Shown in pieces: positions 1 to 64,000 of a DNA stretch of 64,000 nucleotides (positions are counted from its first letter, which is position 1; the number at the start of each line of letters is the position of its first letter). This DNA comes from Eggerthella sinensis (GTDB lineage: Bacteria; Actinomycetota; Coriobacteriia; Coriobacteriales; Eggerthellaceae). Position numbers and translations under genes: made by a program. The stretch lies in contig NZ_PPTT01000006.1 of assembly GCF_003339815.1 (NCBI RefSeq), positions 62,001 through 126,000 of the forward strand, written 5' to 3'. The notes under the pieces are model-generated. The model was not told the DNA's origin. It saw only the letters and a program-made list of their open reading frames with translations, and did not search any database.

Positions 1-187
1 CGTGCTCGCGCTCGGCAGCGATTACGACGGCTGCGACGTGCCCAGCTGGCTGAACCCGTGCAGCAGCATCGGCGCCCTCCACGAGCTGCTGGCACGCGAG
101 TTCGGCCGTCCGATTGCCGACAAGGTGTTCTTCGAGAACGCGCACGGCTTCTTCTCCCGGATGGAGGATGCCGCGCCGCGCTCGTGA
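1..187 (+). CDS. M19 membrane-dipeptidase family protein, C-terminal fragment
   Basis: Only the last 61 or so codons are present; the gene begins before the window. The reading frame opens with LALGSDYDGCDVP, which matches the GSDFDG block of peptidase family M19 (renal dipeptidase-like zinc enzymes that cleave dipeptides), followed by the usual C-terminal helix with a conserved Asn (FFENAHGFF). The zinc ligands of the N-terminal half are outside the window, so activity cannot be judged. It stops at 185-187 and is followed by about 160 bases before the next gene. Confidence 0.7.
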   Translation, partial: VLALGSDYDGCDVPSWLNPCSSIGALHELLAREFGRPIADKVFFENAHGFFSRMEDAAPRS

Positions 188-274
188 CGGCTGCGGGCCC
201 GTCAACCTCGACCCGCCGTCTGTGGACTTGCCGCGCAGGTGCGGGCGTCTCGGGGCGACGGCGCGCAGGTTCCC

Positions 275-280
275 TATAAT
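275..280 (+). promoter_or_regulatory. -10 box upstream of LuxR-type gene
   Basis: A perfect TATAAT lies at 275-280, 68 bases before the GTG at 349, in an otherwise GC-rich spacer. No convincing -35 hexamer is seen 16-19 bases upstream, so it may be an activator-dependent promoter or a chance match. Confidence 0.4.
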
Positions 281-348
281 AGTGCTCAATTTGGATGCGC
301 CGCTTCGGTGATGCGGCCGAGGTCGACGGAAAAGGGGGAGCGGGCAGC

Positions 349-1839
349 GTGAGGAACGGGGAGGCTTTCCAGCCGCGGTGCATCGCTTTGCTTGCCGCGC
401 TGGAACTCTGCGCGTTGACGCTCGCCATGCTGGCGAGCCCTGCCGCGGGCCCGTACCCCTCGTACGCGGGCTTCGCCAACGCCCTGGCATCGGCGCTCGC
501 CTTGGCCGCCCTGCTGCTCGTCGCGGCGAAGCGGCCGTCGTTGCTGCGCGCGGCCGCAACCCCGTGGCTGCTCCTCGCCTCGTTCGTCGTCGGCATCGCG
601 CTCATCGGCTACGGCTGCGGCGAGCACTCGTCCGTGGCCGTGCTCGCGGGCTGGCTGCTCGTGTCGCTCGGCGCGGCGTGGCTCGTGGTGCTCGCGGGAT
701 CGTGCCTCGCGCGCATGGATGGCTCGGCCTGCTTGCGCACGGTGTTCTCGTCGTTCGCCCTCGTCTTCGTCATCGCCGAGTTCGCCATGCCCTTCATGAG
801 CGGGCTTCCCTACGCGCGCGCCGCGCTGCTCGGGTTCGCGCTCGTCACGTTCGGAGTCGCGTTCGCCCTCGGGCATGCGCGCGGGAGCGCGGCCCTCGAG
901 GTGCTCTGCGCCGCCGTCGCGCAACCGGCCCCCGTCCGCCGCTCGTGGCGCGCCGGGACGCGCGCGGGCTCTCCCGTCCTGTTCGCGGTGATCTTCGCGC
1001 TCGGCATCGTGTCGGGCTATGCCACGTTCGCGGTGTTCGGCGAGCGCGGCGGCGCGGGCCTCAGCTACGCTGCGCTCTTCGCCGCGGTGCTCGTATGCGC
1101 GATCGCCTCACGCTTCTCGAAGAACCGCATCGACGTCGCGTTCCACTTCGGGCTGCTGCTCGTGCTGGCCGGGCTGCTCGTGGTGCCTTTCGTCGGACAG
1201 GCGGGCGTCGGCGCGGCTGTGGCGCTGTCCCATGTGTCGAACACCCTGCTCATGGCTGGTTCGGAATGCTTCGCCATCCTCGTGTGGGCGGTTCTCGCTC
1301 GGCGCGGCTTCCTCGATCCGTCGCGCGCGCTCGTTGCGTTGGCGGGCGGTCGTCTGGCGGCTGCGTTGGGCGCGCTCGTCGGGTTGATCGTGGGCTCGTC
1401 GGCCCGCTCGTTCTCGGCGGTGAACCCGGTCGTGCCCGACGCCATCGCCGTCGCCCTCGCGTTCATGCTCGTGGCGTACTGCCTCATCGGGCTGCGCAGC
1501 TTCAGCTTCGAGGAGTCCGTCGACGGCGTGTCGCCGGACGAGGCGGAAGGGGCGTCGCCGGTCCCGGCGGTAGCCGCCGCGCCGCCTACGGAGGTCGATC
1601 CTGCAGCCGCGGTGGAACGACGCTGCGAGCGTCTGGCGGCCCTGCGCGGGCTGACGGGCCGGGAAGAGGAGGTGCTCAAGCTGATGGCGCGCGGCCGCAG
1701 CGGCGCCTACATCGCCGAGCACCTGGTGATATCGCAGAACACGGTGAAGACCCACGTGAAGCACATCTACGCGAAGCTCGATGCGCACTCGCAGCAGGAT
1801 GTGGTCGACCTCGTGTTCGAGGCCGACACGTCGGTTTAG
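349..1839 (+). CDS. LuxR-type transcriptional regulator with polytopic membrane N-terminus
   Basis: Encodes about 496 residues. The first ~390 residues are about twelve hydrophobic segments; after a charged, proline-rich linker the last ~60 residues form a LuxR/GerE helix-turn-helix (LTGREEEVLKLMARG, then NTVKTHVKHIY). Such proteins are presumed to sense something in or across the membrane and bind DNA directly. GTG at 349 is preferred because AAAGGGGGAG at 331-340 is correctly spaced; an in-frame ATG at 295 lacks a ribosome site. It converges on the thioesterase gene, the two stop regions overlapping by four bases. No adjacent reductase gene is visible, unlike the similar regulator at 54004. 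The ligand and targets are unknown. Confidence 0.8.
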   Translation: MRNGEAFQPRCIALLAALELCALTLAMLASPAAGPYPSYAGFANALASALALAALLLVAAKRPSLLRAAATPWLLLASFVVGIALIGYGCGEHSSVAVLAGWLLVSLGAAWLVVLAGSCLARMDGSACLRTVFSSFALVFVIAEFAMPFMSGLPYARAALLGFALVTFGVAFALGHARGSAALEVLCAAVAQPAPVRRSWRAGTRAGSPVLFAVIFALGIVSGYATFAVFGERGGAGLSYAALFAAVLVCAIASRFSKNRIDVAFHFGLLLVLAGLLVVPFVGQAGVGAAVALSHVSNTLLMAGSECFAILVWAVLARRGFLDPSRALVALAGGRLAAALGALVGLIVGSSARSFSAVNPVVPDAIAVALAFMLVAYCLIGLRSFSFEESVDGVSPDEAEGASPVPAVAAAPPTEVDPAAAVERRCERLAALRGLTGREEEVLKLMARGRSGAYIAEHLVISQNTVKTHVKHIYAKLDAHSQQDVVDLVFEADTSV

Positions 1840-2237
1840 CGGTAGCAGGTGGCGGTCATCTTCGCGATGGCCTTGCCCAGGTCGTCCTCGACGAGCACCG
1901 TGTAGAATCCCAGGTGGCGGCCCGGCTTGTCGCAGACGGCCGTGGCGGTGAGCTTCGCGCCCTTCGTGGAGCGGAAGAAGCTGATGGAGGAGTCCACCGA
2001 CACGGTGGGCTCCTCTCCGATGTTGCAGCAGATGGCCAACGCGAAATCGGCCAGGGTGAAAATGGCGCCGCCCATGACGTTGTCCATGGCGTTCTTGTGC
2101 ACGTCTCCCAGCACCATCTCGCATACGGCGCGCCCGCGCGCACCCTCCACCACGCGGCACCCCGCTGCCTCGGTTGCGAACCGGTCGTTCGCGAACACGG
2201 CCTCGATCTCGTCGCGCGTGGGATGGTCGGGAAGCAT
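1836..2237 (-). CDS. PaaI-type hotdog thioesterase
   Basis: Encodes 133 residues, the normal length for a single hotdog-fold thioesterase. The block DNVMGGAIFTLADFALA corresponds to the PaaI/4HBT motif (usually HGGaiftLaDxA); the Asp thought to help activate water is kept, while the usual His before GG is Met. The likely role is hydrolysis of a small acyl- or aryl-CoA, substrate unknown. It is the last gene of the minus-strand run, 11 bases after the Pro/Gln-rich membrane protein. The start is ATG at 2237; a much longer reading frame upstream is the shadow of the neighbouring gene. Confidence 0.75.
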   Translation of the reverse strand: MLPDHPTRDEIEAVFANDRFATEAAGCRVVEGARGRAVCEMVLGDVHKNAMDNVMGGAIFTLADFALAICCNIGEEPTVSVDSSISFFRSTKGAKLTATAVCDKPGRHLGFYTVLVEDDLGKAIAKMTATCYR

Positions 2238-2248
2238 GGGGCGCCTTT

Positions 2249-3346
2249 CTATTCCGCGGGGGTGGCCGTGGCGGCGTACAGCTCGAGCCACTCGCCGTCT
2301 TGCACGGTGATGGTCTGCGAGCCGCCCTTCACCACGTACTTCGTGTCGGTGATGGAGTCGTCGTCGAAGGCGAGGTCCTTCATGATGAAGGCGGCGCTCT
2401 CGCTGTCCGCGACGGCCGCGGCCTCGTCCTGCGTCGTCACGGTGTACGTGCCGGCCGGGATGTCGGTGCCCACGAGGAACAGGCCGCACTCGTAGGGCGC
2501 TTCGGGCTTGAAGTCGGCTTCGTCGGCCAGGTACATGCGGTCGTTGGCCGCTCCCATGAACACGACGAGGTCGCCTTCCTCGAGGTCGGCGAAGTAGTTG
2601 CCGAAGTAGGCCACGGCCGACTGGATGTCGTAGCCGCCGGAGCCGTCGCCGTCGAACACCGAGAAGTAGCCCTCTTCGCCCGTGCTGCCCTCGAAGAAGT
2701 AGCGGCCCGGTTCGATATCGGCACCCGCGCCTACGCGGTACACGCCCGACGTGCACTTCCCGTCGATGACGTTGTTCGGCAGGTTACCGGCCGCCTCCTT
2801 GATGCTCTCGTAGGTGAGCTGGCCCGAATAATCCCCGCTGTCGGAATCGTCGTAGGGATAGTTGTAGCGGTAATCGTAGTCGTCGTAGGAATCGGAGTAG
2901 CCGTAATAGGAGCTGTCGTAGCGCTCGCCCATCATGACGGCGCACGACACGCATCCCACCAACCCGCCGACGAACAGCACGAACGCCACGAGGCATCCGC
3001 CGAGCACCCACGGCCACACCTTCTTCTTGGGCTGCTCGGGCGCGACGGGGTACGGCGGCTGCGCCGGATAGCCCGGGTAGGGCGGCTGCGGGGCGGCGCC
3101 GTAGGGTTGCTGTCCGTACGGCTGCTGCGGGGTTTGGCCGTACCCGTAGGGCTGCTGCGGCTGCGGTTGCTGCGGGGCCTGCCCGTACGGCGCGCCGTAG
3201 GGCTGCTGCGGGGCATACGGCTGCTGCCCGGGCGGCGGAGGCGGCACGGGAGCGCCGGGAGCCGCCGGTGCGGGCTGCTGCGGGGCGTCGTTGCCCTGCG
3301 CGTTCTGATCGTCGCTCGGGAACGTGGGCTCTTCTGGTGCGGTCAT
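2249..3346 (-). CDS. Pro/Gln-rich single-pass membrane protein, function unknown
   Basis: Encodes 365 residues in four visible parts: residues 1-~110 are a low-complexity Pro/Gln/Tyr/Gly tract with repeated QQPYG units; ~112-140 form one transmembrane segment (WPWVLGGCLVAFVLFVGG); then a short Tyr/Asp-rich stretch; then a ~200-residue C-terminal region holding two related units, GVYRVGAGADIEPGRYFF and GLFLVGTDIPAGTYTV, which look like a duplicated beta-sandwich. The topology suggests a cytoplasmic disordered tail and an exported beta domain. The start has an AAGGAG-like site (ggcaaggagcctcgc). It lies between the ferredoxin-like and thioesterase genes, with short gaps. The two beta units share a G-x-DI-x-x-G-x-Y core. 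I cannot assign a function. Confidence 0.75.
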   Translation of the reverse strand: MTAPEEPTFPSDDQNAQGNDAPQQPAPAAPGAPVPPPPPGQQPYAPQQPYGAPYGQAPQQPQPQQPYGYGQTPQQPYGQQPYGAAPQPPYPGYPAQPPYPVAPEQPKKKVWPWVLGGCLVAFVLFVGGLVGCVSCAVMMGERYDSSYYGYSDSYDDYDYRYNYPYDDSDSGDYSGQLTYESIKEAAGNLPNNVIDGKCTSGVYRVGAGADIEPGRYFFEGSTGEEGYFSVFDGDGSGGYDIQSAVAYFGNYFADLEEGDLVVFMGAANDRMYLADEADFKPEAPYECGLFLVGTDIPAGTYTVTTQDEAAAVADSESAAFIMKDLAFDDDSITDTKYVVKGGSQTITVQDGEWLELYAATATPAE

Positions 3347-3377
3347 GCGAGGCTCCTTGCCTTGGGGCGGGCGGGTT

Positions 3378-4496
3378 TTAAGCTTGCGGATGCTCGTCTT
3401 CGTCGGGCGCGAACACGGCGGCCGTGGTCTCGACGAGTTCCACGGCGCCGTGCGGGCACGCGTCCACGCACAGGCCGCAGCCGATGCAGTACCGCGCGTC
3501 GTAGTCGAGGGTGCCGTCCTCGGGGCTGGGGAAGCGCGCGCCCGTGGGGCAGGCTTCGACGCAGGCGAGGGAATTCGTGCAGAGGCTGCAGTCGGTTTCC
3601 GAGATCACCACCGGCACGCGCTCGGCGATGTCGGGATTGCGGTCGATGGCTTCCAGCAGCAGCTGGCGCTTCGGCCACATGGTCTTCTTCGTGCGGCCGG
3701 CGGGAACGAACTCGTTGAACTGCACGCCGTCGACGAGGTTGAGGCGCGCCCGCGCCCGGGCACGCTCCTTGCGCTCGTAGAACTGCTGCAGCACCTCGGA
3801 GTTGCGCAGGCGGCGCTTGCCCGACGCGATGTCGCCCACATCGCCCACGAGGTTCGTGAACGCGCTGCGCCGGTCGACGCCTTCGGGGTTGGCCAGATCC
3901 TTGACGAGGTTCTCCTTCTCGGGGATCACGTCGAGGTAGCCCACGCTCTGCCCGCTCCACTCCTCGGCCGTCTGCACGGCGTGGGAGTACAGCAGCTCGC
4001 CCATGTCGCCGGCGCGGTCGCACTCGGCGCAGTAGGCCAGGTCGGCGGAAATGCGCACGGGGATGTTCTCGGTCAGCACGAGCGTCCAGAACTCGGGCGA
4101 CAGGCACGCCAGGCACGGCAGCACCACGACGTTCGCGGCCGGCTCGAGCCCGGGGAAGATGTTCTCCTTGCAGGTGAGCACCACGTCCTCGCCGCGCAGG
4201 GCGATGCGGCGGATGCGCGCGTGCACGTCGATCATCGTGACGCGCGAGGAGGAGAACGCGTCGCAGATACCCAGGCAGATGCCGCAGCGCGTGCACGCAT
4301 CCGCGTCGATGACCGGACGGCCGTCCTCCGCGAAGCTGATCGCGTCGTGCGGGCAGGCCAGCGCGCAGCGGTCGCATGCCGCGCCGTGCGTGCGCGTGCA
4401 GTAGTCGCGCAGCACGACGATCTGGTTGGGGCGGCTCTCCGCGTCGGCGGAGGGGCCGCCGGCCTGCTCGGGCATGTTGTCAGGGGCGTCAGCCAC
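3378..4496 (-). CDS. polyferredoxin-like iron-sulfur protein
   Basis: Encodes 372 residues with 4Fe-4S motifs at both ends: near the N-terminus CDRCALACPHD and CTRCGICLGIC, and at the C-terminus CSLCTNSLACVEACP and CIGCGLCVDACPHG. The ~200-residue middle has two further Cys pairs (CLAC, CAEC) and resembles no domain I can name. A role in intracellular electron transfer is inferred; no redox enzyme gene adjoins. The start is GTG at 4496, preceded by AGAGG inside the end of gltX and overlapping the gltX stop by eight bases, so the two are probably translationally coupled. Acidic, Cys-poor C-terminus ends DEDEHPQA. Confidence 0.8.
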   Translation of the reverse strand: MADAPDNMPEQAGGPSADAESRPNQIVVLRDYCTRTHGAACDRCALACPHDAISFAEDGRPVIDADACTRCGICLGICDAFSSSRVTMIDVHARIRRIALRGEDVVLTCKENIFPGLEPAANVVVLPCLACLSPEFWTLVLTENIPVRISADLAYCAECDRAGDMGELLYSHAVQTAEEWSGQSVGYLDVIPEKENLVKDLANPEGVDRRSAFTNLVGDVGDIASGKRRLRNSEVLQQFYERKERARARARLNLVDGVQFNEFVPAGRTKKTMWPKRQLLLEAIDRNPDIAERVPVVISETDCSLCTNSLACVEACPTGARFPSPEDGTLDYDARYCIGCGLCVDACPHGAVELVETTAAVFAPDEDEHPQA

Positions 4497-5988
4497 CGAA
4501 CACCTCTTTCGTCACGTAATCGATGCGGGCCAGCACGTCTTCGCGGGGCAGAAGCTCGATGCTCTCGAACAGCGGCGGCGACACCATGTTGCCGCAGACG
4601 GCCACGCGCAACGGCTGGAACAGCAGCTTCGGCTTGAGCTCGAGCTCTTCGCCGCGGGCGCGGCACGCTTCCTGGAGCGGCTCGGCCTTCCAGGCAACGC
4701 TCTCGTCGGCCAGCACGCTGCGGCAGGCGGCCAGGGCTTCATCGGCACGGGCGCCTTCCTTCTTCAGCACCTTGGTCACACTCTTCTCGTCGAGCTCGCG
4801 CACCTCGGGCCCCCAGAACATGAAGGCCAGCTTGTTCGCCACGTCGTCGAGGCGCGTGAGGCGCTCGGCCACGAGCGGGTACAGGCCCAGGTAGAAATCC
4901 GGCCGCGCCGCGATGTCCTCGGGCGTGGCGCCGATCTCGAGCAGCCACGGCAGCGATGCCTGCACCCAGGCGTTCGCTCCCATGTCCTTGACGTACTGGC
5001 CGTTCATCCAGTCGAGCTTCGTCTCGTCGAACACGGCGTCCTTCTTGGTCACGCGGTCGAGGCTGAACTTCTCGCACAGCGTGGCGCGGTCGATGAGCGT
5101 GGTCTCGCCGTCGAGCGACCAGCCCAGCAGCGCGAGGAAGTTCACCATGGCGTCGGGCAGGTAGCCGCGTTCGCAGAACTCCTCGACCGAGGCCGCGCCG
5201 TGGCGCTTCGACAGCTTCTTGCCGTCGGGGCCGAGGATCATCGACAGGTGCGCGAACGTGGGCACGTCGAAACCGAGCGCCTCGTAGATGAGGATCTGGC
5301 GCGGGGTGTTGGACAGGTGGTCGTCGCCGCGGATGACGTGCGTGACGCCCATGTTGGCGTCGTCGCACACCACGGCGAAGTTGTAGGTGGGGGAGCCGTC
5401 GGTGCGCACGACGATCATGTCATCCATCACCTCGGCGGGGAAGCTCACGTGGCCGTACACGGCGTCGTCGAACTCGATGGGCCCGTGGTTCTCGGGCACG
5501 CGCAGGCGCCACACGTGCGGCTCGCCGGCTTCGATGCGGCGGGCGGCTTCGGCGGGGTCGAGGTCGCGGCACGTGCGGTCGTAGCCCGCGTAGCCGCCTT
5601 CGTTCGCCTCGGCGGCGGCGCGCTTTGCGTCGAGCTCCTCTTTCGTGCAGAAGCAGGGGTACACGCTGCCGCGCTCCTTCATGAGCTCGAGCGCCGCGGC
5701 ATACGTGTCCATGCGCTGCGTCTGGAAGTAGGGGCCGGCTTGGCCGCCCACCTCGGGGCCCTCGTCCCAGTCGAGGCCGAGCCACTTCATGGCATTGAGG
5801 ATGACCTGCACGTTCTCCTCGGTGGAGCGCTCGGGGTCGGTGTCCTCGATGCGCAGGATGAAGTCGCCGCCCATCGCGCGGGCGAACGCCCAGTTGTAGA
5901 TGGCCGTGCGCGCGCCGCCCACATGGAGGCGGCCGGTCGGGGAGGGTGCGAAGCGCACGCGAACGCGCGCGTCGATTGCGTTGGTCAT
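4489..5988 (-). CDS. gltX: glutamate--tRNA ligase
   Basis: Encodes 499 residues, typical for bacterial GluRS. It charges tRNA-Glu (and possibly tRNA-Gln if an amidotransferase pathway exists, which the window does not show). Class I signatures are clear: RFAPSPTGRLHVGGA near residues 12-26 (the HIGH equivalent is HVGG) and KLSKRHGA near residue 257 (KMSKS equivalent). A Cys-x-Cys plus later Cys (CFCTKEEL, YDRTC) suggests the zinc site present in some GluRS. The ATG at 5988 lies 47 bases after the Lit-like gene, and the 3' end overlaps the ferredoxin-like gene, placing it in the middle of the minus-strand operon. Confidence 0.97.
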   Translation of the reverse strand: MTNAIDARVRVRFAPSPTGRLHVGGARTAIYNWAFARAMGGDFILRIEDTDPERSTEENVQVILNAMKWLGLDWDEGPEVGGQAGPYFQTQRMDTYAAALELMKERGSVYPCFCTKEELDAKRAAAEANEGGYAGYDRTCRDLDPAEAARRIEAGEPHVWRLRVPENHGPIEFDDAVYGHVSFPAEVMDDMIVVRTDGSPTYNFAVVCDDANMGVTHVIRGDDHLSNTPRQILIYEALGFDVPTFAHLSMILGPDGKKLSKRHGAASVEEFCERGYLPDAMVNFLALLGWSLDGETTLIDRATLCEKFSLDRVTKKDAVFDETKLDWMNGQYVKDMGANAWVQASLPWLLEIGATPEDIAARPDFYLGLYPLVAERLTRLDDVANKLAFMFWGPEVRELDEKSVTKVLKKEGARADEALAACRSVLADESVAWKAEPLQEACRARGEELELKPKLLFQPLRVAVCGNMVSPPLFESIELLPREDVLARIDYVTKEVFGG

Positions 5989-6035
5989 GGAGCGGATCCT
6001 TTACGTCTCGTCGTTCGTCGTGCGTGGGCCCGCGC

Positions 6036-6779
6036 CTAGCGGGCGGGCGTGCGGCGGCGCAGCAGGGCGCCGACCACGATTGCCAGTATAGACAACAAGC
6101 CGGTGGCCGCAAGCCACACGGCCCCCATCCCCATCCAAAATTCGGGAGGATACATGGTGATGAGCAGCGAATCGTAGGAGAAGGTCCAGGTGCCGCTCGC
6201 GAAGAACAGCGAGTGGAAGGCGGCGAAGAAGCCGTTGAAGTCCACGACCACCCATGCGGCCAACAGCGCGAAGGCCGCCACCACGACGATGCCCGCGGCC
6301 AAAAGCACGCCGCCGAGCGCGCGGCGCCCCACGCGGATGGCCATGTGGGCGCAGGCGGCCACGGCCAGCAGCGCGATGATGGCGAGCGCGATGCGCGCGG
6401 CCACCACGACACGGTACACGTCGTCGAGGTGCGACAGCGCGTCGGACGTGAGCGTGTACTGCTCGGGCGCGGCGGCGAGGCCCGTTTCGTCGGCCGTCGC
6501 GTAGCGCGTGTTCGCGCCCTCGTTGATGTCGTGCAGCATGGCGAACACGGCCTCGCGGTCGTTCGAGCCCACCGTGTAGTCGCGCGTCACCACCGCCGCA
6601 TGCACGAGCTCGTCGTGCGAAAACGGCGTGTCGGGATTCCCCTTGCCCGAGAACGCCCCCGCAAGCATCTCCGTGGTCTGCGGAAACGCCGCGCACGCAA
6701 CGAATCCCGCCGCCACAAGCGTCACCGCCAGCGACACGACGGCAACAACTGCCGCCACCTTGTTGATCAGGTTGGACAT
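6036..6779 (-). CDS. DUF1461 integral membrane protein (Lit-like)
   Basis: Encodes 247 residues with four predicted membrane spans: one at the N-terminus, an extracytoplasmic loop of ~90 residues, then three more. The motifs FHSLFFASGTWTFS and LLITMYPPEFWMG fit the TIGR01906/DUF1461 family, whose characterised member Lit transfers an acyl chain within diacyl lipoproteins; conserved His residues are present in the loop (HDELVHA) and before the third span (FHSLF). The assignment is from motif memory. ATG at 6779 is chosen over 6803 because GGGGAGAGGAAC precedes it at proper spacing. It lies 43 bases after the ATP-grasp gene and 47 before gltX. Confidence 0.65.
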   Translation of the reverse strand: MSNLINKVAAVVAVVSLAVTLVAAGFVACAAFPQTTEMLAGAFSGKGNPDTPFSHDELVHAAVVTRDYTVGSNDREAVFAMLHDINEGANTRYATADETGLAAAPEQYTLTSDALSHLDDVYRVVVAARIALAIIALLAVAACAHMAIRVGRRALGGVLLAAGIVVVAAFALLAAWVVVDFNGFFAAFHSLFFASGTWTFSYDSLLITMYPPEFWMGMGAVWLAATGLLSILAIVVGALLRRRTPAR

Positions 6780-6822
6780 AACGTTCCTCTCCCCAGCTCT
6801 CATAGCGCGTCCAAGAAGGGCG

Positions 6823-8187
6823 TTAATCCACCCAGATCGTGGCGGCGGTCATCCCCTGCATGTCCTTCGAGATCGTCGGCAGGGGGCCGAGGCGGCTGAA
6901 CACGCCGGTGAACATGCCGTCGTAGAGGTACAGGCCGTTCAGGTTGTTGTAGCGCTTCGGTTCGTCGGACACCTCGTCGTCGGGCAGCTCGTCGATGCCC
7001 GCGTCGGGCGGCAGCGTCTCGGTCTTGAAGGGGCGGATGTAGCGCTGCACGATGAAGGGGAAGCCGGCGCGGCCGTTCGCGAACTTGTCGATGAGCGCTT
7101 CCCACTCCTCCTGCGAGACCGAGCAGCCGGCGTACACGTCGTCGGCGCCGTAGTGGTCGGTGGGCTTGATGATCCATTCGTCCTTGTTCGCGCGGATTTG
7201 CGGCACGTTGATGTAGTCGTCGTCGAGGAAGGCCGTCATCGGCACCGTCTCCTCGATGAAGGAGATATCGTCGCCGTCGAGGAACGCCACGGTGCGCTCG
7301 TCGAACAGTACCTTGAAAATCTGCTTGTCGTGCACGATGTGCCCGGCGAAGCTGCCGATGAGCGCCACCTTTTCGGCGCGCACGGCGTTGAGCAGCTCCT
7401 GCGAGTCGTCCCAATGGTCGATGACGTCGTTCGTCACGCAGCGGCGCCAGATGGCGTCCACGCGCTGTCCGTCCTTGTCGCGCAGCACCTCGCCGTCGAA
7501 GCTCAGCTCGCGCACGTCGGCCACGACGCATTCCACGCCGCGCTGGCGGAACAGGTCGGCGTAGATGTGGAACTCGTCGACCACGCCGTTCTCGAGATAG
7601 TCGCAGATGGCGATGCGCGGGTTGTCGACGCGCCGCTCGTAGGTGGCGTAGATGTCCAGGAACGCCTGCACCCACGATTCGAACAGCTCGCAGCCCTGCA
7701 CCTGATGGCGCTCGGAGAAGCGCTTGAACGTCTCGGACTGCGCCACCGACGTGGTGATCTCGCGGTTCTCGTTCATGCCCGAGGAGCCGTCGGCGTTGAA
7801 CTCGCAGAACTTCACGCGGTAGTCGTCCTCGTCGATGAACGTGTCCACGCGCGCGAACGGCAGCACCGACGCGTAGCCGCGCGGCAGCAGGATGAGCTCC
7901 TCGAGGCGCGGGTCGAAGTCGAAGGCGCGGCGGTACTCGGGGTCGTCCAGGTAGTGCTCGATAACCTTGCACAGGATGCGGTGCGCCGTCTCGGCCGTGT
8001 CCTTCATCACCTCGTAGGTTTTCTTGTTGAACAGGCGCGGGATGAACGAGCAGGCCACCACCTGGTGGTGCACGATGGCCGTGGAGCGCTGCATGTAGTC
8101 GTACGCGGCGCGCCGTCCGGCGATGTCGCCGCCCAGTTCGTCCATGATCTGGAAGTACTCGTGCGTGTAGTCGGCATTGGTGGGCAT
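6823..8187 (-). CDS. ATP-grasp-like protein, substrate unknown
   Basis: Encodes 454 soluble residues. The C-terminal third contains DEWIIKPTDHYGADDVYAG and FIVQRYIRPFKTE, which look like the ATP-binding Lys strand/glycine loop and the Glu/Gln hinge of ATP-grasp ligases; the region around residues 105-135 (YRVKFCEFNADGSSGMNENRE) resembles the substrate segment of glutathionylspermidine-synthetase-like, circularly permuted ATP-grasp proteins. Such enzymes join a carboxylate to an amine or thiol with ATP. The partner gene that might show the substrate is absent: the neighbours are a Lit-like protein and gltX. RBS aaaggacgcacc precedes ATG 8187. It probably heads the minus-strand operon. Confidence 0.65.
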   Translation of the reverse strand: MPTNADYTHEYFQIMDELGGDIAGRRAAYDYMQRSTAIVHHQVVACSFIPRLFNKKTYEVMKDTAETAHRILCKVIEHYLDDPEYRRAFDFDPRLEELILLPRGYASVLPFARVDTFIDEDDYRVKFCEFNADGSSGMNENREITTSVAQSETFKRFSERHQVQGCELFESWVQAFLDIYATYERRVDNPRIAICDYLENGVVDEFHIYADLFRQRGVECVVADVRELSFDGEVLRDKDGQRVDAIWRRCVTNDVIDHWDDSQELLNAVRAEKVALIGSFAGHIVHDKQIFKVLFDERTVAFLDGDDISFIEETVPMTAFLDDDYINVPQIRANKDEWIIKPTDHYGADDVYAGCSVSQEEWEALIDKFANGRAGFPFIVQRYIRPFKTETLPPDAGIDELPDDEVSDEPKRYNNLNGLYLYDGMFTGVFSRLGPLPTISKDMQGMTAATIWVD

Positions 8188-8507
8188 GGTGCGTCCTTTC
8201 GGAACACCGCTTCCGAGGCATCGCGCGCCTCGGGGCGGGGGCTAGGTTTCAGCCGAAAAGTGTACCATGAGCTGCGCGGCCCGATCGAGGAAGTTGCCGT
8301 ATCGCCACAGGAACGGCGGTTGCGCGCCACCTTTGCGCGACCCCCTTCGGGCGCTCCGTCGGGTGCGGCTGCGAGCGGAAGCCGGAGGCGCTGTCCGGGC
8401 AGTCGTGGTGGTTGCGCGCTTGCCGTGCATTCGCCCTTGCGCGGATGTCGCTTTCAGGGTACCATCGGCAAGGTTTACGGGCGTTCCGGCCGCTTGCGCG
8501 GTTCCCG
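8188..8507. other. non-coding region between ATP-grasp gene and SAM riboswitch
   Basis: About 320 bases separate the divergent ATP-grasp gene and the metK leader. I see no plausible gene. The stretch must hold the minus-strand promoter of the ATP-grasp operon and the plus-strand promoter for the metK leader, but no hexamer pair stands out; tacCAT near 8460 is a weak -10 candidate for the leader. Confidence 0.4.
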
Positions 8508-8603
8508 TTTTATCAAGAGTCGGGGGAGAGAGTTGGCTCGATGATCCCGACACCAACCTGGCTGTATATGCCAAGGTGGTCCGGCCTACACCGATGAAGG
8601 AGG
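8508..8603 (+). promoter_or_regulatory. SAM riboswitch of the SAM-I/SAM-IV superfamily
   Basis: The leader of metK has the hallmarks of a SAM aptamer. TTTTATC (8508-8514) can pair with GATGAAG (8593-8599) as P1; ATCAAGAG follows P1 as in SAM-I; TCGGG pairs with CCCGA as P2, with a GAG/GATGA kink-turn-like internal loop; the P2 loop TTGG can pair with CCAA just after P2; and a third stem CCTGGC/GCCAAGG carries the conserved AAGGTG. The 3' strand of P1 runs into the Shine-Dalgarno AAGGAGG (8597-8603), so SAM binding should hide the ribosome site. This would repress synthesis of the enzyme that makes SAM. Confidence 0.75.
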
Positions 8604-8608
8604 AATTC

Positions 8609-9874
8609 ATGGCCGAAGTTTCATCATATCTGTTCACATCCGAATCCGTTACCGAGGGGCACCCCGACAAGGTGTGCGACCAGATCTCGGACGCCGTCCT
8701 CGACGCGATCCTCGCCAAGGAGATCGAGCTCGCCGCCGCCGGCTACGTGGCCCCCGGCGGGCAGGCCGCCGATCCCGCGCAGGTGCGCTGCGCCTGCGAG
8801 ACGCTGGCCACCACCGGCATGGTGATGGTCACGGGCGAGATCCGCACGCAGGCCTACGTCGACGTGCCGGCCATCGTGCGCGAGGTGCTCTCCGACATCG
8901 GCTACGACCGCGCGAAGTACGGCTTCGACTGCGACACGTGCGGCGTGCTCAACGCCATCCACGAGCAGAGCCCCGACATCGCGCAGGGCGTCGACGAGAG
9001 CTGGGAGGCCCAGCACGGCCTCGCCGGCGACGACGACCCCTACGAGCGCATCGGCGCGGGCGACCAGGGCATGATGTTCGGCTACGCCTGCGACGAGACG
9101 CCCACGCTCATGCCGCTGCCCATCTACCTGTCGCACCGCCTGGCCGAGCGCCTGGCCGAGGTGCGCAAGGACGGGACGCTGCCGTATTTGCGCCCCGACG
9201 GCAAGACGCAGGTGTCCGTGCGCTACGAGGGCGGCCGCCCTGTGCGCGTGGAGAAGGTCGTGGTGTCCACGCAGCACGCGGAGTCGGTCGGGCACGACGA
9301 GCTGTACGCGGCCGTCGTCGACCAGGTGGTCATGCCCGTCCTGGCGCGCGAGGGCGTGGCGCTGTCGCCGGACGCCGAGATCTACGTGAACCCCACCGGC
9401 CGCTTCGTCATCGGCGGCCCCATGGGCGACGCGGGCCTCACCGGCCGCAAGATCATCGTGGACACCTACGGCGGCATGGGCCGCCACGGGGGCGGGGCGT
9501 TCTCCGGCAAGGACTGCACGAAGGTGGACCGCTCGGGCGCCTACGCCGCGCGCTGGGTGGCCAAGAACGTGGTGGCCGCCGGCCTCGCCGCGCGCTGCGA
9601 GGTGCAGCTGGCCTACGCCATCGGCATGGCGCGCCCCGTCTCGGTGATGATCGACACCTTCGGCACGAACGCGGTGCCCGAGGCCGACATCATGGCCGCC
9701 GTCGAGGGCGCGTTCGACCTGCGCCCCGGCGCCATCATCGACGCCCTCGACCTGCGCCGCCCCATCTACCGCAAGACCGCCGCCTACGGCCACTTCGGCC
9801 GCGAGCTGCCCGAGTTCACCTGGGAGCGCACTGACAAGGCCGACGCCCTGCGAAAGGCCTGCGGCCTGGCGTAA
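8609..9874 (+). CDS. metK: methionine adenosyltransferase
   Basis: Encodes 421 residues; makes S-adenosylmethionine from methionine and ATP in the cytoplasm. Signatures: [20 protein letters not shown] at the N-terminus, [16 protein letters not shown], and [16 protein letters not shown]. It is slightly longer than typical because of a ~20-residue insert after [12 protein letters not shown] (Gly/Ala-rich, before the conserved CET). The start at 8609 is fixed by AAGGAGGAATTC directly upstream; the ORF extends further but through the riboswitch. It is monocistronic: the riboswitch precedes it and a terminator hairpin follows 27 bases after the stop. Confidence 0.97.
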
Positions 9875-9900
9875 ACTAACTCCCTGCTTCGGTTCCGATT

Positions 9901-9930
9901 CCGGCCCGCTTTCCGCGGGCCGGCTTTGGT
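9901..9930 (+). terminator. rho-independent terminator of metK
   Basis: A 9-bp perfect stem CCGGCCCGC / GCGGGCCGG with a TTTCC loop, followed by CTTTGGTTT. It begins 27 bases after the metK stop. Confidence 0.8.
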
Positions 9931-10199
9931 TTACGGGGGATTCTTATTAAAAGAGTACAAATGTACGTTTATTTGTGTTATACTGCGTCCAACGAAAAGA
10001 GCCAGTGCAGGCGCATCGCTCGCAAGCCGTCCCGCAGGGCGGTCTCTGCGCGACGCCCATAGATGGCGGCGGGGTTCCGCGCCGCCCGTACCACGCCCGC
10101 AAGATCCTCTGAGCAACGGAATACGCCTTGCGCGTCCGCGATAAGCCGCTTCGCAAGGCGGGCGGGAGGTGCCCGATGGCCGCGTTGGCGAGACGTCCC
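9931..10199. other. unexplained intergenic element before hicAB
   Basis: No convincing gene in about 270 bases. The left end is unusually AT-rich and holds a dyad GTAC-AAAT-GTAC (9955-9966) and a TATACT box (9979-9984), as if it were a regulated promoter, but what follows on the plus strand has no ORF with coding character. The remainder is GC-rich and full of short stems (CCGTCCC/GGGCGG, GGCGGCG/CGCCGCC). Reading frames on the minus strand are short and lack ribosome sites. It may be a decayed gene or an intergenic repeat. Confidence 0.35.
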
Positions 10200-10228
10200 T
10201 TGAGTTTTCCAGGTATTGCAACTATAAT
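10200..10228 (+). promoter_or_regulatory. hicAB promoter
   Basis: TTGAGT (10200-10205), exactly 17 bases, then consensus TATAAT (10223-10228). The start of transcription would be near 10235, and the hicA ATG is at 10253. This is the best sigma-70-type promoter in the window. Confidence 0.8.
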
Positions 10229-10238
10229 TCAGTTGCAA
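10216..10238 (+). promoter_or_regulatory. inverted-repeat operator over the hicAB -10 box
   Basis: Perfect inverted repeat TTGCAACT (10216-10223) / AGTTGCAA (10231-10238) with a 7-base spacer ATAATTC. It straddles the -10 hexamer, so a bound repressor would block RNA polymerase. HicB with its C-terminal ribbon-helix-helix-like segment is the obvious candidate for autoregulation. Confidence 0.7.
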
Positions 10239-10252
10239 CTAAAGGAACCGTC

Positions 10253-10510
10253 ATGACGAGCGTCGATCGGCTCGCTGCCCGACTGATGGCTTGTCCTCGG
10301 ACGTTCCGTTTCGACGATGCGGTGCGGGTGATGGCCTGGTACGGATTCGCGCTCGACGGCAAGGGAAAAACGTCGGGTTCCCGCATTCGCTTTTATCGGG
10401 AAAGCGATGGGCGAATGCTGCTCATGCATGTGCCCCATCCAGGTAGCGAGATGCGTGCTGCGGCTGTGCGCACGATGGCCGCTTTCTTGAAAGAGGCGGG
10501 AAGGAGATGA
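10253..10510 (+). CDS. hicA: HicA-family toxin
   Basis: Encodes 85 residues. The layout MACPRTFRFDDAVRVM, then KGKTSGSRIRFYR, then MHVPHPGSEMR and a C-terminal helix, fits HicA mRNA interferases, small dsRBD-fold proteins that cleave mRNA. The family's GSH is GSR here, as in other KTSGSR-type members, while the His-Pro pair HVPHPG is kept. ATG 10253 is preferred over the longer frame because AAAGGAACC precedes it and it lies downstream of the promoter. The stop overlaps the hicB start (ATGA), the usual toxin-first order. Confidence 0.85.
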   Translation: MTSVDRLAARLMACPRTFRFDDAVRVMAWYGFALDGKGKTSGSRIRFYRESDGRMLLMHVPHPGSEMRAAAVRTMAAFLKEAGRR

Positions 10511-10842
10511 ACGTGGGAAACGCGCTGAGGTATCGAGGCTATACGGCGCTCGTCTCGTACGATGCAGAGGGCGGATACCTGTTCGGCAACGTAGCGGGGA
10601 TGCGCGACGCCATCTACTTCGAGGGCGACAACGCCTCGGAGATCGTGCAGTCCTTCCATGCGGCTGTGGACGACTACCTGGCTTTCTGCGAGGAAAAAGG
10701 CAAAAACCCGGAAAAGCCATTCAAGGGGACGTTCAACGTGCGCGTCGGCGCAGAACTGCACGAGCGCGCCGCATTGAAGGCGGCAGAAAGGAACGAGTCG
10801 CTCAACCAGTTCGTCATCGAGGCGCTGGCGGCGGCGGTATAG
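10507..10842 (+). CDS. hicB: HicB-family antitoxin
   Basis: Encodes 111 residues. The N-terminal half (YRGYTALVSYDAEGGYLFG, then GMRDAIYFEGDNASEI) is the partly degraded RNase H-like HicB fold that neutralises HicA; the C-terminal LHERAALKAAERNESLNQF is a ribbon-helix-helix-type DNA-binding segment. It should bind the toxin and repress the operon through the inverted repeat at 10216. It overlaps hicA by four bases, with AAGGAG just upstream of ATG 10507. It is followed by 133 non-coding bases before priA. Confidence 0.87.
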   Translation: MNVGNALRYRGYTALVSYDAEGGYLFGNVAGMRDAIYFEGDNASEIVQSFHAAVDDYLAFCEEKGKNPEKPFKGTFNVRVGAELHERAALKAAERNESLNQFVIEALAAAV

Positions 10843-10963
10843 TGTCTAAAACCGTAGGTGAAGATCATGTTCGACGAGCGTGCGCCGCGCCGGACGACCA
10901 AAGGGTTTCCTGCGCAATGTGGGTGGAGGAGCCGGCGGGGCGGCGGCTGCGGGAGCCGTGGGG

Positions 10964-10969
10964 TATACT
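10964..10969 (+). promoter_or_regulatory. -10 box immediately before priA
   Basis: TATACT at 10964-10969 lies seven bases before the priA ATG (10976), so transcription would start at or next to the initiation codon, giving a leaderless message. There is no clear -35 hexamer, and the GGGGG between could alternatively serve as a weak ribosome site for a longer transcript. Confidence 0.45.
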
Positions 10970-10975
10970 GGGGGC

Positions 10976-13444
10976 ATGAAACTTGCATCCGTTATCCTCG
11001 ACATTCCCACGCAGGCGCTCGACGCGCCGTACACCTACGCCGTCGCCGACGAGGCCGCCGCGGGCGATCAGCCGGTGGAGGTGGGCTGCGCCGTGCTCGT
11101 GCCGTTCGGGCATCGGCAGGCGGTGGGGTTCGTCATATCCCTCGACGAGCGCGCCGAGGGCGACTGGCCCGCGGGGCTCGACCCCGCCAAGCTCAAGGGC
11201 ATCGTGCGCGCGGTGAGTCGCCCCTATTTCGACGAGGAGGGCGCCGCGTGCGCGCAGTGGCTCTCGGAGCGCTACGTCGCGCCGCTGTCGTCGTGCGTGC
11301 GCCTGTTCACGCCGCCGGGCGGCGTGCCGCGCATGGTGCGGGCGCAGGGCGGCTACTGGCGGCTCGAAGAGCCCTCGGTGGGGGAGGTGGACGACCGCTG
11401 GGTGGTGCCCGGCCCGTCGTTTTCCGACTTCGAGCCGCGCAAGAACGCCGTGAAGCAGGCGTCCATCGTGGCGGCGCTCGAGCGCGGCGAGCTGCGCGTG
11501 GCGGAGCTGTCCGCCGAGTTCGGCGCGGTGTCCTCGCCGCTCAAGACGCTTGAGAAGCAGGGCGTCGTGGTCATCGAGCACCGCCGCCGCATGCGAGGCT
11601 TTGCCGTTCCGCCGGCTTGTCAGCCGTCGGAACCTGCCGACGCTGCGGCCTCCTGCGGCACCCGATCTCGCGGCGATGCCGGAGACTCGCGTACCGAAGT
11701 ACGCTTCGCCTCCGCCATCCCCACGATCTCGGGCACCGCAGGAGCCCTCGCTGACGTTGGCGGACCGGGGGGATCTTTCGTTCCCAGCCCCAAGCCGCCG
11801 CTCACGCCCGGGCAGGCCGCCGCGCTCGCCGCCATCGACGGCGCGCGGCAGCGCGGCGCGGGCGAGGTGGTGCTCGTGGACGGCGTAACCGGCTCGGGCA
11901 AGACGGAGGTGTACCTGCAGGCCATCGAGGCCACGCTGGCCGCCGGCCGCACGGCGTGCGTGCTCGTGCCCGAAATCTCGCTGACGCCGCAGACCGTCGC
12001 GCGCTTCCGCGGCCGCTTCGGCGACATGGTGGCCGTCATGCACTCGCGCATGAGCCAGGGCGAGCGCTACGACCAATGGGACTTCATCCGCTCGGGCGCG
12101 GCGCGCGTGGTGGTGGGCGCCCGCAGCGCCTTGTTCACGCCGCTCGCGAACCTCGGCCTCGTCGTGATCGACGAGGAGCACGAGGGCTCCTACAAGCAGG
12201 ACAGCGCCCCGCGCTACCACGCCCGCGACGTGGCCGTATGGATGGCGCGCCGCGCCGGCGCCGCCGTGGCGCTGGGCTCGGCCACGCCGTCCATCGAGGC
12301 GCTGCACGCGTGCGCGAAGGACCCGGCGTGGCATCACGTGGATCTGCCCGAACGCGCCAACGGCAAGCCGCTGCCCGCGGTGCAGGTGGTGGACATGGCG
12401 AAGGAGTTCAGCGGCGGCTCACGCTCGATGTTCGCGCTGCCGCTCGTGCGCGCCCTCGAAGAGGAGCTCGCGGCGGGCCGCAAGGTGGTGCTGCTGCTCA
12501 ACCAGCGCGGATTCGCGAAGTTCCTGCTGTGCCGCGAATGCGGGTTCGTGCCCGAGTGCCCCTCGTGCTCCACGTCGCTCACCTACCACGAGCGCGGCAA
12601 CTTCCTCATCTGCCACCACTGCGGGCATCGCGTGACGGCGCCGCCCGTTTGCCCGGAATGCGGCAGCCCCTACCTCAAGAAGTTCGGGGCGGGCACGCAG
12701 CGCGTCGAAGCCGAGCTTCGCGTGCTGCTCGACGGCATGCCGGGCGTGGGCGCGTCGGTGCCCATCGTGCGCATGGACGCCGACACCACGAGCGGCAAGG
12801 GCGCCCACCAGCGCCTGCTCGAGGAGTTCGCCGCCGCCGACGCGGCCGTTCTGCTGGGCACCCAGATGATTGCGAAGGGGCTCGACTTCGAAGACGTCAC
12901 GCTCGTGGGCGTCATCAACGCCGACACCATGCTCAAGCTGCCCGACTACCGCGCCGCCGAGCGCACGTTCGCCCTCGTGGAGCAGGTGGCCGGCCGCGCG
13001 GGCCGCGCCGAGCTGCCGGGCCGCGTGCTCGTGCAAACCTACGAGGCCGACGCGGCTCCCATCCGGGCGGCCGCGTCCTACGACCGCGCGCTGTTCCTGC
13101 GCGACGAGCTGCCGAAGCGCCGCCTGCTGGGCTACCCGCCCTACGTGCGCATGGCGAACGTGCTGGTGTGGGGCAAGGACGAGCCGGCCGTCCGGCGCGT
13201 GGCGGGCGAGCTGCAAGCGGGGCTCGAGGAGGTCGTGCGCGACTTCGGCGGCGACGGCTGGAGCGTGCTGCCCGCCACGCCGTGCGTGCTCGCGAAGCTG
13301 CGCGGCACGTACCGCTGGCACATCGTGGTGAAGTGCCCGACCGACGCCGACCTGTCCTGTGTGCTGCTGCCCCTGTTCCGCCGCCGCAAGCCCGACAAGG
13401 ACGCGAACGTGGCCGTGGACGTCGACCCGGACGATCTGCTGTAA
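10976..13444 (+). CDS. priA: primosomal replication-restart helicase PriA
   Basis: Encodes 822 residues. It reloads the replicative helicase at stalled forks. Visible domains: N-terminal 3'-DNA-binding domain (VILDIPTQALDAPYTYAV), winged helix to ~residue 205, DEAH helicase with Walker A GVTGSGKTEVY near 303 and IDEEHEGSYK near 398, zinc-binding Cys cluster CRECGFVPECPSCS near 520, helicase motifs V/VI (GTQMIAKGLDFEDV, EQVAGRAGR), and C-terminal domain. Between winged helix and helicase an atypical ~50-residue Ala/Ser/Gly-rich stretch is encoded by a palindromic DNA element (see repeat at 11625). The start is ATG 10976, possibly leaderless. Confidence 0.96.
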   Translation: MKLASVILDIPTQALDAPYTYAVADEAAAGDQPVEVGCAVLVPFGHRQAVGFVISLDERAEGDWPAGLDPAKLKGIVRAVSRPYFDEEGAACAQWLSERYVAPLSSCVRLFTPPGGVPRMVRAQGGYWRLEEPSVGEVDDRWVVPGPSFSDFEPRKNAVKQASIVAALERGELRVAELSAEFGAVSSPLKTLEKQGVVVIEHRRRMRGFAVPPACQPSEPADAAASCGTRSRGDAGDSRTEVRFASAIPTISGTAGALADVGGPGGSFVPSPKPPLTPGQAAALAAIDGARQRGAGEVVLVDGVTGSGKTEVYLQAIEATLAAGRTACVLVPEISLTPQTVARFRGRFGDMVAVMHSRMSQGERYDQWDFIRSGAARVVVGARSALFTPLANLGLVVIDEEHEGSYKQDSAPRYHARDVAVWMARRAGAAVALGSATPSIEALHACAKDPAWHHVDLPERANGKPLPAVQVVDMAKEFSGGSRSMFALPLVRALEEELAAGRKVVLLLNQRGFAKFLLCRECGFVPECPSCSTSLTYHERGNFLICHHCGHRVTAPPVCPECGSPYLKKFGAGTQRVEAELRVLLDGMPGVGASVPIVRMDADTTSGKGAHQRLLEEFAAADAAVLLGTQMIAKGLDFEDVTLVGVINADTMLKLPDYRAAERTFALVEQVAGRAGRAELPGRVLVQTYEADAAPIRAAASYDRALFLRDELPKRRLLGYPPYVRMANVLVWGKDEPAVRRVAGELQAGLEEVVRDFGGDGWSVLPATPCVLAKLRGTYRWHIVVKCPTDADLSCVLLPLFRRRKPDKDANVAVDVDPDDLL
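11625..11778. repeat. imperfect long palindrome inserted in frame within priA
   Basis: Centred on GTAC-CGAA-GTAC (11691-11702), the two arms remain complementary over about 47 bases with roughly four fifths identity (for example CTCCTGCGG in the left arm against CCGCAGGAG in the right), and weaker complementarity reaches about 11625 and 11778. It is in frame with priA, without stops, and falls in the linker between winged helix and helicase. The encoded residues have no counterpart in the conserved PriA fold. No second copy is seen in this window. Confidence 0.65.
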
Positions 13445-13448
13445 CGCG

Positions 13449-14951
13449 CTACGACACCTTCATGGCCCCGAGCGCCTCGACGCTGCTCGCGGCCACCGTC
13501 GGCGCGCCCGTGAGGTTGGCGAAGAAGCGCTGCACGCCCACGCCGAGCGCTTCCCACCAGGCGGGGGCGGCCGCGTCGCGGACGGCCACGAGGTCGGCCT
13601 CCCACAGCACGGTTCCTCCCTGGCGAAAGGTCATGCGCCCCACGACGTCGCCGCGCCGCACGTCGCCGTGCACGTCGGCGAAGGCGACCTCCTGCTCGAT
13701 GCGCTCGGAACCCGCGGCCACCGTGACCGCTGCGTACGGGTCGGCTACGGTGGCCTCCACGGTGCGGTCCGTCCAGTCGCCGTGCGCAACCTTCGCCACG
13801 ACGGGGTAGGACGCCTCCGCGCCGGCGATCTCGGTTTTCGTCGAACTCGTCGCGTTCACCAGCTGATACGTCTCCTCGTCAACCTGCGGCGGCGCGCTTT
13901 CGCGCTCCTCGGGTCGCGCTTCCGCCTCGTCTTCGAGCGCGGCGCGGTGGGCGAACACCCAGTCGTAGAGCGCCTCGGCGTCGGCGAACCGCTGCGGCTT
14001 CGAGGAGGAGCCCAGCACGACCGCGTAGTACTCGTGCCCGTCGCCCCGGTTCACCGCCGAGGCCGAGCACGGCCCCGCGGCCAGCGTGTAGCCGGTCTTG
14101 GCGGCGCAGGTTCCCTCGTAGCTTCCCAGCAGCGCATCGGTGTTCGTCAGCGTGAGCGCGGTGGGCACGCCGCCGCGCTGCACCACGATGTCCACCTGCG
14201 CGTACCCGATGTTCGCGCGGATCAGGTCGTGCTGCATGGCCGCGCGCAGCATCGCGGCCACGTCCTGCGCGCAGCTGTGCTGCCCTTGCGCGAACGCGTC
14301 GAAGTCCAGCCCGTGCGGGTTCGTGAACAGGGAGTTCGCCAGATCGAGATCGCGCGCCTTGGCGTTCATCGCCTCCACGAACGCCGCCTCGCACGCCTGC
14401 GCGTCGCCGCTCGCGCCCTGCTCCTCGAGCAGCCGCGCCCCGGCCGCCTGCGCCACGGCCGCGGCGGCGTCGTTGCCCGAGGCCGTGAGCACCGCCTTGA
14501 GCGCGTCGTCGAACGTCATCGTGTCGCCCTCGACCAGGCCCGCGCTCGACTCCCCGATGCTCGCCGCCGTCGGCGTCACCTCGATCGTCGCCGCCGCGTC
14601 GAGGTGCTCCACCGCCACGAGGGCCGTCATGATCTTCGTGAGCGAGGCGATCTGCGCCTGATCGGCGGCCCCGCGCCCGAACCACAGGGTTCCGTCTTCG
14701 TCCATGAGCGCCGCGAACGACGCGTCGAGGTCGGGGGCCTGCTCGAGGGGCGTCCCGCGCTCGGCGATGCTCGTGCCCAGCACGAGGTCGTCCTCGCTCG
14801 TCACGGCGAACGCCGCCGCGTGCGGCAGGCAGGCGAAGCCGAGGGCGACGGCGAGGGAGAGGGCGCAGGCGAAGCCGAGGGCCAGGCTCGGGCCGACGCG
14901 GGCGAACCGGGTCGAAAGACCATTTGAACAGGCAAAACGATGTGCGATCAT
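13449..14951 (-). CDS. D-alanyl-D-alanine carboxypeptidase (peptidase S11)
   Basis: Encodes 500 residues. It trims the terminal D-Ala of peptidoglycan stem peptides outside the membrane. The N-terminus is a signal peptide (hydrophobic core ~23-47). Catalytic motifs are SLTK (Ser103-Lys106), SGN (158-160) and KTG (285-287). A C-terminal beta domain of the PBP5 type follows, ending in a possible amphipathic helix (WWEALGVGVQRFFANL) that could anchor it to the membrane. ATG 14951 is chosen because AAGGAG sits six bases upstream; longer upstream starts lack such a site. It converges on priA with only four bases between stops. Confidence 0.92.
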   Translation of the reverse strand: MIAHRFACSNGLSTRFARVGPSLALGFACALSLAVALGFACLPHAAAFAVTSEDDLVLGTSIAERGTPLEQAPDLDASFAALMDEDGTLWFGRGAADQAQIASLTKIMTALVAVEHLDAAATIEVTPTAASIGESSAGLVEGDTMTFDDALKAVLTASGNDAAAAVAQAAGARLLEEQGASGDAQACEAAFVEAMNAKARDLDLANSLFTNPHGLDFDAFAQGQHSCAQDVAAMLRAAMQHDLIRANIGYAQVDIVVQRGGVPTALTLTNTDALLGSYEGTCAAKTGYTLAAGPCSASAVNRGDGHEYYAVVLGSSSKPQRFADAEALYDWVFAHRAALEDEAEARPEERESAPPQVDEETYQLVNATSSTKTEIAGAEASYPVVAKVAHGDWTDRTVEATVADPYAAVTVAAGSERIEQEVAFADVHGDVRRGDVVGRMTFRQGGTVLWEADLVAVRDAAAPAWWEALGVGVQRFFANLTGAPTVAASSVEALGAMKVS

Positions 14952-15158
14952 CAGGGACTCCTTGCGCATGCGACGACGATGTCCTTCGACGACAGTATAC
15001 GCGACGCGCGCGCAGCGCCCCGCAGGTGCATGAAATCCATGGGCATGGACGGCGCGCATATTGTTGGTTACCGAATTGGCGGTTACCCGTCAACCCATGG
15101 TATCCTAGCGCATCGTGGGACGAGCTCGAACAAGCAGGTGTCGAAGGAGGGATGGGCT

Positions 15159-18071
15159 GTGAGAACAAAAGCAGCGCGCTGCGTCTGCTCGGCAATGGCA
15201 GCATTGCTGATCGCAACTACCGTCTTCGTCGCACCCGCATCGGCTGAAGCGGTGCCCGGTCAGTCGTCGGGAGCGGAGGTGACCGCCGAATCGTCCGATG
15301 CGGGCGATGCGGAAGCGTCATCGCACGAGTCGGCGGCCGAAGGGCCCCGCGAACCCGACGAACCCGACCCCGCATCCGCAACCGAACCCGAATCCCACGC
15401 GTCGCGTGCGATCAAAGTGGCGTTTCCCGAAGTTGCCGGCATCAGCGAAACCGACGAGAACGGCGTGCGCTCGGGGATCTTCTACGACTGGCTCGTCGAG
15501 ATCGCCAAGTACACCGGGTGGGAGTACGAGTTCGTCGACGGGGAGGCCGACGAGCTCATGGACCGCATCGTGGCCGGCGAGCTCGATCTCATCGGCGGCA
15601 TGTACTACCGCGAGCAGATCGCATCCTATTACGAGTACGCCGCCTATCCCATCGGGTCGAACCACGCGCTGCTCATCAGTTCGGAGGACGCCGACGACAT
15701 CGTCACCTTCGACCCCAAGACGCTGAACGGCAAAACCATCGGCGCGTTCGAGAACGCTGCCGAGAAGATTCGCCGTCTGGAAAACTACCTCGAGTTCAAC
15801 GGCATCGACTGCACCGTCAAGAGCTTGGAGTACGACGACTACATCCAGTGCCTGAGCACCGGTATCGCCGACGTCATGCTGGGAAACGATCCCGACGTCA
15901 TCGACGGCCGCAAGGTGGTGGCCGAGTTCGAAGGCGAGCCGTACTACATCGCCACGCCGGCGGGCAGCCCGTTGATCGACGAGCTGAACAATGCGATGAC
16001 CTCGATATACACCGCAGATTCCGAATTCGCCGAAGAACTCGACGTCAAGCACATGCCCTCGCGCTACCGAACCCCCATCGGGTTCTCGGACGCCGACCGC
16101 GCCTACATCGAGCAGGCGGGCGTCATCAGGGTGGCCGTCATGGAGGACCGCTACCCGCTCTACTACCAGCGCGACGGCCAGTACCAGGGCATCGTGAAGG
16201 ACGTGCTCGACCGCATCACCGAGCGCACGGGCCTCACGTTTCGCCTCGTGCACGCAAGCACCTACCAGGGGGCCATCGACCTCGTGAACGCCGGAGAAGC
16301 GGACATTATGGGCTGCTTCATGGACGACGGGTACGCCGCCGACGCCGAAGGGCTCGCCATCACCGACAGCTTCGCCGCGCTCAACGAGGTGGTGTTCCGC
16401 AACAAGCTCACCAGCTCGCAGGGCACCGTGTTCGCGCAGATCGAGGGGCGCTCCGGCTCGAACGGCGTGAGCGCGTCGGACATCGTGTACTACCGCACCT
16501 ACGAGGACTGCCTCGAAGCGGTGAACTCGGGACGCGCCGACATCACGAGCATGCCCGTCGCGTTCGCGGAGAGCCTGTTCACCGACCAGGCGTTCAACAA
16601 CATCACGCCCACCACCTCCGAGCACCACGACAGCAACCTCTCGCTCGCCTTCCCGAAGCCCGTCGATTCCGCGCTGTACTCCATCATGAGCAAGGCCGTG
16701 AACAGCTTCACCTCCGACGAGCTGGAAACCATCTCGTCGCGCAACACCATGCCCGCGTTCGGCCAGCAGCGCACCATCCAGGCCGTCGTGTCCGAGAATC
16801 CGCTGCTCATCGTGGCGCTCGGGTTGGTGCTGTGCCTGTTCGTCGGCGCCATCGTCGTGGTGGTGTCGGTGGCGAAGGTGCGCAACCGCATGATGGAGAT
16901 GAAGCTGGAGAAAGTGGAGGAGATGGGCCGCGCGAAGACCGACTTCCTCTCGCGCATGTCGCACGAGATTCGCACGCCCATGAACGCCATCATCGGCCTG
17001 TCGAACGTGGCGTCGCTGTCGGGCGAGGCCACGCCGTCCATCCGCTCGAGCCTCGAGAAGATCAACACCTCGGCGCAGTTCCTGTTGTCGCTCGTGAACG
17101 ACATCCTCGACATGAGCAAGATCGAGAACGACAAGATGCACATCGAGACGGCGCCGGTCAGCCTGCATTCGCTCGCCGATCGGCTGCAGAGCATGTTCTG
17201 CATTCAAGCCGAGGAGAAGGGCATCGTGCTCGAGGCGCGCTGCGACGCCGACGACGTGGTGGTGGCCGACGACGTGCGCCTGCAGCAGGTGCTGGCGAAC
17301 CTGCTGTCGAACGCGCTCAAGTTCACCGATCCCGGCGACACCATCCGGCTGAGCATCGGGGTGCTGCTGCGCGAGGAGGGCACGGTGAACGTGCGCTTCA
17401 GCGTGAAGGATACGGGCGCGGGCATCCACGAGGAGGATCTCGAGCGCATTTTCGTGTCGTTCGAACAGGCTTCCGGGAACCGTCTCAACGCGCAGGGCAC
17501 CGGTTTGGGGTTGGCCATCAGCAGCAACCTCGTGCGGCTCATGGGCGGCAAGCTCGACGTGAAGAGCGTCGCGGGCGAAGGCTCGGAGTTCTTCTTCATC
17601 CTCGACCTGCCCGCCGCCGTGGAGGCGCCTGCCTCAGCGGGGTCGTTCTGTGCGGTCGACGGCGTGCCGCCGCGCTCGCTTGCGGGCACGCGCGTGCTGC
17701 TGGCCGAGGACAACGACTTGAACGCCGAGATCGCCGTGGCGCTGCTCGACATGGAGGGCGTGGAAACCAAGCGCGCCGCCAACGGGCGCGAAGCGGTCGA
17801 CCTGTTCGCGCAATCGGTTCCCGGAACCTTCGACTTCGTGCTCATGGACGTGAAGATGCCGGTGCTCGACGGCCTCGAGGCGGCGGCGGAGATCCGCGCG
17901 CTCGCCCGCGTCGACGCGCGGGAGATCCCCATCATCGCGCTCACGGCCAACACGTTCCAGGAGGATCGCGAGGATGCGGCGGCCGCGGGCATGAACGGGT
18001 TCATCCCCAAGCCGTTCGACGCGAAGCAGCTCTACGACACGCTGCGCAGCTTCCTGCCGCCCGAGGGCTAA
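15159..18071 (+). CDS. hybrid histidine kinase with two periplasmic-binding sensor domains
   Basis: Encodes 970 residues. Order: signal peptide (1-30); acidic low-complexity linker; two tandem SBP_bac_3 domains (about 84-310 and 325-540, each opening with a beta-strand such as IKVAFPEVAG or VIRVAVMEDRYP); one membrane span (~548-570); HisKA with SHEIRTPMN, His near 602; HATPase with NLLSNALKF and GTGLGLAIS; and a receiver with Asp near 896 (FVLMDVKMPVLDG). It should bind extracellular small molecules and phosphorylate its own receiver. GTG 15159 is selected by GAAGGAGG eight bases upstream. No response-regulator gene adjoins; it converges on the binding-protein/5'-nucleotidase gene eight bases away. 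Confidence 0.93.
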   Translation: MRTKAARCVCSAMAALLIATTVFVAPASAEAVPGQSSGAEVTAESSDAGDAEASSHESAAEGPREPDEPDPASATEPESHASRAIKVAFPEVAGISETDENGVRSGIFYDWLVEIAKYTGWEYEFVDGEADELMDRIVAGELDLIGGMYYREQIASYYEYAAYPIGSNHALLISSEDADDIVTFDPKTLNGKTIGAFENAAEKIRRLENYLEFNGIDCTVKSLEYDDYIQCLSTGIADVMLGNDPDVIDGRKVVAEFEGEPYYIATPAGSPLIDELNNAMTSIYTADSEFAEELDVKHMPSRYRTPIGFSDADRAYIEQAGVIRVAVMEDRYPLYYQRDGQYQGIVKDVLDRITERTGLTFRLVHASTYQGAIDLVNAGEADIMGCFMDDGYAADAEGLAITDSFAALNEVVFRNKLTSSQGTVFAQIEGRSGSNGVSASDIVYYRTYEDCLEAVNSGRADITSMPVAFAESLFTDQAFNNITPTTSEHHDSNLSLAFPKPVDSALYSIMSKAVNSFTSDELETISSRNTMPAFGQQRTIQAVVSENPLLIVALGLVLCLFVGAIVVVVSVAKVRNRMMEMKLEKVEEMGRAKTDFLSRMSHEIRTPMNAIIGLSNVASLSGEATPSIRSSLEKINTSAQFLLSLVNDILDMSKIENDKMHIETAPVSLHSLADRLQSMFCIQAEEKGIVLEARCDADDVVVADDVRLQQVLANLLSNALKFTDPGDTIRLSIGVLLREEGTVNVRFSVKDTGAGIHEEDLERIFVSFEQASGNRLNAQGTGLGLAISSNLVRLMGGKLDVKSVAGEGSEFFFILDLPAAVEAPASAGSFCAVDGVPPRSLAGTRVLLAEDNDLNAEIAVALLDMEGVETKRAANGREAVDLFAQSVPGTFDFVLMDVKMPVLDGLEAAAEIRALARVDAREIPIIALTANTFQEDREDAAAAGMNGFIPKPFDAKQLYDTLRSFLPPEG

Positions 18072-18079
18072 CGGGCACG

Positions 18080-19987
18080 CTAGCCCACGATGAAGCGCCC
18101 GTCCTGCGCGGGCGCGACGGTCTTGGCGTCGCGCACCGCCTGCGCCACGATGTCGGCGACGGCGCGGTTCGACCGATCGCACGACAGCAGGTACTCGTCG
18201 GGCACCGTCTCGTCCATGACGGCGACGGTGTAGACGGCGTCGGGCTCGATGGCCGACCCGTCGCTGCGGGCGATGGCCTTGATCCTGCTGCCCGGTGCGG
18301 CCTGCGGATCGTAGGTCATCGTGAGCCCGGAGGCGTAGTAGAACCAGCCGGTTTGGTCGTTGTCCACGGGAAGGGCGTACTCGAGCGTGCGCAGCAGGTT
18401 CGCGCCGGTCATGCTCACCGTCCACATCGTGCCGGTCTCGCCGTGCTTGAGGTCGGGCAGGATGCGCAGCACGTCGGTCATGGTCACGGTGCCGCCGTAC
18501 AGCCGCCCGCTGATGCCCTTGCCGTTGTAGCGCCCGTCCTTGCCGTTGTCCAAAAACAGCGCGACGTCGGCGCCGCTCGCCTCGCGCAGCGCATCGGCCA
18601 CGAAGCCGCCCGTCTCGGCCAGCGTGAAGTCGCTCGCGGCCGCCCCGAGCACCTCCTCCTCGTTCGAGGCGCTCTGCGGCGCGGCGTTCTGCGCGTCCAC
18701 CATCTCGATCACCTGGGCGCTCGTCGTGTCGCCGCGCACCATGCCGGCCAGCCCCTCGCGCAGCGCGTCCTGGGCGTTGGCCAGGGTGGGGAAGGACCCG
18801 TAGCGGCCGTGCTCCAGCGCGTTGCGCATGTCGTCGATCTCGGGCACGTCGGGCGCGCCGACGCCGGTGAGGTTCGAGTACATGGCGCCCGTGTCGGACA
18901 TGAGCGCCTCCTGGCCTTCGGGCGTGCTGAGGTAGTCCATGATGCGCATGACGGCGTCGTAGACGGTTTCGTTGCCCGCCTGCGCGATCTGCTTGCCCAA
19001 CCCGATGTAGCAGACGGGGTAGAGCCGTGCCCAGTCGCCGCCGTCGCCGGGGTTGAAGAACGGCATGAGCGCGAACTCGTCGGTGGTGCCCGTCTGGCTC
19101 TCGCCCATGCGCGCCATGAGCACCGAATCCTCCACCATGGCGCACCCGCGCGTGAACAGCATGGTCTCGCGCTGCGCGTAGTCCACGTCGAGGTCGCCCG
19201 CTTGCAGGATGTTCTCGTCGACGAGCGTCTGGAACGTGTCGAGCGCCGGTTGGAACTGGTCGCCGAAGCTCGCGCCGTCGTTGCGGTCGTACGCCTCGAG
19301 CCAGCGCTCGTCCTGCGGCTTGCCGTAGCAGGACGCGAAGCCGAAGCCCGTGAACGCGGTGTCGAGCACCTCGGCGTTCTTGAGGCCCAGCTGCAGCGAG
19401 CGCATGCCGCTGTCCTCGATGGTGCGGCACAGCTCCACGAACCCGTCGAAGTCGGCGGGGACCTCCCAGCCGTTCTCGGCGAACAGCGTCTTGTTGTACA
19501 CGATGCCGCGCACCTGCGCGGGGCCGGGCAGGTAGTACAGCTTGCCGTCGCGTGCGATCTCGTTGAGCGCCGAGATGTTGTAGCGGCTCGAGAAGCCCAT
19601 GCCGCTCAAGTCGAGCAGATTGTCGTCCCAGTACTGCTCGCCCACCTCGTAGGGCCAGGTCATCACGATGTCGGTGAGGTCGCCGTGCGCGAGGCGCGCC
19701 TCGTATTCGTCGATGCCCATCTCGCGCGTGTAGTTGCCCACCTGCACGATGTCGATGTCGGGAAACTGCTCTTCCACGGCCTGCTCGAAGCCGTTGACGG
19801 TGAAGGCGTACTTCACGAGGACGGACACCTGCGTCCGCCCCTCCTCGGCAACCTTCTGCGACAGCACGTCGCCGTCCTCGCTCGAGCTGCTCGCGCACGC
19901 GACGGTGCTCACGAGCAGGGACGCCGCGACGCAGGCTGCGAGCGCGCCGCGCGCGAGACGACGCAGGGCCGGATGTGCGGACATCAT
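18080..19987 (-). CDS. substrate-binding lipoprotein fused to 5'-nucleotidase C-terminal domain
   Basis: Encodes 635 residues. An N-terminal signal peptide with a lipobox-like Cys (LLVSTVACASSS) predicts a lipoprotein. Residues ~30-420 resemble family-1 ABC solute-binding proteins (LYYLPGPAQVRGIVYNKTLF, NENGWEVP-type segments, CYIGLGKQIAQ). Residues ~445-635 match the 5'-nucleotidase C-terminal domain (ETGGFVADALREASGADVA, TMTDVLRILP, SMTGANLLRTLEYALP). The metallophosphatase half of a nucleotidase is absent, so the C-terminal part may only bind ligand. Its start overlaps the EAL gene stop (ATGA), with GGAG before it, implying coupled translation. It may be a sensory ligand binder, as no permease gene is present. 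Confidence 0.82.
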   Translation of the reverse strand: MMSAHPALRRLARGALAACVAASLLVSTVACASSSSEDGDVLSQKVAEEGRTQVSVLVKYAFTVNGFEQAVEEQFPDIDIVQVGNYTREMGIDEYEARLAHGDLTDIVMTWPYEVGEQYWDDNLLDLSGMGFSSRYNISALNEIARDGKLYYLPGPAQVRGIVYNKTLFAENGWEVPADFDGFVELCRTIEDSGMRSLQLGLKNAEVLDTAFTGFGFASCYGKPQDERWLEAYDRNDGASFGDQFQPALDTFQTLVDENILQAGDLDVDYAQRETMLFTRGCAMVEDSVLMARMGESQTGTTDEFALMPFFNPGDGGDWARLYPVCYIGLGKQIAQAGNETVYDAVMRIMDYLSTPEGQEALMSDTGAMYSNLTGVGAPDVPEIDDMRNALEHGRYGSFPTLANAQDALREGLAGMVRGDTTSAQVIEMVDAQNAAPQSASNEEEVLGAAASDFTLAETGGFVADALREASGADVALFLDNGKDGRYNGKGISGRLYGGTVTMTDVLRILPDLKHGETGTMWTVSMTGANLLRTLEYALPVDNDQTGWFYYASGLTMTYDPQAAPGSRIKAIARSDGSAIEPDAVYTVAVMDETVPDEYLLSCDRSNRAVADIVAQAVRDAKTVAPAQDGRFIVG

Positions 19988-22281
19988 CGCTCCTCGCCTT
20001 CCTCGTTCGTCTCTTCGCCGAACGCCAGGCGCTCGAAGTCGGCGATGGGCATCGGGCGCGCGAACACGTAGCCCTGCACGTAGTCGCAGCCGATCTCCTC
20101 GAGCATGTCCACCTGATCCTCGTACTCGACGCCCTCGGCCACCGTGTCCATGTTGAGGGCCTGCGCCATGCTCACGATGCTCTGCACCACCGAGCGCGTG
20201 CGCGCCGGGTCCTTCGTGCGGTTGCGGAAGAAGATCTTGTCGAGCTTGAGCGTGTCGGCGGGGATGGATTGGATCATGTTGAGCGAGGAGTACCCGCTGC
20301 CGAAGTCGTCGATGGAGCAGTCGAAGCCCGCCTCGTGGATGTCCTCGATGACCTCGATGAGGCGATGCGAGTCCTCCATGACGATGCCCTCGGTGAGCTC
20401 GATCTCGATGAGCCGCTCGGGGATGCGGTAGCGATCGGCGATGGCGCGGTACGCATCGAGGAAGTTCTTGCTCTTCACGTGGGCGCGCGAGCAGTTCACC
20501 GACGTCTTCGGCGGCGTGAGCCCCCGGTCGATCCACCCGCGCAGCGTGCGGCACACCTCCTCGAACACGTGGAGGTCGAGCGTGACGATGAACCCGTTCT
20601 TCTCGAACAGGGGGATGAACTCGTCGGGGAATATCATGCCCTCCGAGGCGCTCACCCAGCGCGTGAGGGCCTCGGAGCCGCCCACGACGCGCTCGGGCAG
20701 GCGGTACTTCGGCTGCAAATACACCTGGAACTCGCCTTCGAGCATGGCGCGCTCCATCATGTCCTCGAGCTGCTTCTCGCGCACGAGCAGGCGGCGCACC
20801 TCGTCGTCGTACACGGCGTAGCGAATCTTGCCGCCGATGGCTTGGGGCGATTCGCGCAACGCCAGCTTCGCGCGGTCGATCATCTGGGGGAAGGGCAGCT
20901 CGTCGTTGTCGATGACGAAGATGCCGAACTCCACGATGGGCAGGTTCCACTGCGGCTGGTTCTCCTCGAGGAAGCGCTCGGCGATGCGGTACCATTCGGC
21001 GAAGCGCTCGCGCAGCCACGGCTCGCCGTCGAACTCGATGAGGATGCAGAAGTTGTCGGCCGACTGCCGCCCGATGTACTCGCCGGGGCGCAGCCCGCTC
21101 TCGATGGTTTCCGAGAACATGCGCAGCAGGTCGTCGCAGGAGCGGCGGCCGAACTGCTCGTTGAGCACCTTGAACTTCTCCATGTTCGTGTAGACGAGCG
21201 CGTAGCGCGGCCGATCCGTCGCGGACAGCGATTGCTGCGCCAGGTCGTAGAAGCGTTGGATGGTGTGGCCGCTCGTCACGTCGTCCACGTAGGCGATGTG
21301 CTCGAGTTTTCGGCGGTTGCGCGACGAGGTGAACAGCAAGAACGCCACGAGCGCGGCGAAGGCCGCCGTCACGACGCCGCACATGAGCAGCGTTGCGCCC
21401 AGCATCATGTCCGAGCGCGCGTTCACCACGCTCGCGGGCACGAACGTGAGCAGGTACCAGTTCTGCGGCGCGATGGGCGTGTACACGGCGTAGTAGCGCA
21501 CGTCGTCGATGGTGAAGCCGATCTGACCCTTCCCCTCGGCGGCCATGGAGGATTTCATCGACTCGAGGCTGTCGTCCTGATCGAGCTCCGACTGCCCGAT
21601 GGTGGTCAGCACGTTGTAGCCCAGTTCGAGGGCGGAGGGGGAGGACGAGCGCACGACGATGGTGCCGCCGCGGTCGATGATGCACGAGAACGACTGTCCG
21701 TCGAACGACGACATGGACAGCGTCTCGTCGAAGGATGCCGGCTCGTACACGGCGGCCATCGCCACCATGGGCGTGCCGTCCATGGTGATGTTCTCGAGCG
21801 GGATGGACAGCGCGATGCGCTCTTCGTTGTCGATCATCTGCGCGTTCGAGATGACCGCCCTGCCTTCGCTCACCGCATCCATGAAGTACGCGTCGTTGTC
21901 AAGCTTCACGGGCTCGCCGGTGCTCGCGTACGCCTTGCCGTCCGCGTCGATGAGCATGATGTCCTGGAACTCCCAGCCTTCGCGCTGCGCCTCGACCACG
22001 GCGGCGAAGCGGGAGAAGGTGGTCACCTGCGCGGTGTGCAGGCCCGACGACACCGTGTGCAGGAACGAGTAGTTGTCGGCGATGGTGCGGTCGATGTTCG
22101 CGCCGATGCGCGTGGCGATTTCCTGGAGGTAGCCGCCGCTCTCGGCGCGGATGGTGCTCTGCAGCTGCTGGTAGTATTGGAAGCTGAACGTTCCCACGAC
22201 GATGCAGGCGAGCGCGAACGTCGCAAGCGACAGCTTGAGGGAGCCCTTGAAAGCCGGCATCCTGCGGTGAGTACGTCCCAT
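19984..22281 (-). CDS. dCache-GGDEF(degenerate)-EAL c-di-GMP phosphodiesterase
   Basis: Encodes 765 residues. Order: N-terminal membrane span (~18-38); extracytoplasmic dCache-like sensor to ~310; second span (~315-340); GGDEF domain whose active site reads RQSADNF instead of GGDEF (near 407), so no cyclase activity is expected; EAL domain from ~510 with EALTRW, ELTEG, IDDFGSGYSS, LKLDKIFF, VAEGVE and QGYVF, which keep the metal and catalytic residues, so c-di-GMP hydrolysis is likely. ATG 22281 has AAAGGA six bases before it. It is cotranscribed with the binding lipoprotein downstream and has a promoter at 22397-22370. Confidence 0.92.
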   Translation of the reverse strand: MGRTHRRMPAFKGSLKLSLATFALACIVVGTFSFQYYQQLQSTIRAESGGYLQEIATRIGANIDRTIADNYSFLHTVSSGLHTAQVTTFSRFAAVVEAQREGWEFQDIMLIDADGKAYASTGEPVKLDNDAYFMDAVSEGRAVISNAQMIDNEERIALSIPLENITMDGTPMVAMAAVYEPASFDETLSMSSFDGQSFSCIIDRGGTIVVRSSSPSALELGYNVLTTIGQSELDQDDSLESMKSSMAAEGKGQIGFTIDDVRYYAVYTPIAPQNWYLLTFVPASVVNARSDMMLGATLLMCGVVTAAFAALVAFLLFTSSRNRRKLEHIAYVDDVTSGHTIQRFYDLAQQSLSATDRPRYALVYTNMEKFKVLNEQFGRRSCDDLLRMFSETIESGLRPGEYIGRQSADNFCILIEFDGEPWLRERFAEWYRIAERFLEENQPQWNLPIVEFGIFVIDNDELPFPQMIDRAKLALRESPQAIGGKIRYAVYDDEVRRLLVREKQLEDMMERAMLEGEFQVYLQPKYRLPERVVGGSEALTRWVSASEGMIFPDEFIPLFEKNGFIVTLDLHVFEEVCRTLRGWIDRGLTPPKTSVNCSRAHVKSKNFLDAYRAIADRYRIPERLIEIELTEGIVMEDSHRLIEVIEDIHEAGFDCSIDDFGSGYSSLNMIQSIPADTLKLDKIFFRNRTKDPARTRSVVQSIVSMAQALNMDTVAEGVEYEDQVDMLEEIGCDYVQGYVFARPMPIADFERLAFGEETNEEGEER

Positions 22282-22604
22282 ACTGCGTCCTTTCGACGGA
22301 AGAGCATCGGACCGGTGCGCGATGCCGTGGGGCGCGCGAAGCCGAATCAAACGACGTACGCGTTATTAAAGCATAGGTTGGCAAGAAAATGTTGCAAGAA
22401 CGCGACCGAATTGCTACGCGTTCTAAAATGCCTGTTCATTCGTGCGAACAGGGAGGGGGGCCGGCCCTGCACCACCCCGTTTGAAGCTTTATATTCGTCG
22501 TCTAAAACGGGCCCAACTATGATAAACTATTTGGCTGTATCTTTGCGCCTGGTGCGTATGTATACTCATGCCCAGCGCGCAGTCCTGTCGGAAAGGAAGA
22601 TCAC
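22282..22604. other. 323-base divergent control region of the EAL gene and rpoD
   Basis: No gene seen. It is less GC-rich than the flanks. Inverted repeats: GAACGCG (22398-22404) / CGCGTTC (22417-22423), and CTGTTC (22432-22437) / GAACAG (22446-22451). Plus-strand -10-like boxes for rpoD lie at TAAAAT 22424, TATGAT 22518 and TATACT 22561, none with a good -35 box; rpoD genes often have several promoters. Confidence 0.45.
22370..22397 (-). promoter_or_regulatory. promoter of the EAL/binding-lipoprotein operon
   Basis: On the minus strand TTGCAA (22397-22392), 16 bases, TATGCT (22375-22370). Transcription would start near 22363, about 80 bases before ATG 22281. Confidence 0.45.
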
Positions 22605-23840
<1,236 letters not shown>

Positions 23841-23844
23841 GGCT

Positions 23845-23921
23845 CTTCCTTTTATGGCGCGGCGCTCCAGTCTTTTCCGGCGCGGCGGGGACGTAGCGTT
23901 CCATGCGTCCCTTGCCGCGCC
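23845..23921 (+). repeat. post-stop hairpin element, copy 1 (after rpoD)
   Basis: Begins five bases after the rpoD stop with CTTCCTTTTATGGCGCGGCG and contains a strong hairpin GGCGCGGC (23879-23886) plus GGGACG against CGTCCC plus GCCGCGCC (23914-23921). No T-run follows. The TGGCGCGGCG core recurs just after rlmKL and serC. Confidence 0.5.
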
Positions 23922-24020
23922 TGTGCGCATGCCGCTCCCGTCACGAATCGGCGCGCGTGCGGGTGCTTGATCGCATGCCGCTTCCCGCGCCATGAAAACA
24001 CTTCCCAAGGAGTTCCCCGG

Positions 24021-26333
24021 ATGAGCAATCCTTGCAACGAAAACCTCGAACTGTTCGCGAGCTGCCTGTCCGGCTTGGAGGCGCCGCTCGCTGAAGAGTT
24101 GAAGCGCCTCGGCATCAAGCGCGTGCGCCCCCTCGGTGGGGGCGTCGCCTTTTTCTGCGACGTGCGCCATGCCCTGTCCGCCTGCCTGTGGTCGCGGCTC
24201 GCGTCGCGCATCCTCGTGGTGGTGGGACGCGTGAACGCCGGCGACGCCAACCTGCTGTACGAGGGCGTGCGGCGCCTTCCCTGGGAGGACGTCATCGCGC
24301 CGGGTGCGAGCATGGCCGTGACGGCGCACGGCATGAACGAGGAGCTGCGCAACACCCGCTTCACCGCGCTCAAGGTGAAGGACGGTGTGTGCGACCGCCT
24401 GCGCGAAGCGCGCGGCGAGCGCCCCGACGTGGACGCCGCTTCGGCGGACGTCACGGTCGACGTGCGCATCCGCGAGGGACGCGCCACCATCTCGCTCGAC
24501 CTGTCGGGCGAATCGCTGTACCACCGCACCTACCTCACGCCCGACGACGGCCCCGACGCGCCGCTGTCCTGCGCGCTGTCGGCGGGCTTGCTGGCGCTGT
24601 CCGGATGGCGCCAGCGCGGCAGCCGGGGCGAAGCGTGCGTCGACCCTGCTTGCGGCGACGGCTTCCTCGTGGTGGAGGCGGCGGCTGCGGCGTGCGATCT
24701 GGCACCGGGGCTCACGCGCGAGCGGTGGGGCTTCTTCGGTTGGGCGCAGTCCGAACCCGAGGCGTGGAACGAGCTCATCGACGACGCGGACGAGCGCTTC
24801 GAGCGCGGGTTGACGTCGGCCGTCGCTCCCGGTGCGGCGGAGGGCCCGGCTTCGGCTCCGCCCGACCCGCTGTACGTGCGCTTCGCCGGCGCGTCCACCT
24901 CGTCGCCCGCCATCGCGCGGGCGCGCACCCACGCCAAGCGCGCGGGATTGCGCCAGGCCGTCAGCATCGAGCTGGCCGACGCTCAGAACGTCGACGGCCT
25001 CGTGGAGCGCGTGTGCGCGGCGGCGGGCAAGGTGCGCGGCGGCGAGGAGATGGCCTGCACGGTGGCCAGCGTGCTGCTGTCGGGCGAGCGCTCGCAGTCG
25101 GACGCGCGCGCTCAGGCCGAGGCGGCCACGTTCGTGCGCGCCGCATCGGCTGCTCCGGCGGGCTCGACGTTCGCGGTTGCCGGCGGCGACGGCGTGGAGG
25201 CGCGCTTCGGCAGCGCGCCCATCGTGCGCGCCACGCTCGGCCACGACCGCGTGGCCACCGAGGCGCTCGTGTTCGACGAGCCGCCGATGCAGGCCGTGAC
25301 GGTGATCGTGCCCGATTCGGCCGGCGGGGCCGAGCATGTGGTGGAGGTGCTCGAGCCTTCGTCCGAGCAGTTCGCCGCGCGCCTGCGCAAAACCGCGAAG
25401 GAGCGCCGCAAGTGGGCGAAGCGCGAGGGCGTGTCGTGCTATCGCGTGTACGACGCCGACCTGCCCGATTACGCGGTGGCCATCGACGTGTACCCGGGCG
25501 CGGGCGACGCCGAGGGCAACCTCTACCTCCACATCGCCGAGTACGCGGCCCCTTCCACCATCGACCCCGGCAAGGCGCAGCGCCGCTACGACGACGTGCT
25601 GGCTCTCGCGCCGGTGGTGCTGGGCGTGCGCCCCGACCACGTGTTCTCCAAGGTGCGCCGCCGCGACAAGGGCGGCAGCCAGTATCGCGACTCCGGGCGC
25701 CGCTCCTACGTGACGCAGGTGGAGGAGGACGGCTACCGCTTCGAGGTGGACCTTGCGGGCTATCTCGACACGGGGCTGTTCCTCGACCATCGTCTCACGC
25801 GCGAGCTCGTGGGCGCGAAGGCGCAGGACAAGCGCTTCCTCAATCTGTTTGCCTACACGGGCACGGCGAGCGTGCATGCCGCCGCCGGCGGCGCGCGCAC
25901 GACGGCCACGGTGGACCTGTCGCAGACCTACCTCGATTGGGCGGCGCGCAACATGGCCGCGAACGGGTTCGAGGGCCCGGAGCACACGTTCGAGCGCGGC
26001 GACGTCATGGCGTGGATCACCGAGGCACGCCGTACGGGCCGCCGCTTCGACCTCGTGTTCGTCGATCCGCCCACGTTCTCCAACTCGAAGGCGATGGGCA
26101 AGCGCACGTGGGACGTGCAGCGCGACCATGTGGAGCTGCTCATCGGCGTGTCGCGCCTGCTCTCGGAAGAGGGCGAAGCCGTGTTCTCATGCAACCTGCG
26201 CTCGTTCAAGCCCGACGAGGAAGAGCTTGCCAAGTACGGCGTGCGTATCGAGGACATCACCGCGCAGACCATCCCGCACGACTTCGAAAGAAACCCCCGC
26301 ATCCACAAATGCTACCTGGTGAAGAGAGGGTAG
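24021..26333 (+). CDS. rlmL: bifunctional 23S rRNA methyltransferase RlmKL
   Basis: Encodes 770 residues, similar to the fused RlmL-RlmK of E. coli, which methylates G2445 (N2) and G2069 (N7) of 23S rRNA. Layout: N-terminal THUMP-containing part; first methyltransferase with VDPACGDGFLVVEAAA near 208; second methyltransferase with NLFAYTGTASVHAA near 607 and the catalytic-type DPPTFSNSK near 682. The segment around ~270-300 of the first half and ~340-440 is less conserved than in proteobacteria. ATG 24021 has AAGGAG ten bases upstream. It stands alone between a post-rpoD hairpin and a terminator. Confidence 0.9.
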   Translation: MSNPCNENLELFASCLSGLEAPLAEELKRLGIKRVRPLGGGVAFFCDVRHALSACLWSRLASRILVVVGRVNAGDANLLYEGVRRLPWEDVIAPGASMAVTAHGMNEELRNTRFTALKVKDGVCDRLREARGERPDVDAASADVTVDVRIREGRATISLDLSGESLYHRTYLTPDDGPDAPLSCALSAGLLALSGWRQRGSRGEACVDPACGDGFLVVEAAAAACDLAPGLTRERWGFFGWAQSEPEAWNELIDDADERFERGLTSAVAPGAAEGPASAPPDPLYVRFAGASTSSPAIARARTHAKRAGLRQAVSIELADAQNVDGLVERVCAAAGKVRGGEEMACTVASVLLSGERSQSDARAQAEAATFVRAASAAPAGSTFAVAGGDGVEARFGSAPIVRATLGHDRVATEALVFDEPPMQAVTVIVPDSAGGAEHVVEVLEPSSEQFAARLRKTAKERRKWAKREGVSCYRVYDADLPDYAVAIDVYPGAGDAEGNLYLHIAEYAAPSTIDPGKAQRRYDDVLALAPVVLGVRPDHVFSKVRRRDKGGSQYRDSGRRSYVTQVEEDGYRFEVDLAGYLDTGLFLDHRLTRELVGAKAQDKRFLNLFAYTGTASVHAAAGGARTTATVDLSQTYLDWAARNMAANGFEGPEHTFERGDVMAWITEARRTGRRFDLVFVDPPTFSNSKAMGKRTWDVQRDHVELLIGVSRLLSEEGEAVFSCNLRSFKPDEEELAKYGVRIEDITAQTIPHDFERNPRIHKCYLVKRG

Positions 26334-26335
26334 CA

Positions 26336-26383
26336 TCTTCCTTCCATTGTGGCGCGGCGTTGGCTTACCGGTCTGCGCCGCCC
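26336..26383 (+). repeat. post-stop hairpin element, copy 2 (after rlmKL)
   Basis: Starts two bases after the stop codon with ATCTTCCTTCCATTG then TGGCGCGGCG, and can fold with the GCGCCGCC at about 26375. It shares the TTCC...TGGCGCGGCG layout with the elements after rpoD and serC. Confidence 0.45.
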
Positions 26384-26398
26384 CCATCGCGCCCATCG

Positions 26399-26440
26399 CA
26401 CGCCGCGTCCTGGTTGAAAGGGCGCGGCGTGTTTTATTTA
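26399..26440 (+). terminator. rho-independent terminator after rlmKL
   Basis: Perfect 9-bp stem CACGCCGCG (26399-26407) / CGCGGCGTG (26423-26431), then TTTTATTTA. It runs into the stop codon of the convergent membrane-protein gene. Confidence 0.85.
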
Positions 26441-27193
26441 GTCCGCGCGGTCGTACTCCGCGCCATGGGGGAGGGGGCTTTCGTTCTCGCGCTCCTTCGC
26501 CTCTCCCAAAGCGGGTCGCACGCCGCCCATGAGCTTGATGAAGGCGTTCACGATGAAGCCGGTGGCCGCCGCCGCGATGACGGTGCCTTCGCGCACGCCC
26601 GCGACGCCGCCCACGAGCGCGACCGACGCGATGACGGCCAGCACGACGCAGCCCAGGTCGAAGCCCACCTTCGTGTGCCCGAAGTTCCACCCCGTCCTGC
26701 TCGTGATGGCGCAGACGAACGCTTCGCCGCAGTTCATCACGATGTTCGCCACCACGGTGCACGCCACCCCGAACGCGAGCACCACGATGCCGAGCGCGAG
26801 CGTGGCGAGCGAGGCGGGATAGGTTGCGGGCGCGACGAACGAGAGCGCCTGGTTGAAGCCGTCGATTCCGATGCTGAACAGCACCGACAGGGGAATCTGC
26901 AGCAGCGCGATCGCCTTGAAGCGCCGGCGCAGGATGGCCACCTGCCCCAGCAGCAGCGCGCTGTTCCACGCGAACATGAACGTGCCGTACGACACGGCGG
27001 GGAACGCCAAGGTCAGCACGTAGCCGAGCGACGAGATGGGCGAGGTGCCCAGGTTGCTTTTCGTGACGAGCACGATGCCCGCCGTCATGATGAGGACGCC
27101 CGCAGCAAGCAGGCAAGAACGCACAAGGGGAGTTTTCATACCCTCGATTGTAGCGCTGGGTCTTCCGCCCGACAAGGTAGTGCTGTTCGCCAT
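26438..27193 (-). CDS. YczE/YitT-like membrane protein
   Basis: Encodes 251 residues (233 from the alternative ATG at 27139) with about five to six membrane spans. The opening KSNLGTSPISSLGYVL matches the small-residue LGxSPxxxL motif of the YczE/YitT group, whose biochemical role is not settled. The 27193 start has GGAGG three bases upstream (cggaggcag); the 27139 start begins closer to the first span and has only GAGGG. The C-terminal tail is charged and cytoplasmic. It is divergent from padR, and the palindrome at 27220 lies between them, so PadR may control it. Confidence 0.7.
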   Translation of the reverse strand: MANSTTLSGGRPSATIEGMKTPLVRSCLLAAGVLIMTAGIVLVTKSNLGTSPISSLGYVLTLAFPAVSYGTFMFAWNSALLLGQVAILRRRFKAIALLQIPLSVLFSIGIDGFNQALSFVAPATYPASLATLALGIVVLAFGVACTVVANIVMNCGEAFVCAITSRTGWNFGHTKVGFDLGCVVLAVIASVALVGGVAGVREGTVIAAAATGFIVNAFIKLMGGVRPALGEAKERENESPLPHGAEYDRAD

Positions 27194-27219
27194 CTGCCTC
27201 CGTTTGTCCCAAGAGCTTC

Positions 27220-27234
27220 ATATTGCAATATAAT
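27220..27234. promoter_or_regulatory. PadR operator/promoter candidate
   Basis: Perfect 12-bp palindrome ATATTGCAATAT (27220-27231) overlapping TATAAT (27229-27234) on the plus strand, 52 bases before the padR ATG. Palindromes with ATAT ends over the -10 box are typical of PadR-family self-repression. It is 27 bases from the divergent membrane gene start. Confidence 0.6.
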
Positions 27235-27285
27235 GCCAGATCAGATATATTTAGTATTGCTAAGTGCCTGAGAGAAGGATGCTCG

Positions 27286-27627
27286 ATGCAGCAACGGTTC
27301 GCGCAGCAGATGAAGAAGGGCGCGCTCGATATGCTCGTCCTCAAGCTGCTCGAGCGCGACGAGAAGTACGGCTACCAGCTCATCGCCGAGCTGCGCGACC
27401 GCACCGACGAGGCGCTCTCGCTCAAGGAGGGCACGCTGTATCCCATTCTCTACCGGCTGGAAGACGGCGGCCTCGTGACGAGCCGCATGGGTGCGCACAC
27501 CGCGAAAGAACCCGCACGCAAGTACTACGCCATCACCGACGCAGGACGCGTCGCCCTGCGCGAGATGTACGAGCTTTGGAGCGAATTCGACGGATACGTG
27601 CGGTCGATCATGGAGGAGGGGCAATGA
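27286..27627 (+). CDS. PadR-family transcriptional regulator
   Basis: Encodes 113 residues: a winged helix (LDMLVLKLLERDEKYGYQL, LKEGTLYPILYRLEDGGLV) and a C-terminal dimerisation helix, the size of PadR subfamily 2. The AREARKYY-type wing is present as EPARKYYAITDAG. Likely a repressor acting at ATATTGCAATAT upstream. ATG 27286 follows AGAGAAGGA. Its stop overlaps the next start (ATGA), the classic arrangement of a PadR gene with a DUF1700/HAAS protein. Confidence 0.92.
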   Translation: MQQRFAQQMKKGALDMLVLKLLERDEKYGYQLIAELRDRTDEALSLKEGTLYPILYRLEDGGLVTSRMGAHTAKEPARKYYAITDAGRVALREMYELWSEFDGYVRSIMEEGQ

Positions 27628-28286
27628 ACAGGGAAGCCTACGTGAAAGCGGTGGCGAAGCGCCTTGCGTGCTCGAAGGGGCGGCGCGACGAGTTCGTCCG
27701 CGATCTCGAGTCAGACATCTCCGACGCGCTTGCGGCGGGGGAGACCTGGGAGCAGGTCGAGCGCCGCATGGGCGATCCGCTGCAGGTGGCCGCCGAGTTC
27801 AACGAGGACCTTTCCGCGTCGGAGATTGCCGCCGGCAAGAAGCGCAAGCGCACGAAGATCATCGCGATCGTGCTGGCCGTCGTGGTGGTCCTCGCCGCCA
27901 TCCTCGCCGCCGCCACCTGGTGGGCCACGCCGCACTACGTGGCCGTGGGCGAGGCGAGCGGCCACACCGAGCAGCAGGTGCTCGACCAAGCCGAGCAGGT
28001 GGTCGAGCTGTTCGCGGCGGGCGACGCCGAGGGCATCGCGGCGCTCGGCAACGAAACGCTGAAGAGCCTCACCAACCAGGAGGTAATCGATTCCGCCCGC
28101 GACCTGTTCAACGGCGGAGACTGGGGCGCGTTCGAGTCGTTCGGAAACGAATACGTCGGCGAATTCGTCTACATGGGGAAGACGAGCAATCCCGTTCAGC
28201 TCGTAGCCGTGTACGAGCATACCACCGTCACGTTCGTCCTCGCGTTCGACGGCGATCTGCAACTGACCGAGATGCGCGTGATGTAA
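27624..28286 (+). CDS. HAAS/DUF1700-domain membrane protein with extracytoplasmic DUF3887-like domain
   Basis: Encodes 220 residues. Residues 1-~65 are the HAAS (DUF1700) helical domain (REAYVKAVAKRLACSKGRR, WEQVERRMGDPLQVA), typically cotranscribed with PadR regulators and proposed to act as a membrane-associated partner. One span at ~75-98 is followed by a DUF3887-like domain (QQVLDQAEQVVELFAAGDAE) outside the membrane. It overlaps padR by four bases. The molecular function is unproven. Confidence 0.8.
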   Translation: MNREAYVKAVAKRLACSKGRRDEFVRDLESDISDALAAGETWEQVERRMGDPLQVAAEFNEDLSASEIAAGKKRKRTKIIAIVLAVVVVLAAILAAATWWATPHYVAVGEASGHTEQQVLDQAEQVVELFAAGDAEGIAALGNETLKSLTNQEVIDSARDLFNGGDWGAFESFGNEYVGEFVYMGKTSNPVQLVAVYEHTTVTFVLAFDGDLQLTEMRVM

Positions 28287-28306
28287 CCCGAAAGGCAGGC
28301 GCAACC

Positions 28307-28651
28307 ATGGAACCGTTCTCGCTCGAGCAGATCGCCATCCTCGCGTTCGGGCTCGCGACGTTCGTGTACGGCGCGTTCGTGTTCGCGGGCAACAGGAGGT
28401 GCTTCTCCGTCCTCGCAGGAGGCGGCGCGTTCCTCTCCCTGCACCCCAGCGAGGCGCAGTACCGCACGTCGGCGCGCCAATCGGGGGTCGCGGTGTGGTT
28501 GGTGGCACTCATCATCGGATGCTTCGCGCTGTGGCCCTGCGCGCCGCAGGTCTGCCTCGGCGCGGGCATCGCGGCGGCGCTCGCCATCGCGGTCATCGTC
28601 GCGCTGCAGGTCAAAACGCACGTCGAGCTGTTGAGGGGGAGCCATGAGTGA
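28307..28651 (+). CDS. small membrane protein of the PadR operon
   Basis: Encodes 114 residues with three hydrophobic spans (LEQIAILAFGLATFVYG; VAVWLVALIIGCFALW; LGAGIAAALAIAVIVAL) separated by a basic loop. No family recognised. ATG 28307 is preceded by GAAAGGCAGGC. Its stop overlaps the next gene by eight bases, so it is part of the PadR operon. Confidence 0.75.
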   Translation: MEPFSLEQIAILAFGLATFVYGAFVFAGNRRCFSVLAGGGAFLSLHPSEAQYRTSARQSGVAVWLVALIIGCFALWPCAPQVCLGAGIAAALAIAVIVALQVKTHVELLRGSHE

Positions 28652-29108
28652 GGAAGCGGGCGGGGCGGTGCGGTTTGCGGGGAAGGTGGACGTGTGGTTC
28701 TACCTCATCACGATCGCGGCGAACATCCTGCTCATCGTGCCGGCGGCGATGGCCTTCGCCGATCCTGCGAAGGAGGGGGCGCTCCTCGGGGCGGCCATCT
28801 CGCTGGGATGCCTCGTCGTGTGCGACGCCCTCTTCATCCCGATGATCGCGCGCAACTACGTGGAGTTCGACGACGAGGGGAACTTCGTCGTCGCGTTCGG
28901 CTGGCAGGGGGTGCGGGTGCCGGTGGAGAAGGTGCGCGCCCTGCGGGAGACGCGGAGCCCCCTCGCGTCGACCGCCGCCTCGTTCGACCGCATCGCCATC
29001 CAGCTGGGGCTCGAGGAGATCATGATCGCCGTCAAGGACAAGGAGGCGTTCTACCGCGTGGTGGAGCAGCGCTGCCCGCACGCAACCGTCGAGCGCCGCG
29101 CGAGGTAG
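28644..29108 (+). CDS. membrane protein with bacterial PH-like domain
   Basis: Encodes 154 residues: two hydrophobic spans (~20-40 and ~50-70), then a soluble strand-rich part (YVEFDDEGNFVVAFGWQG, VPVEKVRALRETRS) that looks like a small bacterial pleckstrin-homology domain of the SunI/DUF type. It overlaps the gene before it, with GGGGGAG before ATG 28644. It closes the PadR operon and converges on the cyclase gene 33 bases on. Confidence 0.65.
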   Translation: MSEEAGGAVRFAGKVDVWFYLITIAANILLIVPAAMAFADPAKEGALLGAAISLGCLVVCDALFIPMIARNYVEFDDEGNFVVAFGWQGVRVPVEKVRALRETRSPLASTAASFDRIAIQLGLEEIMIAVKDKEAFYRVVEQRCPHATVERRAR

Positions 29109-29141
29109 CCGCCGGCGCGACCGCATGCGATTGAGGGCGCG

Positions 29142-32100
29142 CTAGCGGCTGCGGGCGCGCTGCTTCTCGTCGTACATGGCGCGGTCGGCGCGGCGAATCA
29201 GGTCGCTCAGCGTGAAAGGCGCCCGGCTCCATGCGCTGCCGACGGCGGCCGTGGCAACCACCGCGCGGTTCTCGCAGAGCGCGCGCAGGGCCTCCTCCCA
29301 CCGCGCGACGAGCGCCGCCAGCTCGGCCTCGTCGCAATCGCAGGCCACCACGATGAACTCGTCGCCGCCGTAGCGGTAGCCGTGCACGCGCTCGTCGGAT
29401 ATGGCGTGGATGCCGTCGGCCACGAGCCGCAGCATGATGTCGCCCTGTTCATGGCCCTGCGTGTCGTTCACCGTCTTCAAATGGTTCACGTCGAAGAACA
29501 GCACGCCGCACGACGAGAGCCCCAGGTACGCGTCGTCCCGCATGCGCGCGAGGCAGGTGCGGTTGAAGAGCCCCGTCAGCTCGTCGCGCTCGGCCTTCTC
29601 GCGCTCCTCGCGGGCCAGCTGCTCGGTGAGGTCGGTGTAGTAGCCGCTCAGCAGCAGGTTGCCGTCGCGGTCGTCGGTCACGCGGTAGAACACCTGCATG
29701 GGCACGTAGCCGCCGTCGCCGCGGATGAGGCGCAGGCGCAGCGTGATGGTGTCGCGGGTGGATACGAGCTTGCCCAGCGCTTCGTTCGCCATCTCCACAT
29801 CGTCGGGGTGGACGCCGGTGAAGCCGTCCTCGCTGTAGAACTCGACGCACTCGCGGTGGCTCATATGGCTCATGCGGCAGAACTCCTCGTTGATGAACAG
29901 GGGGATGGTCCGCCCGTCGGGCGTCACCCGCTGCTGGACGAAGCCGCCGGGCATGTCCTTCATGAGGTCGTGCATGACGCGGTTGTCGTGCAGGATCTGC
30001 TCCTCGTCGTCGCGGCGGCGCAGGATGGCCGTCACGTAATCGCCGAGCGCGACGAGGTGGCTCGCGTGCGAGACGTTGCGCGCGGGGTTGTCGACGCCCA
30101 TGAACCCGACGAGCCGCTCGCCGGTGCGCAGCGGCACGAGGATGATGCTCTCGATGCCCTGGCCGGTGATGATGTCGTTCTCGTCGATGCCGCTCTCGAC
30201 GATGGCATCCACTCCGTCGAGGCAGATGCTCTCGCCGGTTCCCAGGATGCCGAGCGTGCGCGTGTAGGCCGTGCAGGGAAGATCCTGCAGGTTGTGCTGC
30301 TCGGAGGGGACGCCGGGCGCGCAGCATTCGTAGGTGTTGTTGGTCAGCCCCTCCTCATCGTCGAGCTCGAACACGTAGGCGCGGTCGCCGGCGAAGTACG
30401 TGCGCATCTTCTCGAGGGCGAGGCGGATGGAGTCGTCCGGGTCGGCGCCCACCAAGAGGTAGCGCGAGGCGTCGTTGAGGAACTGCAGCTGCTCGTTGAT
30501 CTCGCGCGCGCGGCGCTCGGCGCGGCGCTGGTCGGCGAGGGCGGCGCCGAGCGAGCGCGTCTCATCGCTGATGGGCGTGTACGTGGTGTACATCACGGTT
30601 TTGCTCGGCCCCTTCTCCACCACGCGTCCGACGAGGTGGAAGGGCAGGTAGCCGCCGTCGCCTTTGAGCGTGCGCAGGTCGCATTCCATCATGCAGTCCT
30701 CGCGCACGGCCTCGTCGATGGCGCGCAGGAACCGTGCGCGGTCGTCGGGATGGACGGCGTGGATGGCGTCGTGGACGCGCAATTCGGCCGCATCGCGTCC
30801 GATGAGCTCGATGTAGCGCTTGTTGATGTGCGGGCAGTCGATGCTGCCGTCTGAGGCGATCTCGAAGATGATCGCGCCGCACGGCAGGTTGTCCAACAGC
30901 TCGCGGCGACGCTCCTCCTGCGCGGCTTCCGGCGTCACGTCGGCGTAGTAGCCGTTCGTGTACTTCGTGCCGTCCGAGTCGGTCGTGGTGCGGTAGTACG
31001 CCTGGAACAGCTGGTAGCCCTTCTCCCGATGGAGGAACCGCGCCCGCGCCGAGAACACGCAATCCTCTTCCATGGCCTTCACGGCCGCCTGCTGGATGGC
31101 GAGGACGTCGTCGGGATGAACGCCCGCGTAGGCATCCTCGGTGTAGAGCGCCATCGCCTCGTCGTGCGTCATGCCCATCATATGGCAGAACCCGTCGTTG
31201 ATGAACACGGGCACGGCGTTGCCGCCGGCGGACATCCTCATGCGGACGAAGCCGCCGGGCGTGTCGTTCATGAGCTTTTGCGCCAGCTCGCCGTCCTGCT
31301 CGGAGCGCCGCGTCTGATTGCGCCGCGCGAGCATGGCCGCCAGGTAGTCGCCGATGGCGGCCAGCTGGTCGACGTGGCGCGCGTTCTTGCGCGGGTCGTC
31401 GACGCCGGCGTAGCCGACGAGCCGCCCCTCGCTCCACAGCGGCACGAGAAACGCGCTGCGGATGCCCTGCCGCTCGAGCACGCGCCGCTCCCGAAGGCCG
31501 TTCTCGGGCATGCCGGCCACGTCCTCGATGCGCACGACGCGGTCGTTGCGGAACTCTTCGAGCACGTAGGCTTGCGACGCGTACGGAAGATGCTGGAGGT
31601 TCGCCTGCTCCGAGGGCACGCCGGCAGCGCACACCTCGTAGGTGTTCGCCGCCTCCTCGCGCTCGTCGTCCAGCTCGAAGAGGTAGGACCGCTCGCCGTC
31701 GAAGTGCTCGAGGATCTTGCGCAGCGCCCGGTGGATGGCCGCGTCGGGGTCGGTGCCCACGAGCAGCAGGCGCGACGTCTCGTTGAGGAAGCGCAGCTGG
31801 TCGTTGATCTCCTGCGCACGCGCATCCGCCGCGCTCTGGGTGCGCAGGGCGCTCTCGAGGCGCGCGCGGGCGAGCAGGGGGCTTACGGGAAGCGTGACGA
31901 TGCCGTCGGCGCCGTGCTCGAGCGCCGATGCCTGCGCGTCCTCGTCGTCCTTCGGCGCGAGCGCGAGCACCGGCAGGCCCCGGGCGTCGTCGTCGCGCCG
32001 GAGCAGGTCGAGGAAGGTGTGGGCCTTGGGTGCGGACAAGTTGCATAGGACGGCGGCGGGCGCGTCGACGCGCACGGCGCGGAGCGCCTCGTCGGCGCCG

Positions 32101-32225
32101 TGCGCGAGCACGAGGCGGAAGCCGTCGCCGAACGTGTGCGCGAGAGATGCTCGCTCGTCCGGCGTGCAGCAGGCGAGCAGCAGCGTCATCTTCGGTTGTC
32201 CTCCGGCGGCGTTCGCGCAGACCAT
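29142..32225 (-). CDS. diguanylate cyclase with pseudo-receiver and duplicated GAF-PAS modules
   Basis: Encodes about 1027 residues, no membrane span. Order: receiver-like domain whose phosphorylatable Asp position reads CNLSAP, so phosphotransfer is unlikely; GAF 1, PAS 1, a central PAS (PAS 2), GAF 2, PAS 3 and a GGDEF domain with intact RYGGDEFIVV near 952. GAF1-PAS1 and GAF2-PAS3 are clear duplicates (EINDQLRFLNETSRLLLVG versus EINEQLQFLNDASRYLLVG). It should make c-di-GMP under cytosolic control. ATG 32225 follows AAAGGA; ATG 32249 and 32189 are possible. It is divergent from the phosphodiesterase at 32447. Confidence 0.92.
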   Translation of the reverse strand: MVCANAAGGQPKMTLLLACCTPDERASLAHTFGDGFRLVLAHGADEALRAVRVDAPAAVLCNLSAPKAHTFLDLLRRDDDARGLPVLALAPKDDEDAQASALEHGADGIVTLPVSPLLARARLESALRTQSAADARAQEINDQLRFLNETSRLLLVGTDPDAAIHRALRKILEHFDGERSYLFELDDEREEAANTYEVCAAGVPSEQANLQHLPYASQAYVLEEFRNDRVVRIEDVAGMPENGLRERRVLERQGIRSAFLVPLWSEGRLVGYAGVDDPRKNARHVDQLAAIGDYLAAMLARRNQTRRSEQDGELAQKLMNDTPGGFVRMRMSAGGNAVPVFINDGFCHMMGMTHDEAMALYTEDAYAGVHPDDVLAIQQAAVKAMEEDCVFSARARFLHREKGYQLFQAYYRTTTDSDGTKYTNGYYADVTPEAAQEERRRELLDNLPCGAIIFEIASDGSIDCPHINKRYIELIGRDAAELRVHDAIHAVHPDDRARFLRAIDEAVREDCMMECDLRTLKGDGGYLPFHLVGRVVEKGPSKTVMYTTYTPISDETRSLGAALADQRRAERRAREINEQLQFLNDASRYLLVGADPDDSIRLALEKMRTYFAGDRAYVFELDDEEGLTNNTYECCAPGVPSEQHNLQDLPCTAYTRTLGILGTGESICLDGVDAIVESGIDENDIITGQGIESIILVPLRTGERLVGFMGVDNPARNVSHASHLVALGDYVTAILRRRDDEEQILHDNRVMHDLMKDMPGGFVQQRVTPDGRTIPLFINEEFCRMSHMSHRECVEFYSEDGFTGVHPDDVEMANEALGKLVSTRDTITLRLRLIRGDGGYVPMQVFYRVTDDRDGNLLLSGYYTDLTEQLAREEREKAERDELTGLFNRTCLARMRDDAYLGLSSCGVLFFDVNHLKTVNDTQGHEQGDIMLRLVADGIHAISDERVHGYRYGGDEFIVVACDCDEAELAALVARWEEALRALCENRAVVATAAVGSAWSRAPFTLSDLIRRADRAMYDEKQRARSR

Positions 32226-32446
32226 GTTCCCGATCCTTTCCGTGCTCATGAATAGGGTTCCAGTGTAGCAAGTTTCGGGTGCGCGCGGGGCTGCGGAAAA
32301 GTGGAATCTATGCGATGTCGTGCCTGATGAACGTGTAAAAACCTGCTGACACGAACGCGCCGTCAAGTCAAGGGTTAAGATGGCGACGAACGTGCGCATA
32401 TACTGGACGCATTCGTATTGGCACCACGCCGAAGGGATCGCGCCGC

Positions 32447-34693
32447 ATGAGAACCCCCGAAGGAAACAAAGGCTCCCTTGCGCTCTATCTGACCGCGCTG
32501 GCGGTGCTCGCCCTCGCCACGGCCGTCGTGTGCAGCGTGACGTTGCAGCGGGGCGCGGACATCGCTCGCGAGGACACCGACCGGTACCTGACCGAGCTCT
32601 CGCGGCAGACGGCCTTCAAGATGGATCAGCGGGTCTCGTTCAACCTGGAACTGCTGGGCTTGCTCGGGCGCGAGCTGGCCATCGACGGCCCCTCCGAGGA
32701 CAGCCGCGCGGCGTCGGTGGCGGCGTACGTGGACAACGGCCCCTTCGAATGGATCGGCACGGTGGACGCGGCGGGCATGCTGCGTGTGGACGGGCGCGAG
32801 GTGCGCGACGTTTCCGGGTTCGGCGCGGTGGCCCGCGCGCTCGCGGGCGAGACGGCGGTGAGCGAGGGCCTCGTCGCCGTGCTCGACGAGCGGGAAGGCG
32901 CGCTGTACGCCGCGCCCGCCTCGGACGATCCCGCCATAGGCGCCGTGGTGGGCTGGGTGCCGCCCGAGCGGATGCAGCTGCTCATGGACACCGACACGTC
33001 CGACGGGGTGGGGTTCTCCCACGTCGTGGCCGAGAACGGCGACTTCATCCTCAAGTCGTCGAACGGCAACGCCGTGCTCGAGGGGGAGAGCTTCTTCGCC
33101 GCCCTTGCCGCCGATGCGACGTTCGAGGAGGGGAGCCTCGCCGAGCTGCAGCGCAGCATGGAGGCTGGAGAAAGCGGGCATGTCCGCTTCTCCGTGAACG
33201 GCCAGGCGCGCGAGATGACCTTCGCCCCGCTCGGCAGGGGCGGTTGGTACCTCATGTCCATCGTGCCGCCCGACGCGTACGTGGGCGCGCTCAGCGCGTA
33301 CACGGCGTTCTCGGTGGGCGGCGTGGCGGCGGTGGCGTGCGCGGCCTTCGCGGCGTTCGGCGGCCTGCTGCTCTGGACGTCGGCGCGCAAGAACCGCGAG
33401 ATCAAGCGCATGGCCTACGTCGATCCCGTGACGGAGGGACACACGGCGGCGCGCTTCGATCAGCTGCTGGCGCGCAGGATGGGCGAGGGGCGCCCGTTCA
33501 CGTTCCTCTCGCTCGACATCAAGGACTTCAAGCTGGTCAACGACTTCTTCGGCAAGGACAAGGGCGACCTCACCCTGAAGTACCTGCATCGGCTCGTCGT
33601 GGAGGAGCTCGCCGGAGGGGAGTTCGCCGCACGCGTGTCCTCCGACGTGTTCAACGTGGTGCTCGACGACGCCGACCCCGCGCGCGCCACCGCATGGATC
33701 GATCGCATCGCCACGCGGCTCAACGCGTACAACCATATGGGCGACACGCCCTACCTGCTGGCGCTCAGCTGCGGGGCGTACCTGGTGGACGACGCGCCGC
33801 TCGACATCGTGACCGTCAGGGACCGCGCGAACGCCGCGCGCAAGGAGGCCTCCGCGTCGGGCTTGAGCCTGTGCAGCATCTCGTTCTGCAACGACGCCGA
33901 CTTCGAGCGCATCCTGCGCGACAAGGAGCTGGAGAACCGCATGGACGACGCCTTGGCGAAGGGCGAGTTCGTGGCCTACCTGCAGCCGAAGGTCAGCCTG
34001 CGCGACGGTCGCCCCGTGGGCGCCGAGGCGCTCGTACGGTGGATCAGCGCCGAGCGGGGGCTCATCCCGCCCAACGACTTCATCCCGCTGTTCGAGCGCA
34101 ACGGGTTCGTGGTCAAGATCGACCTGTGCGTGTTCGAGCAGGCGTGCCGCCTCGTGCGCTCGTGGCTCGATGCGGGCGTCGATCCGCTTCCCCTGTCGGT
34201 GAACCTCTCGCCCGTGCACCTGCGCATCCCCGGTTTCCTCGACGCGTTCGAGCAGATCAGGGCGCGCTACGACGTGCCGGCCCGGTACTTGGAGCTGGAG
34301 CTCACCGAGCGCGTGGCGTTCGAGAACCTCGAGCTTCTGGGACGCGTGGTGGACGAGATCCACGAGCTGGGATTCACGTGCTCCATGGACGACTTCGGCA
34401 GCGGCTACTCCTCGCTCAACGTGCTCAAGGACATCCCCGTGGACGTGCTCAAGATCGACCGCACGTTCTTCAGCAGCGACGACGAACGTGCCCGCGACGT
34501 GGTGGCCTCGGTGGTGGAGCTGGCGAAGAAACTGGACATGGGCACGGTGGCCGAGGGTATCGAGACCATCCCGCAGGTGGAGGTGCTGCGCGCCATGCGC
34601 TGCGACGCCGTGCAGGGCTACGTGTTCTCCGCGCCCGTGCCGGCGGACGAGTTCGAGCGCGTTTTTCTCAAGGGGGAGGGGGCGGGCCGCTGA
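32447..34693 (+). CDS. dCache-GGDEF(degenerate)-EAL c-di-GMP phosphodiesterase
   Basis: Encodes 748 residues with the same design as the protein at 19984: membrane span, extracytoplasmic sensor, second span (~288-312), degenerate GGDEF (RVSSDVF near 398), and an EAL domain with EALVRW, ELTER, MDDFGSGYSS, LKIDRTFF, VAEGIE and QGYVF, so hydrolysis of c-di-GMP is likely. ATG 32447 has GAAGGGA about ten bases upstream. The divergent neighbour is a cyclase, so the pair probably opposes each other on c-di-GMP with different inputs, one external and one cytosolic. 197 bases lie between them. Confidence 0.92.
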   Translation: MRTPEGNKGSLALYLTALAVLALATAVVCSVTLQRGADIAREDTDRYLTELSRQTAFKMDQRVSFNLELLGLLGRELAIDGPSEDSRAASVAAYVDNGPFEWIGTVDAAGMLRVDGREVRDVSGFGAVARALAGETAVSEGLVAVLDEREGALYAAPASDDPAIGAVVGWVPPERMQLLMDTDTSDGVGFSHVVAENGDFILKSSNGNAVLEGESFFAALAADATFEEGSLAELQRSMEAGESGHVRFSVNGQAREMTFAPLGRGGWYLMSIVPPDAYVGALSAYTAFSVGGVAAVACAAFAAFGGLLLWTSARKNREIKRMAYVDPVTEGHTAARFDQLLARRMGEGRPFTFLSLDIKDFKLVNDFFGKDKGDLTLKYLHRLVVEELAGGEFAARVSSDVFNVVLDDADPARATAWIDRIATRLNAYNHMGDTPYLLALSCGAYLVDDAPLDIVTVRDRANAARKEASASGLSLCSISFCNDADFERILRDKELENRMDDALAKGEFVAYLQPKVSLRDGRPVGAEALVRWISAERGLIPPNDFIPLFERNGFVVKIDLCVFEQACRLVRSWLDAGVDPLPLSVNLSPVHLRIPGFLDAFEQIRARYDVPARYLELELTERVAFENLELLGRVVDEIHELGFTCSMDDFGSGYSSLNVLKDIPVDVLKIDRTFFSSDDERARDVVASVVELAKKLDMGTVAEGIETIPQVEVLRAMRCDAVQGYVFSAPVPADEFERVFLKGEGAGR

Positions 34694-34744
34694 CGGCTCG
34701 ACGGCCTTTCAAAAACCCCTGAGGAAAAAATTGGAAATAGGGAC

Positions 34745-34773
34745 TTGCGCGTCTTTGAAACTACCGGTAGAAT
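34745..34773 (+). promoter_or_regulatory. promoter of tRNA-Val
   Basis: TTGCGC (34745-34750), 17 bases, TAGAAT (34768-34773). The tRNA begins 31 bases after the -10 box. Confidence 0.7.
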
Positions 34774-34804
34774 ACTTCGAGCGCGTTAACAACAGCGCTT
34801 GCAC

Positions 34805-34879
34805 GGTCGCTTGGCTCAGCGGGAGAGCATCGCCTTCACACGGCGGGGGTCACAGGTTCAAATCCTGTAGCGACCACCA
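34805..34879 (+). tRNA. tRNA-Val (anticodon CAC)
   Basis: Full cloverleaf: acceptor GGTCGCT/AGCGACC, D stem GCTC/GAGC, anticodon stem TCGCC/GGCGG with loop TTCACAC (anticodon CAC, reads GTG), T stem ACAGG/CCTGT, discriminator A and encoded CCA. A terminator follows within 12 bases. Confidence 0.96.
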
Positions 34880-34890
34880 TGAATCCTCAG

Positions 34891-34921
34891 AACCCTCGGA
34901 AGTCCGGGGGTTCTTTCTTTT
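34891..34921 (+). terminator. terminator of tRNA-Val
   Basis: AACCCTCGG / CCGGGGGTT stem with AAGT loop (one wobble pair), then TTCTTTCTTTT. Confidence 0.85.
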
Positions 34922-34943
34922 CGGTCGGGCGGCAAAGAGCCCC

Positions 34944-34973
34944 TTGGCATCGGCGTCGGTTTTGGGATAGAAT
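34944..34973 (+). promoter_or_regulatory. promoter of CAT-anticodon tRNA
   Basis: TTGGCA (34944-34949), 18 bases, TAGAAT (34968-34973), ending 15 bases before the tRNA. Confidence 0.65.
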
Positions 34974-34988
34974 AGCGGGGCGCTTTAC

Positions 34989-35063
34989 GGGCCTATAGCT
35001 CAATGGCGGAGCAGGGGACTCATAATCCCTTGGTTGCAGGTTCGAGCCCTGCTGGGCCCACCA
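34989..35063 (+). tRNA. tRNA with CAT anticodon (elongator Met or lysidine-type Ile)
   Basis: Acceptor GGGCCTA/TGGGCCC, D stem GCTC/GAGC, anticodon stem GGGGA/TCCCT with loop CTCATAA, T stem GCAGG/CCTGC, A73 and encoded CCA. It is not the initiator: position 1-72 is paired and the anticodon stem lacks three G-C pairs next to the loop. Sequence alone does not settle Met versus Ile2 (C34 modified to lysidine); the TTGGTTGCAGGTTCGAG stretch slightly resembles Ile2 tRNAs. Confidence 0.92.
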
Positions 35064-35073
35064 CGGACGTACG

Positions 35074-35111
35074 AGCCGGTCGCACGAGATCATTCGGGCG
35101 GCCGGCTTTTT
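35074..35111 (+). terminator. terminator of CAT-anticodon tRNA
   Basis: AGCCGG and CGC (35074-35083) pair with GCG and CCGGCT (35098-35107), then a T-run. It lies against the stop of the convergent DUF6125 gene. Confidence 0.75.
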
Positions 35112-35118
35112 CGTGCCC

Positions 35119-35631
35119 TCAGGCGCGCAGCGTGAACTTCCAGGCGCAGTTGCACGTGTCGTCGACGATGTCGGGGAAGCAGCTCAGGCATGTGCACGTG
35201 ATGCGGTCGTCGATCTGCTCGGCGAACACCCCGTACTCCACCACGCCCACGCTCTTGCACGGGTGAAAGCCCATGCCCTTGCGCTCGCGGGCGTTCTGCA
35301 CGCGGCAGTCGACGATGCGATAGCGCAGCTCGTCGCCGTCCACGGTGATCTCGTCCACGTTCGCGGCCGACTGGCAGCGCAGGGCGAGCGCCTTTGCCAG
35401 GCCCTCGAGGCCCGGGTGCTCGTCGAGGCCGAGGAACCGCTTGATGCGGCGCGCCTCCGATGCGCTGAACCGCCGCCACGCCTCGATGTCGTGGTGCACG
35501 GCGGCGTCCATGCCGTCCTCGGCTTCGATGGACTGGAACCAGGTGCCGTCGAGGGCGATGAGGTTCTTCGCGTATATTTCCAGCAGCTCGATGAGCTCGT
35601 CTTTGGACAGGGCGCGTACGGTTTCGTTCAT
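35119..35631 (-). CDS. DUF6125-like cysteine-containing protein
   Basis: Encodes 170 residues, no signal or membrane span. N-terminal helices (LSKDELIELLEIYAKNLIA, EAWRRFSASEARRIKRFL) precede a Cys-bearing domain: CRVQNARE, GFHPCKSVGVVEYGVFA, TCTCLSCFPD and CNCAWKF. This matches the pattern of DUF6125 proteins, which are functionally uncharacterised; the Cys spacing suggests metal or cofactor binding. ATG 35631 has AAGGAG seven bases upstream. It is divergent from trpS, 132 bases apart. Confidence 0.7.
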   Translation of the reverse strand: MNETVRALSKDELIELLEIYAKNLIALDGTWFQSIEAEDGMDAAVHHDIEAWRRFSASEARRIKRFLGLDEHPGLEGLAKALALRCQSAANVDEITVDGDELRYRIVDCRVQNARERKGMGFHPCKSVGVVEYGVFAEQIDDRITCTCLSCFPDIVDDTCNCAWKFTLRA

Positions 35632-35763
35632 GGAATCTCCTTGCGATGCGGGGTCGGCTTCGATTATAGCGCGCTGCCGAAGTGCACCGCAGACCACAAA
35701 ACCGCTATACTGTTGCGTTGCCGATTGATTCCACCCGATCATGAACAACGGAGAACCGAGACC

Positions 35764-36810
35764 ATGAGCATCGATAGCTTTGAAGCGAGCCGCAAGCGCT
35801 CCGACGAGATTCGCGCCGACCTGCCCGTCCATCCCGAGAAGTACACCATGCTGACGGGCGACCGCCCGACGGGCCGTCTGCACCTGGGCCACTACTTCGG
35901 CACCATCCGCGAGCGCGTCGCGCTGCAGGACTTGGGCATCGCCACGCGCATCATCATCGCCGACTACCAGGTGATCACCGACCGCGACACCACCGAGCAC
36001 ATCCAGGACAACGTGTACAACATGGTGGTGGACTACCTGGCCTGCGGCATCGACCCCGAGAAGACCATCATCTTCACGCACTCGGCCGTGCCGGCGCTCA
36101 ACCAGCTCATGCTGCCGTTCCTGTCGCTCGTCACCGAGTCCGAACTGCTGCGCAACCCCACGGTGAAGTCGGAGATGGACGCGTCGGGCCACGCGCTCAC
36201 GGGCCTTTTGCTCACGTATCCCGTGCACCAGGCGTGCGACATCCTGTTCTGCAAGGGCAACATCGTGCCGGTGGGCAAGGACCAGCTGCCGCACATCGAG
36301 CAGACCCGTCAGGTGGCGCGCCGCTTCAACGAGCGCTACGGCCACGTGTTCCCCGAGCCCGAGGGCGTGCTGAACGACGCGGTGGAGATTCCCGGCCTCG
36401 ACGGCCGCAAGATGTCGAAGAGTTACGGCAACGCCATCAGCCTGTCGCTCACGGCGGAGGAAACCGCCAAGCTCATCAAGAAGTCGAAGACCGACCCCGA
36501 CCGCATGATCACCTACGACAAGGAGAACCGTCCCGGCGTCTCGGCGCTGCTCACCACCGCCGCGCTGTGCACAGGCCGCACCGAGCTCGACATCGCCGCC
36601 GAAATCGGCGACGGGGGATCGGGCGCGCTCAAGAAGTACGTCACCGAAAGCGTCAACGAGTTCCTCGCGCCCATCCGCGAGCGCCGCGTGCAGCTTGCCG
36701 GCGACATGGACTACATCAAGGACGTGCTGCACGACGGCAACCGCCGCGCCAACGAGATAGCGAACGCCACCCTCGACGAGGTCCGCGCCGCCATGAACAT
36801 GGTGTATTAG
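35764..36810 (+). CDS. trpS: tryptophan--tRNA ligase
   Basis: Encodes 348 residues, the usual length. It charges tRNA-Trp. Class I signatures: GDRPTGRLHLGHYFG near residue 33 and KMSKSYGN near residue 219; the tryptophan pocket segments (LLTYPVHQACDIL, VGKDQLPHIEQTR) are intact. ATG 35764 follows GGAGAACCGAG. A TATACT box at 35706-35711 is the likely -10. No T-box or leader peptide is evident in the short 5' region. It is followed by the tRNA-Asn gene. Confidence 0.96.
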   Translation: MSIDSFEASRKRSDEIRADLPVHPEKYTMLTGDRPTGRLHLGHYFGTIRERVALQDLGIATRIIIADYQVITDRDTTEHIQDNVYNMVVDYLACGIDPEKTIIFTHSAVPALNQLMLPFLSLVTESELLRNPTVKSEMDASGHALTGLLLTYPVHQACDILFCKGNIVPVGKDQLPHIEQTRQVARRFNERYGHVFPEPEGVLNDAVEIPGLDGRKMSKSYGNAISLSLTAEETAKLIKKSKTDPDRMITYDKENRPGVSALLTTAALCTGRTELDIAAEIGDGGSGALKKYVTESVNEFLAPIRERRVQLAGDMDYIKDVLHDGNRRANEIANATLDEVRAAMNMVY

Positions 36811-36904
36811 GGACGTTTGTCGCATATGACCTGCGCGAATGAAGGAAAATCGTGCATGTGCCTGAATTTCGAAAATTCGGTATTGCGAAAAGATGAGGTT
36901 CCGG

Positions 36905-36910
36905 TATAAT
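36905..36910 (+). promoter_or_regulatory. -10 box of tRNA-Asn promoter
   Basis: TATAAT at 36905-36910, with TTGCGA 16 bases upstream (36883-36888) as -35 candidate, 28 bases before the tRNA. Confidence 0.6.
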
Positions 36911-36938
36911 CTTCACTTGCGCAATCAAGGGCGCCCAT

Positions 36939-37013
36939 TCCTCGGTAGCTCAACGGCAGAGCATCCGGCTGTTAACCGGAGGGTTGTAGGTTCGAATCCT
37001 ACCCGGGGAGCCA
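36939..37013 (+). tRNA. tRNA-Asn (anticodon GTT)
   Basis: Acceptor TCCTCGG/CCGGGGA, D stem GCTC/GAGC, anticodon stem TCCGG/CCGGA with loop CTGTTAA (anticodon GTT), T stem GTAGG/CCTAC, G73 and encoded CCA. Confidence 0.96.
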
Positions 37014-37022
37014 GAAACTTGA

Positions 37023-37056
37023 AGGAGGCCAGACCAACGTCTGGCCTCCTTTTTTG
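37023..37056 (+). terminator. terminator of tRNA-Asn
   Basis: Perfect 12-bp stem AGGAGGCCAGAC (37023-37034) / GTCTGGCCTCCT (37039-37050) with a CAAC loop and a run of T. One of the strongest terminators in the window. Confidence 0.95.
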
Positions 37057-37218
37057 TATCGATCATGTGTGCGGTCATCGAATATCGCCCTGCCCTCCGA
37101 TTGACGCCGTGCATCGCGTACACTCTTTCAAGCGGCAGAGGCCGCATATTCATCGACAGCGCCGGTTATGCCGCGCGTCGTCAGCATTTGCCCTGCGGGG
37201 TAGGAAGTAAGGTTTTGC

Positions 37219-37422
37219 ATGTCTAAGGGTACCGTTAAGTGGTTCAACTCCGAAAAAGGCTACGGCTTCATCTCCCAGGAGAACGGCGAAGATCTGTTCG
37301 TCCATTTCAGCGAGATTCAGGGCGACGGCTACAAGAGCCTCGATGAGAACGCCGAAGTCGAATTCGTGATCGCGTCCGGCGCGAACGGCAAGAACCAGGC
37401 GACCCAGGTGCGCGCGCTCTAA
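37219..37422 (+). CDS. cold-shock protein, CspA family
   Basis: Encodes 67 residues: a complete cold-shock domain with [15 protein letters not shown] (RNP1, KGYGFI) and DLFVHF (RNP2). It binds single-stranded RNA/DNA as a chaperone. ATG 37219 is preceded by GGAAGTAAGG. A ~160-base 5' region after the tRNA-Asn terminator could be a structured cold-responsive leader, although no clear cold box is visible. A terminator follows. Confidence 0.95.
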
Positions 37423-37469
37423 GCGACGCCGAGGATCGATTGCGCGCGGCCCGACGGGCCGACGTGCCG

Positions 37470-37507
37470 AAGCCCCCGAACCCTCCGCGGTTTCGGGGGC
37501 TTCTTAG
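37470..37507 (+). terminator. terminator after csp gene
   Basis: Perfect 11-bp stem AAGCCCCCGAA (37470-37480) / TTCGGGGGCTT (37492-37502), then CTTAGTT. Confidence 0.85.
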
Positions 37508-37553
37508 TTCGGGGGCCTCGCATGAGGATGCGGGGCTGCGGGAGGGGGCGGCG

Positions 37554-37937
37554 CTACGACTCGCCGCGCAGCTGCCGCTCGCATTGGCGGATGGTCTGCT
37601 CGTAGTTGTCTATCTTGTAGTCGAGGCGGTCGAGGCCGGCCTGCATCTCGGCGATGCGCCCCCGCACGAGTTCGCGCTGCTCCTCGAGCAGGGCCTTGCG
37701 GGCCTCGAGCGTCGCGTCGTCCTCGTCCATGAGCGCCATGTACTCGATGAGCGCCTCGATGGACACGCTTGCCGCCCGCATGCATTTCACGAACTGCACG
37801 CGGGCGCAATCCTGCTCGCTGTAGTCGCGGATGCCGCTTGCCGTGCGCGTGACGTTCGGCAGCAGGCCGATGCGCTCGTAGTAGCGCAGGGTATCGGCGG
37901 ACAGACCGTATTCCTTACTCACTTCGGCGATTTTCAT
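37554..37937 (-). CDS. MerR-family transcriptional regulator
   Basis: Encodes 127 residues. N-terminal MerR helix-turn-helix (IAEVSKEYGLSADTLRYYER, NVTRTASGIRDYSEQD) followed by a coiled-coil dimerisation helix and no Cys-based metal pocket at the C-terminus, so it resembles the AdhR/YraB-like group that responds to electrophiles or unknown signals. The start MKIAE at 37937 has GAAAGGGA upstream. It is divergent from a flavin reductase, with related MerR-type operators in front of both genes. Confidence 0.9.
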   Translation of the reverse strand: MKIAEVSKEYGLSADTLRYYERIGLLPNVTRTASGIRDYSEQDCARVQFVKCMRAASVSIEALIEYMALMDEDDATLEARKALLEEQRELVRGRIAEMQAGLDRLDYKIDNYEQTIRQCERQLRGES

Positions 37938-37981
37938 GCACGTCCCTTTCCTCGTACGCATCGTGTACGCCTATTGAAGCA

Positions 37982-38004
37982 CATGGAGTGCACTCCAAGT
38001 CAAG
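37982..38004 (-). promoter_or_regulatory. MerR-type operator in front of merR
   Basis: Read on the minus strand this is CTTGACTTGGAGTGCACTCC followed by ATG, with a perfect palindrome GGAGTGCACTCC and TTGACT as -35. Its left half is the same as the operator at 38041 (CTTGACTT-GAGT), suggesting that one regulator binds both. Confidence 0.6.
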
Positions 38005-38040
38005 CGCGTCGGCATGCGGCGAAATTGGTTCATACGACCT

Positions 38041-38072
38041 CTTGACTTAGAGTTGACTCGAAGGAATAGGAT
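38041..38072 (+). promoter_or_regulatory. MerR-type promoter of the flavin reductase
   Basis: TTGACT (38042-38047) and TAGGAT (38067-38072) are 19 bases apart, the over-long spacing that MerR activators correct by twisting DNA. The spacer contains TAGAGTTGACTCGAAG, a dyad related to the operator before merR. The transcript would start near 38079, which favours ATG 38110 as the start of the next gene. Confidence 0.65.
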
Positions 38073-38109
38073 GAATCCCGTCAGACGATCAAGACGAGAG
38101 GAACGGCAC

Positions 38110-38649
38110 ATGACGAAACGGATTTTGGCGATAGCGGCGAGTCCGCGCAAGAACGGCAACTCCGACCTGCTGGCGGAACGCTTCATCGAAGGCGCGCTTA
38201 AAGCGGGCAACGTGGCGGACGAGGTGTTCCTGCGCGAGAAGGAGATCGGGTTCTGCCGTGCATGCGACTACTGCCGCACGCACGAGGGCGCCTGCGTGCA
38301 GCGCGACGACGCCGCCGAGGTGCTGGACAAGATGGCGGAGGCCGATGTGATCGTGCTGGCCACGCCCGTGTACTTCTACTCGATGGACGCGCAGCTCAAG
38401 GCGCTCATCGACCGTACGGTGGCGCGCTATACCGAGCTCGCCGACAAGGAGTTCTACTTCATCGCGGCCATGGCGGACCCCGACGAGGAGCTCATGGAGC
38501 GCACCTTCGAGGGCCTGCGCGGCTTCACCGACTGCCTGCCGGGCGCGGTGGTGCGCGGCGTCGTGTGCGGCGTGGACGCATGGGAGAAGGGCGCCATCGC
38601 GGGCAGCCCGGCGATGGACGAGACGTACCGCATGGGCGTGGAAGCGTAA
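38110..38649 (+). CDS. NADPH-dependent FMN reductase-like flavoprotein
   Basis: Encodes 179 residues with a flavodoxin-like fold: IAASPRKNGNSDLLAERF for FMN phosphate binding and VIVLATPVYFYSMDAQLK. A Cys-rich segment (FCRACDYCRTHEGACVQRD) is that of the iron-sulfur flavoprotein/NAD(P)H:quinone-reductase-like group. It probably reduces quinones, azo or nitro compounds, substrate unproven. ATG 38110 is preceded by GAGAGGAAC; an in-frame ATG at 38071 lies inside the promoter and is rejected. Expected to be activated by the divergent MerR protein. Confidence 0.85.
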   Translation: MTKRILAIAASPRKNGNSDLLAERFIEGALKAGNVADEVFLREKEIGFCRACDYCRTHEGACVQRDDAAEVLDKMAEADVIVLATPVYFYSMDAQLKALIDRTVARYTELADKEFYFIAAMADPDEELMERTFEGLRGFTDCLPGAVVRGVVCGVDAWEKGAIAGSPAMDETYRMGVEA

Positions 38650-38826
38650 GAGAGAGCCGGCGCGCGGCGGCGACCGACGCGCGTGCGCGTTGCTTTCGGG
38701 AATTGCCGGGGAAATGGGGAAGCCGCTTCGCAGGAGGCGGCTTCTTCCGCTATCATATGAGGGCTGTGCCCCAGGCGGGCGCAGCCCTCAGCGAAACCGC
38801 ACGCAAGCAGAAAGCACGCACGCATC

Positions 38827-40923
38827 ATGATCATGCAGCTCGAACATATATCCAAGTCGTTCGGGGGACGCCAGCTCTTCCACGACGTGACGTTCCGTCT
38901 CGAAGAGTACGAGCGCCTGGCGCTCGTCGGCCCGAACGGCGCCGGCAAAACCACCATGCTCAACATCATCTCGGGGGCCGAGGACGCCGACGAGGGCCGC
39001 GTGCTGTTCGCGAAGGGCGCGCGCGTGGGCTACCTCGAGCAGGAGGCCATCGAGATGGCCGACCAGCCCATCTTCGAGGAGGTCATGTCGTCGCAGGTGG
39101 AAGTGCTCGAAGCCGAGCGTCGCCTCCACAAGCTCGAGCACGAGTTGGGCGAGAATCCCACCGAGCAGCAGCTGGCCGCCGCCGGGCGCGCCCGCGACGC
39201 CTACGAGGTGCTGGGCGGCTACACCATCGAGGCGAAGGTGCGCAGCGTGCTGTTCGGCCTGGGCTTCAAGGAGGACGACCTCGCACGCTCCACCACCGAG
39301 TTCTCCGGCGGCTGGCAGATGCGCATCGCGCTGGCGAAGCTGCTCATCCGCAACCCCGAAGTGCTCCTGCTCGACGAGCCCACCAACCACCTCGACCTCG
39401 AAAGCGTGAAGTGGCTCGAGGGCTTTCTGCGCGGCTACGCCGGCACCGTCATCGTGGTCAGCCACGACCGCGCGTTCATGGACAACATGGTGGACCGCGT
39501 GGCCGAAGTGGACAACGGCCAGGTGAACCTGTACAAGGGCAACTACTCCGCCTACCTCAAGACGCGCGAGGAGCGCCTCGAGCGCCTGCGCGCCGAAGCG
39601 GCGAGGCAGGCCGAGGAGATCGCCCACATGGAGGCGTTCATCGAGAAGTTCCGCTACAAGGCCACGAAGTCCAAGCAGGTGCAGGATCGCGTGAAGAAGC
39701 TCGAGAAGATCAAGCGCATCGAGCTTCCCGAGGAGAAGAAAACCGTCAAGTTCAACTTCAAGCAGCCGCCGCGCACGGGCGACGAAGTGGTGAAGGCCCG
39801 CGGCCTCGTGAAGCGCTACGGCGACAAGAAGGTGTACGACGGCTTCGACTTCACCATGTACCGCGGCGACAAGATAGCCCTCGTCGGGCCGAACGGCGCG
39901 GGTAAGTCCACGCTGCTCAAGATGATCGCGGGCGCCATCGAGCCCGACGCCGGCACCATCGACTACGGCGTGCACGTGTCGAAGACCTACTACGCGCAGC
40001 ATCAGCTCGAAGAGCTGCACCCCGGCAACACCGTGTTCGAGGAGCTCGACCACGTGGCCCCGGGTTGGAGCATCTCGCAGGTGCGCACGCTGCTGGGCGC
40101 GTTCCTGTTCACGGGCGACGCGGTGGACAAGAAGGTGAGCGTGCTGTCCGGCGGCGAGAAGAGCCGTCTCGCGCTGGCGAAGATGCTCGTGGCGCCGCGC
40201 CCGCTTTTGTGCCTCGACGAGCCCACGAACCACCTCGACATAGCGAGCGCCGACATCCTCGAGCAGGCGCTCAAGGTGTTCGAGGGCACCATCCTGTTCA
40301 TCACGCACGACCGGCACCTCATCCGCGGCGTGGCGAACCGCATCGTGGAGATCGAGCCCGGCAAGGCGACGAACTACGACGGCGACTACGACTACTACCT
40401 GTTCAAGAGCGGGCAGCTCGATGCGGAAGGCCCCATGAGCCCGTCGCTCGTCGACGAGATGCTGGACGAGACGCCGAAGGCGAGCGGGAAGGACGCGGCG
40501 AAGGGGAGCGCGAAGGCCGGCGGGTCGAAGACCGTCGTGCACGTGAACCGCAAGGATCGCGGCGCGGCCGAAACGGAGCAGGACGCCACCGTCGACCTCA
40601 CCGCGCCGCGCGCGAGCGCGCCGAAAACCAAGGAGCAGAAGCGCCGCGAGGCCGAGGCGCGCAACCGCGCCTACGCGGCCCTCAAGAACCACCGCAAGCG
40701 CATCGCCGAGCTCGACCGTCAGATGGAGCGCGACAACGCCCGTATGGCGGAGCTGCTTGAGCTCATGGCCGACCCCGACTTCTACGTGAACGAGGACGCC
40801 AGCTCCGACGCGGTGGCCGAGCACACGAAGCTCAAGCAGCGCCTGTCGGCGGCCGAGGAGGAGTGGTTCATGCTCACCGAAGAGCTGGAAGAGGAGATGG
40901 CAAAGCAGGCGGAAGCGCTGTGA
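38827..40923 (+). CDS. ABC-F family ATPase
   Basis: Encodes 698 residues without membrane spans: two ABC cassettes, Walker [10 protein letters not shown] and GPNGAGKST, signatures [12 protein letters not shown] and [12 protein letters not shown], both with DEPTNHLD. The linker (helices ~240-310) includes many Arg/Lys and the C-terminus adds ~160 residues, charged and helical ([14 protein letters not shown]), as in YfmR/Uup-type proteins. ABC-F proteins act on ribosomes, resolving stalls or protecting from antibiotics. The ATG at 38827 has no strong ribosome site (or use ATG 38833). The stop overlaps the trmL start. Confidence 0.93.
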
Positions 40924-41390
40924 GCGAGCCGCTCAACATCGTGCTCGTGGAGCCGGAGATCCCGCAGAACACCGGCAACATCGCGCGCACCTGCGCCTGC
41001 ACGGGCGCGCGCCTGCATCTTGTGGAGCCCATGGGCTTCCGCCTGACGCAGAAGCAGCTCGCGCGCGCCGGGTGCGACTACTGGGACGAGGTGGACATCG
41101 TGCGCTGGCCCTGCGCCGCCGCGTTCTTCGAAGCGCACGCCGCCGACGAGCTGCACCTGTTCACCGGCCATGCCGCGCGCTCGTTCGCGGACGTCTCGTA
41201 CGGCGAGGGTGCCTTCCTCGTGTTCGGCCGCGAGAGCCGCGGCCTCGACGGCGACCTCATCGAGGCACACGCCGCGCGCTGCGTGCGCATCCCCATGCGC
41301 GACGGCCTGCGCAGCCTCAACCTGAGCAACGCCGTGGCCGTCGCCGCCTACGAGGCCCTCCGCCAGCAAGGCTGGCCGGAGCTGGGGTAG
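40920..41390 (+). CDS. trmL: tRNA (cytidine/uridine-34 2'-O)-methyltransferase
   Basis: Encodes 156 residues, the normal TrmL length. SPOUT motifs: [29 protein letters not shown], and [15 protein letters not shown] (trefoil knot and SAM-binding). It methylates the wobble ribose of certain leucine tRNAs. The GTG at 40920 overlaps the ABC-F stop (GTGA), so the two are cotranscribed, both translation-related. A hairpin of 16-bp arms follows within 30 bases. Confidence 0.92.
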
Positions 41391-41416
41391 GACGCCCGCG
41401 CGCACGTGACGCACCG

Positions 41417-41473
41417 CATCTTCGCTCGGAAAACACGCTACGTGGCGTGAGGCGTGGTTTCCGAGCGAAGATG
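41417..41473. repeat. large perfect hairpin after trmL
   Basis: CATCTTCGCTCGGAAA (41417-41432) and TTTCCGAGCGAAGATG (41458-41473) are perfectly complementary over 16 bases, with an inner stem CACGC (41434-41438) / GCGTG (41445-41449). There is no T-run on either side, so it is not an ordinary terminator. A second small hairpin, CCGCTTT/AAAGCGG, lies at 41504-41525. Confidence 0.8.
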
Positions 41474-41591
41474 TGCCCGGTGACCGCCCGGCGTCCCGTT
41501 TCGCCGCTTTAGCGGGATAAAGCGGTTGGCGCGGGGGAATCGCGGTATACTTGAGAACATTATCTGCGTGCCTATCAAGGAGGTCGTTTCT

Positions 41592-42674
41592 ATGGCTCGA
41601 GTGTACAACTTCTCCGCCGGTCCCGCGGTGCTGCCCGAGGAGGTGCTGCGCGAAGCCGCCGACGAGATGCTCGATTACGAGGGCTCCGGCATGTCGGTCA
41701 TGGAGATGAGCCATCGATCCAAGCCGTTCGCCGCCATCATGGAAGCGGCCGAGCAGGATATCCGCGACCTTCTGAGCATCCCCGACAACTACCGCGTGCT
41801 GTTCCTGCAGGGCGGCGCGTCCACGCAGTTCGCGATGATCCCGATGAACCTCATGAAGAACAAGGTGGCCGACTACGTCGTGAGCGGTTCCTGGTCGAAG
41901 AAGGCGTATCAGGAGGCGAAGCTGTTCGGCGACGCCCGCTGCGTGGCCTCGAGCGCGGACGAGAACTTCAGCTACGTGCCCGACGTGCACGCCCTCGAGC
42001 TGTCCGACGACGCCGACTACGTCTACATCTGCCAGAACGAGACCATCTACGGCACGGTGTACCACGAGCTGCCCGACACGAACGGCAAGCCGCTCGTTGC
42101 CGACGTGTCGTCGTGCTTCCTCTCCGAGCCCATGGACGTGTCGAAATACGGCCTCATCTACGGCGGCGTGCAGAAGAACGTCGGACCGGCCGGCGTGACC
42201 ATCGTCATCATCCGCGACGACCTCGTTACCGACGAGCCGCTGCCCGGCACGCCAACGATGCTGCGCTACGACACGCACGTCGACGCGAAGAGCCTGTACA
42301 ACACCCCTCCCGCGTACGGCATCTATATGTGCGGCAAGGTGTTCAAGTGGCTCAAGGCTCAGGGAGGCCTCGAGGCCATGCAGCAGCGCAACGTGGAGAA
42401 AGCCCAGCTGCTCTACGACTTCCTCGATCGGTCGAAGTTGTTCAAGGGAACGGCCCGCACAGAGGACCGCTCCATCATGAATGTGCCGTTCGTCACCGGC
42501 TCCGACGAGCTGGACGCGAAGTTCGTCGCCGAGGCGAAGAAGGCGGGCATCGAGAGCATCAAGGGCCACCGCAGTGTCGGCGGCATGCGCGCCAGCATCT
42601 ACAACGCCATGCCCCGCGAAGGCGTCGAAGCCCTCGTGAAGTTCATGCAGGAGTTCGAGAGGGAGAACGGGTAA
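41592..42674 (+). CDS. serC: phosphoserine aminotransferase
   Basis: Encodes 360 residues. It converts 3-phosphohydroxypyruvate to phosphoserine in serine synthesis. Signatures: NFSAGPAVLPEEVL at the N-terminus, QGGASTQFAMIPMNL, and GVQKNVGPAGVT with the PLP lysine. ATG 41592 follows AAGGAGG (41578-41584). TATACT at 41546-41551 is a likely -10 box. The gene is monocistronic; a bidirectional terminator lies between it and the convergent SDR gene. Confidence 0.96.
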   Translation: MARVYNFSAGPAVLPEEVLREAADEMLDYEGSGMSVMEMSHRSKPFAAIMEAAEQDIRDLLSIPDNYRVLFLQGGASTQFAMIPMNLMKNKVADYVVSGSWSKKAYQEAKLFGDARCVASSADENFSYVPDVHALELSDDADYVYICQNETIYGTVYHELPDTNGKPLVADVSSCFLSEPMDVSKYGLIYGGVQKNVGPAGVTIVIIRDDLVTDEPLPGTPTMLRYDTHVDAKSLYNTPPAYGIYMCGKVFKWLKAQGGLEAMQQRNVEKAQLLYDFLDRSKLFKGTARTEDRSIMNVPFVTGSDELDAKFVAEAKKAGIESIKGHRSVGGMRASIYNAMPREGVEALVKFMQEFERENG

Positions 42675-42679
42675 GGGGA

Positions 42680-42746
42680 TATTCCATTTCCTGTGGCGCG
42701 GCGGGGGAGATGTGAGTTGTTGAGCTCTTCCGCGCCGTTGGGACGT
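42680..42746 (+). repeat. post-stop hairpin element, copy 3 (after serC)
   Basis: Starts about five bases after the stop with ATTCCATTTCCTG then TGGCGCGGCG, and GGCGCGG can pair with CCGCGCC about 30 bases on. Same layout as the copies after rpoD and rlmKL. Confidence 0.45.
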
Positions 42747-42760
42747 CTCGCAGGTTAACG

Positions 42761-42789
42761 AAAAAGGCGCGCCGTGGGCGCGCCTTTTC
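42761..42789. terminator. bidirectional terminator between serC and SDR gene
   Basis: AAAAAGGCGCGCC / GGCGCGCCTTTTT with GTG loop: perfect stem, A-run on one side and T-run on the other, serving both converging genes. Confidence 0.93.
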
Positions 42790-42869
42790 GCATGTCTTCC
42801 CGCGCGCCATGGAGTAGGAGGAAGCCATGGGCGGAGGAGCACGGAAGCCCTCGAGTGCGCCTGCCCTTC

Positions 42870-43652
42870 CTAGTACGCGCTCCAGCCGCCGTCTATCGTG
42901 AGGGTTTCGCCGTTGATGAAGCCGGCCTGGTCGGATGCGAGGAACAGGGCGGCGGCGGAGATTTCCTCCGGGGTGCCGGAGCGGGTGGCACCCGCGTAGC
43001 CGGTCGTGGCCTTCGCCATGCCGCGCTCGCTCGGCTGCCGCATGCCCACGCCGATGTTCGTCTGGGTGTTGCCCGGGCAGATGGCGTTGCAGCGGATGCC
43101 GGTGTCGGCGTACATGAACGCGACGTTCTTCGTGAGGCCCACCACGGCGAACTTCGAGGCCGTGTAGGCGCAGCCGCCGCGCCCGGCGCACAAACCCGAC
43201 AGCGACGCCGTGTTGATGATGACGCCGCCTTCGCCGCGCTCGAGGAAATAGCGCACGGCCTTGCGCGTGCCGTACATGACGCTGTTCAGGTTCACCTTCA
43301 TGAGACGCTCCCACACGTCGTCGTCCATCTCGGCGATGGGCAGCAGGTTGTCCATGATGCCGGCGTTGTTCACGATGATGTCCATCTTTCCGAACGTGCC
43401 GACGGCATGGTCGACCATGTCCTCCACGGCCGCGCGGTTCGAGACGTCCACCTTCATCACGTCGAGCTTGTCGCCGTACGCGGCGAACTCGTCCTTGAGC
43501 GCGTTCAGGCTGTCCTCGTTGAGGTCGGCGGCCAAGCAGCTCGCCCCGGCTTCGAGGAAGCGCTGGACGATGCTCTTGCCGATGCCGGACCCGCCTCCGG
43601 TGATGACGGCGACCTGGTTCTCGAGTACGGAATGGGGACGTGCGTCAGACAT
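42870..43652 (-). CDS. short-chain dehydrogenase/reductase
   Basis: Encodes 260 residues, a classical SDR. Cofactor motif TGGGSGIG (18-25) with Asp-Leu after the second strand (AADLNED), pointing to NAD(H); NNAG motif; catalytic Ser in NTASLSGL and YTASK near 160. The substrate is not readable, but Eggerthella species have SDR-type hydroxysteroid dehydrogenases for bile acids, so that is one hypothesis among many. ATG 43652 follows AAGGAG. It stands alone, with no cluster partner. Confidence 0.9.
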   Translation of the reverse strand: MSDARPHSVLENQVAVITGGGSGIGKSIVQRFLEAGASCLAADLNEDSLNALKDEFAAYGDKLDVMKVDVSNRAAVEDMVDHAVGTFGKMDIIVNNAGIMDNLLPIAEMDDDVWERLMKVNLNSVMYGTRKAVRYFLERGEGGVIINTASLSGLCAGRGGCAYTASKFAVVGLTKNVAFMYADTGIRCNAICPGNTQTNIGVGMRQPSERGMAKATTGYAGATRSGTPEEISAAALFLASDQAGFINGETLTIDGGWSAY

Positions 43653-43886
43653 GTGACAACTCCTTTTCAAGCCGGTTGATCGGGTTGGTTCCGTTGCGCA
43701 GCGTACCATGCGCCCCCGCGCGCCGCCGATGCCTCCGACGGCGAAAGGCCGGAGGTCCTCGCGCGGCGGGCCGCCCCCGATGCGAGCGGTAGCGAAACGA
43801 TCTTCGGCGGCGAAGCGTCGGTCACTTGTGAAATTTCCTGCCGGCGCGTCGAACGGGGGCGGGGTTGCGGTAGACTGATCAGCATT

Positions 43887-44570
43887 ATGTCTTCCATATC
43901 ATTGCCCTACCTCATATGCTCCATCCTGAGCTTCGTTCCGGCCATCGTATGCCACGAGGCCTGCCACGGCTTCGCCGCCTACCGCCTGGGCGACCCCACG
44001 GCGAAGCGCGCGGGGCGGTTGTCGTTCAACCCGCTCAAGCACATCGACCCCTTCGGCACCGTCATCATGCCGTTGTTGCTCATGGCCATGAACATGCCCG
44101 TGTTCGGCTACGCGAAGCCGGTGCCGTACAACCCGGCCTACTTCAAGGACCCGCGCAAGGGCGATCTCATCGTGGGCCTCGCCGGCCCCGCCGCCAACCT
44201 CGTGCTGGCCATCCTGGGCGCGGTCGTGTACACGCTCATCATGCTCGTCCTTCCCGTGCAGCAGCTTGCGCAGAACGACATCTTCTACTACTTCCTCACG
44301 TTGTTCCTGCCCATGTTCTCGCTCATCAACCTGTACCTCATGTTCTTCAACCTGCTGCCCATCCCGCCGCTCGACGGCTCGTCCATCTTCGCGTTCTTCC
44401 TGCCGCAGAAGTACCTGCCGCAGTACTACAAGGTGCAGCGCTACGCGTTCCCCATCTTCATGATCGCGGTGATCGCCGTTCCCTACGTGCTGCACTTCAA
44501 CCCCATCGGCATCTACTTGGACGCGACGGCCGGCAACGTGTTCGACCTGCTGTTCTCGTTCGGCGGGTAG
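43887..44570 (+). CDS. site-2 protease family (M50) membrane metalloprotease
   Basis: Encodes 227 residues with about five to six spans. HEACH at 23-27 is the zinc motif within the first span, and LLPIPPLDGSS near 155 supplies the third ligand, so the site appears intact. The protein is of the short, PDZ-less group. Substrate unknown. TAGACT (43871-43876) lies ten bases before ATG 43887 and no ribosome site is visible, so it may be leaderless. It is followed 13 bases later by scpA, forming the first gene of a long operon. Confidence 0.88.
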   Translation: MSSISLPYLICSILSFVPAIVCHEACHGFAAYRLGDPTAKRAGRLSFNPLKHIDPFGTVIMPLLLMAMNMPVFGYAKPVPYNPAYFKDPRKGDLIVGLAGPAANLVLAILGAVVYTLIMLVLPVQQLAQNDIFYYFLTLFLPMFSLINLYLMFFNLLPIPPLDGSSIFAFFLPQKYLPQYYKVQRYAFPIFMIAVIAVPYVLHFNPIGIYLDATAGNVFDLLFSFGG

Positions 44571-44583
44571 AAGAGGCGCGTCC

Positions 44584-45375
44584 GTGTCGTACAAGGTTCG
44601 CATAGACAGCTTCGAGGGGCCGTTCGACCTCTTGCTGTACCTGGTCAGCCGCCAGAAGGTGGATATCGGGGCCATCTCCATCACGCAGATCGCCGACCAG
44701 TACCTGGCCGAAGTGTCGCGTATGGACAACCTCGATTTGGACGTGGCGAGCGACTTTCTGCTCGTGGCGTCCACGCTGCTCGAGATCAAGGCCGAGAGCC
44801 TGCTGCCGCGCGAGCGCGATGCGGTGGAGGACGAGTTCGAGGAGCTTGCGCCGAGCGAGGCGCGCGACATCCTCGTGGAGCGCCTGCTCGCGTACAAGCA
44901 GTACAAGAACGCCGCGAGCGCGCTGCACATGCGCTTCGTGTCCGAGGGCCGCATGCATCCGCGCCCCTTCGGCCCCGACGCGTGCTTCTTGAACCTCATG
45001 CCCGACTACCTCAAGGACGTCACGCTCGACGGCCTCGCGCTGCTGGCCGCCCGCGCCTTCGCGCGCCGCGACGTGTTCCTGCTGGAATCCGAGCACATCG
45101 CCGCGAAGCCCATCCCGGTGGAGGTGCACGTGCGCGCCATCCATCAGCGCATCCAGAACAAGAAGACGCTGCGCTTCTCGGAACTCGTCGACGAGCGCAC
45201 ACCCACGCCGGTGGTGGTCGTGACGTTCCTCGCCGTGCTCGAGCTGTACAAGCGCGCCATGGTGACCATCGAACAGGCCGAGCTGTTCGGCGACATCGAC
45301 ATACGCTACATCGAAGGGTCGGGGGAGCTCGTGCTCACGGGCGACGACTCGCTCACCTCGGTGGAGGAAGGGTAG
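44584..45375 (+). CDS. scpA: segregation and condensation protein A
   Basis: Encodes 263 residues. Kleisin: N-terminal helix-turn motif VRIDSFEGPFDLLLYLVSRQ and C-terminal winged helix (FSELVDERTPTPVVVVTFLAVLELYK). Bridges SMC dimers for chromosome condensation together with ScpB. GTG 44584 is the start. The next gene is scpB, four bases downstream. Confidence 0.95.
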   Translation: MSYKVRIDSFEGPFDLLLYLVSRQKVDIGAISITQIADQYLAEVSRMDNLDLDVASDFLLVASTLLEIKAESLLPRERDAVEDEFEELAPSEARDILVERLLAYKQYKNAASALHMRFVSEGRMHPRPFGPDACFLNLMPDYLKDVTLDGLALLAARAFARRDVFLLESEHIAAKPIPVEVHVRAIHQRIQNKKTLRFSELVDERTPTPVVVVTFLAVLELYKRAMVTIEQAELFGDIDIRYIEGSGELVLTGDDSLTSVEEG

Positions 45376-45379
45376 GGCC

Positions 45380-46189
45380 ATGTTCCAAGGCTTGCAGGAA
45401 AACCAGCTCAAGGGCGCGATCGAGGCCATGCTGTTCGTCACGGACGAGCCGGTGGGCACCATCGCGCTGGCCGACATGCTGGAGGTGGAGCCGGGCGAGG
45501 TGGAGCGCGCGCTCGTGGAGCTGCGCGGCCAGCTGGAAGGCGAGAACCGAGGCATCCAGCTGCGCGAGGTGGCCGGCGGATGGCGCCTGTACTCGCACCC
45601 GGCGTACCACGAGCTCATCGAGCGCTACGTGCTGTCGTGGGACACGCGCAAGCTCTCGCAGGCGGCCATGGAGACGCTCGCCATCGTGGCGTACCTGCAG
45701 CCCGTCACGCGCTCGGGCGTGGCCTCGGTGCGCGGCGTGAACTCCGACAGCTCCATCAACTCGCTCGTGGAGAAGGGCCTCGTGCGCGAGGCGGGCGTGG
45801 CCGACGCGCCCGGCAACCCCACGCTCTACGCCACGACGCGCGCCTTCCTCGAGAAGTTCGGCCTGCGCTCGACCGCCGACCTGCCCGACCTCGACCAGTT
45901 CGCGCCCGACGACGACACGCGCGCGTTCATCCGCGAGCGCCTGAGCGCCACGCGCGACGAGGTGTACATCGCCGAGGACGCCCGTCTCGACGACGAGCCG
46001 GCCGACGCGCTCGACGGCGTGCAGTTCGAGCTCGACGACGACGTGTCGGTGATGGCCGTGGAAAGCCCTCGCGAAGAAGCCGCCTCCGACGCCGCCCAGC
46101 AGATGCTCGCCGAGGCTATGGCCAGCGGCTTCGGCCTCGTGGAGAAGATCGACTTCGACAAGCTGACCTTCGAGACCGACGATGAGTAG
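45380..46189 (+). CDS. scpB: segregation and condensation protein B
   Basis: Encodes 269 residues. Paired winged helices typical of ScpB (KGAIEAMLFVTDEPVGT, AAMETLAIVAYLQPVTR, GVASVRGVNSDSSINSL). It has a ~70-residue acidic C-terminal extension. It forms the SMC-ScpAB complex. Overlaps nothing but follows scpA by four bases and precedes rluB by 17. Confidence 0.95.
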   Translation: MFQGLQENQLKGAIEAMLFVTDEPVGTIALADMLEVEPGEVERALVELRGQLEGENRGIQLREVAGGWRLYSHPAYHELIERYVLSWDTRKLSQAAMETLAIVAYLQPVTRSGVASVRGVNSDSSINSLVEKGLVREAGVADAPGNPTLYATTRAFLEKFGLRSTADLPDLDQFAPDDDTRAFIRERLSATRDEVYIAEDARLDDEPADALDGVQFELDDDVSVMAVESPREEAASDAAQQMLAEAMASGFGLVEKIDFDKLTFETDDE

Positions 46190-46206
46190 GGACGTGGAGG
46201 CGCCTC

Positions 46207-47055
46207 ATGTCGTCTGCTGACGAGCTTGTCGTCCCCATGCGGTTGCAGAAGTTCCTTGCGCGGGCGGGGGCGGCCAGCCGGCGGGGGTCGGAGAACCTCA
46301 TGACGGCGGGGCGCGTCACGGTGAACGGGGAGGTGGTCACCGAGCTGGGCAGCAAGGTGGACCCGCTCGTGGACGAGGTGGCGGTGGACGGCGCGGTGGT
46401 GCGCCTGGCCGACGGCCCGATCACCCTCATGCTGCACAAGCCTGCCGGCTTCGTCACCACCATGTCCGACCCGCAGGGGCGTCCCACCGTGGCCGAGCTC
46501 GTGCCGACGGAGCGCTATCCCGGACTGTTCCCCATCGGCCGCCTCGACTACGACACCACGGGGCTGCTGCTGTTCTCCACCGACGGCGAGTTGGGCAACG
46601 GGCTGCTCCATCCCAAGCACCACGTGACGAAGCGCTACCTGGCCTGCGTGGAGGGCACGCCGACCGAGCGCGAGCTGGCGCTGCTGCGCCGCGGCATCGA
46701 GCTGGACGACGGGCCTGCGCAGCCGGCGGACGTGCGCATCGTCGAAGGCGGCCCCGCGCGCCAGGCCGCGCGCCTGCTGGACATCCCCGCCGCCGTGCCT
46801 CCGCGTTCGTCGAGGGAGTACGCCGCGGTGTGCGAGGGCCGCGCTCTCGAGCGCGCCATCGTGCGAGTGGGCATCCGCGAGGGCCGCAAGCGCCAGGTGA
46901 AGCGCATGCTGGCCGCCATCGGGCACCCCGTGCTCGCCCTGCATCGCGATTCCTTCGGTCCGCTCGAGCTGGGCGACCTTCCGCGCGGATCGTGGCGCGT
47001 GCTCGATGCCGATGAGGTGGCGGCGCTCCATAAGGCTATCGGCAGCAGCAAATAA
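46207..47055 (+). CDS. ribosomal pseudouridine synthase, RluB/RsuA family
   Basis: Encodes 282 residues: S4 RNA-binding domain (MRLQKFLARAGAASRR) then RsuA-type catalytic domain with catalytic Asp in GRLDYDTTGLLLF and a C-terminal REGRKRQVKRM. Position next to scpB argues for RluB (23S U2605), as in many genomes; RsuA is the alternative. It contains a nonstandard ~30-residue stretch before EYAAVCEGRALER. Confidence 0.9.
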   Translation: MSSADELVVPMRLQKFLARAGAASRRGSENLMTAGRVTVNGEVVTELGSKVDPLVDEVAVDGAVVRLADGPITLMLHKPAGFVTTMSDPQGRPTVAELVPTERYPGLFPIGRLDYDTTGLLLFSTDGELGNGLLHPKHHVTKRYLACVEGTPTERELALLRRGIELDDGPAQPADVRIVEGGPARQAARLLDIPAAVPPRSSREYAAVCEGRALERAIVRVGIREGRKRQVKRMLAAIGHPVLALHRDSFGPLELGDLPRGSWRVLDADEVAALHKAIGSSK

Positions 47056-47141
47056 TGCTAGAATGAAACGCGCAGGGGCCCGCTTCGCGGGTCTGAGCGC
47101 ACGAAGAAAACGACCCCTCGCAAGAAAGGCGTTCCCGTTCC

Positions 47142-48314
47142 ATGGCACACAGGCAAGCAGCGCAACCTGAGCAGGCGTTTCACCGTATCGCGGTCGTCGG
47201 TTTCGGCCTTGTCGGCGCATCGTTCGCCGCCTCCGTGCGCGCCGCCTATCCCGACACGCAGGTGCTGGCCGTCGATATCGACGAGCATACGCTGACCGAG
47301 GCCCTCGCCCGCGACTGGGCGACCGCCGCCGCGCTGCCCGACGATCCCGCGTTCGAGCGCTTCGTCGTGCAGGGCTGCGACCTCGTGGTGCTGGCCACTC
47401 CCGTGGGCGTGGTGGCGCCGTACTTCGAAGACCTTGCGCGGTGGGACTACCGCGGCATCGTCACCGACACGGCTTCGACGAAGGCGCGCATCGTCGCGCT
47501 TGCGGAGTCGATCCTGCCGCACCCCGAGAACTTCGTGCCGGGCCACCCCATGGCCGGCTCGGAGAAGAACGGTCTCGAGGGCGCCCGCCCCGACCTGTTC
47601 AAGGGCGCGCATTGGATACTCTGCCCCGACGCCGACACGCCCGCCGAGCACTTCCCCCGGCTGCACGAGCTGGTCACCTCGCTCGGCGCCCGCGTCATCG
47701 CCCTGCCGCGCGAAGACCATGACGAAGCGGTGGCCGTGGTCAGCCACGTGCCGCACATCGTGGCCTCGTCGCTCGTGCAGCTGGCAAGCCGCCATGCCGA
47801 CGATCAGCAGGCGCTCATGCGCCTGGCCGCCGGCGGGTTCAAGGACTCCACGCGCATCGCCGCGGGCTCGCCCGAGCTGTGGTGCGGCATCGCCTTCGAC
47901 AACAAGGAGGCCCTCGCCTGCGGGCTCTCCGAGATGCAGGGCATCATCGCCTCGTTCGCCGACGCGCTCGACGCCGACGACCGCGCCGCGCTCACCGCGC
48001 TGTTGGCCGAGGCCGCCGCGGCGCGACGCGCGCTGCCGGCCGCCTGGGTGCCCTCGACGGAGCGCCTGTTGGAAGTGCGCATCCCCATGGAGGACCGCCC
48101 CGGCGTCGTGGCCGAGGTGACCACCGTCACCAGCTCGGTGGGCTGCAACATCCAATCCATCGAGATCGACCACGTCACCGAGGACAGCGCCGTGCTCAGC
48201 CTCGTCCTCACCGACGAAGGCGATATCGGTCAGCTGTCCGCCCAGCTCATCAACGCGGGATTCTCGGTATCATTCAGCCCCCTGACGGCAAAGGAGCACA
48301 CCCATGTCGCATGA
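47142..48314 (+). CDS. tyrA: prephenate dehydrogenase with ACT domain
   Basis: Encodes 390 residues. NAD-binding domain starts with VVGFGLVGASFAASV; catalytic His in PGHPMAGSEKNGLEGA; and an ACT regulatory domain at ~305-390 (RIPMEDRPGVVAEVTTVTS), likely for tyrosine feedback. Makes 4-hydroxyphenylpyruvate. TAGAAT near 47062 and a short CCCGC/GCGGG hairpin (47088-47098) lie upstream. Overlaps aroA by 11 bases. Confidence 0.93.
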   Translation: MAHRQAAQPEQAFHRIAVVGFGLVGASFAASVRAAYPDTQVLAVDIDEHTLTEALARDWATAAALPDDPAFERFVVQGCDLVVLATPVGVVAPYFEDLARWDYRGIVTDTASTKARIVALAESILPHPENFVPGHPMAGSEKNGLEGARPDLFKGAHWILCPDADTPAEHFPRLHELVTSLGARVIALPREDHDEAVAVVSHVPHIVASSLVQLASRHADDQQALMRLAAGGFKDSTRIAAGSPELWCGIAFDNKEALACGLSEMQGIIASFADALDADDRAALTALLAEAAAARRALPAAWVPSTERLLEVRIPMEDRPGVVAEVTTVTSSVGCNIQSIEIDHVTEDSAVLSLVLTDEGDIGQLSAQLINAGFSVSFSPLTAKEHTHVA

Positions 48315-49635
48315 TGAAGCCAACGCCACCGTCGTCAACCCGCTGCCGGCGCCCCTGCGCGGGGCGGCCACGGTTCCGGGCGACAAGTCCATCTCCCACC
48401 GCGCCGTGCTGTTCGCGGCCATGGCCGAGGGCACGTCGCGCCTGGCGGGCGTGCTCGATTCCGAAGACGTGCGCTCGTCCATCAAGGCGGTCAGCCAGCT
48501 GGGCGCGCAGGTGTCGATGGAGAAGCAGCCCGACGGCAGCCTTGCCGGCGGCATCACGGGGTGGGGAAGCGCCGGCCCCGTGCAGCCCGACGGCGCCATC
48601 GACTGCGGCAACTCGGGCACCACGGTGCGCCTGCTCATGGGCGTGCTCGCGCCCTGGAACCTCCAGGTGGAGCTCACGGGCGACGAGTCGCTGCAGCGCC
48701 GTCCCATGCGCCGCATCACGGCGCCGCTCATGAAGATGGGCGTGCGCTTCGAGCCCGAGGGACGCGAGACGCTGCCGCTCACCGTGTGCGGCTCGCCGAG
48801 CCTGCGCGCCATCACCTACGATGCGCCCATGGCGTCGGCCCAGCTCAAAACCGCGGTGCTGCTGGCCGGCGTGTACGCGCGCGGCACGACGACCCTCAAC
48901 GAGCCGTCGCCGTCGCGCAACCATACCGAGCTCATGCTGCCCGAATTCGGCGTCACCACCACGGCGGCCGACCGCACGGCAAGCGTGACGGGCCCGGCGC
49001 AGCTCGGAGCCTGCGAGGTGCAGGTGCCGGGCGATCCGTCCTCGGCGGCCTTCCTCGTGTGCGCGGCCGTGCTCAAGCCCGGCAGCTCCATCCAGGTGGA
49101 GAACGTCAGCCTGAACACCGCGCGCATCGGCTTCACGCGCACGCTCGAGCGCATGGGCGCCGACATCAGCGTACGGCACACGGGCGCGGCGGGCAAGGAG
49201 CCCTACGGTATCATCTCGGCGTGCCATACGCCCGCGCTCCACGGCTGCGAAGTGCCGGCCGACAAGATCGCCACGCTCGTCGACGAGGTGCCCGTGCTGG
49301 CGCTCGTGGCGGCCCACGCCCGCGGCGTGACTGTGTTTCGCGAGGTCAGTGAGTTGCGCGTGAAGGAAACCGACCGCCTTGCCGCCATCGTCGAAGGGCT
49401 TGAGACCCTCGGCGTGGACGCGTGGATCGACGGCAACGACCTGTTCGTGGAAGGCCAGCCCGGCCTCCAGGTGCCCGCCGGCGCGACGTTCGACTCGAAG
49501 AACGACCACCGCCTCGCCATGACGTGGGCGCTCGCCGGCCTGTGCGGCTCCACGCCCGTCGAAGTGGAGAACTTCGACTCCGTCAAGATCAGCTATCCGC
49601 AGTTCCTCACCGATATCGAAAGGTTGGCACGATGA
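48304..49635 (+). CDS. aroA: 3-phosphoshikimate 1-carboxyvinyltransferase
   Basis: Encodes 443 residues. EPSP synthase of the shikimate pathway: GDKSISHRAVLFAAM, CGNSGTTVRLLMGVL, RRPMRRITAPLMKMG, and RVKETDRLAAI; DHRLAM near the C-terminus. The NSGTT and RPMRR motifs fit the class II type (bacterial, often less glyphosate-sensitive than class I). Overlaps tyrA and cmk, so the aromatic genes are coupled. Confidence 0.96.
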   Translation: MSHDEANATVVNPLPAPLRGAATVPGDKSISHRAVLFAAMAEGTSRLAGVLDSEDVRSSIKAVSQLGAQVSMEKQPDGSLAGGITGWGSAGPVQPDGAIDCGNSGTTVRLLMGVLAPWNLQVELTGDESLQRRPMRRITAPLMKMGVRFEPEGRETLPLTVCGSPSLRAITYDAPMASAQLKTAVLLAGVYARGTTTLNEPSPSRNHTELMLPEFGVTTTAADRTASVTGPAQLGACEVQVPGDPSSAAFLVCAAVLKPGSSIQVENVSLNTARIGFTRTLERMGADISVRHTGAAGKEPYGIISACHTPALHGCEVPADKIATLVDEVPVLALVAAHARGVTVFREVSELRVKETDRLAAIVEGLETLGVDAWIDGNDLFVEGQPGLQVPAGATFDSKNDHRLAMTWALAGLCGSTPVEVENFDSVKISYPQFLTDIERLAR

Positions 49636-50333
49636 TCATCGCCATCGACGGCCCGAGCGGGGCCGGCAAGTCGACGGTTGCAAAGGCCGTCGCCCGTGAA
49701 CTCGACTTCTCCTGCCTGGACACCGGCGCGATGTACCGCGCCATCGCCTGGCAGGCGATCCAGGACGGCGTGCCGTTCGACGACGACGCGGCGCTCGGCG
49801 AGCTCGCGCGCACGCACGACATCGCCTTCGGGCACGTCGCGGGCGACCCCGTCCCGCGCCGCGTGTCCATCGGCGGTGCCGACGTCACCGACGCCATCCG
49901 CACGGCCGAGATCGACCGCGCGGTGAGCCCCGTGTCCGCCGCTCCCTCCGTGCGCGCCGCGCTCGTCGAGCAGCAGCAGCGCATCGGGCGCGCGGGCGAC
50001 TACGTGGTGGAGGGCCGCGACATCGGCACCACCGTGTTCCCCGAATCGCCCGTCAAGGTGTTCCTCACCGCGTCGGCCGAGGAGCGCGCGCACCGCCGCG
50101 TGCGTCAGAACGTCGACCGCGGCGTGGGCTCCATCGACTACGACGAGGTGCTCACCGACATCCGCCGCCGCGACGATCAGGACTCGTCGCGCGCCACATC
50201 GCCGCTGCGTCCCGCCGACGACGCCGTGCGCATGGATTCCACCGGCCGCTACATCGAGGAAGTCATCGACGACATCGTCGCGCTCGCCCGCGAGAAGGGC
50301 GTCGTGTCCGGAACCGAAGGAACCTGCAAATGA
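49632..50333 (+). CDS. cmk: (d)CMP kinase
   Basis: Encodes 233 residues. P-loop GPSGAGKST (7-15) and the signature LDTGAMYRAIA; GRDIGTTVFPESPVKVFLTA is the substrate/Lid region. Phosphorylates CMP and dCMP. ATG 49632 overlaps the aroA stop (ATGA). Order aroA-cmk-plsC-ispH is common. Confidence 0.96.
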   Translation: MIIAIDGPSGAGKSTVAKAVARELDFSCLDTGAMYRAIAWQAIQDGVPFDDDAALGELARTHDIAFGHVAGDPVPRRVSIGGADVTDAIRTAEIDRAVSPVSAAPSVRAALVEQQQRIGRAGDYVVEGRDIGTTVFPESPVKVFLTASAEERAHRRVRQNVDRGVGSIDYDEVLTDIRRRDDQDSSRATSPLRPADDAVRMDSTGRYIEEVIDDIVALAREKGVVSGTEGTCK

Positions 50334-51211
50334 GCCTGTTCCTCCCGTACGAGAAGATGTGGGACATGCCGCTCGGCGGCACGTCCGACGAGAAGCAGGT
50401 TCCGCACTGGGCCGGCAATCTCATCTGGGGCTTTCTGGCCTTCGTCTTCAAGATCTGCTTCCGCTACCGGGTCGACCATCGCGAGAGCCTGCGCGGATTC
50501 AAGGACAAGAGCGGCGTGCTCGTCGTGGGCAACCACACCTCGTTTCTCGACGTGGCCTTCATGTACTTGGCCGGGCGCCCCTCGCAGTGGGTGCGCTTTC
50601 TCGGCCGCGAGAGCCTGTTCGGCAACGCGCACGGCCTCGTGGGGCAGGTGCTGTCGCGCGTGGGGGCGTTCCCCATCAAGCGCGACGCCGCCGACCGCAC
50701 CGCCATCAAGCGTGCCACGCGCATGCTCAAGAACAACGAGATCGTGGGCATCATGCCCGAGGGAACCCGTCGCGGCAAGAGCGACCGGACGCCCGAAATC
50801 CACTCCGGTGCCGCGTTCATCGCGAAGATGGGCCACGCGCCCATCCTGCCCATGACCGTGCGCAACGCCGAGTACGTGAAGCAGAAGGGCAAGTTCTTCC
50901 GCTTCCCGAAGATCACCATCGAGTACGGCGATCCGCTGCTCGTGAGCGACTTCGACTTCCTGCCGAAGGAGGACCGCATCGACGCGTGCACGTGGTACGC
51001 CATGCGCGAGTGCTTCGCGCTGTCGCTGTACCTGCCGCGCGAGCAGGTGGACATGCCGGCGCTGTTCCCCGGCGGCAAGGACTTCACGGCCGTGTTCGCC
51101 GAGCATCCCATTCCCGCGCACACCACGGCCGAGATCGTGGCCGACCTCGACGCGAAGGCCGCAGCGAAGGCCGCGAAGGCGGCAGCCGCTTCGGCGGAGG
51201 AGGCCGCATGA
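50330..51211 (+). CDS. plsC: 1-acyl-sn-glycerol-3-phosphate acyltransferase
   Basis: Encodes 293 residues. Acyltransferase boxes: NHTSFLD (H69, D74), the second box GRESLFG-like, EGTRR near 145. Membrane-associated by an N-terminal hydrophobic segment. Makes phosphatidic acid. The last ~25 residues are an Ala/Lys-rich tail. Overlaps both cmk and ispH by four bases. Confidence 0.9.
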   Translation: MSLFLPYEKMWDMPLGGTSDEKQVPHWAGNLIWGFLAFVFKICFRYRVDHRESLRGFKDKSGVLVVGNHTSFLDVAFMYLAGRPSQWVRFLGRESLFGNAHGLVGQVLSRVGAFPIKRDAADRTAIKRATRMLKNNEIVGIMPEGTRRGKSDRTPEIHSGAAFIAKMGHAPILPMTVRNAEYVKQKGKFFRFPKITIEYGDPLLVSDFDFLPKEDRIDACTWYAMRECFALSLYLPREQVDMPALFPGGKDFTAVFAEHPIPAHTTAEIVADLDAKAAAKAAKAAAASAEEAA

Positions 51212-52044
51212 GGGTGGTGAAGGCCGAGTTCGCGGGCGCGTGCTACGGCGTGCAGCGCGCGCTCGACATGGCCGTCAAGGCGAGCGAAAGCGGGCAGGGC
51301 GCCTCGACGCTCGGCCCGCTCATTCACAATCCCCAGGTGGTGGCCGAGCTTGCCGAGCGCGGCATCCGCGCCGTGGAGGGCCCCGAGAACGTGGAGCGGG
51401 GTTCGGTGATCATCCGCAGCCACGGCGTGACGCCGGCGGTGCGGCGCGCCGTGGAAGCGCGGGGCCTGCCCCTCATCGACGCCACGTGCCCGCACGTCGC
51501 TCGCGCGCAGAAGGCCGCGGCCGAGCTCGCGCGTCGCTGCGGCCGCGTCGTCGTGGTGGGCGAGGCGGGGCATCCCGAGGTGGAGGGCCTCGTCGCGCAC
51601 GCGCGCGAGGCGGGCGGCCACGTGGTGGTGGTCGCCGAGCCCGACGACCTGCCCGCGTCGCTCGAGGCGCCCGTGGGCATCGTCGTGCAGACGACCCAGA
51701 CGCGCGAGGCGCTCGACGCCGTGGTGGCGGCGCTCGCGGAGCGCGGCATCGAGGCGGACGTGAAGAACACCATCTGCTTCGCCACGCGCCAGCGCCAGGA
51801 ATCGGCCGCGGCGCTCGCCGACGAGGTGGACGCCATCGTGGTCATCGGCGGCCGCAACTCGTCGAACACCACGCGGCTCGCCGACATCTGCGCGCTGTCG
51901 TGCGCCCGCACCCACCATGTGGAAGCTCCCGACGAGCTCGACCCCGCCTGGTTCGCCGGCTGCGAAAGCGTGGGCGTCACCGCCGGCGCCTCCACCCCCG
52001 AAGACCAGATCGCCGCCATCGTGGAGCGCCTGGAGGCGCTATGA
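51208..52044 (+). CDS. ispH: 4-hydroxy-3-methylbut-2-enyl diphosphate reductase
   Basis: Encodes 278 residues. Last enzyme of the MEP isoprenoid pathway, making IPP and DMAPP with a [4Fe-4S] cluster held by three Cys: ACYGV (C12), DATCPHV, and NTICFAT. The catalytic Glu appears in the VQTTQTRE region, and SSNTTRL binds the diphosphate. No S1-domain fusion as seen in some Firmicutes. It is the last gene of the run; terminator follows. Confidence 0.95.
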   Translation: MRVVKAEFAGACYGVQRALDMAVKASESGQGASTLGPLIHNPQVVAELAERGIRAVEGPENVERGSVIIRSHGVTPAVRRAVEARGLPLIDATCPHVARAQKAAAELARRCGRVVVVGEAGHPEVEGLVAHAREAGGHVVVVAEPDDLPASLEAPVGIVVQTTQTREALDAVVAALAERGIEADVKNTICFATRQRQESAAALADEVDAIVVIGGRNSSNTTRLADICALSCARTHHVEAPDELDPAWFAGCESVGVTAGASTPEDQIAAIVERLEAL

Positions 52045-52086
52045 CCCCCCAGCGCGACACTCGCGCGGCTGTTTGGCAGCACATCG

Positions 52087-52126
52087 GAAGGGCCCGGCGA
52101 CCATACGGTTTCCGGGCCCTTCTTCA
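52087..52126 (+). terminator. terminator of the scpA-ispH operon
   Basis: Perfect 11-bp stem GAAGGGCCCGG (52087-52097) / CCGGGCCCTTC (52112-52122), then TTC. Short T-tail, yet the stem is strong. It also faces the convergent reductase gene. Confidence 0.8.
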
Positions 52127-52144
52127 TGGAGGGGAGCAGGGCTG

Positions 52145-53827
52145 CTATTCCCAGCTGTCCAGCTTCGCGGCATCGATGGCGGCGATATAGCTGAACACCA
52201 TGCCGGGGGCCACGGTGCCGCCTGCGCCATTGTAGTACTTGCCCGGCGTGCCGCATCCGGCGTTGTTGCCGCAAGCGTACAGGCGGGGTACGGTATCGCC
52301 GTTCACATGAAGCACCTGTCCGAATTCGTTGGTGCGCGGGCCGCCCTTCGTGCCCTGCAGGAAGGGTACGATCTGCGCGGCGAAGTAGGGCGGGACGTTC
52401 ATCGGCTCAAGGCAGTTGGCTGGGCGGCCGGGACCGCCTTGGTCGAAGGTCGATTCTCCTCGATGGAATTCGGGATCGGTTCCTTCGGCCGCGTACCGGT
52501 TGAAGCGCTCGACCTGGGCGAGCAGGTTCTCCGTCCCCAGCTCGTCGAGTCCCATTTTCTGGGCGAGCTCTTCAAGCGTGTCGGCTTGCAGCACCCAGGC
52601 GGGCGGCTCCGCCGAGGCTTCCACTCCCCAGAGGTTGCCGCCGGAATCGGGCGTGGCCACGCCGTCGCCGCCTGCGTTTCGGTTGCGGTTCCCCTGATCG
52701 CATACGTACCAGGCGGGAATGTTCGTGTACAGCATCTCGCCCGTCGTGTCACGTCCGTTGCCGAAGCCGTACCAGAACGAATCATACGAAGCAGCTTCAT
52801 CGCAGAAACGACGGCCGTAACGGTTGATCCACATCGACGACGTGTCGCTCTGGTAGCACAGCGGCGCGATGTTGGCATCGACCACCTTGTTGGCGTAGGC
52901 TTCCTCTCCGATGACCTTGTACGCCGCGTTTCCCCATCCGTAGCACATCATAGCCAGATCTGCACCCACGCCTTGCGCCATACGGACGCCTTTGCCATCG
53001 CACGTTTCCACCATGAAAGTGCAGGGCGAGGGGATGTCGAGGTACTGCGCCTTCATGTCGTCGTTGTAGTCGAATCCGCCGGCGCCCAGCAGCACGGCTT
53101 TCGATGCTTTGATGGCAAGCGTGGCGCCCTTCGCGTCCGTCGCGATGACGCCGAGCACTTCCTGGCGTCCGTCGTCGAGGGTGCGGGCGACCAGCGTTTC
53201 GGCGGTGGTGTTGAAGAGGATCGTGCCGCCTAGCTCGGTGAACTTGTCGGCCTGCGGCTGCGTGTACCCGCCACCGTTCGTCGACTTGCCCGTTTCGGGG
53301 TCGATGGGCTTGACGGTGCGGGTTGCGGTCGTAGCGCCTTCCCACTGCTCGTGGTAGTCGGTGCGGTCGGCAATCTCCCAGGCGACGCCGGTCTGCTCCG
53401 TGATGAAGTTGATCATGGGCGAGGCGTTGTCCAGGTAGGCGTCGATGATCGCTTCGGTGGACAGCCCGTCGGCCACCTTGGTCATGTATGTTTTTGCAGC
53501 GGCCCGATCATCCTTAGCATAATCGTTGCAGGGTATCCACACGGAGCCTCCGGAAAGCGCTGTCGTGCCGCCAGCGATGGCGCGGGCTTCGATCACGATG
53601 GCGGACATGCCCTGCTCGACCGCCTTGAGCGCGCCCGTCAGCGCGGTGCCGGCTCCCACCACGACGAAATCGGCCTCGTGATCCCACGACTCCGGCACGC
53701 CGGCCGAGGCGAGGGGCGTCGCGTCGTTGCTTGCGGACGGCGCGCATCCGGCCAAGCTCATGGCGCCAAGCGCCGCCGCGCCCGCTGCCATTCCCAAGAA
53801 CGACCTTCTGTTCAAAGCTTTACCCAT
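52145..53827 (-). CDS. Tat-exported FAD-dependent reductase (fumarate reductase flavoprotein family)
   Basis: Encodes 560 residues. The N-terminus has a twin-arginine motif (RRSFLGMAAG) followed by a lipobox-like LAGCAPS with Cys28, so it should be folded before export and possibly lipid-anchored. FAD_binding_2 domain: DFVVVGAGTALTGALKA, then WINRYGRRFCDE, GAGGTVAPGMVFSYIAA at the end. Such Eggerthella enzymes reduce diverse organic acceptors outside the membrane (urocanate, cinnamates, drugs); no substrate can be read. It lacks heme or FMN domains, so an electron donor must come from elsewhere. AAAGGAGG precedes ATG 53827. Confidence 0.9.
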   Translation of the reverse strand: MGKALNRRSFLGMAAGAAALGAMSLAGCAPSASNDATPLASAGVPESWDHEADFVVVGAGTALTGALKAVEQGMSAIVIEARAIAGGTTALSGGSVWIPCNDYAKDDRAAAKTYMTKVADGLSTEAIIDAYLDNASPMINFITEQTGVAWEIADRTDYHEQWEGATTATRTVKPIDPETGKSTNGGGYTQPQADKFTELGGTILFNTTAETLVARTLDDGRQEVLGVIATDAKGATLAIKASKAVLLGAGGFDYNDDMKAQYLDIPSPCTFMVETCDGKGVRMAQGVGADLAMMCYGWGNAAYKVIGEEAYANKVVDANIAPLCYQSDTSSMWINRYGRRFCDEAASYDSFWYGFGNGRDTTGEMLYTNIPAWYVCDQGNRNRNAGGDGVATPDSGGNLWGVEASAEPPAWVLQADTLEELAQKMGLDELGTENLLAQVERFNRYAAEGTDPEFHRGESTFDQGGPGRPANCLEPMNVPPYFAAQIVPFLQGTKGGPRTNEFGQVLHVNGDTVPRLYACGNNAGCGTPGKYYNGAGGTVAPGMVFSYIAAIDAAKLDSWE

Positions 53828-53928
53828 TGCATCCTCCTTTGATAGGCCTTGCCTTGCAAGGCGCTGCTTCGTCCCTGATGGGACCCCCGAGCAAGGGGGT
53901 CAACGTTTTCCCTTGCCACGACGAATGC

Positions 53929-53934
53929 TATAAT
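53929..53934 (+). promoter_or_regulatory. -10 box before the LuxR-type gene
   Basis: TATAAT at 53929-53934. A hairpin-like ACCCCC/GGGGGT dyad (53884-53900) lies upstream and may be an operator. No obvious -35 hexamer at correct distance. Confidence 0.4.
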
Positions 53935-54003
53935 CCGGACAGCTACCATCCGTCCTATCTGAGGATGGATTTTCTCGAAAACGATCGATATCCTACCGGA
54001 GGT

Positions 54004-55473
54004 ATGAGGCGCATGGCTGCAGCTAGCTCGCATCGAGGCGCGGTGGTTCGTGCGGTTCGTACGCGGTTTCGCGACGTGTTGCTCATGGCGCTGCTTCTCG
54101 CGTGGTTCTTCGACGTGCGCTTCACCAATCAGCTGTTCCGGTTCACCGACTCCGTGCTGGCGAGCTCAGTGTTCTCCTGTGCGGCGATCGCTTCCGCCTT
54201 CGTCATGGCGCTCGTGTTGGTCGTGCGGCCCGGCGTGCTCGATTCGCCGTCGTGGCGAAGGGGCCTTGCCGCTGTCCTCTGCGTGCTCGCGTTGGCGGTG
54301 GGGGCGTGCGCGGCAAGTTTCGTGCCCGAGGACTCCGAACGCTTGATGGCGTATTCGATAGGCATGGGTGCGATGGTGGGAGCTTGCATGGCGTGCGCGC
54401 TCGCTCTGACGACGTATCGGCTTCGCGGGTGCGGGGTGCCCGCCGTCGTGGGCATGACGACAGCGGCTTTTGTCGTCGCGTTCTCGCTCGTGGTTGCGGC
54501 GATGATCGTGCCGTACGGGCTCGTCGTCCTCATTCTGCTGTGCCCGTGCGCGTTGGCTGCGTGTTTGTTCGGAAAGCGCGGCTACCTGGGGGAGCGCGAC
54601 GCTTCCCGCGCGTCTCGCCTTGAACCGGCGAAAGGGAGTGCGGCACCGCGCCTGAGGCTGCTCCTGTTCGTTTCGTCGTTTCTTGCGGTGTATCTGCCTG
54701 CGATGTTTCCGAAAACGACCCAGTTGGCGCCCGCGTACTTTGAAACGAGCGTGGCGGGCGTGAGTTTCGCGTCCTTGGCGGCGTTCGTCCTCTGCGGCCT
54801 GCTGTTTGCCGCGCTCTCGTTGCTGGCGGCGCGTCGCAAAGTCAACGCCGCCTACGTGGCCATTGCGTCGATGGTTCTCATCGCGGGCATCTTCTTCAGC
54901 ATGCCGTTCATGAATTCAAGTTCGGTGCCCTTCGCGCTCATGATGTCCTGCGCTGTCGTGTTCGTGTTCTCCAGCTATGCGCTCGTCCTGTCGGCGATGG
55001 GGGACGTTCGGACGCGCGAGGGCCGTTTCTACCTTTTGACCTGCGTCTGTGTGAGCGGGTCGGGCGCTTCGCTCGCCGCCGTGTTCGCGTTCGTGTTCCT
55101 CGGGCCGCTGTACGGCAACTCGTTTCAAGACGGCCTGTTCGTTGCGATCCCCGCCGTGCTCATCATCCTGTTTCTGGCCTTGTTCATGGCGAAGTGGAAG
55201 GATTATCTATCGCTGCTGGGCTTGGGCCAGCACTTCGCGAGCGAGCTTGACACCTCCCAGCTCGAGGATCGATGCGCAGCGGTGGCGCGACGCTGCCGTC
55301 TCACGAAACGCGAGAGGGAAGTGCTCGTCTTGCTGGGCGAAGGGCGCAACGAGCCGTATGTCGAGCAGGCCTTGTCCGTTTCTCGGGCGACGGTCAAGAC
55401 GCACATTTCCCATATCTACCAGAAGACGGGCGTGGCTTCGCGGCAGGAACTCATCGATCTTCTGAGGGCTTGA
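54004..55473 (+). CDS. LuxR-type regulator with polytopic membrane N-terminus
   Basis: Encodes about 489 residues: roughly twelve hydrophobic spans then a LuxR helix-turn-helix (LTKREREVLVLLGEGRNE, VSRATVKTHISHIYQKTG) at the C-terminus. It is divergent from the exported reductase, so it most likely controls that gene in response to its substrate. Several starts compete: ATG 54004 directly after GGAGGT, ATG 54013 with better spacing from GGAGG, and ATG 53965. Similar in plan to the protein at 349. Confidence 0.85.
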   Translation: MRRMAAASSHRGAVVRAVRTRFRDVLLMALLLAWFFDVRFTNQLFRFTDSVLASSVFSCAAIASAFVMALVLVVRPGVLDSPSWRRGLAAVLCVLALAVGACAASFVPEDSERLMAYSIGMGAMVGACMACALALTTYRLRGCGVPAVVGMTTAAFVVAFSLVVAAMIVPYGLVVLILLCPCALAACLFGKRGYLGERDASRASRLEPAKGSAAPRLRLLLFVSSFLAVYLPAMFPKTTQLAPAYFETSVAGVSFASLAAFVLCGLLFAALSLLAARRKVNAAYVAIASMVLIAGIFFSMPFMNSSSVPFALMMSCAVVFVFSSYALVLSAMGDVRTREGRFYLLTCVCVSGSGASLAAVFAFVFLGPLYGNSFQDGLFVAIPAVLIILFLALFMAKWKDYLSLLGLGQHFASELDTSQLEDRCAAVARRCRLTKREREVLVLLGEGRNEPYVEQALSVSRATVKTHISHIYQKTGVASRQELIDLLRA

Positions 55474-55575
55474 CCGTTTCGCGATGCGGAGGACGGAAGC
55501 TCCTGATATGATGGGCCGAAACGGTACGGACAACGCCCGCTTCGGGCGCGATGGGTGGGATCCTGATCTGCTGGC

Positions 55576-57099
55576 ATGAACGCGTTCTCCTCTCAAGATA
55601 TCGATAACGAATCCGATTGCGGTTCCTTTTCCGCGCGGGCGGTGCCGGCGGTGTATCCGCCGGCGGACGTCGATCGCGAGGCGGCGGCCAAGCAGGGGTG
55701 CTGCGGACGGGGCGAGGCGCCGCGCGCGCTCGTGCGCGAGGTGCTGCCCGACAGCCCCGCCGACGACGCGGGGTTCGAGCCCGGTTGCTTCGTCACCACG
55801 GTGGACGGGCGGCCCGTGCGCGACATCATCGACTGGCGCTGGCTCACGGCCGACGACGTCATCGAAGTGGGCTACATCGACCTCGATGGCGACGCGGGCG
55901 AGGTGGAGCTCGAGCGCGACGAGGGCGAGGAATGGGGCTTCGAGTTCGAGGGCGTCGTGTTCGACGGCGTCAAGCAGTGCCGCAACGCCTGCACGTTCTG
56001 CTTCATGCGCCAGCTGCCCGACGACATGCGCTCGTCGCTCACGCTGCGCGACGACGACTTCCGCCTGAGCTTCCTCGCGGGCACGTTCGTCACGTTCACC
56101 AACCTCAAGCCCGAAGACGAGCAGCGCATCGTGGAGCAGCGCATCTCGCCGCTGCGCCTGTCGCTGCACGTGGCCGACCCCGAGGTGCGCCGCCGCATGA
56201 TCGGCCGGCACGCGCAGCACGGCATCGACGTGCTCGAACGGCTGCTCGACGCCGGCATCGAGTTCCACGCGCAGATCGTGCTCGTGCCCGACGAGAACGA
56301 CGGCGCGGTGCTGGCGGACACGCTGTCGTGGGCCTACGAGCGGCCCGGCATCCTGGACGTCTGCATCGTGCCGCTCGGCTTCACGAAGCATCAAAGCGTG
56401 TTCGACCGCAGCTTCAACAACCCCACGGCCTCGCGCGCCGTCATGGACCTCATCATCCCGTTCCAGCAGCGCGCGCTCGCCGAGCGGGGCTCCATGTGGG
56501 CCTTCGCGGCCGACGAGTTCTACCACAACGCGTACGGCCCGACGCTGCTCGAGAACCTGCCGCCGTCGGCGCACTACGGCGATTTCGGCATGTTCGAGGA
56601 CGGCGTGGGCATCATCCGCTCGTTCGTGGACGACTGGGAGCAGGCCGAGCGCGCGGGCCTGATCGAGCGATGCGCCGCCGCCCTGCGCGCCGCCGACATG
56701 CGCATGCACTACCTGGCCGGCTGCGCCACGCGCCACTTCCTCGGGCCGCTCATCGAGGCGAGCCCGCTCGCGGGGCTGCTCGTGCCGCTGTTCGTGAAGA
56801 ACGACTTCTTCGGCGGCAACGTGGACGTGACGGGCCTGCTGTGCGGCTGCGACATGGCCGACGCCGTGCGCGCCGAGCGCGAGCGCGGCCTGCAGCGGGC
56901 GCTCGTGCCGAGGGTGGTGTTCAACGACAATGCGGTAACGCTCGATGACATGAGTTTGGAGGATATGGAAAAGCGGGCGGGTGCGCCTATGTCCGTGGTA
57001 TCCTGTAACGCGTCTGATTATCTCCGCGAGATCATCGACCTGGTCGGGCGCACCGCCCCGACCCCTGACCGAACCAATCGAGCCAATTCTGCGAGGTAG
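55576..57099 (+). CDS. DUF512 radical-SAM protein with PDZ-like N-terminus
   Basis: Encodes 507 residues. A PDZ-like segment (VREVLPDSPADDAGFEPG) is followed by a radical-SAM Cys motif CRNACTFC (C135, C139, C142), then a barrel and DUF512 C-terminal domain. The function of this family is unknown, but its gene often sits beside der and plsY/gpsA, as here, hinting at a ribosome or membrane-biogenesis role. ATG 55576 has only a weak ribosome site; an inverted repeat CCGTTTCG/CGAAACGG (55474-55522) lies upstream. Three bases separate it from der. Confidence 0.88.
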   Translation: MNAFSSQDIDNESDCGSFSARAVPAVYPPADVDREAAAKQGCCGRGEAPRALVREVLPDSPADDAGFEPGCFVTTVDGRPVRDIIDWRWLTADDVIEVGYIDLDGDAGEVELERDEGEEWGFEFEGVVFDGVKQCRNACTFCFMRQLPDDMRSSLTLRDDDFRLSFLAGTFVTFTNLKPEDEQRIVEQRISPLRLSLHVADPEVRRRMIGRHAQHGIDVLERLLDAGIEFHAQIVLVPDENDGAVLADTLSWAYERPGILDVCIVPLGFTKHQSVFDRSFNNPTASRAVMDLIIPFQQRALAERGSMWAFAADEFYHNAYGPTLLENLPPSAHYGDFGMFEDGVGIIRSFVDDWEQAERAGLIERCAAALRAADMRMHYLAGCATRHFLGPLIEASPLAGLLVPLFVKNDFFGGNVDVTGLLCGCDMADAVRAERERGLQRALVPRVVFNDNAVTLDDMSLEDMEKRAGAPMSVVSCNASDYLREIIDLVGRTAPTPDRTNRANSAR

Positions 57100-57102
57100 C
57101 TC

Positions 57103-58419
57103 ATGCCTTTACCAATCGTCGCGGTGGTGGGACGGCCGAACGTCGGCAAGTCCACCTTCGTCAACCGCATAGCCCAGGCCGACGAGGCCATCGTCCACGC
57201 GATGCGCGGCGTCACGCGCGACCGCTCGTACCATGATGCCGACTGGAACGGCGTCGAGTTCAAACTCGTCGACACCGGCGGCATCGAGATGGGCGACGAC
57301 GACGCGTTCCAGGGTTCCATCCGCAACCAGGCGCTGGCCGGCGCGAACGAGGCCGACGTCATCGTCTTTCTCGTGGACGGCAAGACCGGCATCAACGCCG
57401 ACGACGAGCAGGTCGCGCGCATCCTGCGCAAGACGGCCAAGCCCGTATTCCTCGTGGTGAACAAGCTGGACACCCCGGGCCGCACGGACGACATGTGGGA
57501 GTTCTACCAGCTGGGCCTCGGCGACCCGTGGCCGGTGTCGTCGATGCACGGCCACGGCACGGGCGACTTGCTCGACGCCGTGGTGGAGGAGCTGAAGAAG
57601 GTGGAGCTGCCCGCCGACGCCGATGACGATCCGGGCATCAACGTGGCCATCATCGGCCGCCCGAACGCGGGCAAGTCGTCGCTCACGAACAAGCTCACGG
57701 CGAACGACCGCTCCATCGTCTCGGACGTGGCGGGCACCACGCGCGACGCCATCGACACGCATGTCGTGCACGACGATCGGCGCTACACCATCGTGGACAC
57801 CGCCGGCCTGCGCCGCAAGAGCCAGATCGACGAGGACGTGGAATACTACGGCTTCGTGCGCGCCATGCGCGCCATCGACCGCGCGAATGTGGCCCTGCTC
57901 GTCATCGACGCGACGCTGGGCCTCACGAACGAGGATCAGCGCGTCGCAGGGTACGCCGCCGAGCGCGGCTGCGCCATGGTCATCGTGCTGAACAAGTGGG
58001 ACCTCGTCGAAGGTCCCGAGGCGAAGGCCGAGATCCGTGAGCGCATCGCCGACCGCATGACGTTCGTGGGCTACGCGCCGGTCATCGCCATCTCGGCGCT
58101 CACCGGCAAGAAGGTGGACCGCATCTGGGACGCCATCGACACGGCGTACGCGAACTACAGCCAGACCATCACCACGAACCGCCTCAACACCTGGCTTGCG
58201 GGCATCCGCGAGTTCGGCCACACGGTGAGCAAGGGCAAGGTGGTGCTGCGCATGAAGTACGTGACGCAGACGGCCGCGTGCCCGCCGCAGTTCACGTTCT
58301 TCGCGAACCGCCCGGACCTCGTGGACGACAACTTCGAGCGCTACCTCGAAAACCGTCTGCGCGAGCAGTTCGATCTCGTGGGCACGCCGATCAGAGTCAA
58401 GTTCAAGAAGAAGGATTAA
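57103..58419 (+). CDS. der: ribosome-associated GTPase Der (EngA)
   Basis: Encodes 438 residues. Two tandem GTPase domains: GRPNVGKST (10-18) with DTGG, and GRPNAGKSS near 183 with DTAGL, plus a KH-like C-terminal domain (TRPYQ-like FFANRPDLVDDNFERYLEN). Needed for 50S subunit assembly. Starts three bases after DUF512 gene; plsY follows six bases after the stop. Confidence 0.97.
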   Translation: MPLPIVAVVGRPNVGKSTFVNRIAQADEAIVHAMRGVTRDRSYHDADWNGVEFKLVDTGGIEMGDDDAFQGSIRNQALAGANEADVIVFLVDGKTGINADDEQVARILRKTAKPVFLVVNKLDTPGRTDDMWEFYQLGLGDPWPVSSMHGHGTGDLLDAVVEELKKVELPADADDDPGINVAIIGRPNAGKSSLTNKLTANDRSIVSDVAGTTRDAIDTHVVHDDRRYTIVDTAGLRRKSQIDEDVEYYGFVRAMRAIDRANVALLVIDATLGLTNEDQRVAGYAAERGCAMVIVLNKWDLVEGPEAKAEIRERIADRMTFVGYAPVIAISALTGKKVDRIWDAIDTAYANYSQTITTNRLNTWLAGIREFGHTVSKGKVVLRMKYVTQTAACPPQFTFFANRPDLVDDNFERYLENRLREQFDLVGTPIRVKFKKKD

Positions 58420-58425
58420 GGAACT

Positions 58426-59082
58426 ATGGGGGATTTGCTGGTTGCGGCCGGATTGTTCGTCGCGGCGTTTCTTTTGGGGTCCATCCCCTTCGGGCTCATC
58501 ATCTCGAAGGTGTTCTACCACACCGATCTGCGCGAGCACGGCTCGGGCAACATCGGCACCACGAACGCCATCCGCACGATGGGCAAGGTGGGCGGCTATT
58601 CCGTGTTCGTGCTCGACTTCGGCAAAGGCCTGCTGTCGGGCGTGCTGGCCTGGGCGTTCAGCACGTGGTTTTTGCCGGGCGGCGGTTTCGAGCCGGGCGC
58701 GCTCGTCACGTACGACACCATGCTGGCGGTGGCGTTCCTCGGCTGCACGTGGGGCCACATCTTCTGCCCGTGGCTCGGCTTCAAGGGCGGCAAGGGCATC
58801 GCGGTGGCCGTGGGCTGCCTGTTCGTCACGTTCGGCTGGGTGGGCGCCTGCCTCGAGCTGCTCATCTTCATCGTGCTCGTCGTGGTGACGAAGCGCGTGT
58901 CTGTCGGCTCGATCGCGGCGGCTGCGGCCTGTCCGTTCTTCGCGCTGTACTTCTTCTGGGGCGACTGGCTGGCCTGGCTGTTCTGCACCGTCGCGGGCCT
59001 TACCGTCGTGTGGGCCCACCGCGAGAACATCAAGCGCCTGCTGGCCGGCACCGAAAGCAAGATCGGCGACAAGAAGAAGTGA
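58426..59082 (+). CDS. plsY: glycerol-3-phosphate acyltransferase PlsY
   Basis: Encodes 218 residues with about five spans. Signatures: GSIPFGLIISK, REHGSGNIGTTNAIRTMG, and FKGGKGIAVAVG. Transfers acyl from acyl-phosphate to glycerol-3-phosphate. Adjacent to gpsA, which supplies the substrate, so they work together in phospholipid synthesis. Confidence 0.95.
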   Translation: MGDLLVAAGLFVAAFLLGSIPFGLIISKVFYHTDLREHGSGNIGTTNAIRTMGKVGGYSVFVLDFGKGLLSGVLAWAFSTWFLPGGGFEPGALVTYDTMLAVAFLGCTWGHIFCPWLGFKGGKGIAVAVGCLFVTFGWVGACLELLIFIVLVVVTKRVSVGSIAAAAACPFFALYFFWGDWLAWLFCTVAGLTVVWAHRENIKRLLAGTESKIGDKKK

Positions 59083-59126
59083 GGTTCCGCCGGTCTAACG
59101 GCCGGGACGTCGAAAGGAATCCAACC

Positions 59127-60128
59127 ATGAAAATAGCCGTTATCGGGGCGGGGTCGTGGGGGACGGCGCTCGCGCAGGTTGTGGCGGGCAACGGCCATAA
59201 CGTGGGGCTGTGGGCGCGCAAGCCCGAAGTGGTGCGCTCCATCAACGCCGACCACGTGAATCCGCGCTACCTGAGCGAGGTCGGGCTGTCCGAGAACATC
59301 GTGGCCACCACCTCGTACCAGGATGCGCTGCTGCACGCGGAGGCCGCCGTCATCGTCACGCCCTCGAACCTCATGCGCGGCGTGGCCTGCGCGCTCGCCG
59401 ACGTGGTGGACGCCGACTTCCCGGTGATCATCTGCTCGAAGGGCGTCGAAGAGGGCAGCGGCCTCTTGCCCGTGGAGGTGTTCGAGGCCGAGATGGGCAA
59501 CGCGAGCCGTCTGGCCGTGCTCTCGGGCCCGAACTTCGCCGCCGAGGTCATCCGCGGCATCCCGACGGGCACCGTCATCGCAAGCTCCGACGAGGGCACG
59601 GCGACGTTCTTCCAAGAGCTGTTCGCCTCCGAGACGTTTCGCACGTACGTGAGCGACGACGTGTGCGGCGTGGAGCTGTGCGCGGCGTTCAAGAACGTCA
59701 TCGCCATCGCCGTGGGCCTGTCGTACGGCCTCGGGTACGGCGACAACACGGCGGCCATGCTCATGACGCGCGGCCTTGCCGAGATGAGCCGCCTCGTCGT
59801 GCGCTGCGGCGGGCAGGCCCTCACGTGCATGGGCCTTGCCGGCACCGGCGACCTCGTGGCCACGTGCACTTCCGAGCACTCGCGCAACCGCCGGTTCGGC
59901 AAGCTGCTGGCCGAGGGCGGCACGCTCGACGAGTTCACCGCCGAGACGCACATGGTGGCCGAGGGCGCGCTCGCGTGCAAGACGCTGCAGACGCTGGCCG
60001 AGGCCTATCAGGTGGAGCTGCCCATCACCGACGTGGTGCGGGCCATCGCCTGGGAGGGCGCCGACCCGCGCACGGTGGCGCAAACGCTCACGAGCCGACC
60101 GCTCACCACCGAATTCTACGGATTGTAA
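59127..60128 (+). CDS. gpsA: glycerol-3-phosphate dehydrogenase [NAD(P)+]
   Basis: Encodes 333 residues. NAD motif GAGSWGTALA (8-17), SGPNFAAEV, KNVIAIAVG with the catalytic Lys, and SRNRRFG near the C-terminus. Reduces DHAP to glycerol-3-phosphate for PlsY. ATG 59127 follows AAAGGA. Terminator follows the stop. Confidence 0.96.
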   Translation: MKIAVIGAGSWGTALAQVVAGNGHNVGLWARKPEVVRSINADHVNPRYLSEVGLSENIVATTSYQDALLHAEAAVIVTPSNLMRGVACALADVVDADFPVIICSKGVEEGSGLLPVEVFEAEMGNASRLAVLSGPNFAAEVIRGIPTGTVIASSDEGTATFFQELFASETFRTYVSDDVCGVELCAAFKNVIAIAVGLSYGLGYGDNTAAMLMTRGLAEMSRLVVRCGGQALTCMGLAGTGDLVATCTSEHSRNRRFGKLLAEGGTLDEFTAETHMVAEGALACKTLQTLAEAYQVELPITDVVRAIAWEGADPRTVAQTLTSRPLTTEFYGL

Positions 60129-60131
60129 GAG

Positions 60132-60159
60132 ACGGGGCCGCGCATGCGGCCCCGTTTTC
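60132..60159 (+). terminator. terminator of the DUF512-gpsA operon
   Basis: ACGGGGCCGC (60132-60141) / GCGGCCCCGT (60146-60155), loop GCAT, then TTTTCG. Confidence 0.9.
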
Positions 60160-60319
60160 GTCCGCGTCCCGCCCGCCGTGCGCCGTGCGCCGTGCGCGCA
60201 CGTGCTATTCGCGTCTTCGTCATGCTTCAATCCACATGGGGGCAACAAGGCGTTGACCGGGCATTGACCGAACCCCGAATCGCATTGTGCCGGGGGCGCG
60301 GCTGTCGTAAGGTACTACC

Positions 60320-60530
60320 TGTCACCAACGGAGCCCCCTTCTCCGGCGGCGGCGAAGACCTTTTGACAACCTATCCGAGTGCCCGTCGTCTCGTCTCTCG
60401 TGTGAACCCCCCCTCTCTCTCACTCTCTCAAACCTCCGACGGGCCAAGAGCATACGCACCTTCCCCTTCTCCTCTGTGCGTACTGCATTGCCTCCCTTGG
60501 GACCCCCCATCCCAAGGGAGGTTTTATTTT
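60320..60530 (+). ncRNA. candidate C-rich small RNA
   Basis: 575 bases without a gene end in a strong terminator belonging to no coding sequence. Upstream are four stems each exposing pyrimidine: CGGAG/CTCCG with loop CCCCCTT (60329-60345); GCCCGTCG/CGACGGGC (60381-60444) enclosing CCCCCCCTCTCTCTCACTC; TACGCAC/GTGCGTA (60453-60482) with a 16-base all-pyrimidine loop; and the terminator with loop CCCCCCA. Exposed C/CU tracts can pair with GGAGG ribosome sites, as in C-rich sRNAs of Firmicutes. A possible promoter is TTGTGC (60285-60290), 17 bases, TAAGGT (60308-60313). No RNA family is recognised; the 5' end is inferred. Confidence 0.55.
60491..60530 (+). terminator. terminator of the candidate small RNA
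   Basis: Perfect 12-bp stem CCTCCCTTGGGA (60491-60502) / TCCCAAGGGAGG (60510-60521), loop CCCCCCA, then TTTTATTTT. It lies 174 bases before the next gene and 363 after gpsA, whose own terminator is at 60132. Confidence 0.93.
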
Positions 60531-60703
60531 GCCCCCATCCCTCGCTCGCTGCGATCCGCGGTCCCTTCCGGTTTCATGCCGATCGGGGACGGCGGACGAT
60601 CTGCTATGCTGTGTCGAAGCGAAGAGGCGCGAAGGGACGCGGCGCATGCCGACGGCAAGCCCGCATCGCGTCATGGGAGGGAAGGCGTGGAAGGGGAGTG
60701 GCG

Positions 60704-61144
60704 ATGAAGAAGAGGTTCCTGATTGCATCCGTGCTGATCGGCGTGGTGTGCGCGCTGTGCCTGGCAGGCTGCCAGAGCGCGTCGAGCGTGCCGCCGGCGG
60801 GCTCGACGGCCGAGGCGGGCCTGCCCGACTGGGCGGACGAGGACGCGGTCAAAGCCGAGGCGCTCGAGGTCATCGAGGAGTTCGCGGACGGCGACTACGA
60901 CGCCGTCGTGGCCCGGTTCGACAACCCCGAGGTGAAGGCGGCCGACTTCGAACGGGCGGCCGCCACCATCGAGGGCGTCGGGGATTTCAGATTCTACAGC
61001 GACGTCACGTTCGCGCGCTACGAAACCGAGTCCGACGGCACGGCGGCCGTCGTGGCGCAGACCGCGGACTACGTGAACGGAAAGCTCATGTACTCGGTGG
61101 GGATCGCCGAAAGCGGCAAGCTCACGGCGTTCCGCGTCCAGTAG
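60704..61144 (+). CDS. DUF3887-like lipoprotein
   Basis: Encodes 146 residues. Lipoprotein signal peptide with lipobox CLAGC (Cys near 22), then a NTF2-like DUF3887 domain (ALEVIEEFADGDYDAVVARF). A similar domain ends the PadR-operon protein at 27624. ATG 60704 follows AAGGGGAG. Converges on the VanZ-RDD-NnrE gene 24 bases later. Role unknown. Confidence 0.8.
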   Translation: MKKRFLIASVLIGVVCALCLAGCQSASSVPPAGSTAEAGLPDWADEDAVKAEALEVIEEFADGDYDAVVARFDNPEVKAADFERAAATIEGVGDFRFYSDVTFARYETESDGTAAVVAQTADYVNGKLMYSVGIAESGKLTAFRVQ

Positions 61145-61168
61145 CGGTTCGCGTCGGCGCGCCGCCGG

Positions 61169-63166
61169 CTAATCGTCTTCCAGCTCGTCGCCGAGCGCGG
61201 CGAGGTAGGGTTTCGTGTCCACGAGGCGGGCGAGCGTCACCATGCCGGTCCACCGGTTCGTCTCGGTGGCCACGAGCCCCGGCTTGTACGCGAGCATCGT
61301 CACCGTCATGTCGGCGGCGAGGCACGGCCGCGCAGCCGCGCCCGTTTGGGCCGACAGCCCGCTCGGCACGTCGACGGCCACCGTGAAAGGGGCGTCCTTC
61401 GCCCGCATCGGCGCGCTGCGGCGCTCCCCGCGCTCATGGCGGCCGCGCTCGAGCGCGCGCTTGCGGTGCCGGCCGCGGCCCTTCCCGCGCGACCCCTCGA
61501 ACCGGCGGCGGTTCGCCGCGCGAATCCACGCGGCGTAGGGCGGGCGCACCTCGTCGCCCGCGAAGCCCGTGCCCAGGATGGCGTCCACCACGGCCTCGGC
61601 GCCGTCGATGGCGTCGATCAGCACGTCGGCGTCGGGGGCGATGAGCACGCGCAGCGGCAGGTCGCGCTCGGCCGTGTCGGCGAACACGTCGAGGGCGGTC
61701 GAGCGGGCCGGTTCGGCCTTGATGCGCTCGGCCAGGTCGGACGTGATGAGGGTGACGGGGTAGTCCTGCTCGGCCAGCGCGCGGGCGGCCACCCAGCCGT
61801 CCCCGCCGTTGTTGCCCGCGCCGGCCAGCACCACGACGGGCGCCGGATCGGGCACGTGCAGGCGCACCGTGTCGGCCACGGCCGTGCCCGCCCGCTCCAT
61901 GAGCTCGGCCAGCGGGGTTCCGTCGTCGGCGATGAGCCGCTCGAGCGCCGCCACGTCGGCCACGTCGAGCACGCACCGGCGCTCGCGCTCGCGTTCCACG
62001 CCCGCCACCGTCATGATGCGCGTGTTGCTGATCAGCCCGTTCAGCATGACGAAGGGGCGCTTGAGGCGCCACGAGCGCACGGCGCGCACCAGAAGCGAGA
62101 CGCCCCACGCGGCCATGAGCACCACCCACGCCCACACGAGCAGCGTCTGGTTGTGCGCGGCGAAGTTGACGATCGCGCCCATTTCCCCCGAGGTGGAGGG
62201 GTCGAGCCCCACCACGCCCGACAGCGCGGCGAACGGCGCCCAGATCATGAGGTACAGGAGGCCGTAGCGCGCGAGGAACTGGTACCAGTGCGCGCGCGAC
62301 GCGTCGGAGCGCACGATGCGCAGCCGCAGCAGCTTCTGCCCGAGCGTTTGGCCGTGCGTGACGACGGGCACGACGACGAAGCAGAGCAGCAGGACGGCGC
62401 GGTCGGTCCACACGCTGATCGTCTCCTGCCCGGAAAGCCCCGCCGCCGCGAGCCCGAAGCCCACGAGCATGCCGAGGAACCCGGCGATGAGCAGGTCGAG
62501 CAAAAACGACAGCGCGCGCTTCGTCACGCTCGCGCGCATGCCCGCCTCGCGCGCCTCCTCGTTCACGAGGCGGAAGTCGGGCAGCACGCGCATGGCGGGC
62601 CCCACCATCCAGAAGCCCACCATGGCGCCCAGCGTGTTCATCATGAGGTCGTCCACGTCGAACAGGCGGTACGGGTGCTCGTACAGCCCCCATAGGCCGG
62701 TGAGCTGCGTCGTCTCGAACGACAGCGTCACCAGAAAGCCGATGATGAGCGTCTGCCACCACGTGCGGCGGAAGTAGTAGCGCAGGTACATGCCCAGCGG
62801 CACGAGCAGCAGCACGTTGAAGAACGCCTCGTAGACGTAGGGGTCGCGCAGGGTGGCCAGCCAGGTGGACGGGTTGCTCGGCGAGAACGAGGTCTCGGCC
62901 AGGAACTCGTGCACGAAGTTGAACGGCACGAGCTGCGGCGTCTGCGCGTAGGGCACGATGGCCGTGCGATCCTCCGGCAGCGGCAGCAGCACGAGGAAGT
63001 AGGCGCACAGCAGGTAGAACACGAACGAGTACACCACGAGCGTGCGCAGCCACGGGATGGACCCGAACTTGCGGTACTGGTAGACCATGTAGGGGATGGT
63101 GATGACGAAGGCGATGAGGGGGAAGGACAGCGCGGCCATCACGATGTTGGAGACGTAGACGTTCAT
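61169..63166 (-). CDS. VanZ-RDD membrane protein fused to NAD(P)H-hydrate epimerase
   Basis: Encodes 665 residues. Residues 1-~185 are a VanZ-like membrane domain (LVVLLPLPEDRT-like FLVLLPLPEDRT, FFNVLLLVPLG, SFETTQL); ~209-355 an RDD-type membrane domain (RALSFLLDLLIAGF, GQTLGQKLLRLRIV); ~390-665 a YjeF_N epimerase (LAELMERAGTAVADTV, LAGAGNNGGDGWVAARALA, AVDVPSGLSAQTG), which repairs damaged NADHX. A basic 35-residue insert (~550-590, Arg/Lys/Gly-rich) interrupts the epimerase. The YjeF_C dehydratase is missing. ATG 63166 has AAAGG ~12 bases upstream. The DNA reads through all three domains in one frame. Confidence 0.85.
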   Translation of the reverse strand: MNVYVSNIVMAALSFPLIAFVITIPYMVYQYRKFGSIPWLRTLVVYSFVFYLLCAYFLVLLPLPEDRTAIVPYAQTPQLVPFNFVHEFLAETSFSPSNPSTWLATLRDPYVYEAFFNVLLLVPLGMYLRYYFRRTWWQTLIIGFLVTLSFETTQLTGLWGLYEHPYRLFDVDDLMMNTLGAMVGFWMVGPAMRVLPDFRLVNEEAREAGMRASVTKRALSFLLDLLIAGFLGMLVGFGLAAAGLSGQETISVWTDRAVLLLCFVVVPVVTHGQTLGQKLLRLRIVRSDASRAHWYQFLARYGLLYLMIWAPFAALSGVVGLDPSTSGEMGAIVNFAAHNQTLLVWAWVVLMAAWGVSLLVRAVRSWRLKRPFVMLNGLISNTRIMTVAGVERERERRCVLDVADVAALERLIADDGTPLAELMERAGTAVADTVRLHVPDPAPVVVLAGAGNNGGDGWVAARALAEQDYPVTLITSDLAERIKAEPARSTALDVFADTAERDLPLRVLIAPDADVLIDAIDGAEAVVDAILGTGFAGDEVRPPYAAWIRAANRRRFEGSRGKGRGRHRKRALERGRHERGERRSAPMRAKDAPFTVAVDVPSGLSAQTGAAARPCLAADMTVTMLAYKPGLVATETNRWTGMVTLARLVDTKPYLAALGDELEDD

Positions 63167-63245
63167 GCGGGAAAGTGCCTTTCGAGGTTCACGGGTCGGT
63201 TGAGGGTCGGACGGACGGGGCGGGCGCGGCGCGGCGGGCGGGCGC

Positions 63246-63725
63246 CTAGCGCGCGCCGTTCGCGCGCTCGCGCTCGAGGGCGAGCAGCGCGCCGCGCAGC
63301 TTGGCGTGCGCCCCGATAGGCGTGCCGCCGGCGCCCACGATGCGGTGGTCGGGCACGAGCACCGCAAGCGGGTTCTTGTGCACCGCGCTTCCCACGGCGC
63401 GGTACGAATCCGGCTTGCCGAGCAGGGCGGCCACGTCGGCGGTGGTGAGCGTCTCGCCGAAGGGGATACGCTCCAATTCGCGCCATACGGCCAGCTGGAA
63501 GGGGGTGCCGTCCGGCGCGAGGGGCACGTCGAACGTCCGGCGCTTGCCGGCGAGGTACGCGAGCAGCTGGTTCGCCGCGCGGCTTGTGAGCGCACTCGGG
63601 CGGCGTTCTCCCGGCAGGGCGACGTCGCCGAACACGACGCGGGTCACGCCGCGCTCGTCCGCGGCGATGGTGACCGGCCCGTGCGGCGTCCAGTAAACGT
63701 AATGCGTGCCAATGCGTGGTGCCAC
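63246..63725 (-). CDS. O6-alkylguanine alkyltransferase-like protein lacking the catalytic Cys
   Basis: Encodes 159 residues. It matches the Ogt/Ada-C/MGMT domain throughout: FQLAVWRELERIPFGETL, DSYRAVGSAVHKNPL with the Arg finger, and GAHAKLRGALLALER. The active-site PCHR reads PDHR (Asp126), so it cannot accept alkyl groups; alkyltransferase-like (ATL) proteins use Trp or Ala here and flag lesions for excision repair. Start is GTG 63725 with AAGAAGG upstream. On the minus strand TATAAT is at 63757-63752. The gene ends 79 bases before the fusion gene. Confidence 0.88.
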   Translation of the reverse strand: MAPRIGTHYVYWTPHGPVTIAADERGVTRVVFGDVALPGERRPSALTSRAANQLLAYLAGKRRTFDVPLAPDGTPFQLAVWRELERIPFGETLTTADVAALLGKPDSYRAVGSAVHKNPLAVLVPDHRIVGAGGTPIGAHAKLRGALLALERERANGAR

Positions 63726-63751
63726 GGCGCCTTCTTCCAGAGGGGACTATC

Positions 63752-63757
63752 ATTATA
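63752..63757 (-). promoter_or_regulatory. -10 box of the alkyltransferase-like gene
   Basis: TATAAT read on the minus strand, 27 bases before the GTG start at 63725. No clear -35 partner. Confidence 0.5.
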
Positions 63758-63895
63758 CTGTAGTGCGCCCTGTCGCGGGGAAGCGGTTGAGCCTCGCCGT
63801 CATCGTGTTGTTTTCCTCCATCGCGCCGCCGCAGGAGCGAGGGCGCGGGCGGTTTGCGTTAGAATGAGCGCAACAGCGATGAGGAAGGAAGCAGC

Positions 63896-64000
63896 ATGTT
63901 CGAATCGGTGAAGATCGCGCCGTCCATCCTGTCGGCAGATTTCATGCATCTGGGGCGCGACATCGCGCTCATCGAGGAAGCCGGCGCAGGGTACGTGCAC
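63896..64000 (+). CDS. rpe: ribulose-phosphate 3-epimerase, N-terminal fragment
   Basis: First 35 codons, running off the window: [18 protein letters not shown] is the N-terminal signature of Rpe (pentose phosphate pathway). ATG 63896 follows GAGGAAGGAAGCAGC. TAGAAT at 63861-63866 is a likely -10 box. Confidence 0.9.

Follow-up and report, generated by a model that had tools for sequence, protein, structure and literature searches.

The window examined here, a 64,000-nucleotide stretch of the genome of Eggerthella sinensis (contig NZ_PPTT01000006.1, positions 62,001 to 126,000), carries on its minus strand two overlapping genes, the first of which encodes a membrane sensor with an EAL domain and the second a lipoprotein (Table 1). 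The overlap of the EAL-gene stop with the lipoprotein start as ATGA, noted in a first-pass annotation made from the sequence alone, is real and extends over four bases, and the two genes are likely to be translationally coupled through it. Either of two adjacent ATG codons may be the true lipoprotein start. The second follows directly upon the first and would leave an overlap of 1 base instead of 4; an AGGAG lies 2 bases 5' of the first ATG and 5 bases 5' of the second and, since the latter spacing is the better, translation perhaps begins three bases later. Transcription of both genes is expected to start in the divergent intergenic region between them and the gene of a sigma-70-type factor, where a scan for promoters gave no match to the sigma-70 consensus.

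Table 1. The gene pair and further features of the 64-kb window
Feature	Position	Strand	Description
Lipoprotein gene, 635 aa	18080..19987	-	Signal peptide, lipobox Cys31, family-1 solute-binding domain, degenerate 5'-nucleotidase C-domain
Two-TM sensor gene, 765 aa	19984..22281	-	Extracytoplasmic dCache, degenerate GGDEF, EAL
ATGA stop/start overlap of the sensor and lipoprotein genes	19984..19987	-	4 bases
Stretch coding for the 5_nucleotid_C domain	18212..18619	-	Pfam match, profile positions 22-144
Loop DNGKDGRYNGKG	18515..18550	-	Lipoprotein residues 480-491
Divergent intergenic region	22282..22604		Between the pair and the sigma-70-type factor gene (22605)
SAM riboswitch	8507..8600	+	Above the Rfam gathering score
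BvgS-like hybrid histidine kinase gene	14940..18071	+	Two SBP_bac_3 stretches; convergent with the lipoprotein gene
1085-aa GAF/PAS/GGDEF protein gene	29142..32399	-	Probable diguanylate cyclase
Further EAL domain (784-aa frame)	33935..34636	+	Immediately precedes tRNA genes; taken from the list of EAL domains in the whole genome

Domain composition of the two proteins

The Pfam matches of the sensor comprise dCache_1 (residues 43-278, 60.9 bits against a cut-off of 45), GGDEF (residues 332-478, 43.2 bits, cut-off 23.8) and EAL (residues 508-743, 201.2 bits, cut-off 31.3). The dCache domain, which the first-pass annotation had recognised, lies between transmembrane helices placed by hydropathy at about residues 14 and 292; the GGDEF domain was absent from that description. 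The GGDEF signature is degenerate, reading SADNF at position 407, and the form xADxF takes its place in all seven EAL partners of the lipoprotein family described below. The same seven proteins keep the segments EAL, N, E.TE, DDFG, K, AEG and QG, which we take to be the catalytic motifs of EAL domains. Because these segments are kept while the GGDEF domain is degenerate, the sensor should be a dedicated phosphodiesterase.

A scan of the whole lipoprotein against Pfam matched SBP_bac_8 (residues 72-368, 43.5 bits, cut-off 27) and 5_nucleotid_C (residues 457-592, 68.2 bits, cut-off 23.6) only, with no match to a metallophosphatase domain. The unusual composition proposed at first, a family-1 solute-binding domain joined to the C-domain of 5'-nucleotidases without their metallophosphatase half, is thereby confirmed. 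The lipobox cysteine, Cys31, is invariant among 17 aligned relatives. The best PDB matches of the lipoprotein family profile and of its solute-binding half are sugar and oligosaccharide binders, and a sugar or oligosaccharide is the most likely ligand. When the lipoprotein structure was predicted from an alignment of two rows, those of the window and Anaerorhabdus furcosa, the mean pLDDT was 34.4 and the model was discarded.

Homologues of the lipoprotein and their neighbours

Homologues were found within the same family in at least 12 of 138 genomes, within the class in at least 14 of 396 and within the Erysipelotrichales (Bacillota) in at least 16 of 315, among them A. furcosa; in the class and order searches the best three or four candidates per genome were scored. 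We refer to the 21 loci of the family and class hits together with A. furcosa as set A and to the 17 Erysipelotrichales loci other than A. furcosa as set B. The Pfam scan covered these loci except L135, L138, L139, L145, L147, L130 and L146.

A sensor gene lies on the same strand directly beside the lipoprotein gene at 19 of the 21 loci of set A, the gap ranging from -26 to +136 bases; the exceptions are a relative in G015 that has no adjacent sensor and one in G083 (G083b) at a contig end. The 5_nucleotid_C domain exceeds the Pfam cut-off in 15 of the 21, falls below it in two (22.7 and 19.3 bits) and gives no match in four. The partners of these 15 fusions are GGDEF-EAL proteins in seven cases (window, G052, A. 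furcosa, G020a, G062, G065a, G053b) and hybrid histidine kinases in eight (G075, G076, G066, G053a, G067, G065b, G020b, G415b). All nine long forms scanned in set B carry the C-domain and eight adjoin a histidine kinase (seven by Pfam, L143 by a local HMM), while the ninth, L140, is cut by the contig end. Altogether, 23 of 24 Pfam-confirmed fusions, in two phyla, have a membrane sensor as their same-strand neighbour, an EAL protein in 7 cases and a hybrid histidine kinase in 16; the remaining one is L140. Several of the kinase partners have no Pfam-significant dCache domain. The pairing of lipoprotein and sensor, first suggested from the window alone, is thus conserved in other genomes, and the co-occurrence with EAL proteins is real (7/24); the idea needs to be broadened in that the partner is a membrane sensor, mostly dCache-like, and not specifically an EAL protein, being a histidine kinase in 16 of the 24.

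The C-domain is not needed for the coupling to a sensor, since six of the 21 relatives in set A have no Pfam-significant C-domain and solute-binding proteins free of it are also found next to sensors. In the genome of the window itself, such proteins adjoin EAL proteins on contigs C35 and C67 and a histidine kinase on contig C15. At the first of these loci (L037, 5365-8936) the gene of a C-domain-free SBP_bac_1/8 lipoprotein overlaps a GGDEF-EAL gene by 4 bases. The second (L084) holds another solute-binding lipoprotein (2699-4174) followed by an EAL-containing sensor (4258-7239) and, because the same spacing recurs in G052, G053, G020 and G065, this arrangement forms a second and more widespread pair of solute-binding and EAL proteins. 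At the third (L038, 7234-12544) the solute-binding protein gene is followed by that of a 1309-aa dCache hybrid kinase ending in REC and HD domains, a one-chain route from sensor to presumed c-di-GMP hydrolysis. Judged by coordinates, 11 of 18 SBP_bac_8 genes in five genomes lie on the same strand within about 3.6 kb of an EAL domain. One further open frame, of 978 aa (L029:8931-11867, minus strand), places a complete GGDEF domain ahead of a dCache-GGDEF-EAL protein; it could represent a fusion or result from a wrongly called start.

Five of the kinase clusters of set A (G075, G076, G066, G053a, G020b) include a response regulator of REC-HD-GGDEF architecture with the motifs HDIGK, HHERxDG and GGDEF; they also hold a small gene, identified by scanning as Hpt in L024, with counterparts of like size and position in the other clusters. 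Beside the pair in set B, L132 has a REC-HD-PAS-GGDEF protein and L142 a REC-EAL-GGDEF protein. Counting the seven EAL partners, these five clusters and the two loci of set B, a c-di-GMP enzyme is found in at least 14 of the 24 clusters.

Apparent exchange of the pair and of its output

A locus syntenic with the window is found in G020. The neighbours of the pair are identical there to those of the window at 77% (the end of PriA, last 81 residues only), 54% (a DacA-like protein), 62% (a VFT kinase), 87% (the sigma factor), 84% (an RlmL-like protein) and 73% (PadR); the names PriA, DacA-like and PadR are our presumed assignments, those of the sigma factor, the kinase and RlmL being supported by Pfam. 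The lipoprotein and EAL protein at this locus are only 30% and 36% identical to those of the window, and the pair is inverted. The nearest relatives of the window pair are found in G052, where they occupy a different locus (67% and 61%), and in A. furcosa (54% and 44%); the three lipoproteins form one clade with support of 100/100. The simplest reading is that both genes were replaced at once.

In a tree of 23 lipoproteins four changes between EAL and kinase labels are needed, although the starred branches force only one and several branches are long; this suggests that the output has been swapped repeatedly. The sensor ectodomains covary strongly with the lipoproteins (r = 0.94 overall, mostly among near relatives), whereas across output types the covariation is not significant (r = 0.12, permutation p = 0.29).

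The 5'-nucleotidase C-domain

The nucleotide-pocket columns R379, R410, F429/N431 and D504 (UshA numbering) were placed on the lipoproteins through the alignment of L033 to UshA; we take these residues, together with the GGDG motif, to form the pocket. The comparison spans 35 family members, leaving out L147, which is split by a stop, and the short solute-binding proteins L144 and L146; the F498 column, one residue off the aromatic of the enzymes, was not used. Both arginines, P[FY]xN and GD are kept in all 14 true 5'-nucleotidases aligned. The window lipoprotein and its closest relatives, those of G052 and A. furcosa, lack R379 and GGDG and have PFxN replaced, with serine or threonine at R410 in the trio (serine in the window protein). 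Of the 35, six (G067, G065b, G020b, L134, L136 and L137) retain GD as well as both arginines, and all six are coupled to histidine kinases; none of the seven EAL-coupled C-domains does so, PYTN alone being kept in G020a. The 24 confirmed fusions divide into six that keep the nucleotide pocket and eighteen that do not.

The ligand first proposed, a nucleotide or nucleoside, is not borne out by these residues or by the solute-binding half, whose nearest matches in the PDB are sugar binders. The idea that the C-domain, with or without the solute-binding half, has kept its affinity for a nucleotide, which it would present to the dCache domain, draws on the homology with 5_nucleotid_C and on the six intact members, whose C-domains align well with true 5'-nucleotidases; but with the pocket gone from the window protein, and intact pockets confined to kinase-coupled members, we regard it as unlikely, though it fares marginally best among the alternatives.

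The C-domains of the window protein and of A. furcosa are nevertheless 53.4% identical, a value above that of the GGDEF (41.5%) and dCache (34.0%) domains and near that of the solute-binding half (59.5%) and the EAL domain (58.5%), from which we conclude that this domain is still under constraint. Its sequence suggests that in the window protein it has been re-used and is no longer a nucleotide site, perhaps serving as a docking face. In the place of the NGGGIR pocket motif of the true enzymes stands the loop DNGKDGRYNGKG (Table 1), which is largely invariant in three relatives; its likeness to a calcium-binding loop is faint and only a lead, because its third position is G.

Transport or sensing

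A local HMM for BPD_transp_1 detected no permease in the 64-kb window, in 20 loci of set A or at two further solute-binding protein loci of the same genome; as a positive control, the same HMM finds permeases beside the two ABC-type solute-binding proteins of that genome. The earlier observation that no ABC permease lies nearby therefore holds for the whole window, and the confirmed fusions adjoin sensors, not mainly permeases. The short relatives are different: permease genes follow both L144 (417 aa, lacking a C-domain in the Pfam scan; permeases Pfam-confirmed) and L146 (422 aa, too short for a C-domain). In set B, therefore, sensor coupling accompanies the C-terminal extension and transport its absence, a rule that is not absolute; L147, which stands outside the 24 fusions, has transporter permeases with their own solute-binding protein two genes upstream.

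ABC importers are the usual partners of family-1 solute-binding proteins, and with 19 BPD_transp_1 matches in the genome the lipoprotein could serve a distant importer and merely be co-transcribed with the EAL gene. Sensor linkage in 23 of 24 fusions across two phyla, the signs that both genes were exchanged together and the contrast with the short relatives beside permeases make this improbable.

The dCache domain could also be the ligand sensor by itself, with the lipoprotein as an accessory that concentrates the ligand or modifies the envelope; its match above the Pfam cut-off would suit such a role. No other part of the pair is as poorly conserved, however, and the pattern Y..R.W[YF], which we take to mark amino-acid dCache pockets, occurs in none of the 19 sensors. 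The window dCache has WY only near its membrane-proximal end. An aromatic pair is common to purine, amino-acid and amine dCache pockets (PMC11245519). The missing ligand motif fits a dCache domain that would receive a protein instead of a small molecule, and we give sensing by dCache alone about the same low odds as transport.

Hardly to be credited is inside-out control as in LapD-LapG, where a degenerate GGDEF and EAL protein has an outside partner, with the GGDEF/EAL protein reading cytosolic c-di-GMP and the dCache domain retaining or releasing the lipoprotein outside: the domain arrangement recalls that system, but the LapD family match reaches 79.5 of 1020 bits, far under the cut-off, the EAL motifs are intact in all seven proteins, the partner is a solute-binding protein instead of a protease, and the majority of the family is found with histidine kinases, whose signalling is directed inwards.

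A proposed two-protein receptor with exchangeable output

The existence of a module of binding lipoprotein and sensor with exchangeable output is well supported. Since relatives across two phyla keep the lipoprotein beside a membrane sensor, its role is probably to inform internal signalling of an outside nutrient and not to import that nutrient. We favour, with a probability of about 0.6, the reading that lipoprotein and sensor are one receptor that binds an extracellular solute, docks on dCache and tunes c-di-GMP hydrolysis. The lipoprotein would be anchored outside, in the cytoplasmic membrane, its solute-binding domain capturing a small extracellular solute; in its loaded (or empty) state it would dock on the dCache domain of its partner, and the resulting conformational change would be relayed across the membrane to the degenerate GGDEF domain and the EAL domain, so that c-di-GMP hydrolysis by the latter would rise or fall. 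The former 5'-nucleotidase C-domain may provide a docking or second recognition surface. From the sequences we infer that the lipoprotein controls the EAL enzyme, as we do the ligand class, the physical contact, the direction of the effect and the role of the C-domain.

More tentatively, and at less than even odds, the C-domain may be a recruited signalling module that, joined to a family-1 solute-binding protein, makes a transport protein the dedicated co-receptor of dCache-type sensors; the domain could then lose its pocket and become a docking face as sensors exchanged a histidine kinase output for a c-di-GMP phosphodiesterase or the reverse, in two or more phyla. If so, a domain fusion visible in sequence would mark solute-binding proteins that report and do not import, would supply an outside partner for dCache sensors without a ligand motif of their own and would show the re-wiring of one input protein between kinase and second-messenger output. 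To our knowledge, the extracellular input has been identified for only a minority of c-di-GMP enzymes. The 24 fusions in two phyla, six pocket-keeping and eighteen not, would make a simple test set.

Comparison with known systems

We found no published description of a solute-binding protein fused to a 5'-nucleotidase C-domain in the literature covered, from which subscription journals are mostly missing. The C-domain of UshA and CD73 (PF02872) is homologous to that of the lipoprotein, but the window protein is without the metallophosphatase half and has lost the nucleotide-pocket residues. The BvgS-type VFT sensor kinases, in which periplasmic-binding folds drive the kinase, offer a likeness; they differ in holding the binding domains within the kinase chain, whereas the window binder is a separate lipoprotein. 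A kinase of this type happens to lie next to the pair in the window (Table 1), and in G020 a relative with 62% identity to it (L027:11322-14114) is likewise the neighbour of the EAL-lipoprotein pair.

The binding of solute-binding proteins to receptor ectodomains is presented as a general mechanism that activates sensor kinases, cyclases/phosphodiesterases and others (PMC9602780). Examples of sensor kinases that depend on solute-binding proteins are BctC-BctE (PMC9602780) and CuaD (PMC10384115), with which the kinase-coupled lipoproteins may be compared. In NspS-MbaA of Vibrio cholerae, NspS binds polyamines and MbaA is a bifunctional cyclase and phosphodiesterase (PMC8967002). It shares with the window pair a separate outside solute-binding protein and a membrane GGDEF-EAL protein, together with the control of c-di-GMP, which for the window pair we infer (PMC8967002); adjacent genes and an extracytoplasmic ectodomain between two transmembrane helices are common to both. 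The differences are that the window binder is a sugar-type lipoprotein with a 5'-nucleotidase C-domain, not of the PotD/NspS polyamine kind, that its partner has a degenerate GGDEF domain, as do all seven EAL partners, and that relatives use histidine kinases instead. By analogy, the window pair may work like NspS-MbaA, which is its closest working parallel but not its orthologue.

Follow-up and report, generated by a model that had tools for sequence, protein, structure and literature searches.

A predicted small RNA gene with C-rich loops, conserved downstream of gpsA in part of the Eggerthellaceae

Described C-rich-loop small RNAs and the locus downstream of gpsA

Several accessible C-rich loops are a feature of the class of small RNAs (sRNAs) to which sX13, LhrC and RsaE belong, and sX13, LhrC and B11, which are of similar anatomy, act by pairing (PMC3771888, PMC4132741, PMC10470900). 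The sX13 RNA of Xanthomonas has three stems with three C-rich loops, can dispense with Hfq and has targets carrying G-rich motifs near their start codons (PMC3771888). LhrC of Listeria uses three redundant CU-rich sites, including the loop of its terminator, to block the Shine-Dalgarno sequence with no requirement for Hfq (PMC4132741). The C-rich loops of the 6C/B11 RNA of Actinobacteria pair with G tracts that precede start codons (PMC10470900, PMC8628891), with a target G tract found in a 5' UTR (PMC10470900).

The stretch of DNA analysed here (the window, 64 kb) comes from the 4.0 Mb, 75-contig genome of Eggerthella sinensis. A sequence-only reading of the window had proposed an independent small RNA gene with four hairpins and repeated C-rich loops at 60285-60530; this interval lies in the gene-free stretch between the gpsA terminator and a small lipoprotein gene (Table 1). 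Sequence inspection, fold z-scores and a terminator scan agreed with the hairpins, loops and terminator as described, and the stems and loops are kept across 11 genera; three of the four hairpins (H1, H2 and H3) are conserved, while the first, of 5 bp, is absent from relatives.

Table 1. Features of the gpsA-downstream locus, in window positions
Feature	Position	Strand	Details
gpsA	59127..60128	+	conserved upstream neighbour; tblastn synteny
gpsA's own terminator	60131-60158	+	seen in sequence
11-bp direct repeat	60252..60273	+	GTTGACCGGGC/ATTGACCGAAC; conserved, upstream of promoter
Promoter	60285..60313	+	TTGTGC-17-TAAGGT; aligned with relatives
Predicted sRNA gene	60320..60530	+	predicted transcript ~205-210 nt; promoter and terminator conserved
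Non-conserved 5' part of predicted transcript	60320..60363	+	includes hairpin 60329-60345; from alignment, start inferred from -10 box
Genome-specific 5-bp hairpin	60329-60333/60341-60345	+	loop CCCCCTT
Conserved element with three hairpins	60364-60528	+	
Hairpin H1	60381..60444	+	8-bp stem GCCCGTCG/CGACGGGC (60381-60388/60437-60444); 48-nt loop containing CCCCCCCTCTCTCTC
Hairpin H2	60450..60486	+	arms 60450-60459/60476-60486, 7 bp plus 3 bp past a bulge; 16-nt, wholly pyrimidine loop CTTCCCCTTCTCCTCT, core CCCCUUCUCCU
Hairpin H3, intrinsic terminator	60490..60530	+	stem 60490-60502/60510-60522; loop CCCCCCA, T-tract; terminator scan
Small lipoprotein gene (weak DUF3887)	60704-61144		downstream of sRNA

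Like sX13, the predicted RNA has an unstructured 5' region ahead of three stems capped by C-rich loops; unlike sX13, it belongs to a host of an unrelated phylum, is matched by no Rfam Xanthomonas sRNA family, has one loop of 34-57 nt that is rich in CU repeats, and has targets that are candidates only. It shares an actinobacterial host and C-rich loops with 6C/B11, which differs in being ~93 nt long with two stem-loops. As in LhrC, there are three C/U-rich loops and the terminator supplies one of them, but LhrC is a multicopy RNA of Firmicutes, and the element is single-copy and gives no sequence or model match to it. More generally, no Rfam family reached its threshold in the sRNA region. The 6C family (RF01066) gave no match there up to E=10 and none in the window's own genome, and membership was rejected on anatomy, with three hairpins and a varying C-run length against 6C's two stem-loops and six conserved cytosines; a 6C-like match in one Gordonibacter genome (L063) proved to be a plain GC-rich hairpin. 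The alphaproteobacterial sRNA ar7 (RF02342) likewise has a C-rich hairpin followed by a terminator and matched weakly, with 29.7 bits against a gathering score of 60. As this is half of the gathering score and none of the 14 homologous loci (0/14) gave a match, membership was rejected and the likeness was taken as convergence. Rfam membership of anti-hemB was also rejected.

On these comparisons the element is best described as a putative new family of a known kind, resembling the C-rich-loop sRNAs and lying outside every sequence family tested; the family is absent from Rfam 15. The C-rich loops had been read as a Firmicute trait, which did not hold, the nearest analogues including actinobacterial 6C/B11 and Xanthomonas sX13, and C-rich multi-loop sRNAs look to have arisen convergently in Xanthomonas, Firmicutes, mycobacteria and here. 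No description of a small RNA in Eggerthella lenta came up in a text search of the open-licence literature. Among the group's members are gut bacteria known for modifying drugs and plant compounds.

Fold, covariation and range of the element

The predicted fold of the region was more stable than that of any of its shuffles, both for 60310-60530 (z-score of -4.5) and for the strand 60370-60530 (-54.6 kcal/mol, z = -6.9), and H3 was the sole terminator detected by the scan within 59000-62000. The loops are G-poor and C/U-rich, with a predicted unpaired probability of 0.74-1.00 (1.00 for the H2 loop), so that the element has several accessible C-rich loops, and of all pure-pyrimidine runs on the window's + strand the two longest (15 and 17 nt) both fall inside it. 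The H1 loop, found in all members and 34-57 nt long among them, opens with a conserved GUCUCYYGYGUGAA, which is not C-rich and holds nearly all of the loop's Gs, and continues with a C-tract of varying length and CU repeats. The H3 loop contains at least CCCC among members. The main candidate seed is the core of the H2 loop, CCCCUUCUCCU, which does not vary among the complete members aligned.

Searching 138 genomes of the family by blastn gave clear homologues, with the conserved block beginning near 60364. In an alignment of 30 members made with MAFFT, and so not fitted to structure (A1), the consensus held 27 pairs in three helices, 19 of them with pair-preserving changes on both sides; 94.8% of cells paired. 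Covariation was 0.374; shuffles gave 0.181, with none of the 500 reaching the observed value, and sliding the pairing partners lowered it to 0.06-0.15. A model-fitted alignment of 40 distinct rows (A2) gave 98.3% of cells paired and a covariation of 0.423. Compensatory changes were seen in 5/7 modelled pairs of H1, in 3 pairs of H2 (where 100% of stem cells were paired) and in 11/11 modelled pairs of H3. The length of the C-tract shifts by 1-2 bases between close relatives, which rules out a conserved reading frame, and a small protein product was rejected on these frame-breaking changes. The element has a conserved secondary structure and no conserved reading frame.

The core at 60364-60528 scored 170.6 bits against covariance model R1. 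A search of 397 genomes of the order with this model returned 38 single-copy matches of 108-171 bits, confined to 11 genera of a single family (Gordonibacter, Adlercreutzia, Paraeggerthella, Enteroscipio and Rubneribacter among the named ones), and the next best matches reached 20.6 bits or less; as members and noise differ by nearly 90 bits, the short calibration of the model is unimportant. A scan of 84,980 species with the H2 loop and its 3' arm gave 34 records, of which 3 were stray and 31 were strong R1 matches, including Adlercreutzia, Gordonibacter, Paraeggerthella, Parvibacter, Enterorhabdus, Enteroscipio, Rubneribacter, Slackia sp. ZJ119 and unnamed Eggerthellaceae. Nearly all homologous loci have gpsA upstream, and these gpsA-downstream regions, which the sequence-only reading had named for a comparative check, carry the conserved stems and C-rich loops. 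In 22 family genomes that have no sRNA, R1 with filters off found nothing downstream of gpsA, and from this range and these empty regions it follows that the sRNA family marks only part of the Eggerthellaceae. These comparative results mark 60364-60528 as the conserved core of a real RNA gene, predicted to be transcribed.

Promoter and upstream direct repeat

The promoter TTGTGC-17-TAAGGT, which the sequence-only reading had put forward, recurs together with the upstream repeat in 7-8 genera. Relatives have TTGNNN-17-TANNNT at the same place, with -10 boxes TACTCT, TAGAGT, TATCTT, TAGTCT and TAATCT, and the TTG was absent from 1/18 loci (L047). With a promoter of its own and an intrinsic terminator, the element is predicted to be an independent sRNA gene. 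A TTGACA at 60363 was considered as an alternative -35 box and rejected, as the aligned members have no suitably spaced -10 box after it. The promoter motif was absent upstream of the sRNA in the members from Adlercreutzia, Parvibacter and genus g23, and these must therefore use a different promoter.

The direct repeat, which in relatives reads GTTGACCGGGG/GTTCACCGAAC, was found in 17 loci (7 genera) when up to 3 mismatches were allowed and in 18 loci (8 genera) with 4, and its distance to the -10 box is constant in all of these loci. It is probably an activator site of OmpR/PhoP type, through which a regulator would control the sRNA promoter. The Streptomyces Pho box is built of two or more direct repeats of GTTCACCC, 9 bp separating the CA pairs (PMC7244524), and the resemblance of the repeat to it is a lead only. 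The strict motif (up to 1 mismatch) occurs once in the window's own genome; looser matches there are mostly inside coding sequence, and a regulon for the repeat was rejected on that ground.

Between this promoter and the sRNA, four Gordonibacter loci and genus g13 carry a small ferritin-like gene (Pfam Rubrerythrin, 3.5e-6), with the sRNA lying soon after its stop codon, so that the RNA in these loci may be made from a 3' UTR. The ferritin-like/rubrerythrin gene upstream of the sRNA concerns loci L033, L036, L038, L039, L042 and L047; the gene is not between promoter and sRNA in another Gordonibacter (L041) nor in Eggerthella, and in the window's own genome a homologue lies at another locus (G000:C13:49950-50252, 55% identity).

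Pairing with ribosome sites and the competing readings

Target analyses used 2.0 Mb of a genome of the same genus (G052, L129-L228) with home-made gene calls (1,608 genes). GGAGG, AGGAG or GAGGA was present within 25 nt of the start in 47% of genes, and a GGGG run lay within 25 nt upstream of the start in 21.6% of genes as against 7.8% of coding controls. Consistent with the proposal that the loops cover Shine-Dalgarno sequences, complements of H2-loop 7-mers were found in 13.7% of ribosome-site regions and 1.2% of coding regions, but composition-shuffled loops matched ribosome sites equally well, so that these data show a capacity for pairing and not targets. No functional class was enriched among the predicted targets, and Tat, FeS, hydrophobic and LuxR genes were not hit beyond the level of shuffled loops. 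Hfq was not found in any of the 11 genomes searched for it (11/11), in a search that included 5 positive controls; the sRNA consequently offers a system for studying Hfq-free pairing, and model R1 and the named seed enable direct tests.

We consider it probable that the element is a trans-acting sRNA which has its own promoter, pairs with Shine-Dalgarno regions and blocks translation, probably without Hfq. An RNA of ~205-210 nt would be transcribed from the promoter downstream of gpsA and ended by the intrinsic terminator; its three conserved hairpins would keep nearly G-free, C/U-rich loops open, and these loops, probably redundant, would base-pair with target mRNAs at their G-rich Shine-Dalgarno regions and keep translation from starting, with repression as the expected outcome and Hfq probably not needed. 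By analogy with sX13, LhrC and B11/6C, the reading with the best support is that the RNA pairs with ribosome sites. The shuffled-loop result also means that bulk Shine-Dalgarno binding leaves the invariance of the H2 loop unexplained, and the same invariance, where pairing statistics require composition only, would suit a protein sponge, an RNA whose loops, rich in pyrimidines and poor in G, take up a protein that binds C/U (Rho, a cold-shock protein or a KH protein) and so alter its free level. The long unpaired C/U tracts are consistent with such a sponge, as is the conserved part of the H1 loop that is not C-rich; we nevertheless regard it as unlikely, given that a pairing sRNA of this form, three hairpins capped by C-rich loops, has been tested (sX13) and that the protein partner would be hypothetical. 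A more specific version seems quite unlikely: in it the RNA would be less an antisense regulator than a means of sequestering a global C/U-binding protein in Actinomycetota that lack Hfq, and a dedicated response regulator acting at the upstream direct repeat would switch it.

The ferritin-like reading frame between promoter and element in the Gordonibacter and g13 loci could instead point to a cis-acting element, namely a 3' UTR belonging to gpsA or to the ferritin-like gene, or else the leader of the lipoprotein gene downstream. Against this, gpsA has its own terminator, many members have the promoter directly before the element, and the element closes with a terminator, which makes a cis-acting role very unlikely; the leader was rejected outright, the lipoprotein gene being missing from many sRNA-bearing members. 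The lipoprotein gene is patchy among relatives and present in two copies in several Gordonibacter loci. Least probable of the readings, in our estimate, is a dedicated antisense regulator of a single target, for example an ABC-2 permease (G000:C16:16817-17590; L235, L315) whose ribosome site in the window's own genome, AAGGAGAAGGGGG, shares 11 bp of complementarity with the invariant H2 loop. The 11-mer AGGAGAAGGGG is found, exact, at the ribosome site of this permease in six genomes of three genera, but the same bases code for KEKGAA at the C-terminus of the upstream ATPase, so that its recurrence is equally explained by the codons of the upstream gene. Among 17 permease orthologues the match varies and tracks the K-E-K/R-G codons at the C-terminus of the ATPase, and other sRNA-bearing members either have no permease or have altered sites, the match being lost in several sRNA-bearing genomes. 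Under the favoured trans-acting reading the ABC-2 permease is kept as a candidate target.

The start of the permease gene overlaps the stop codon of the upstream ATPase. In two genomes of the same genus (L270 and L276) a second permease, FtsX/MacB-like, follows an ATPase; its ribosome site carries this 11-mer too, again overlapping an EEKGE C-terminus. Elsewhere in the window, a SAM riboswitch (RF00162) was found at 8507-8600 (54.2 bits), and tRNA genes lie at 34805-34876, 34989-35060 and 36939-37010.
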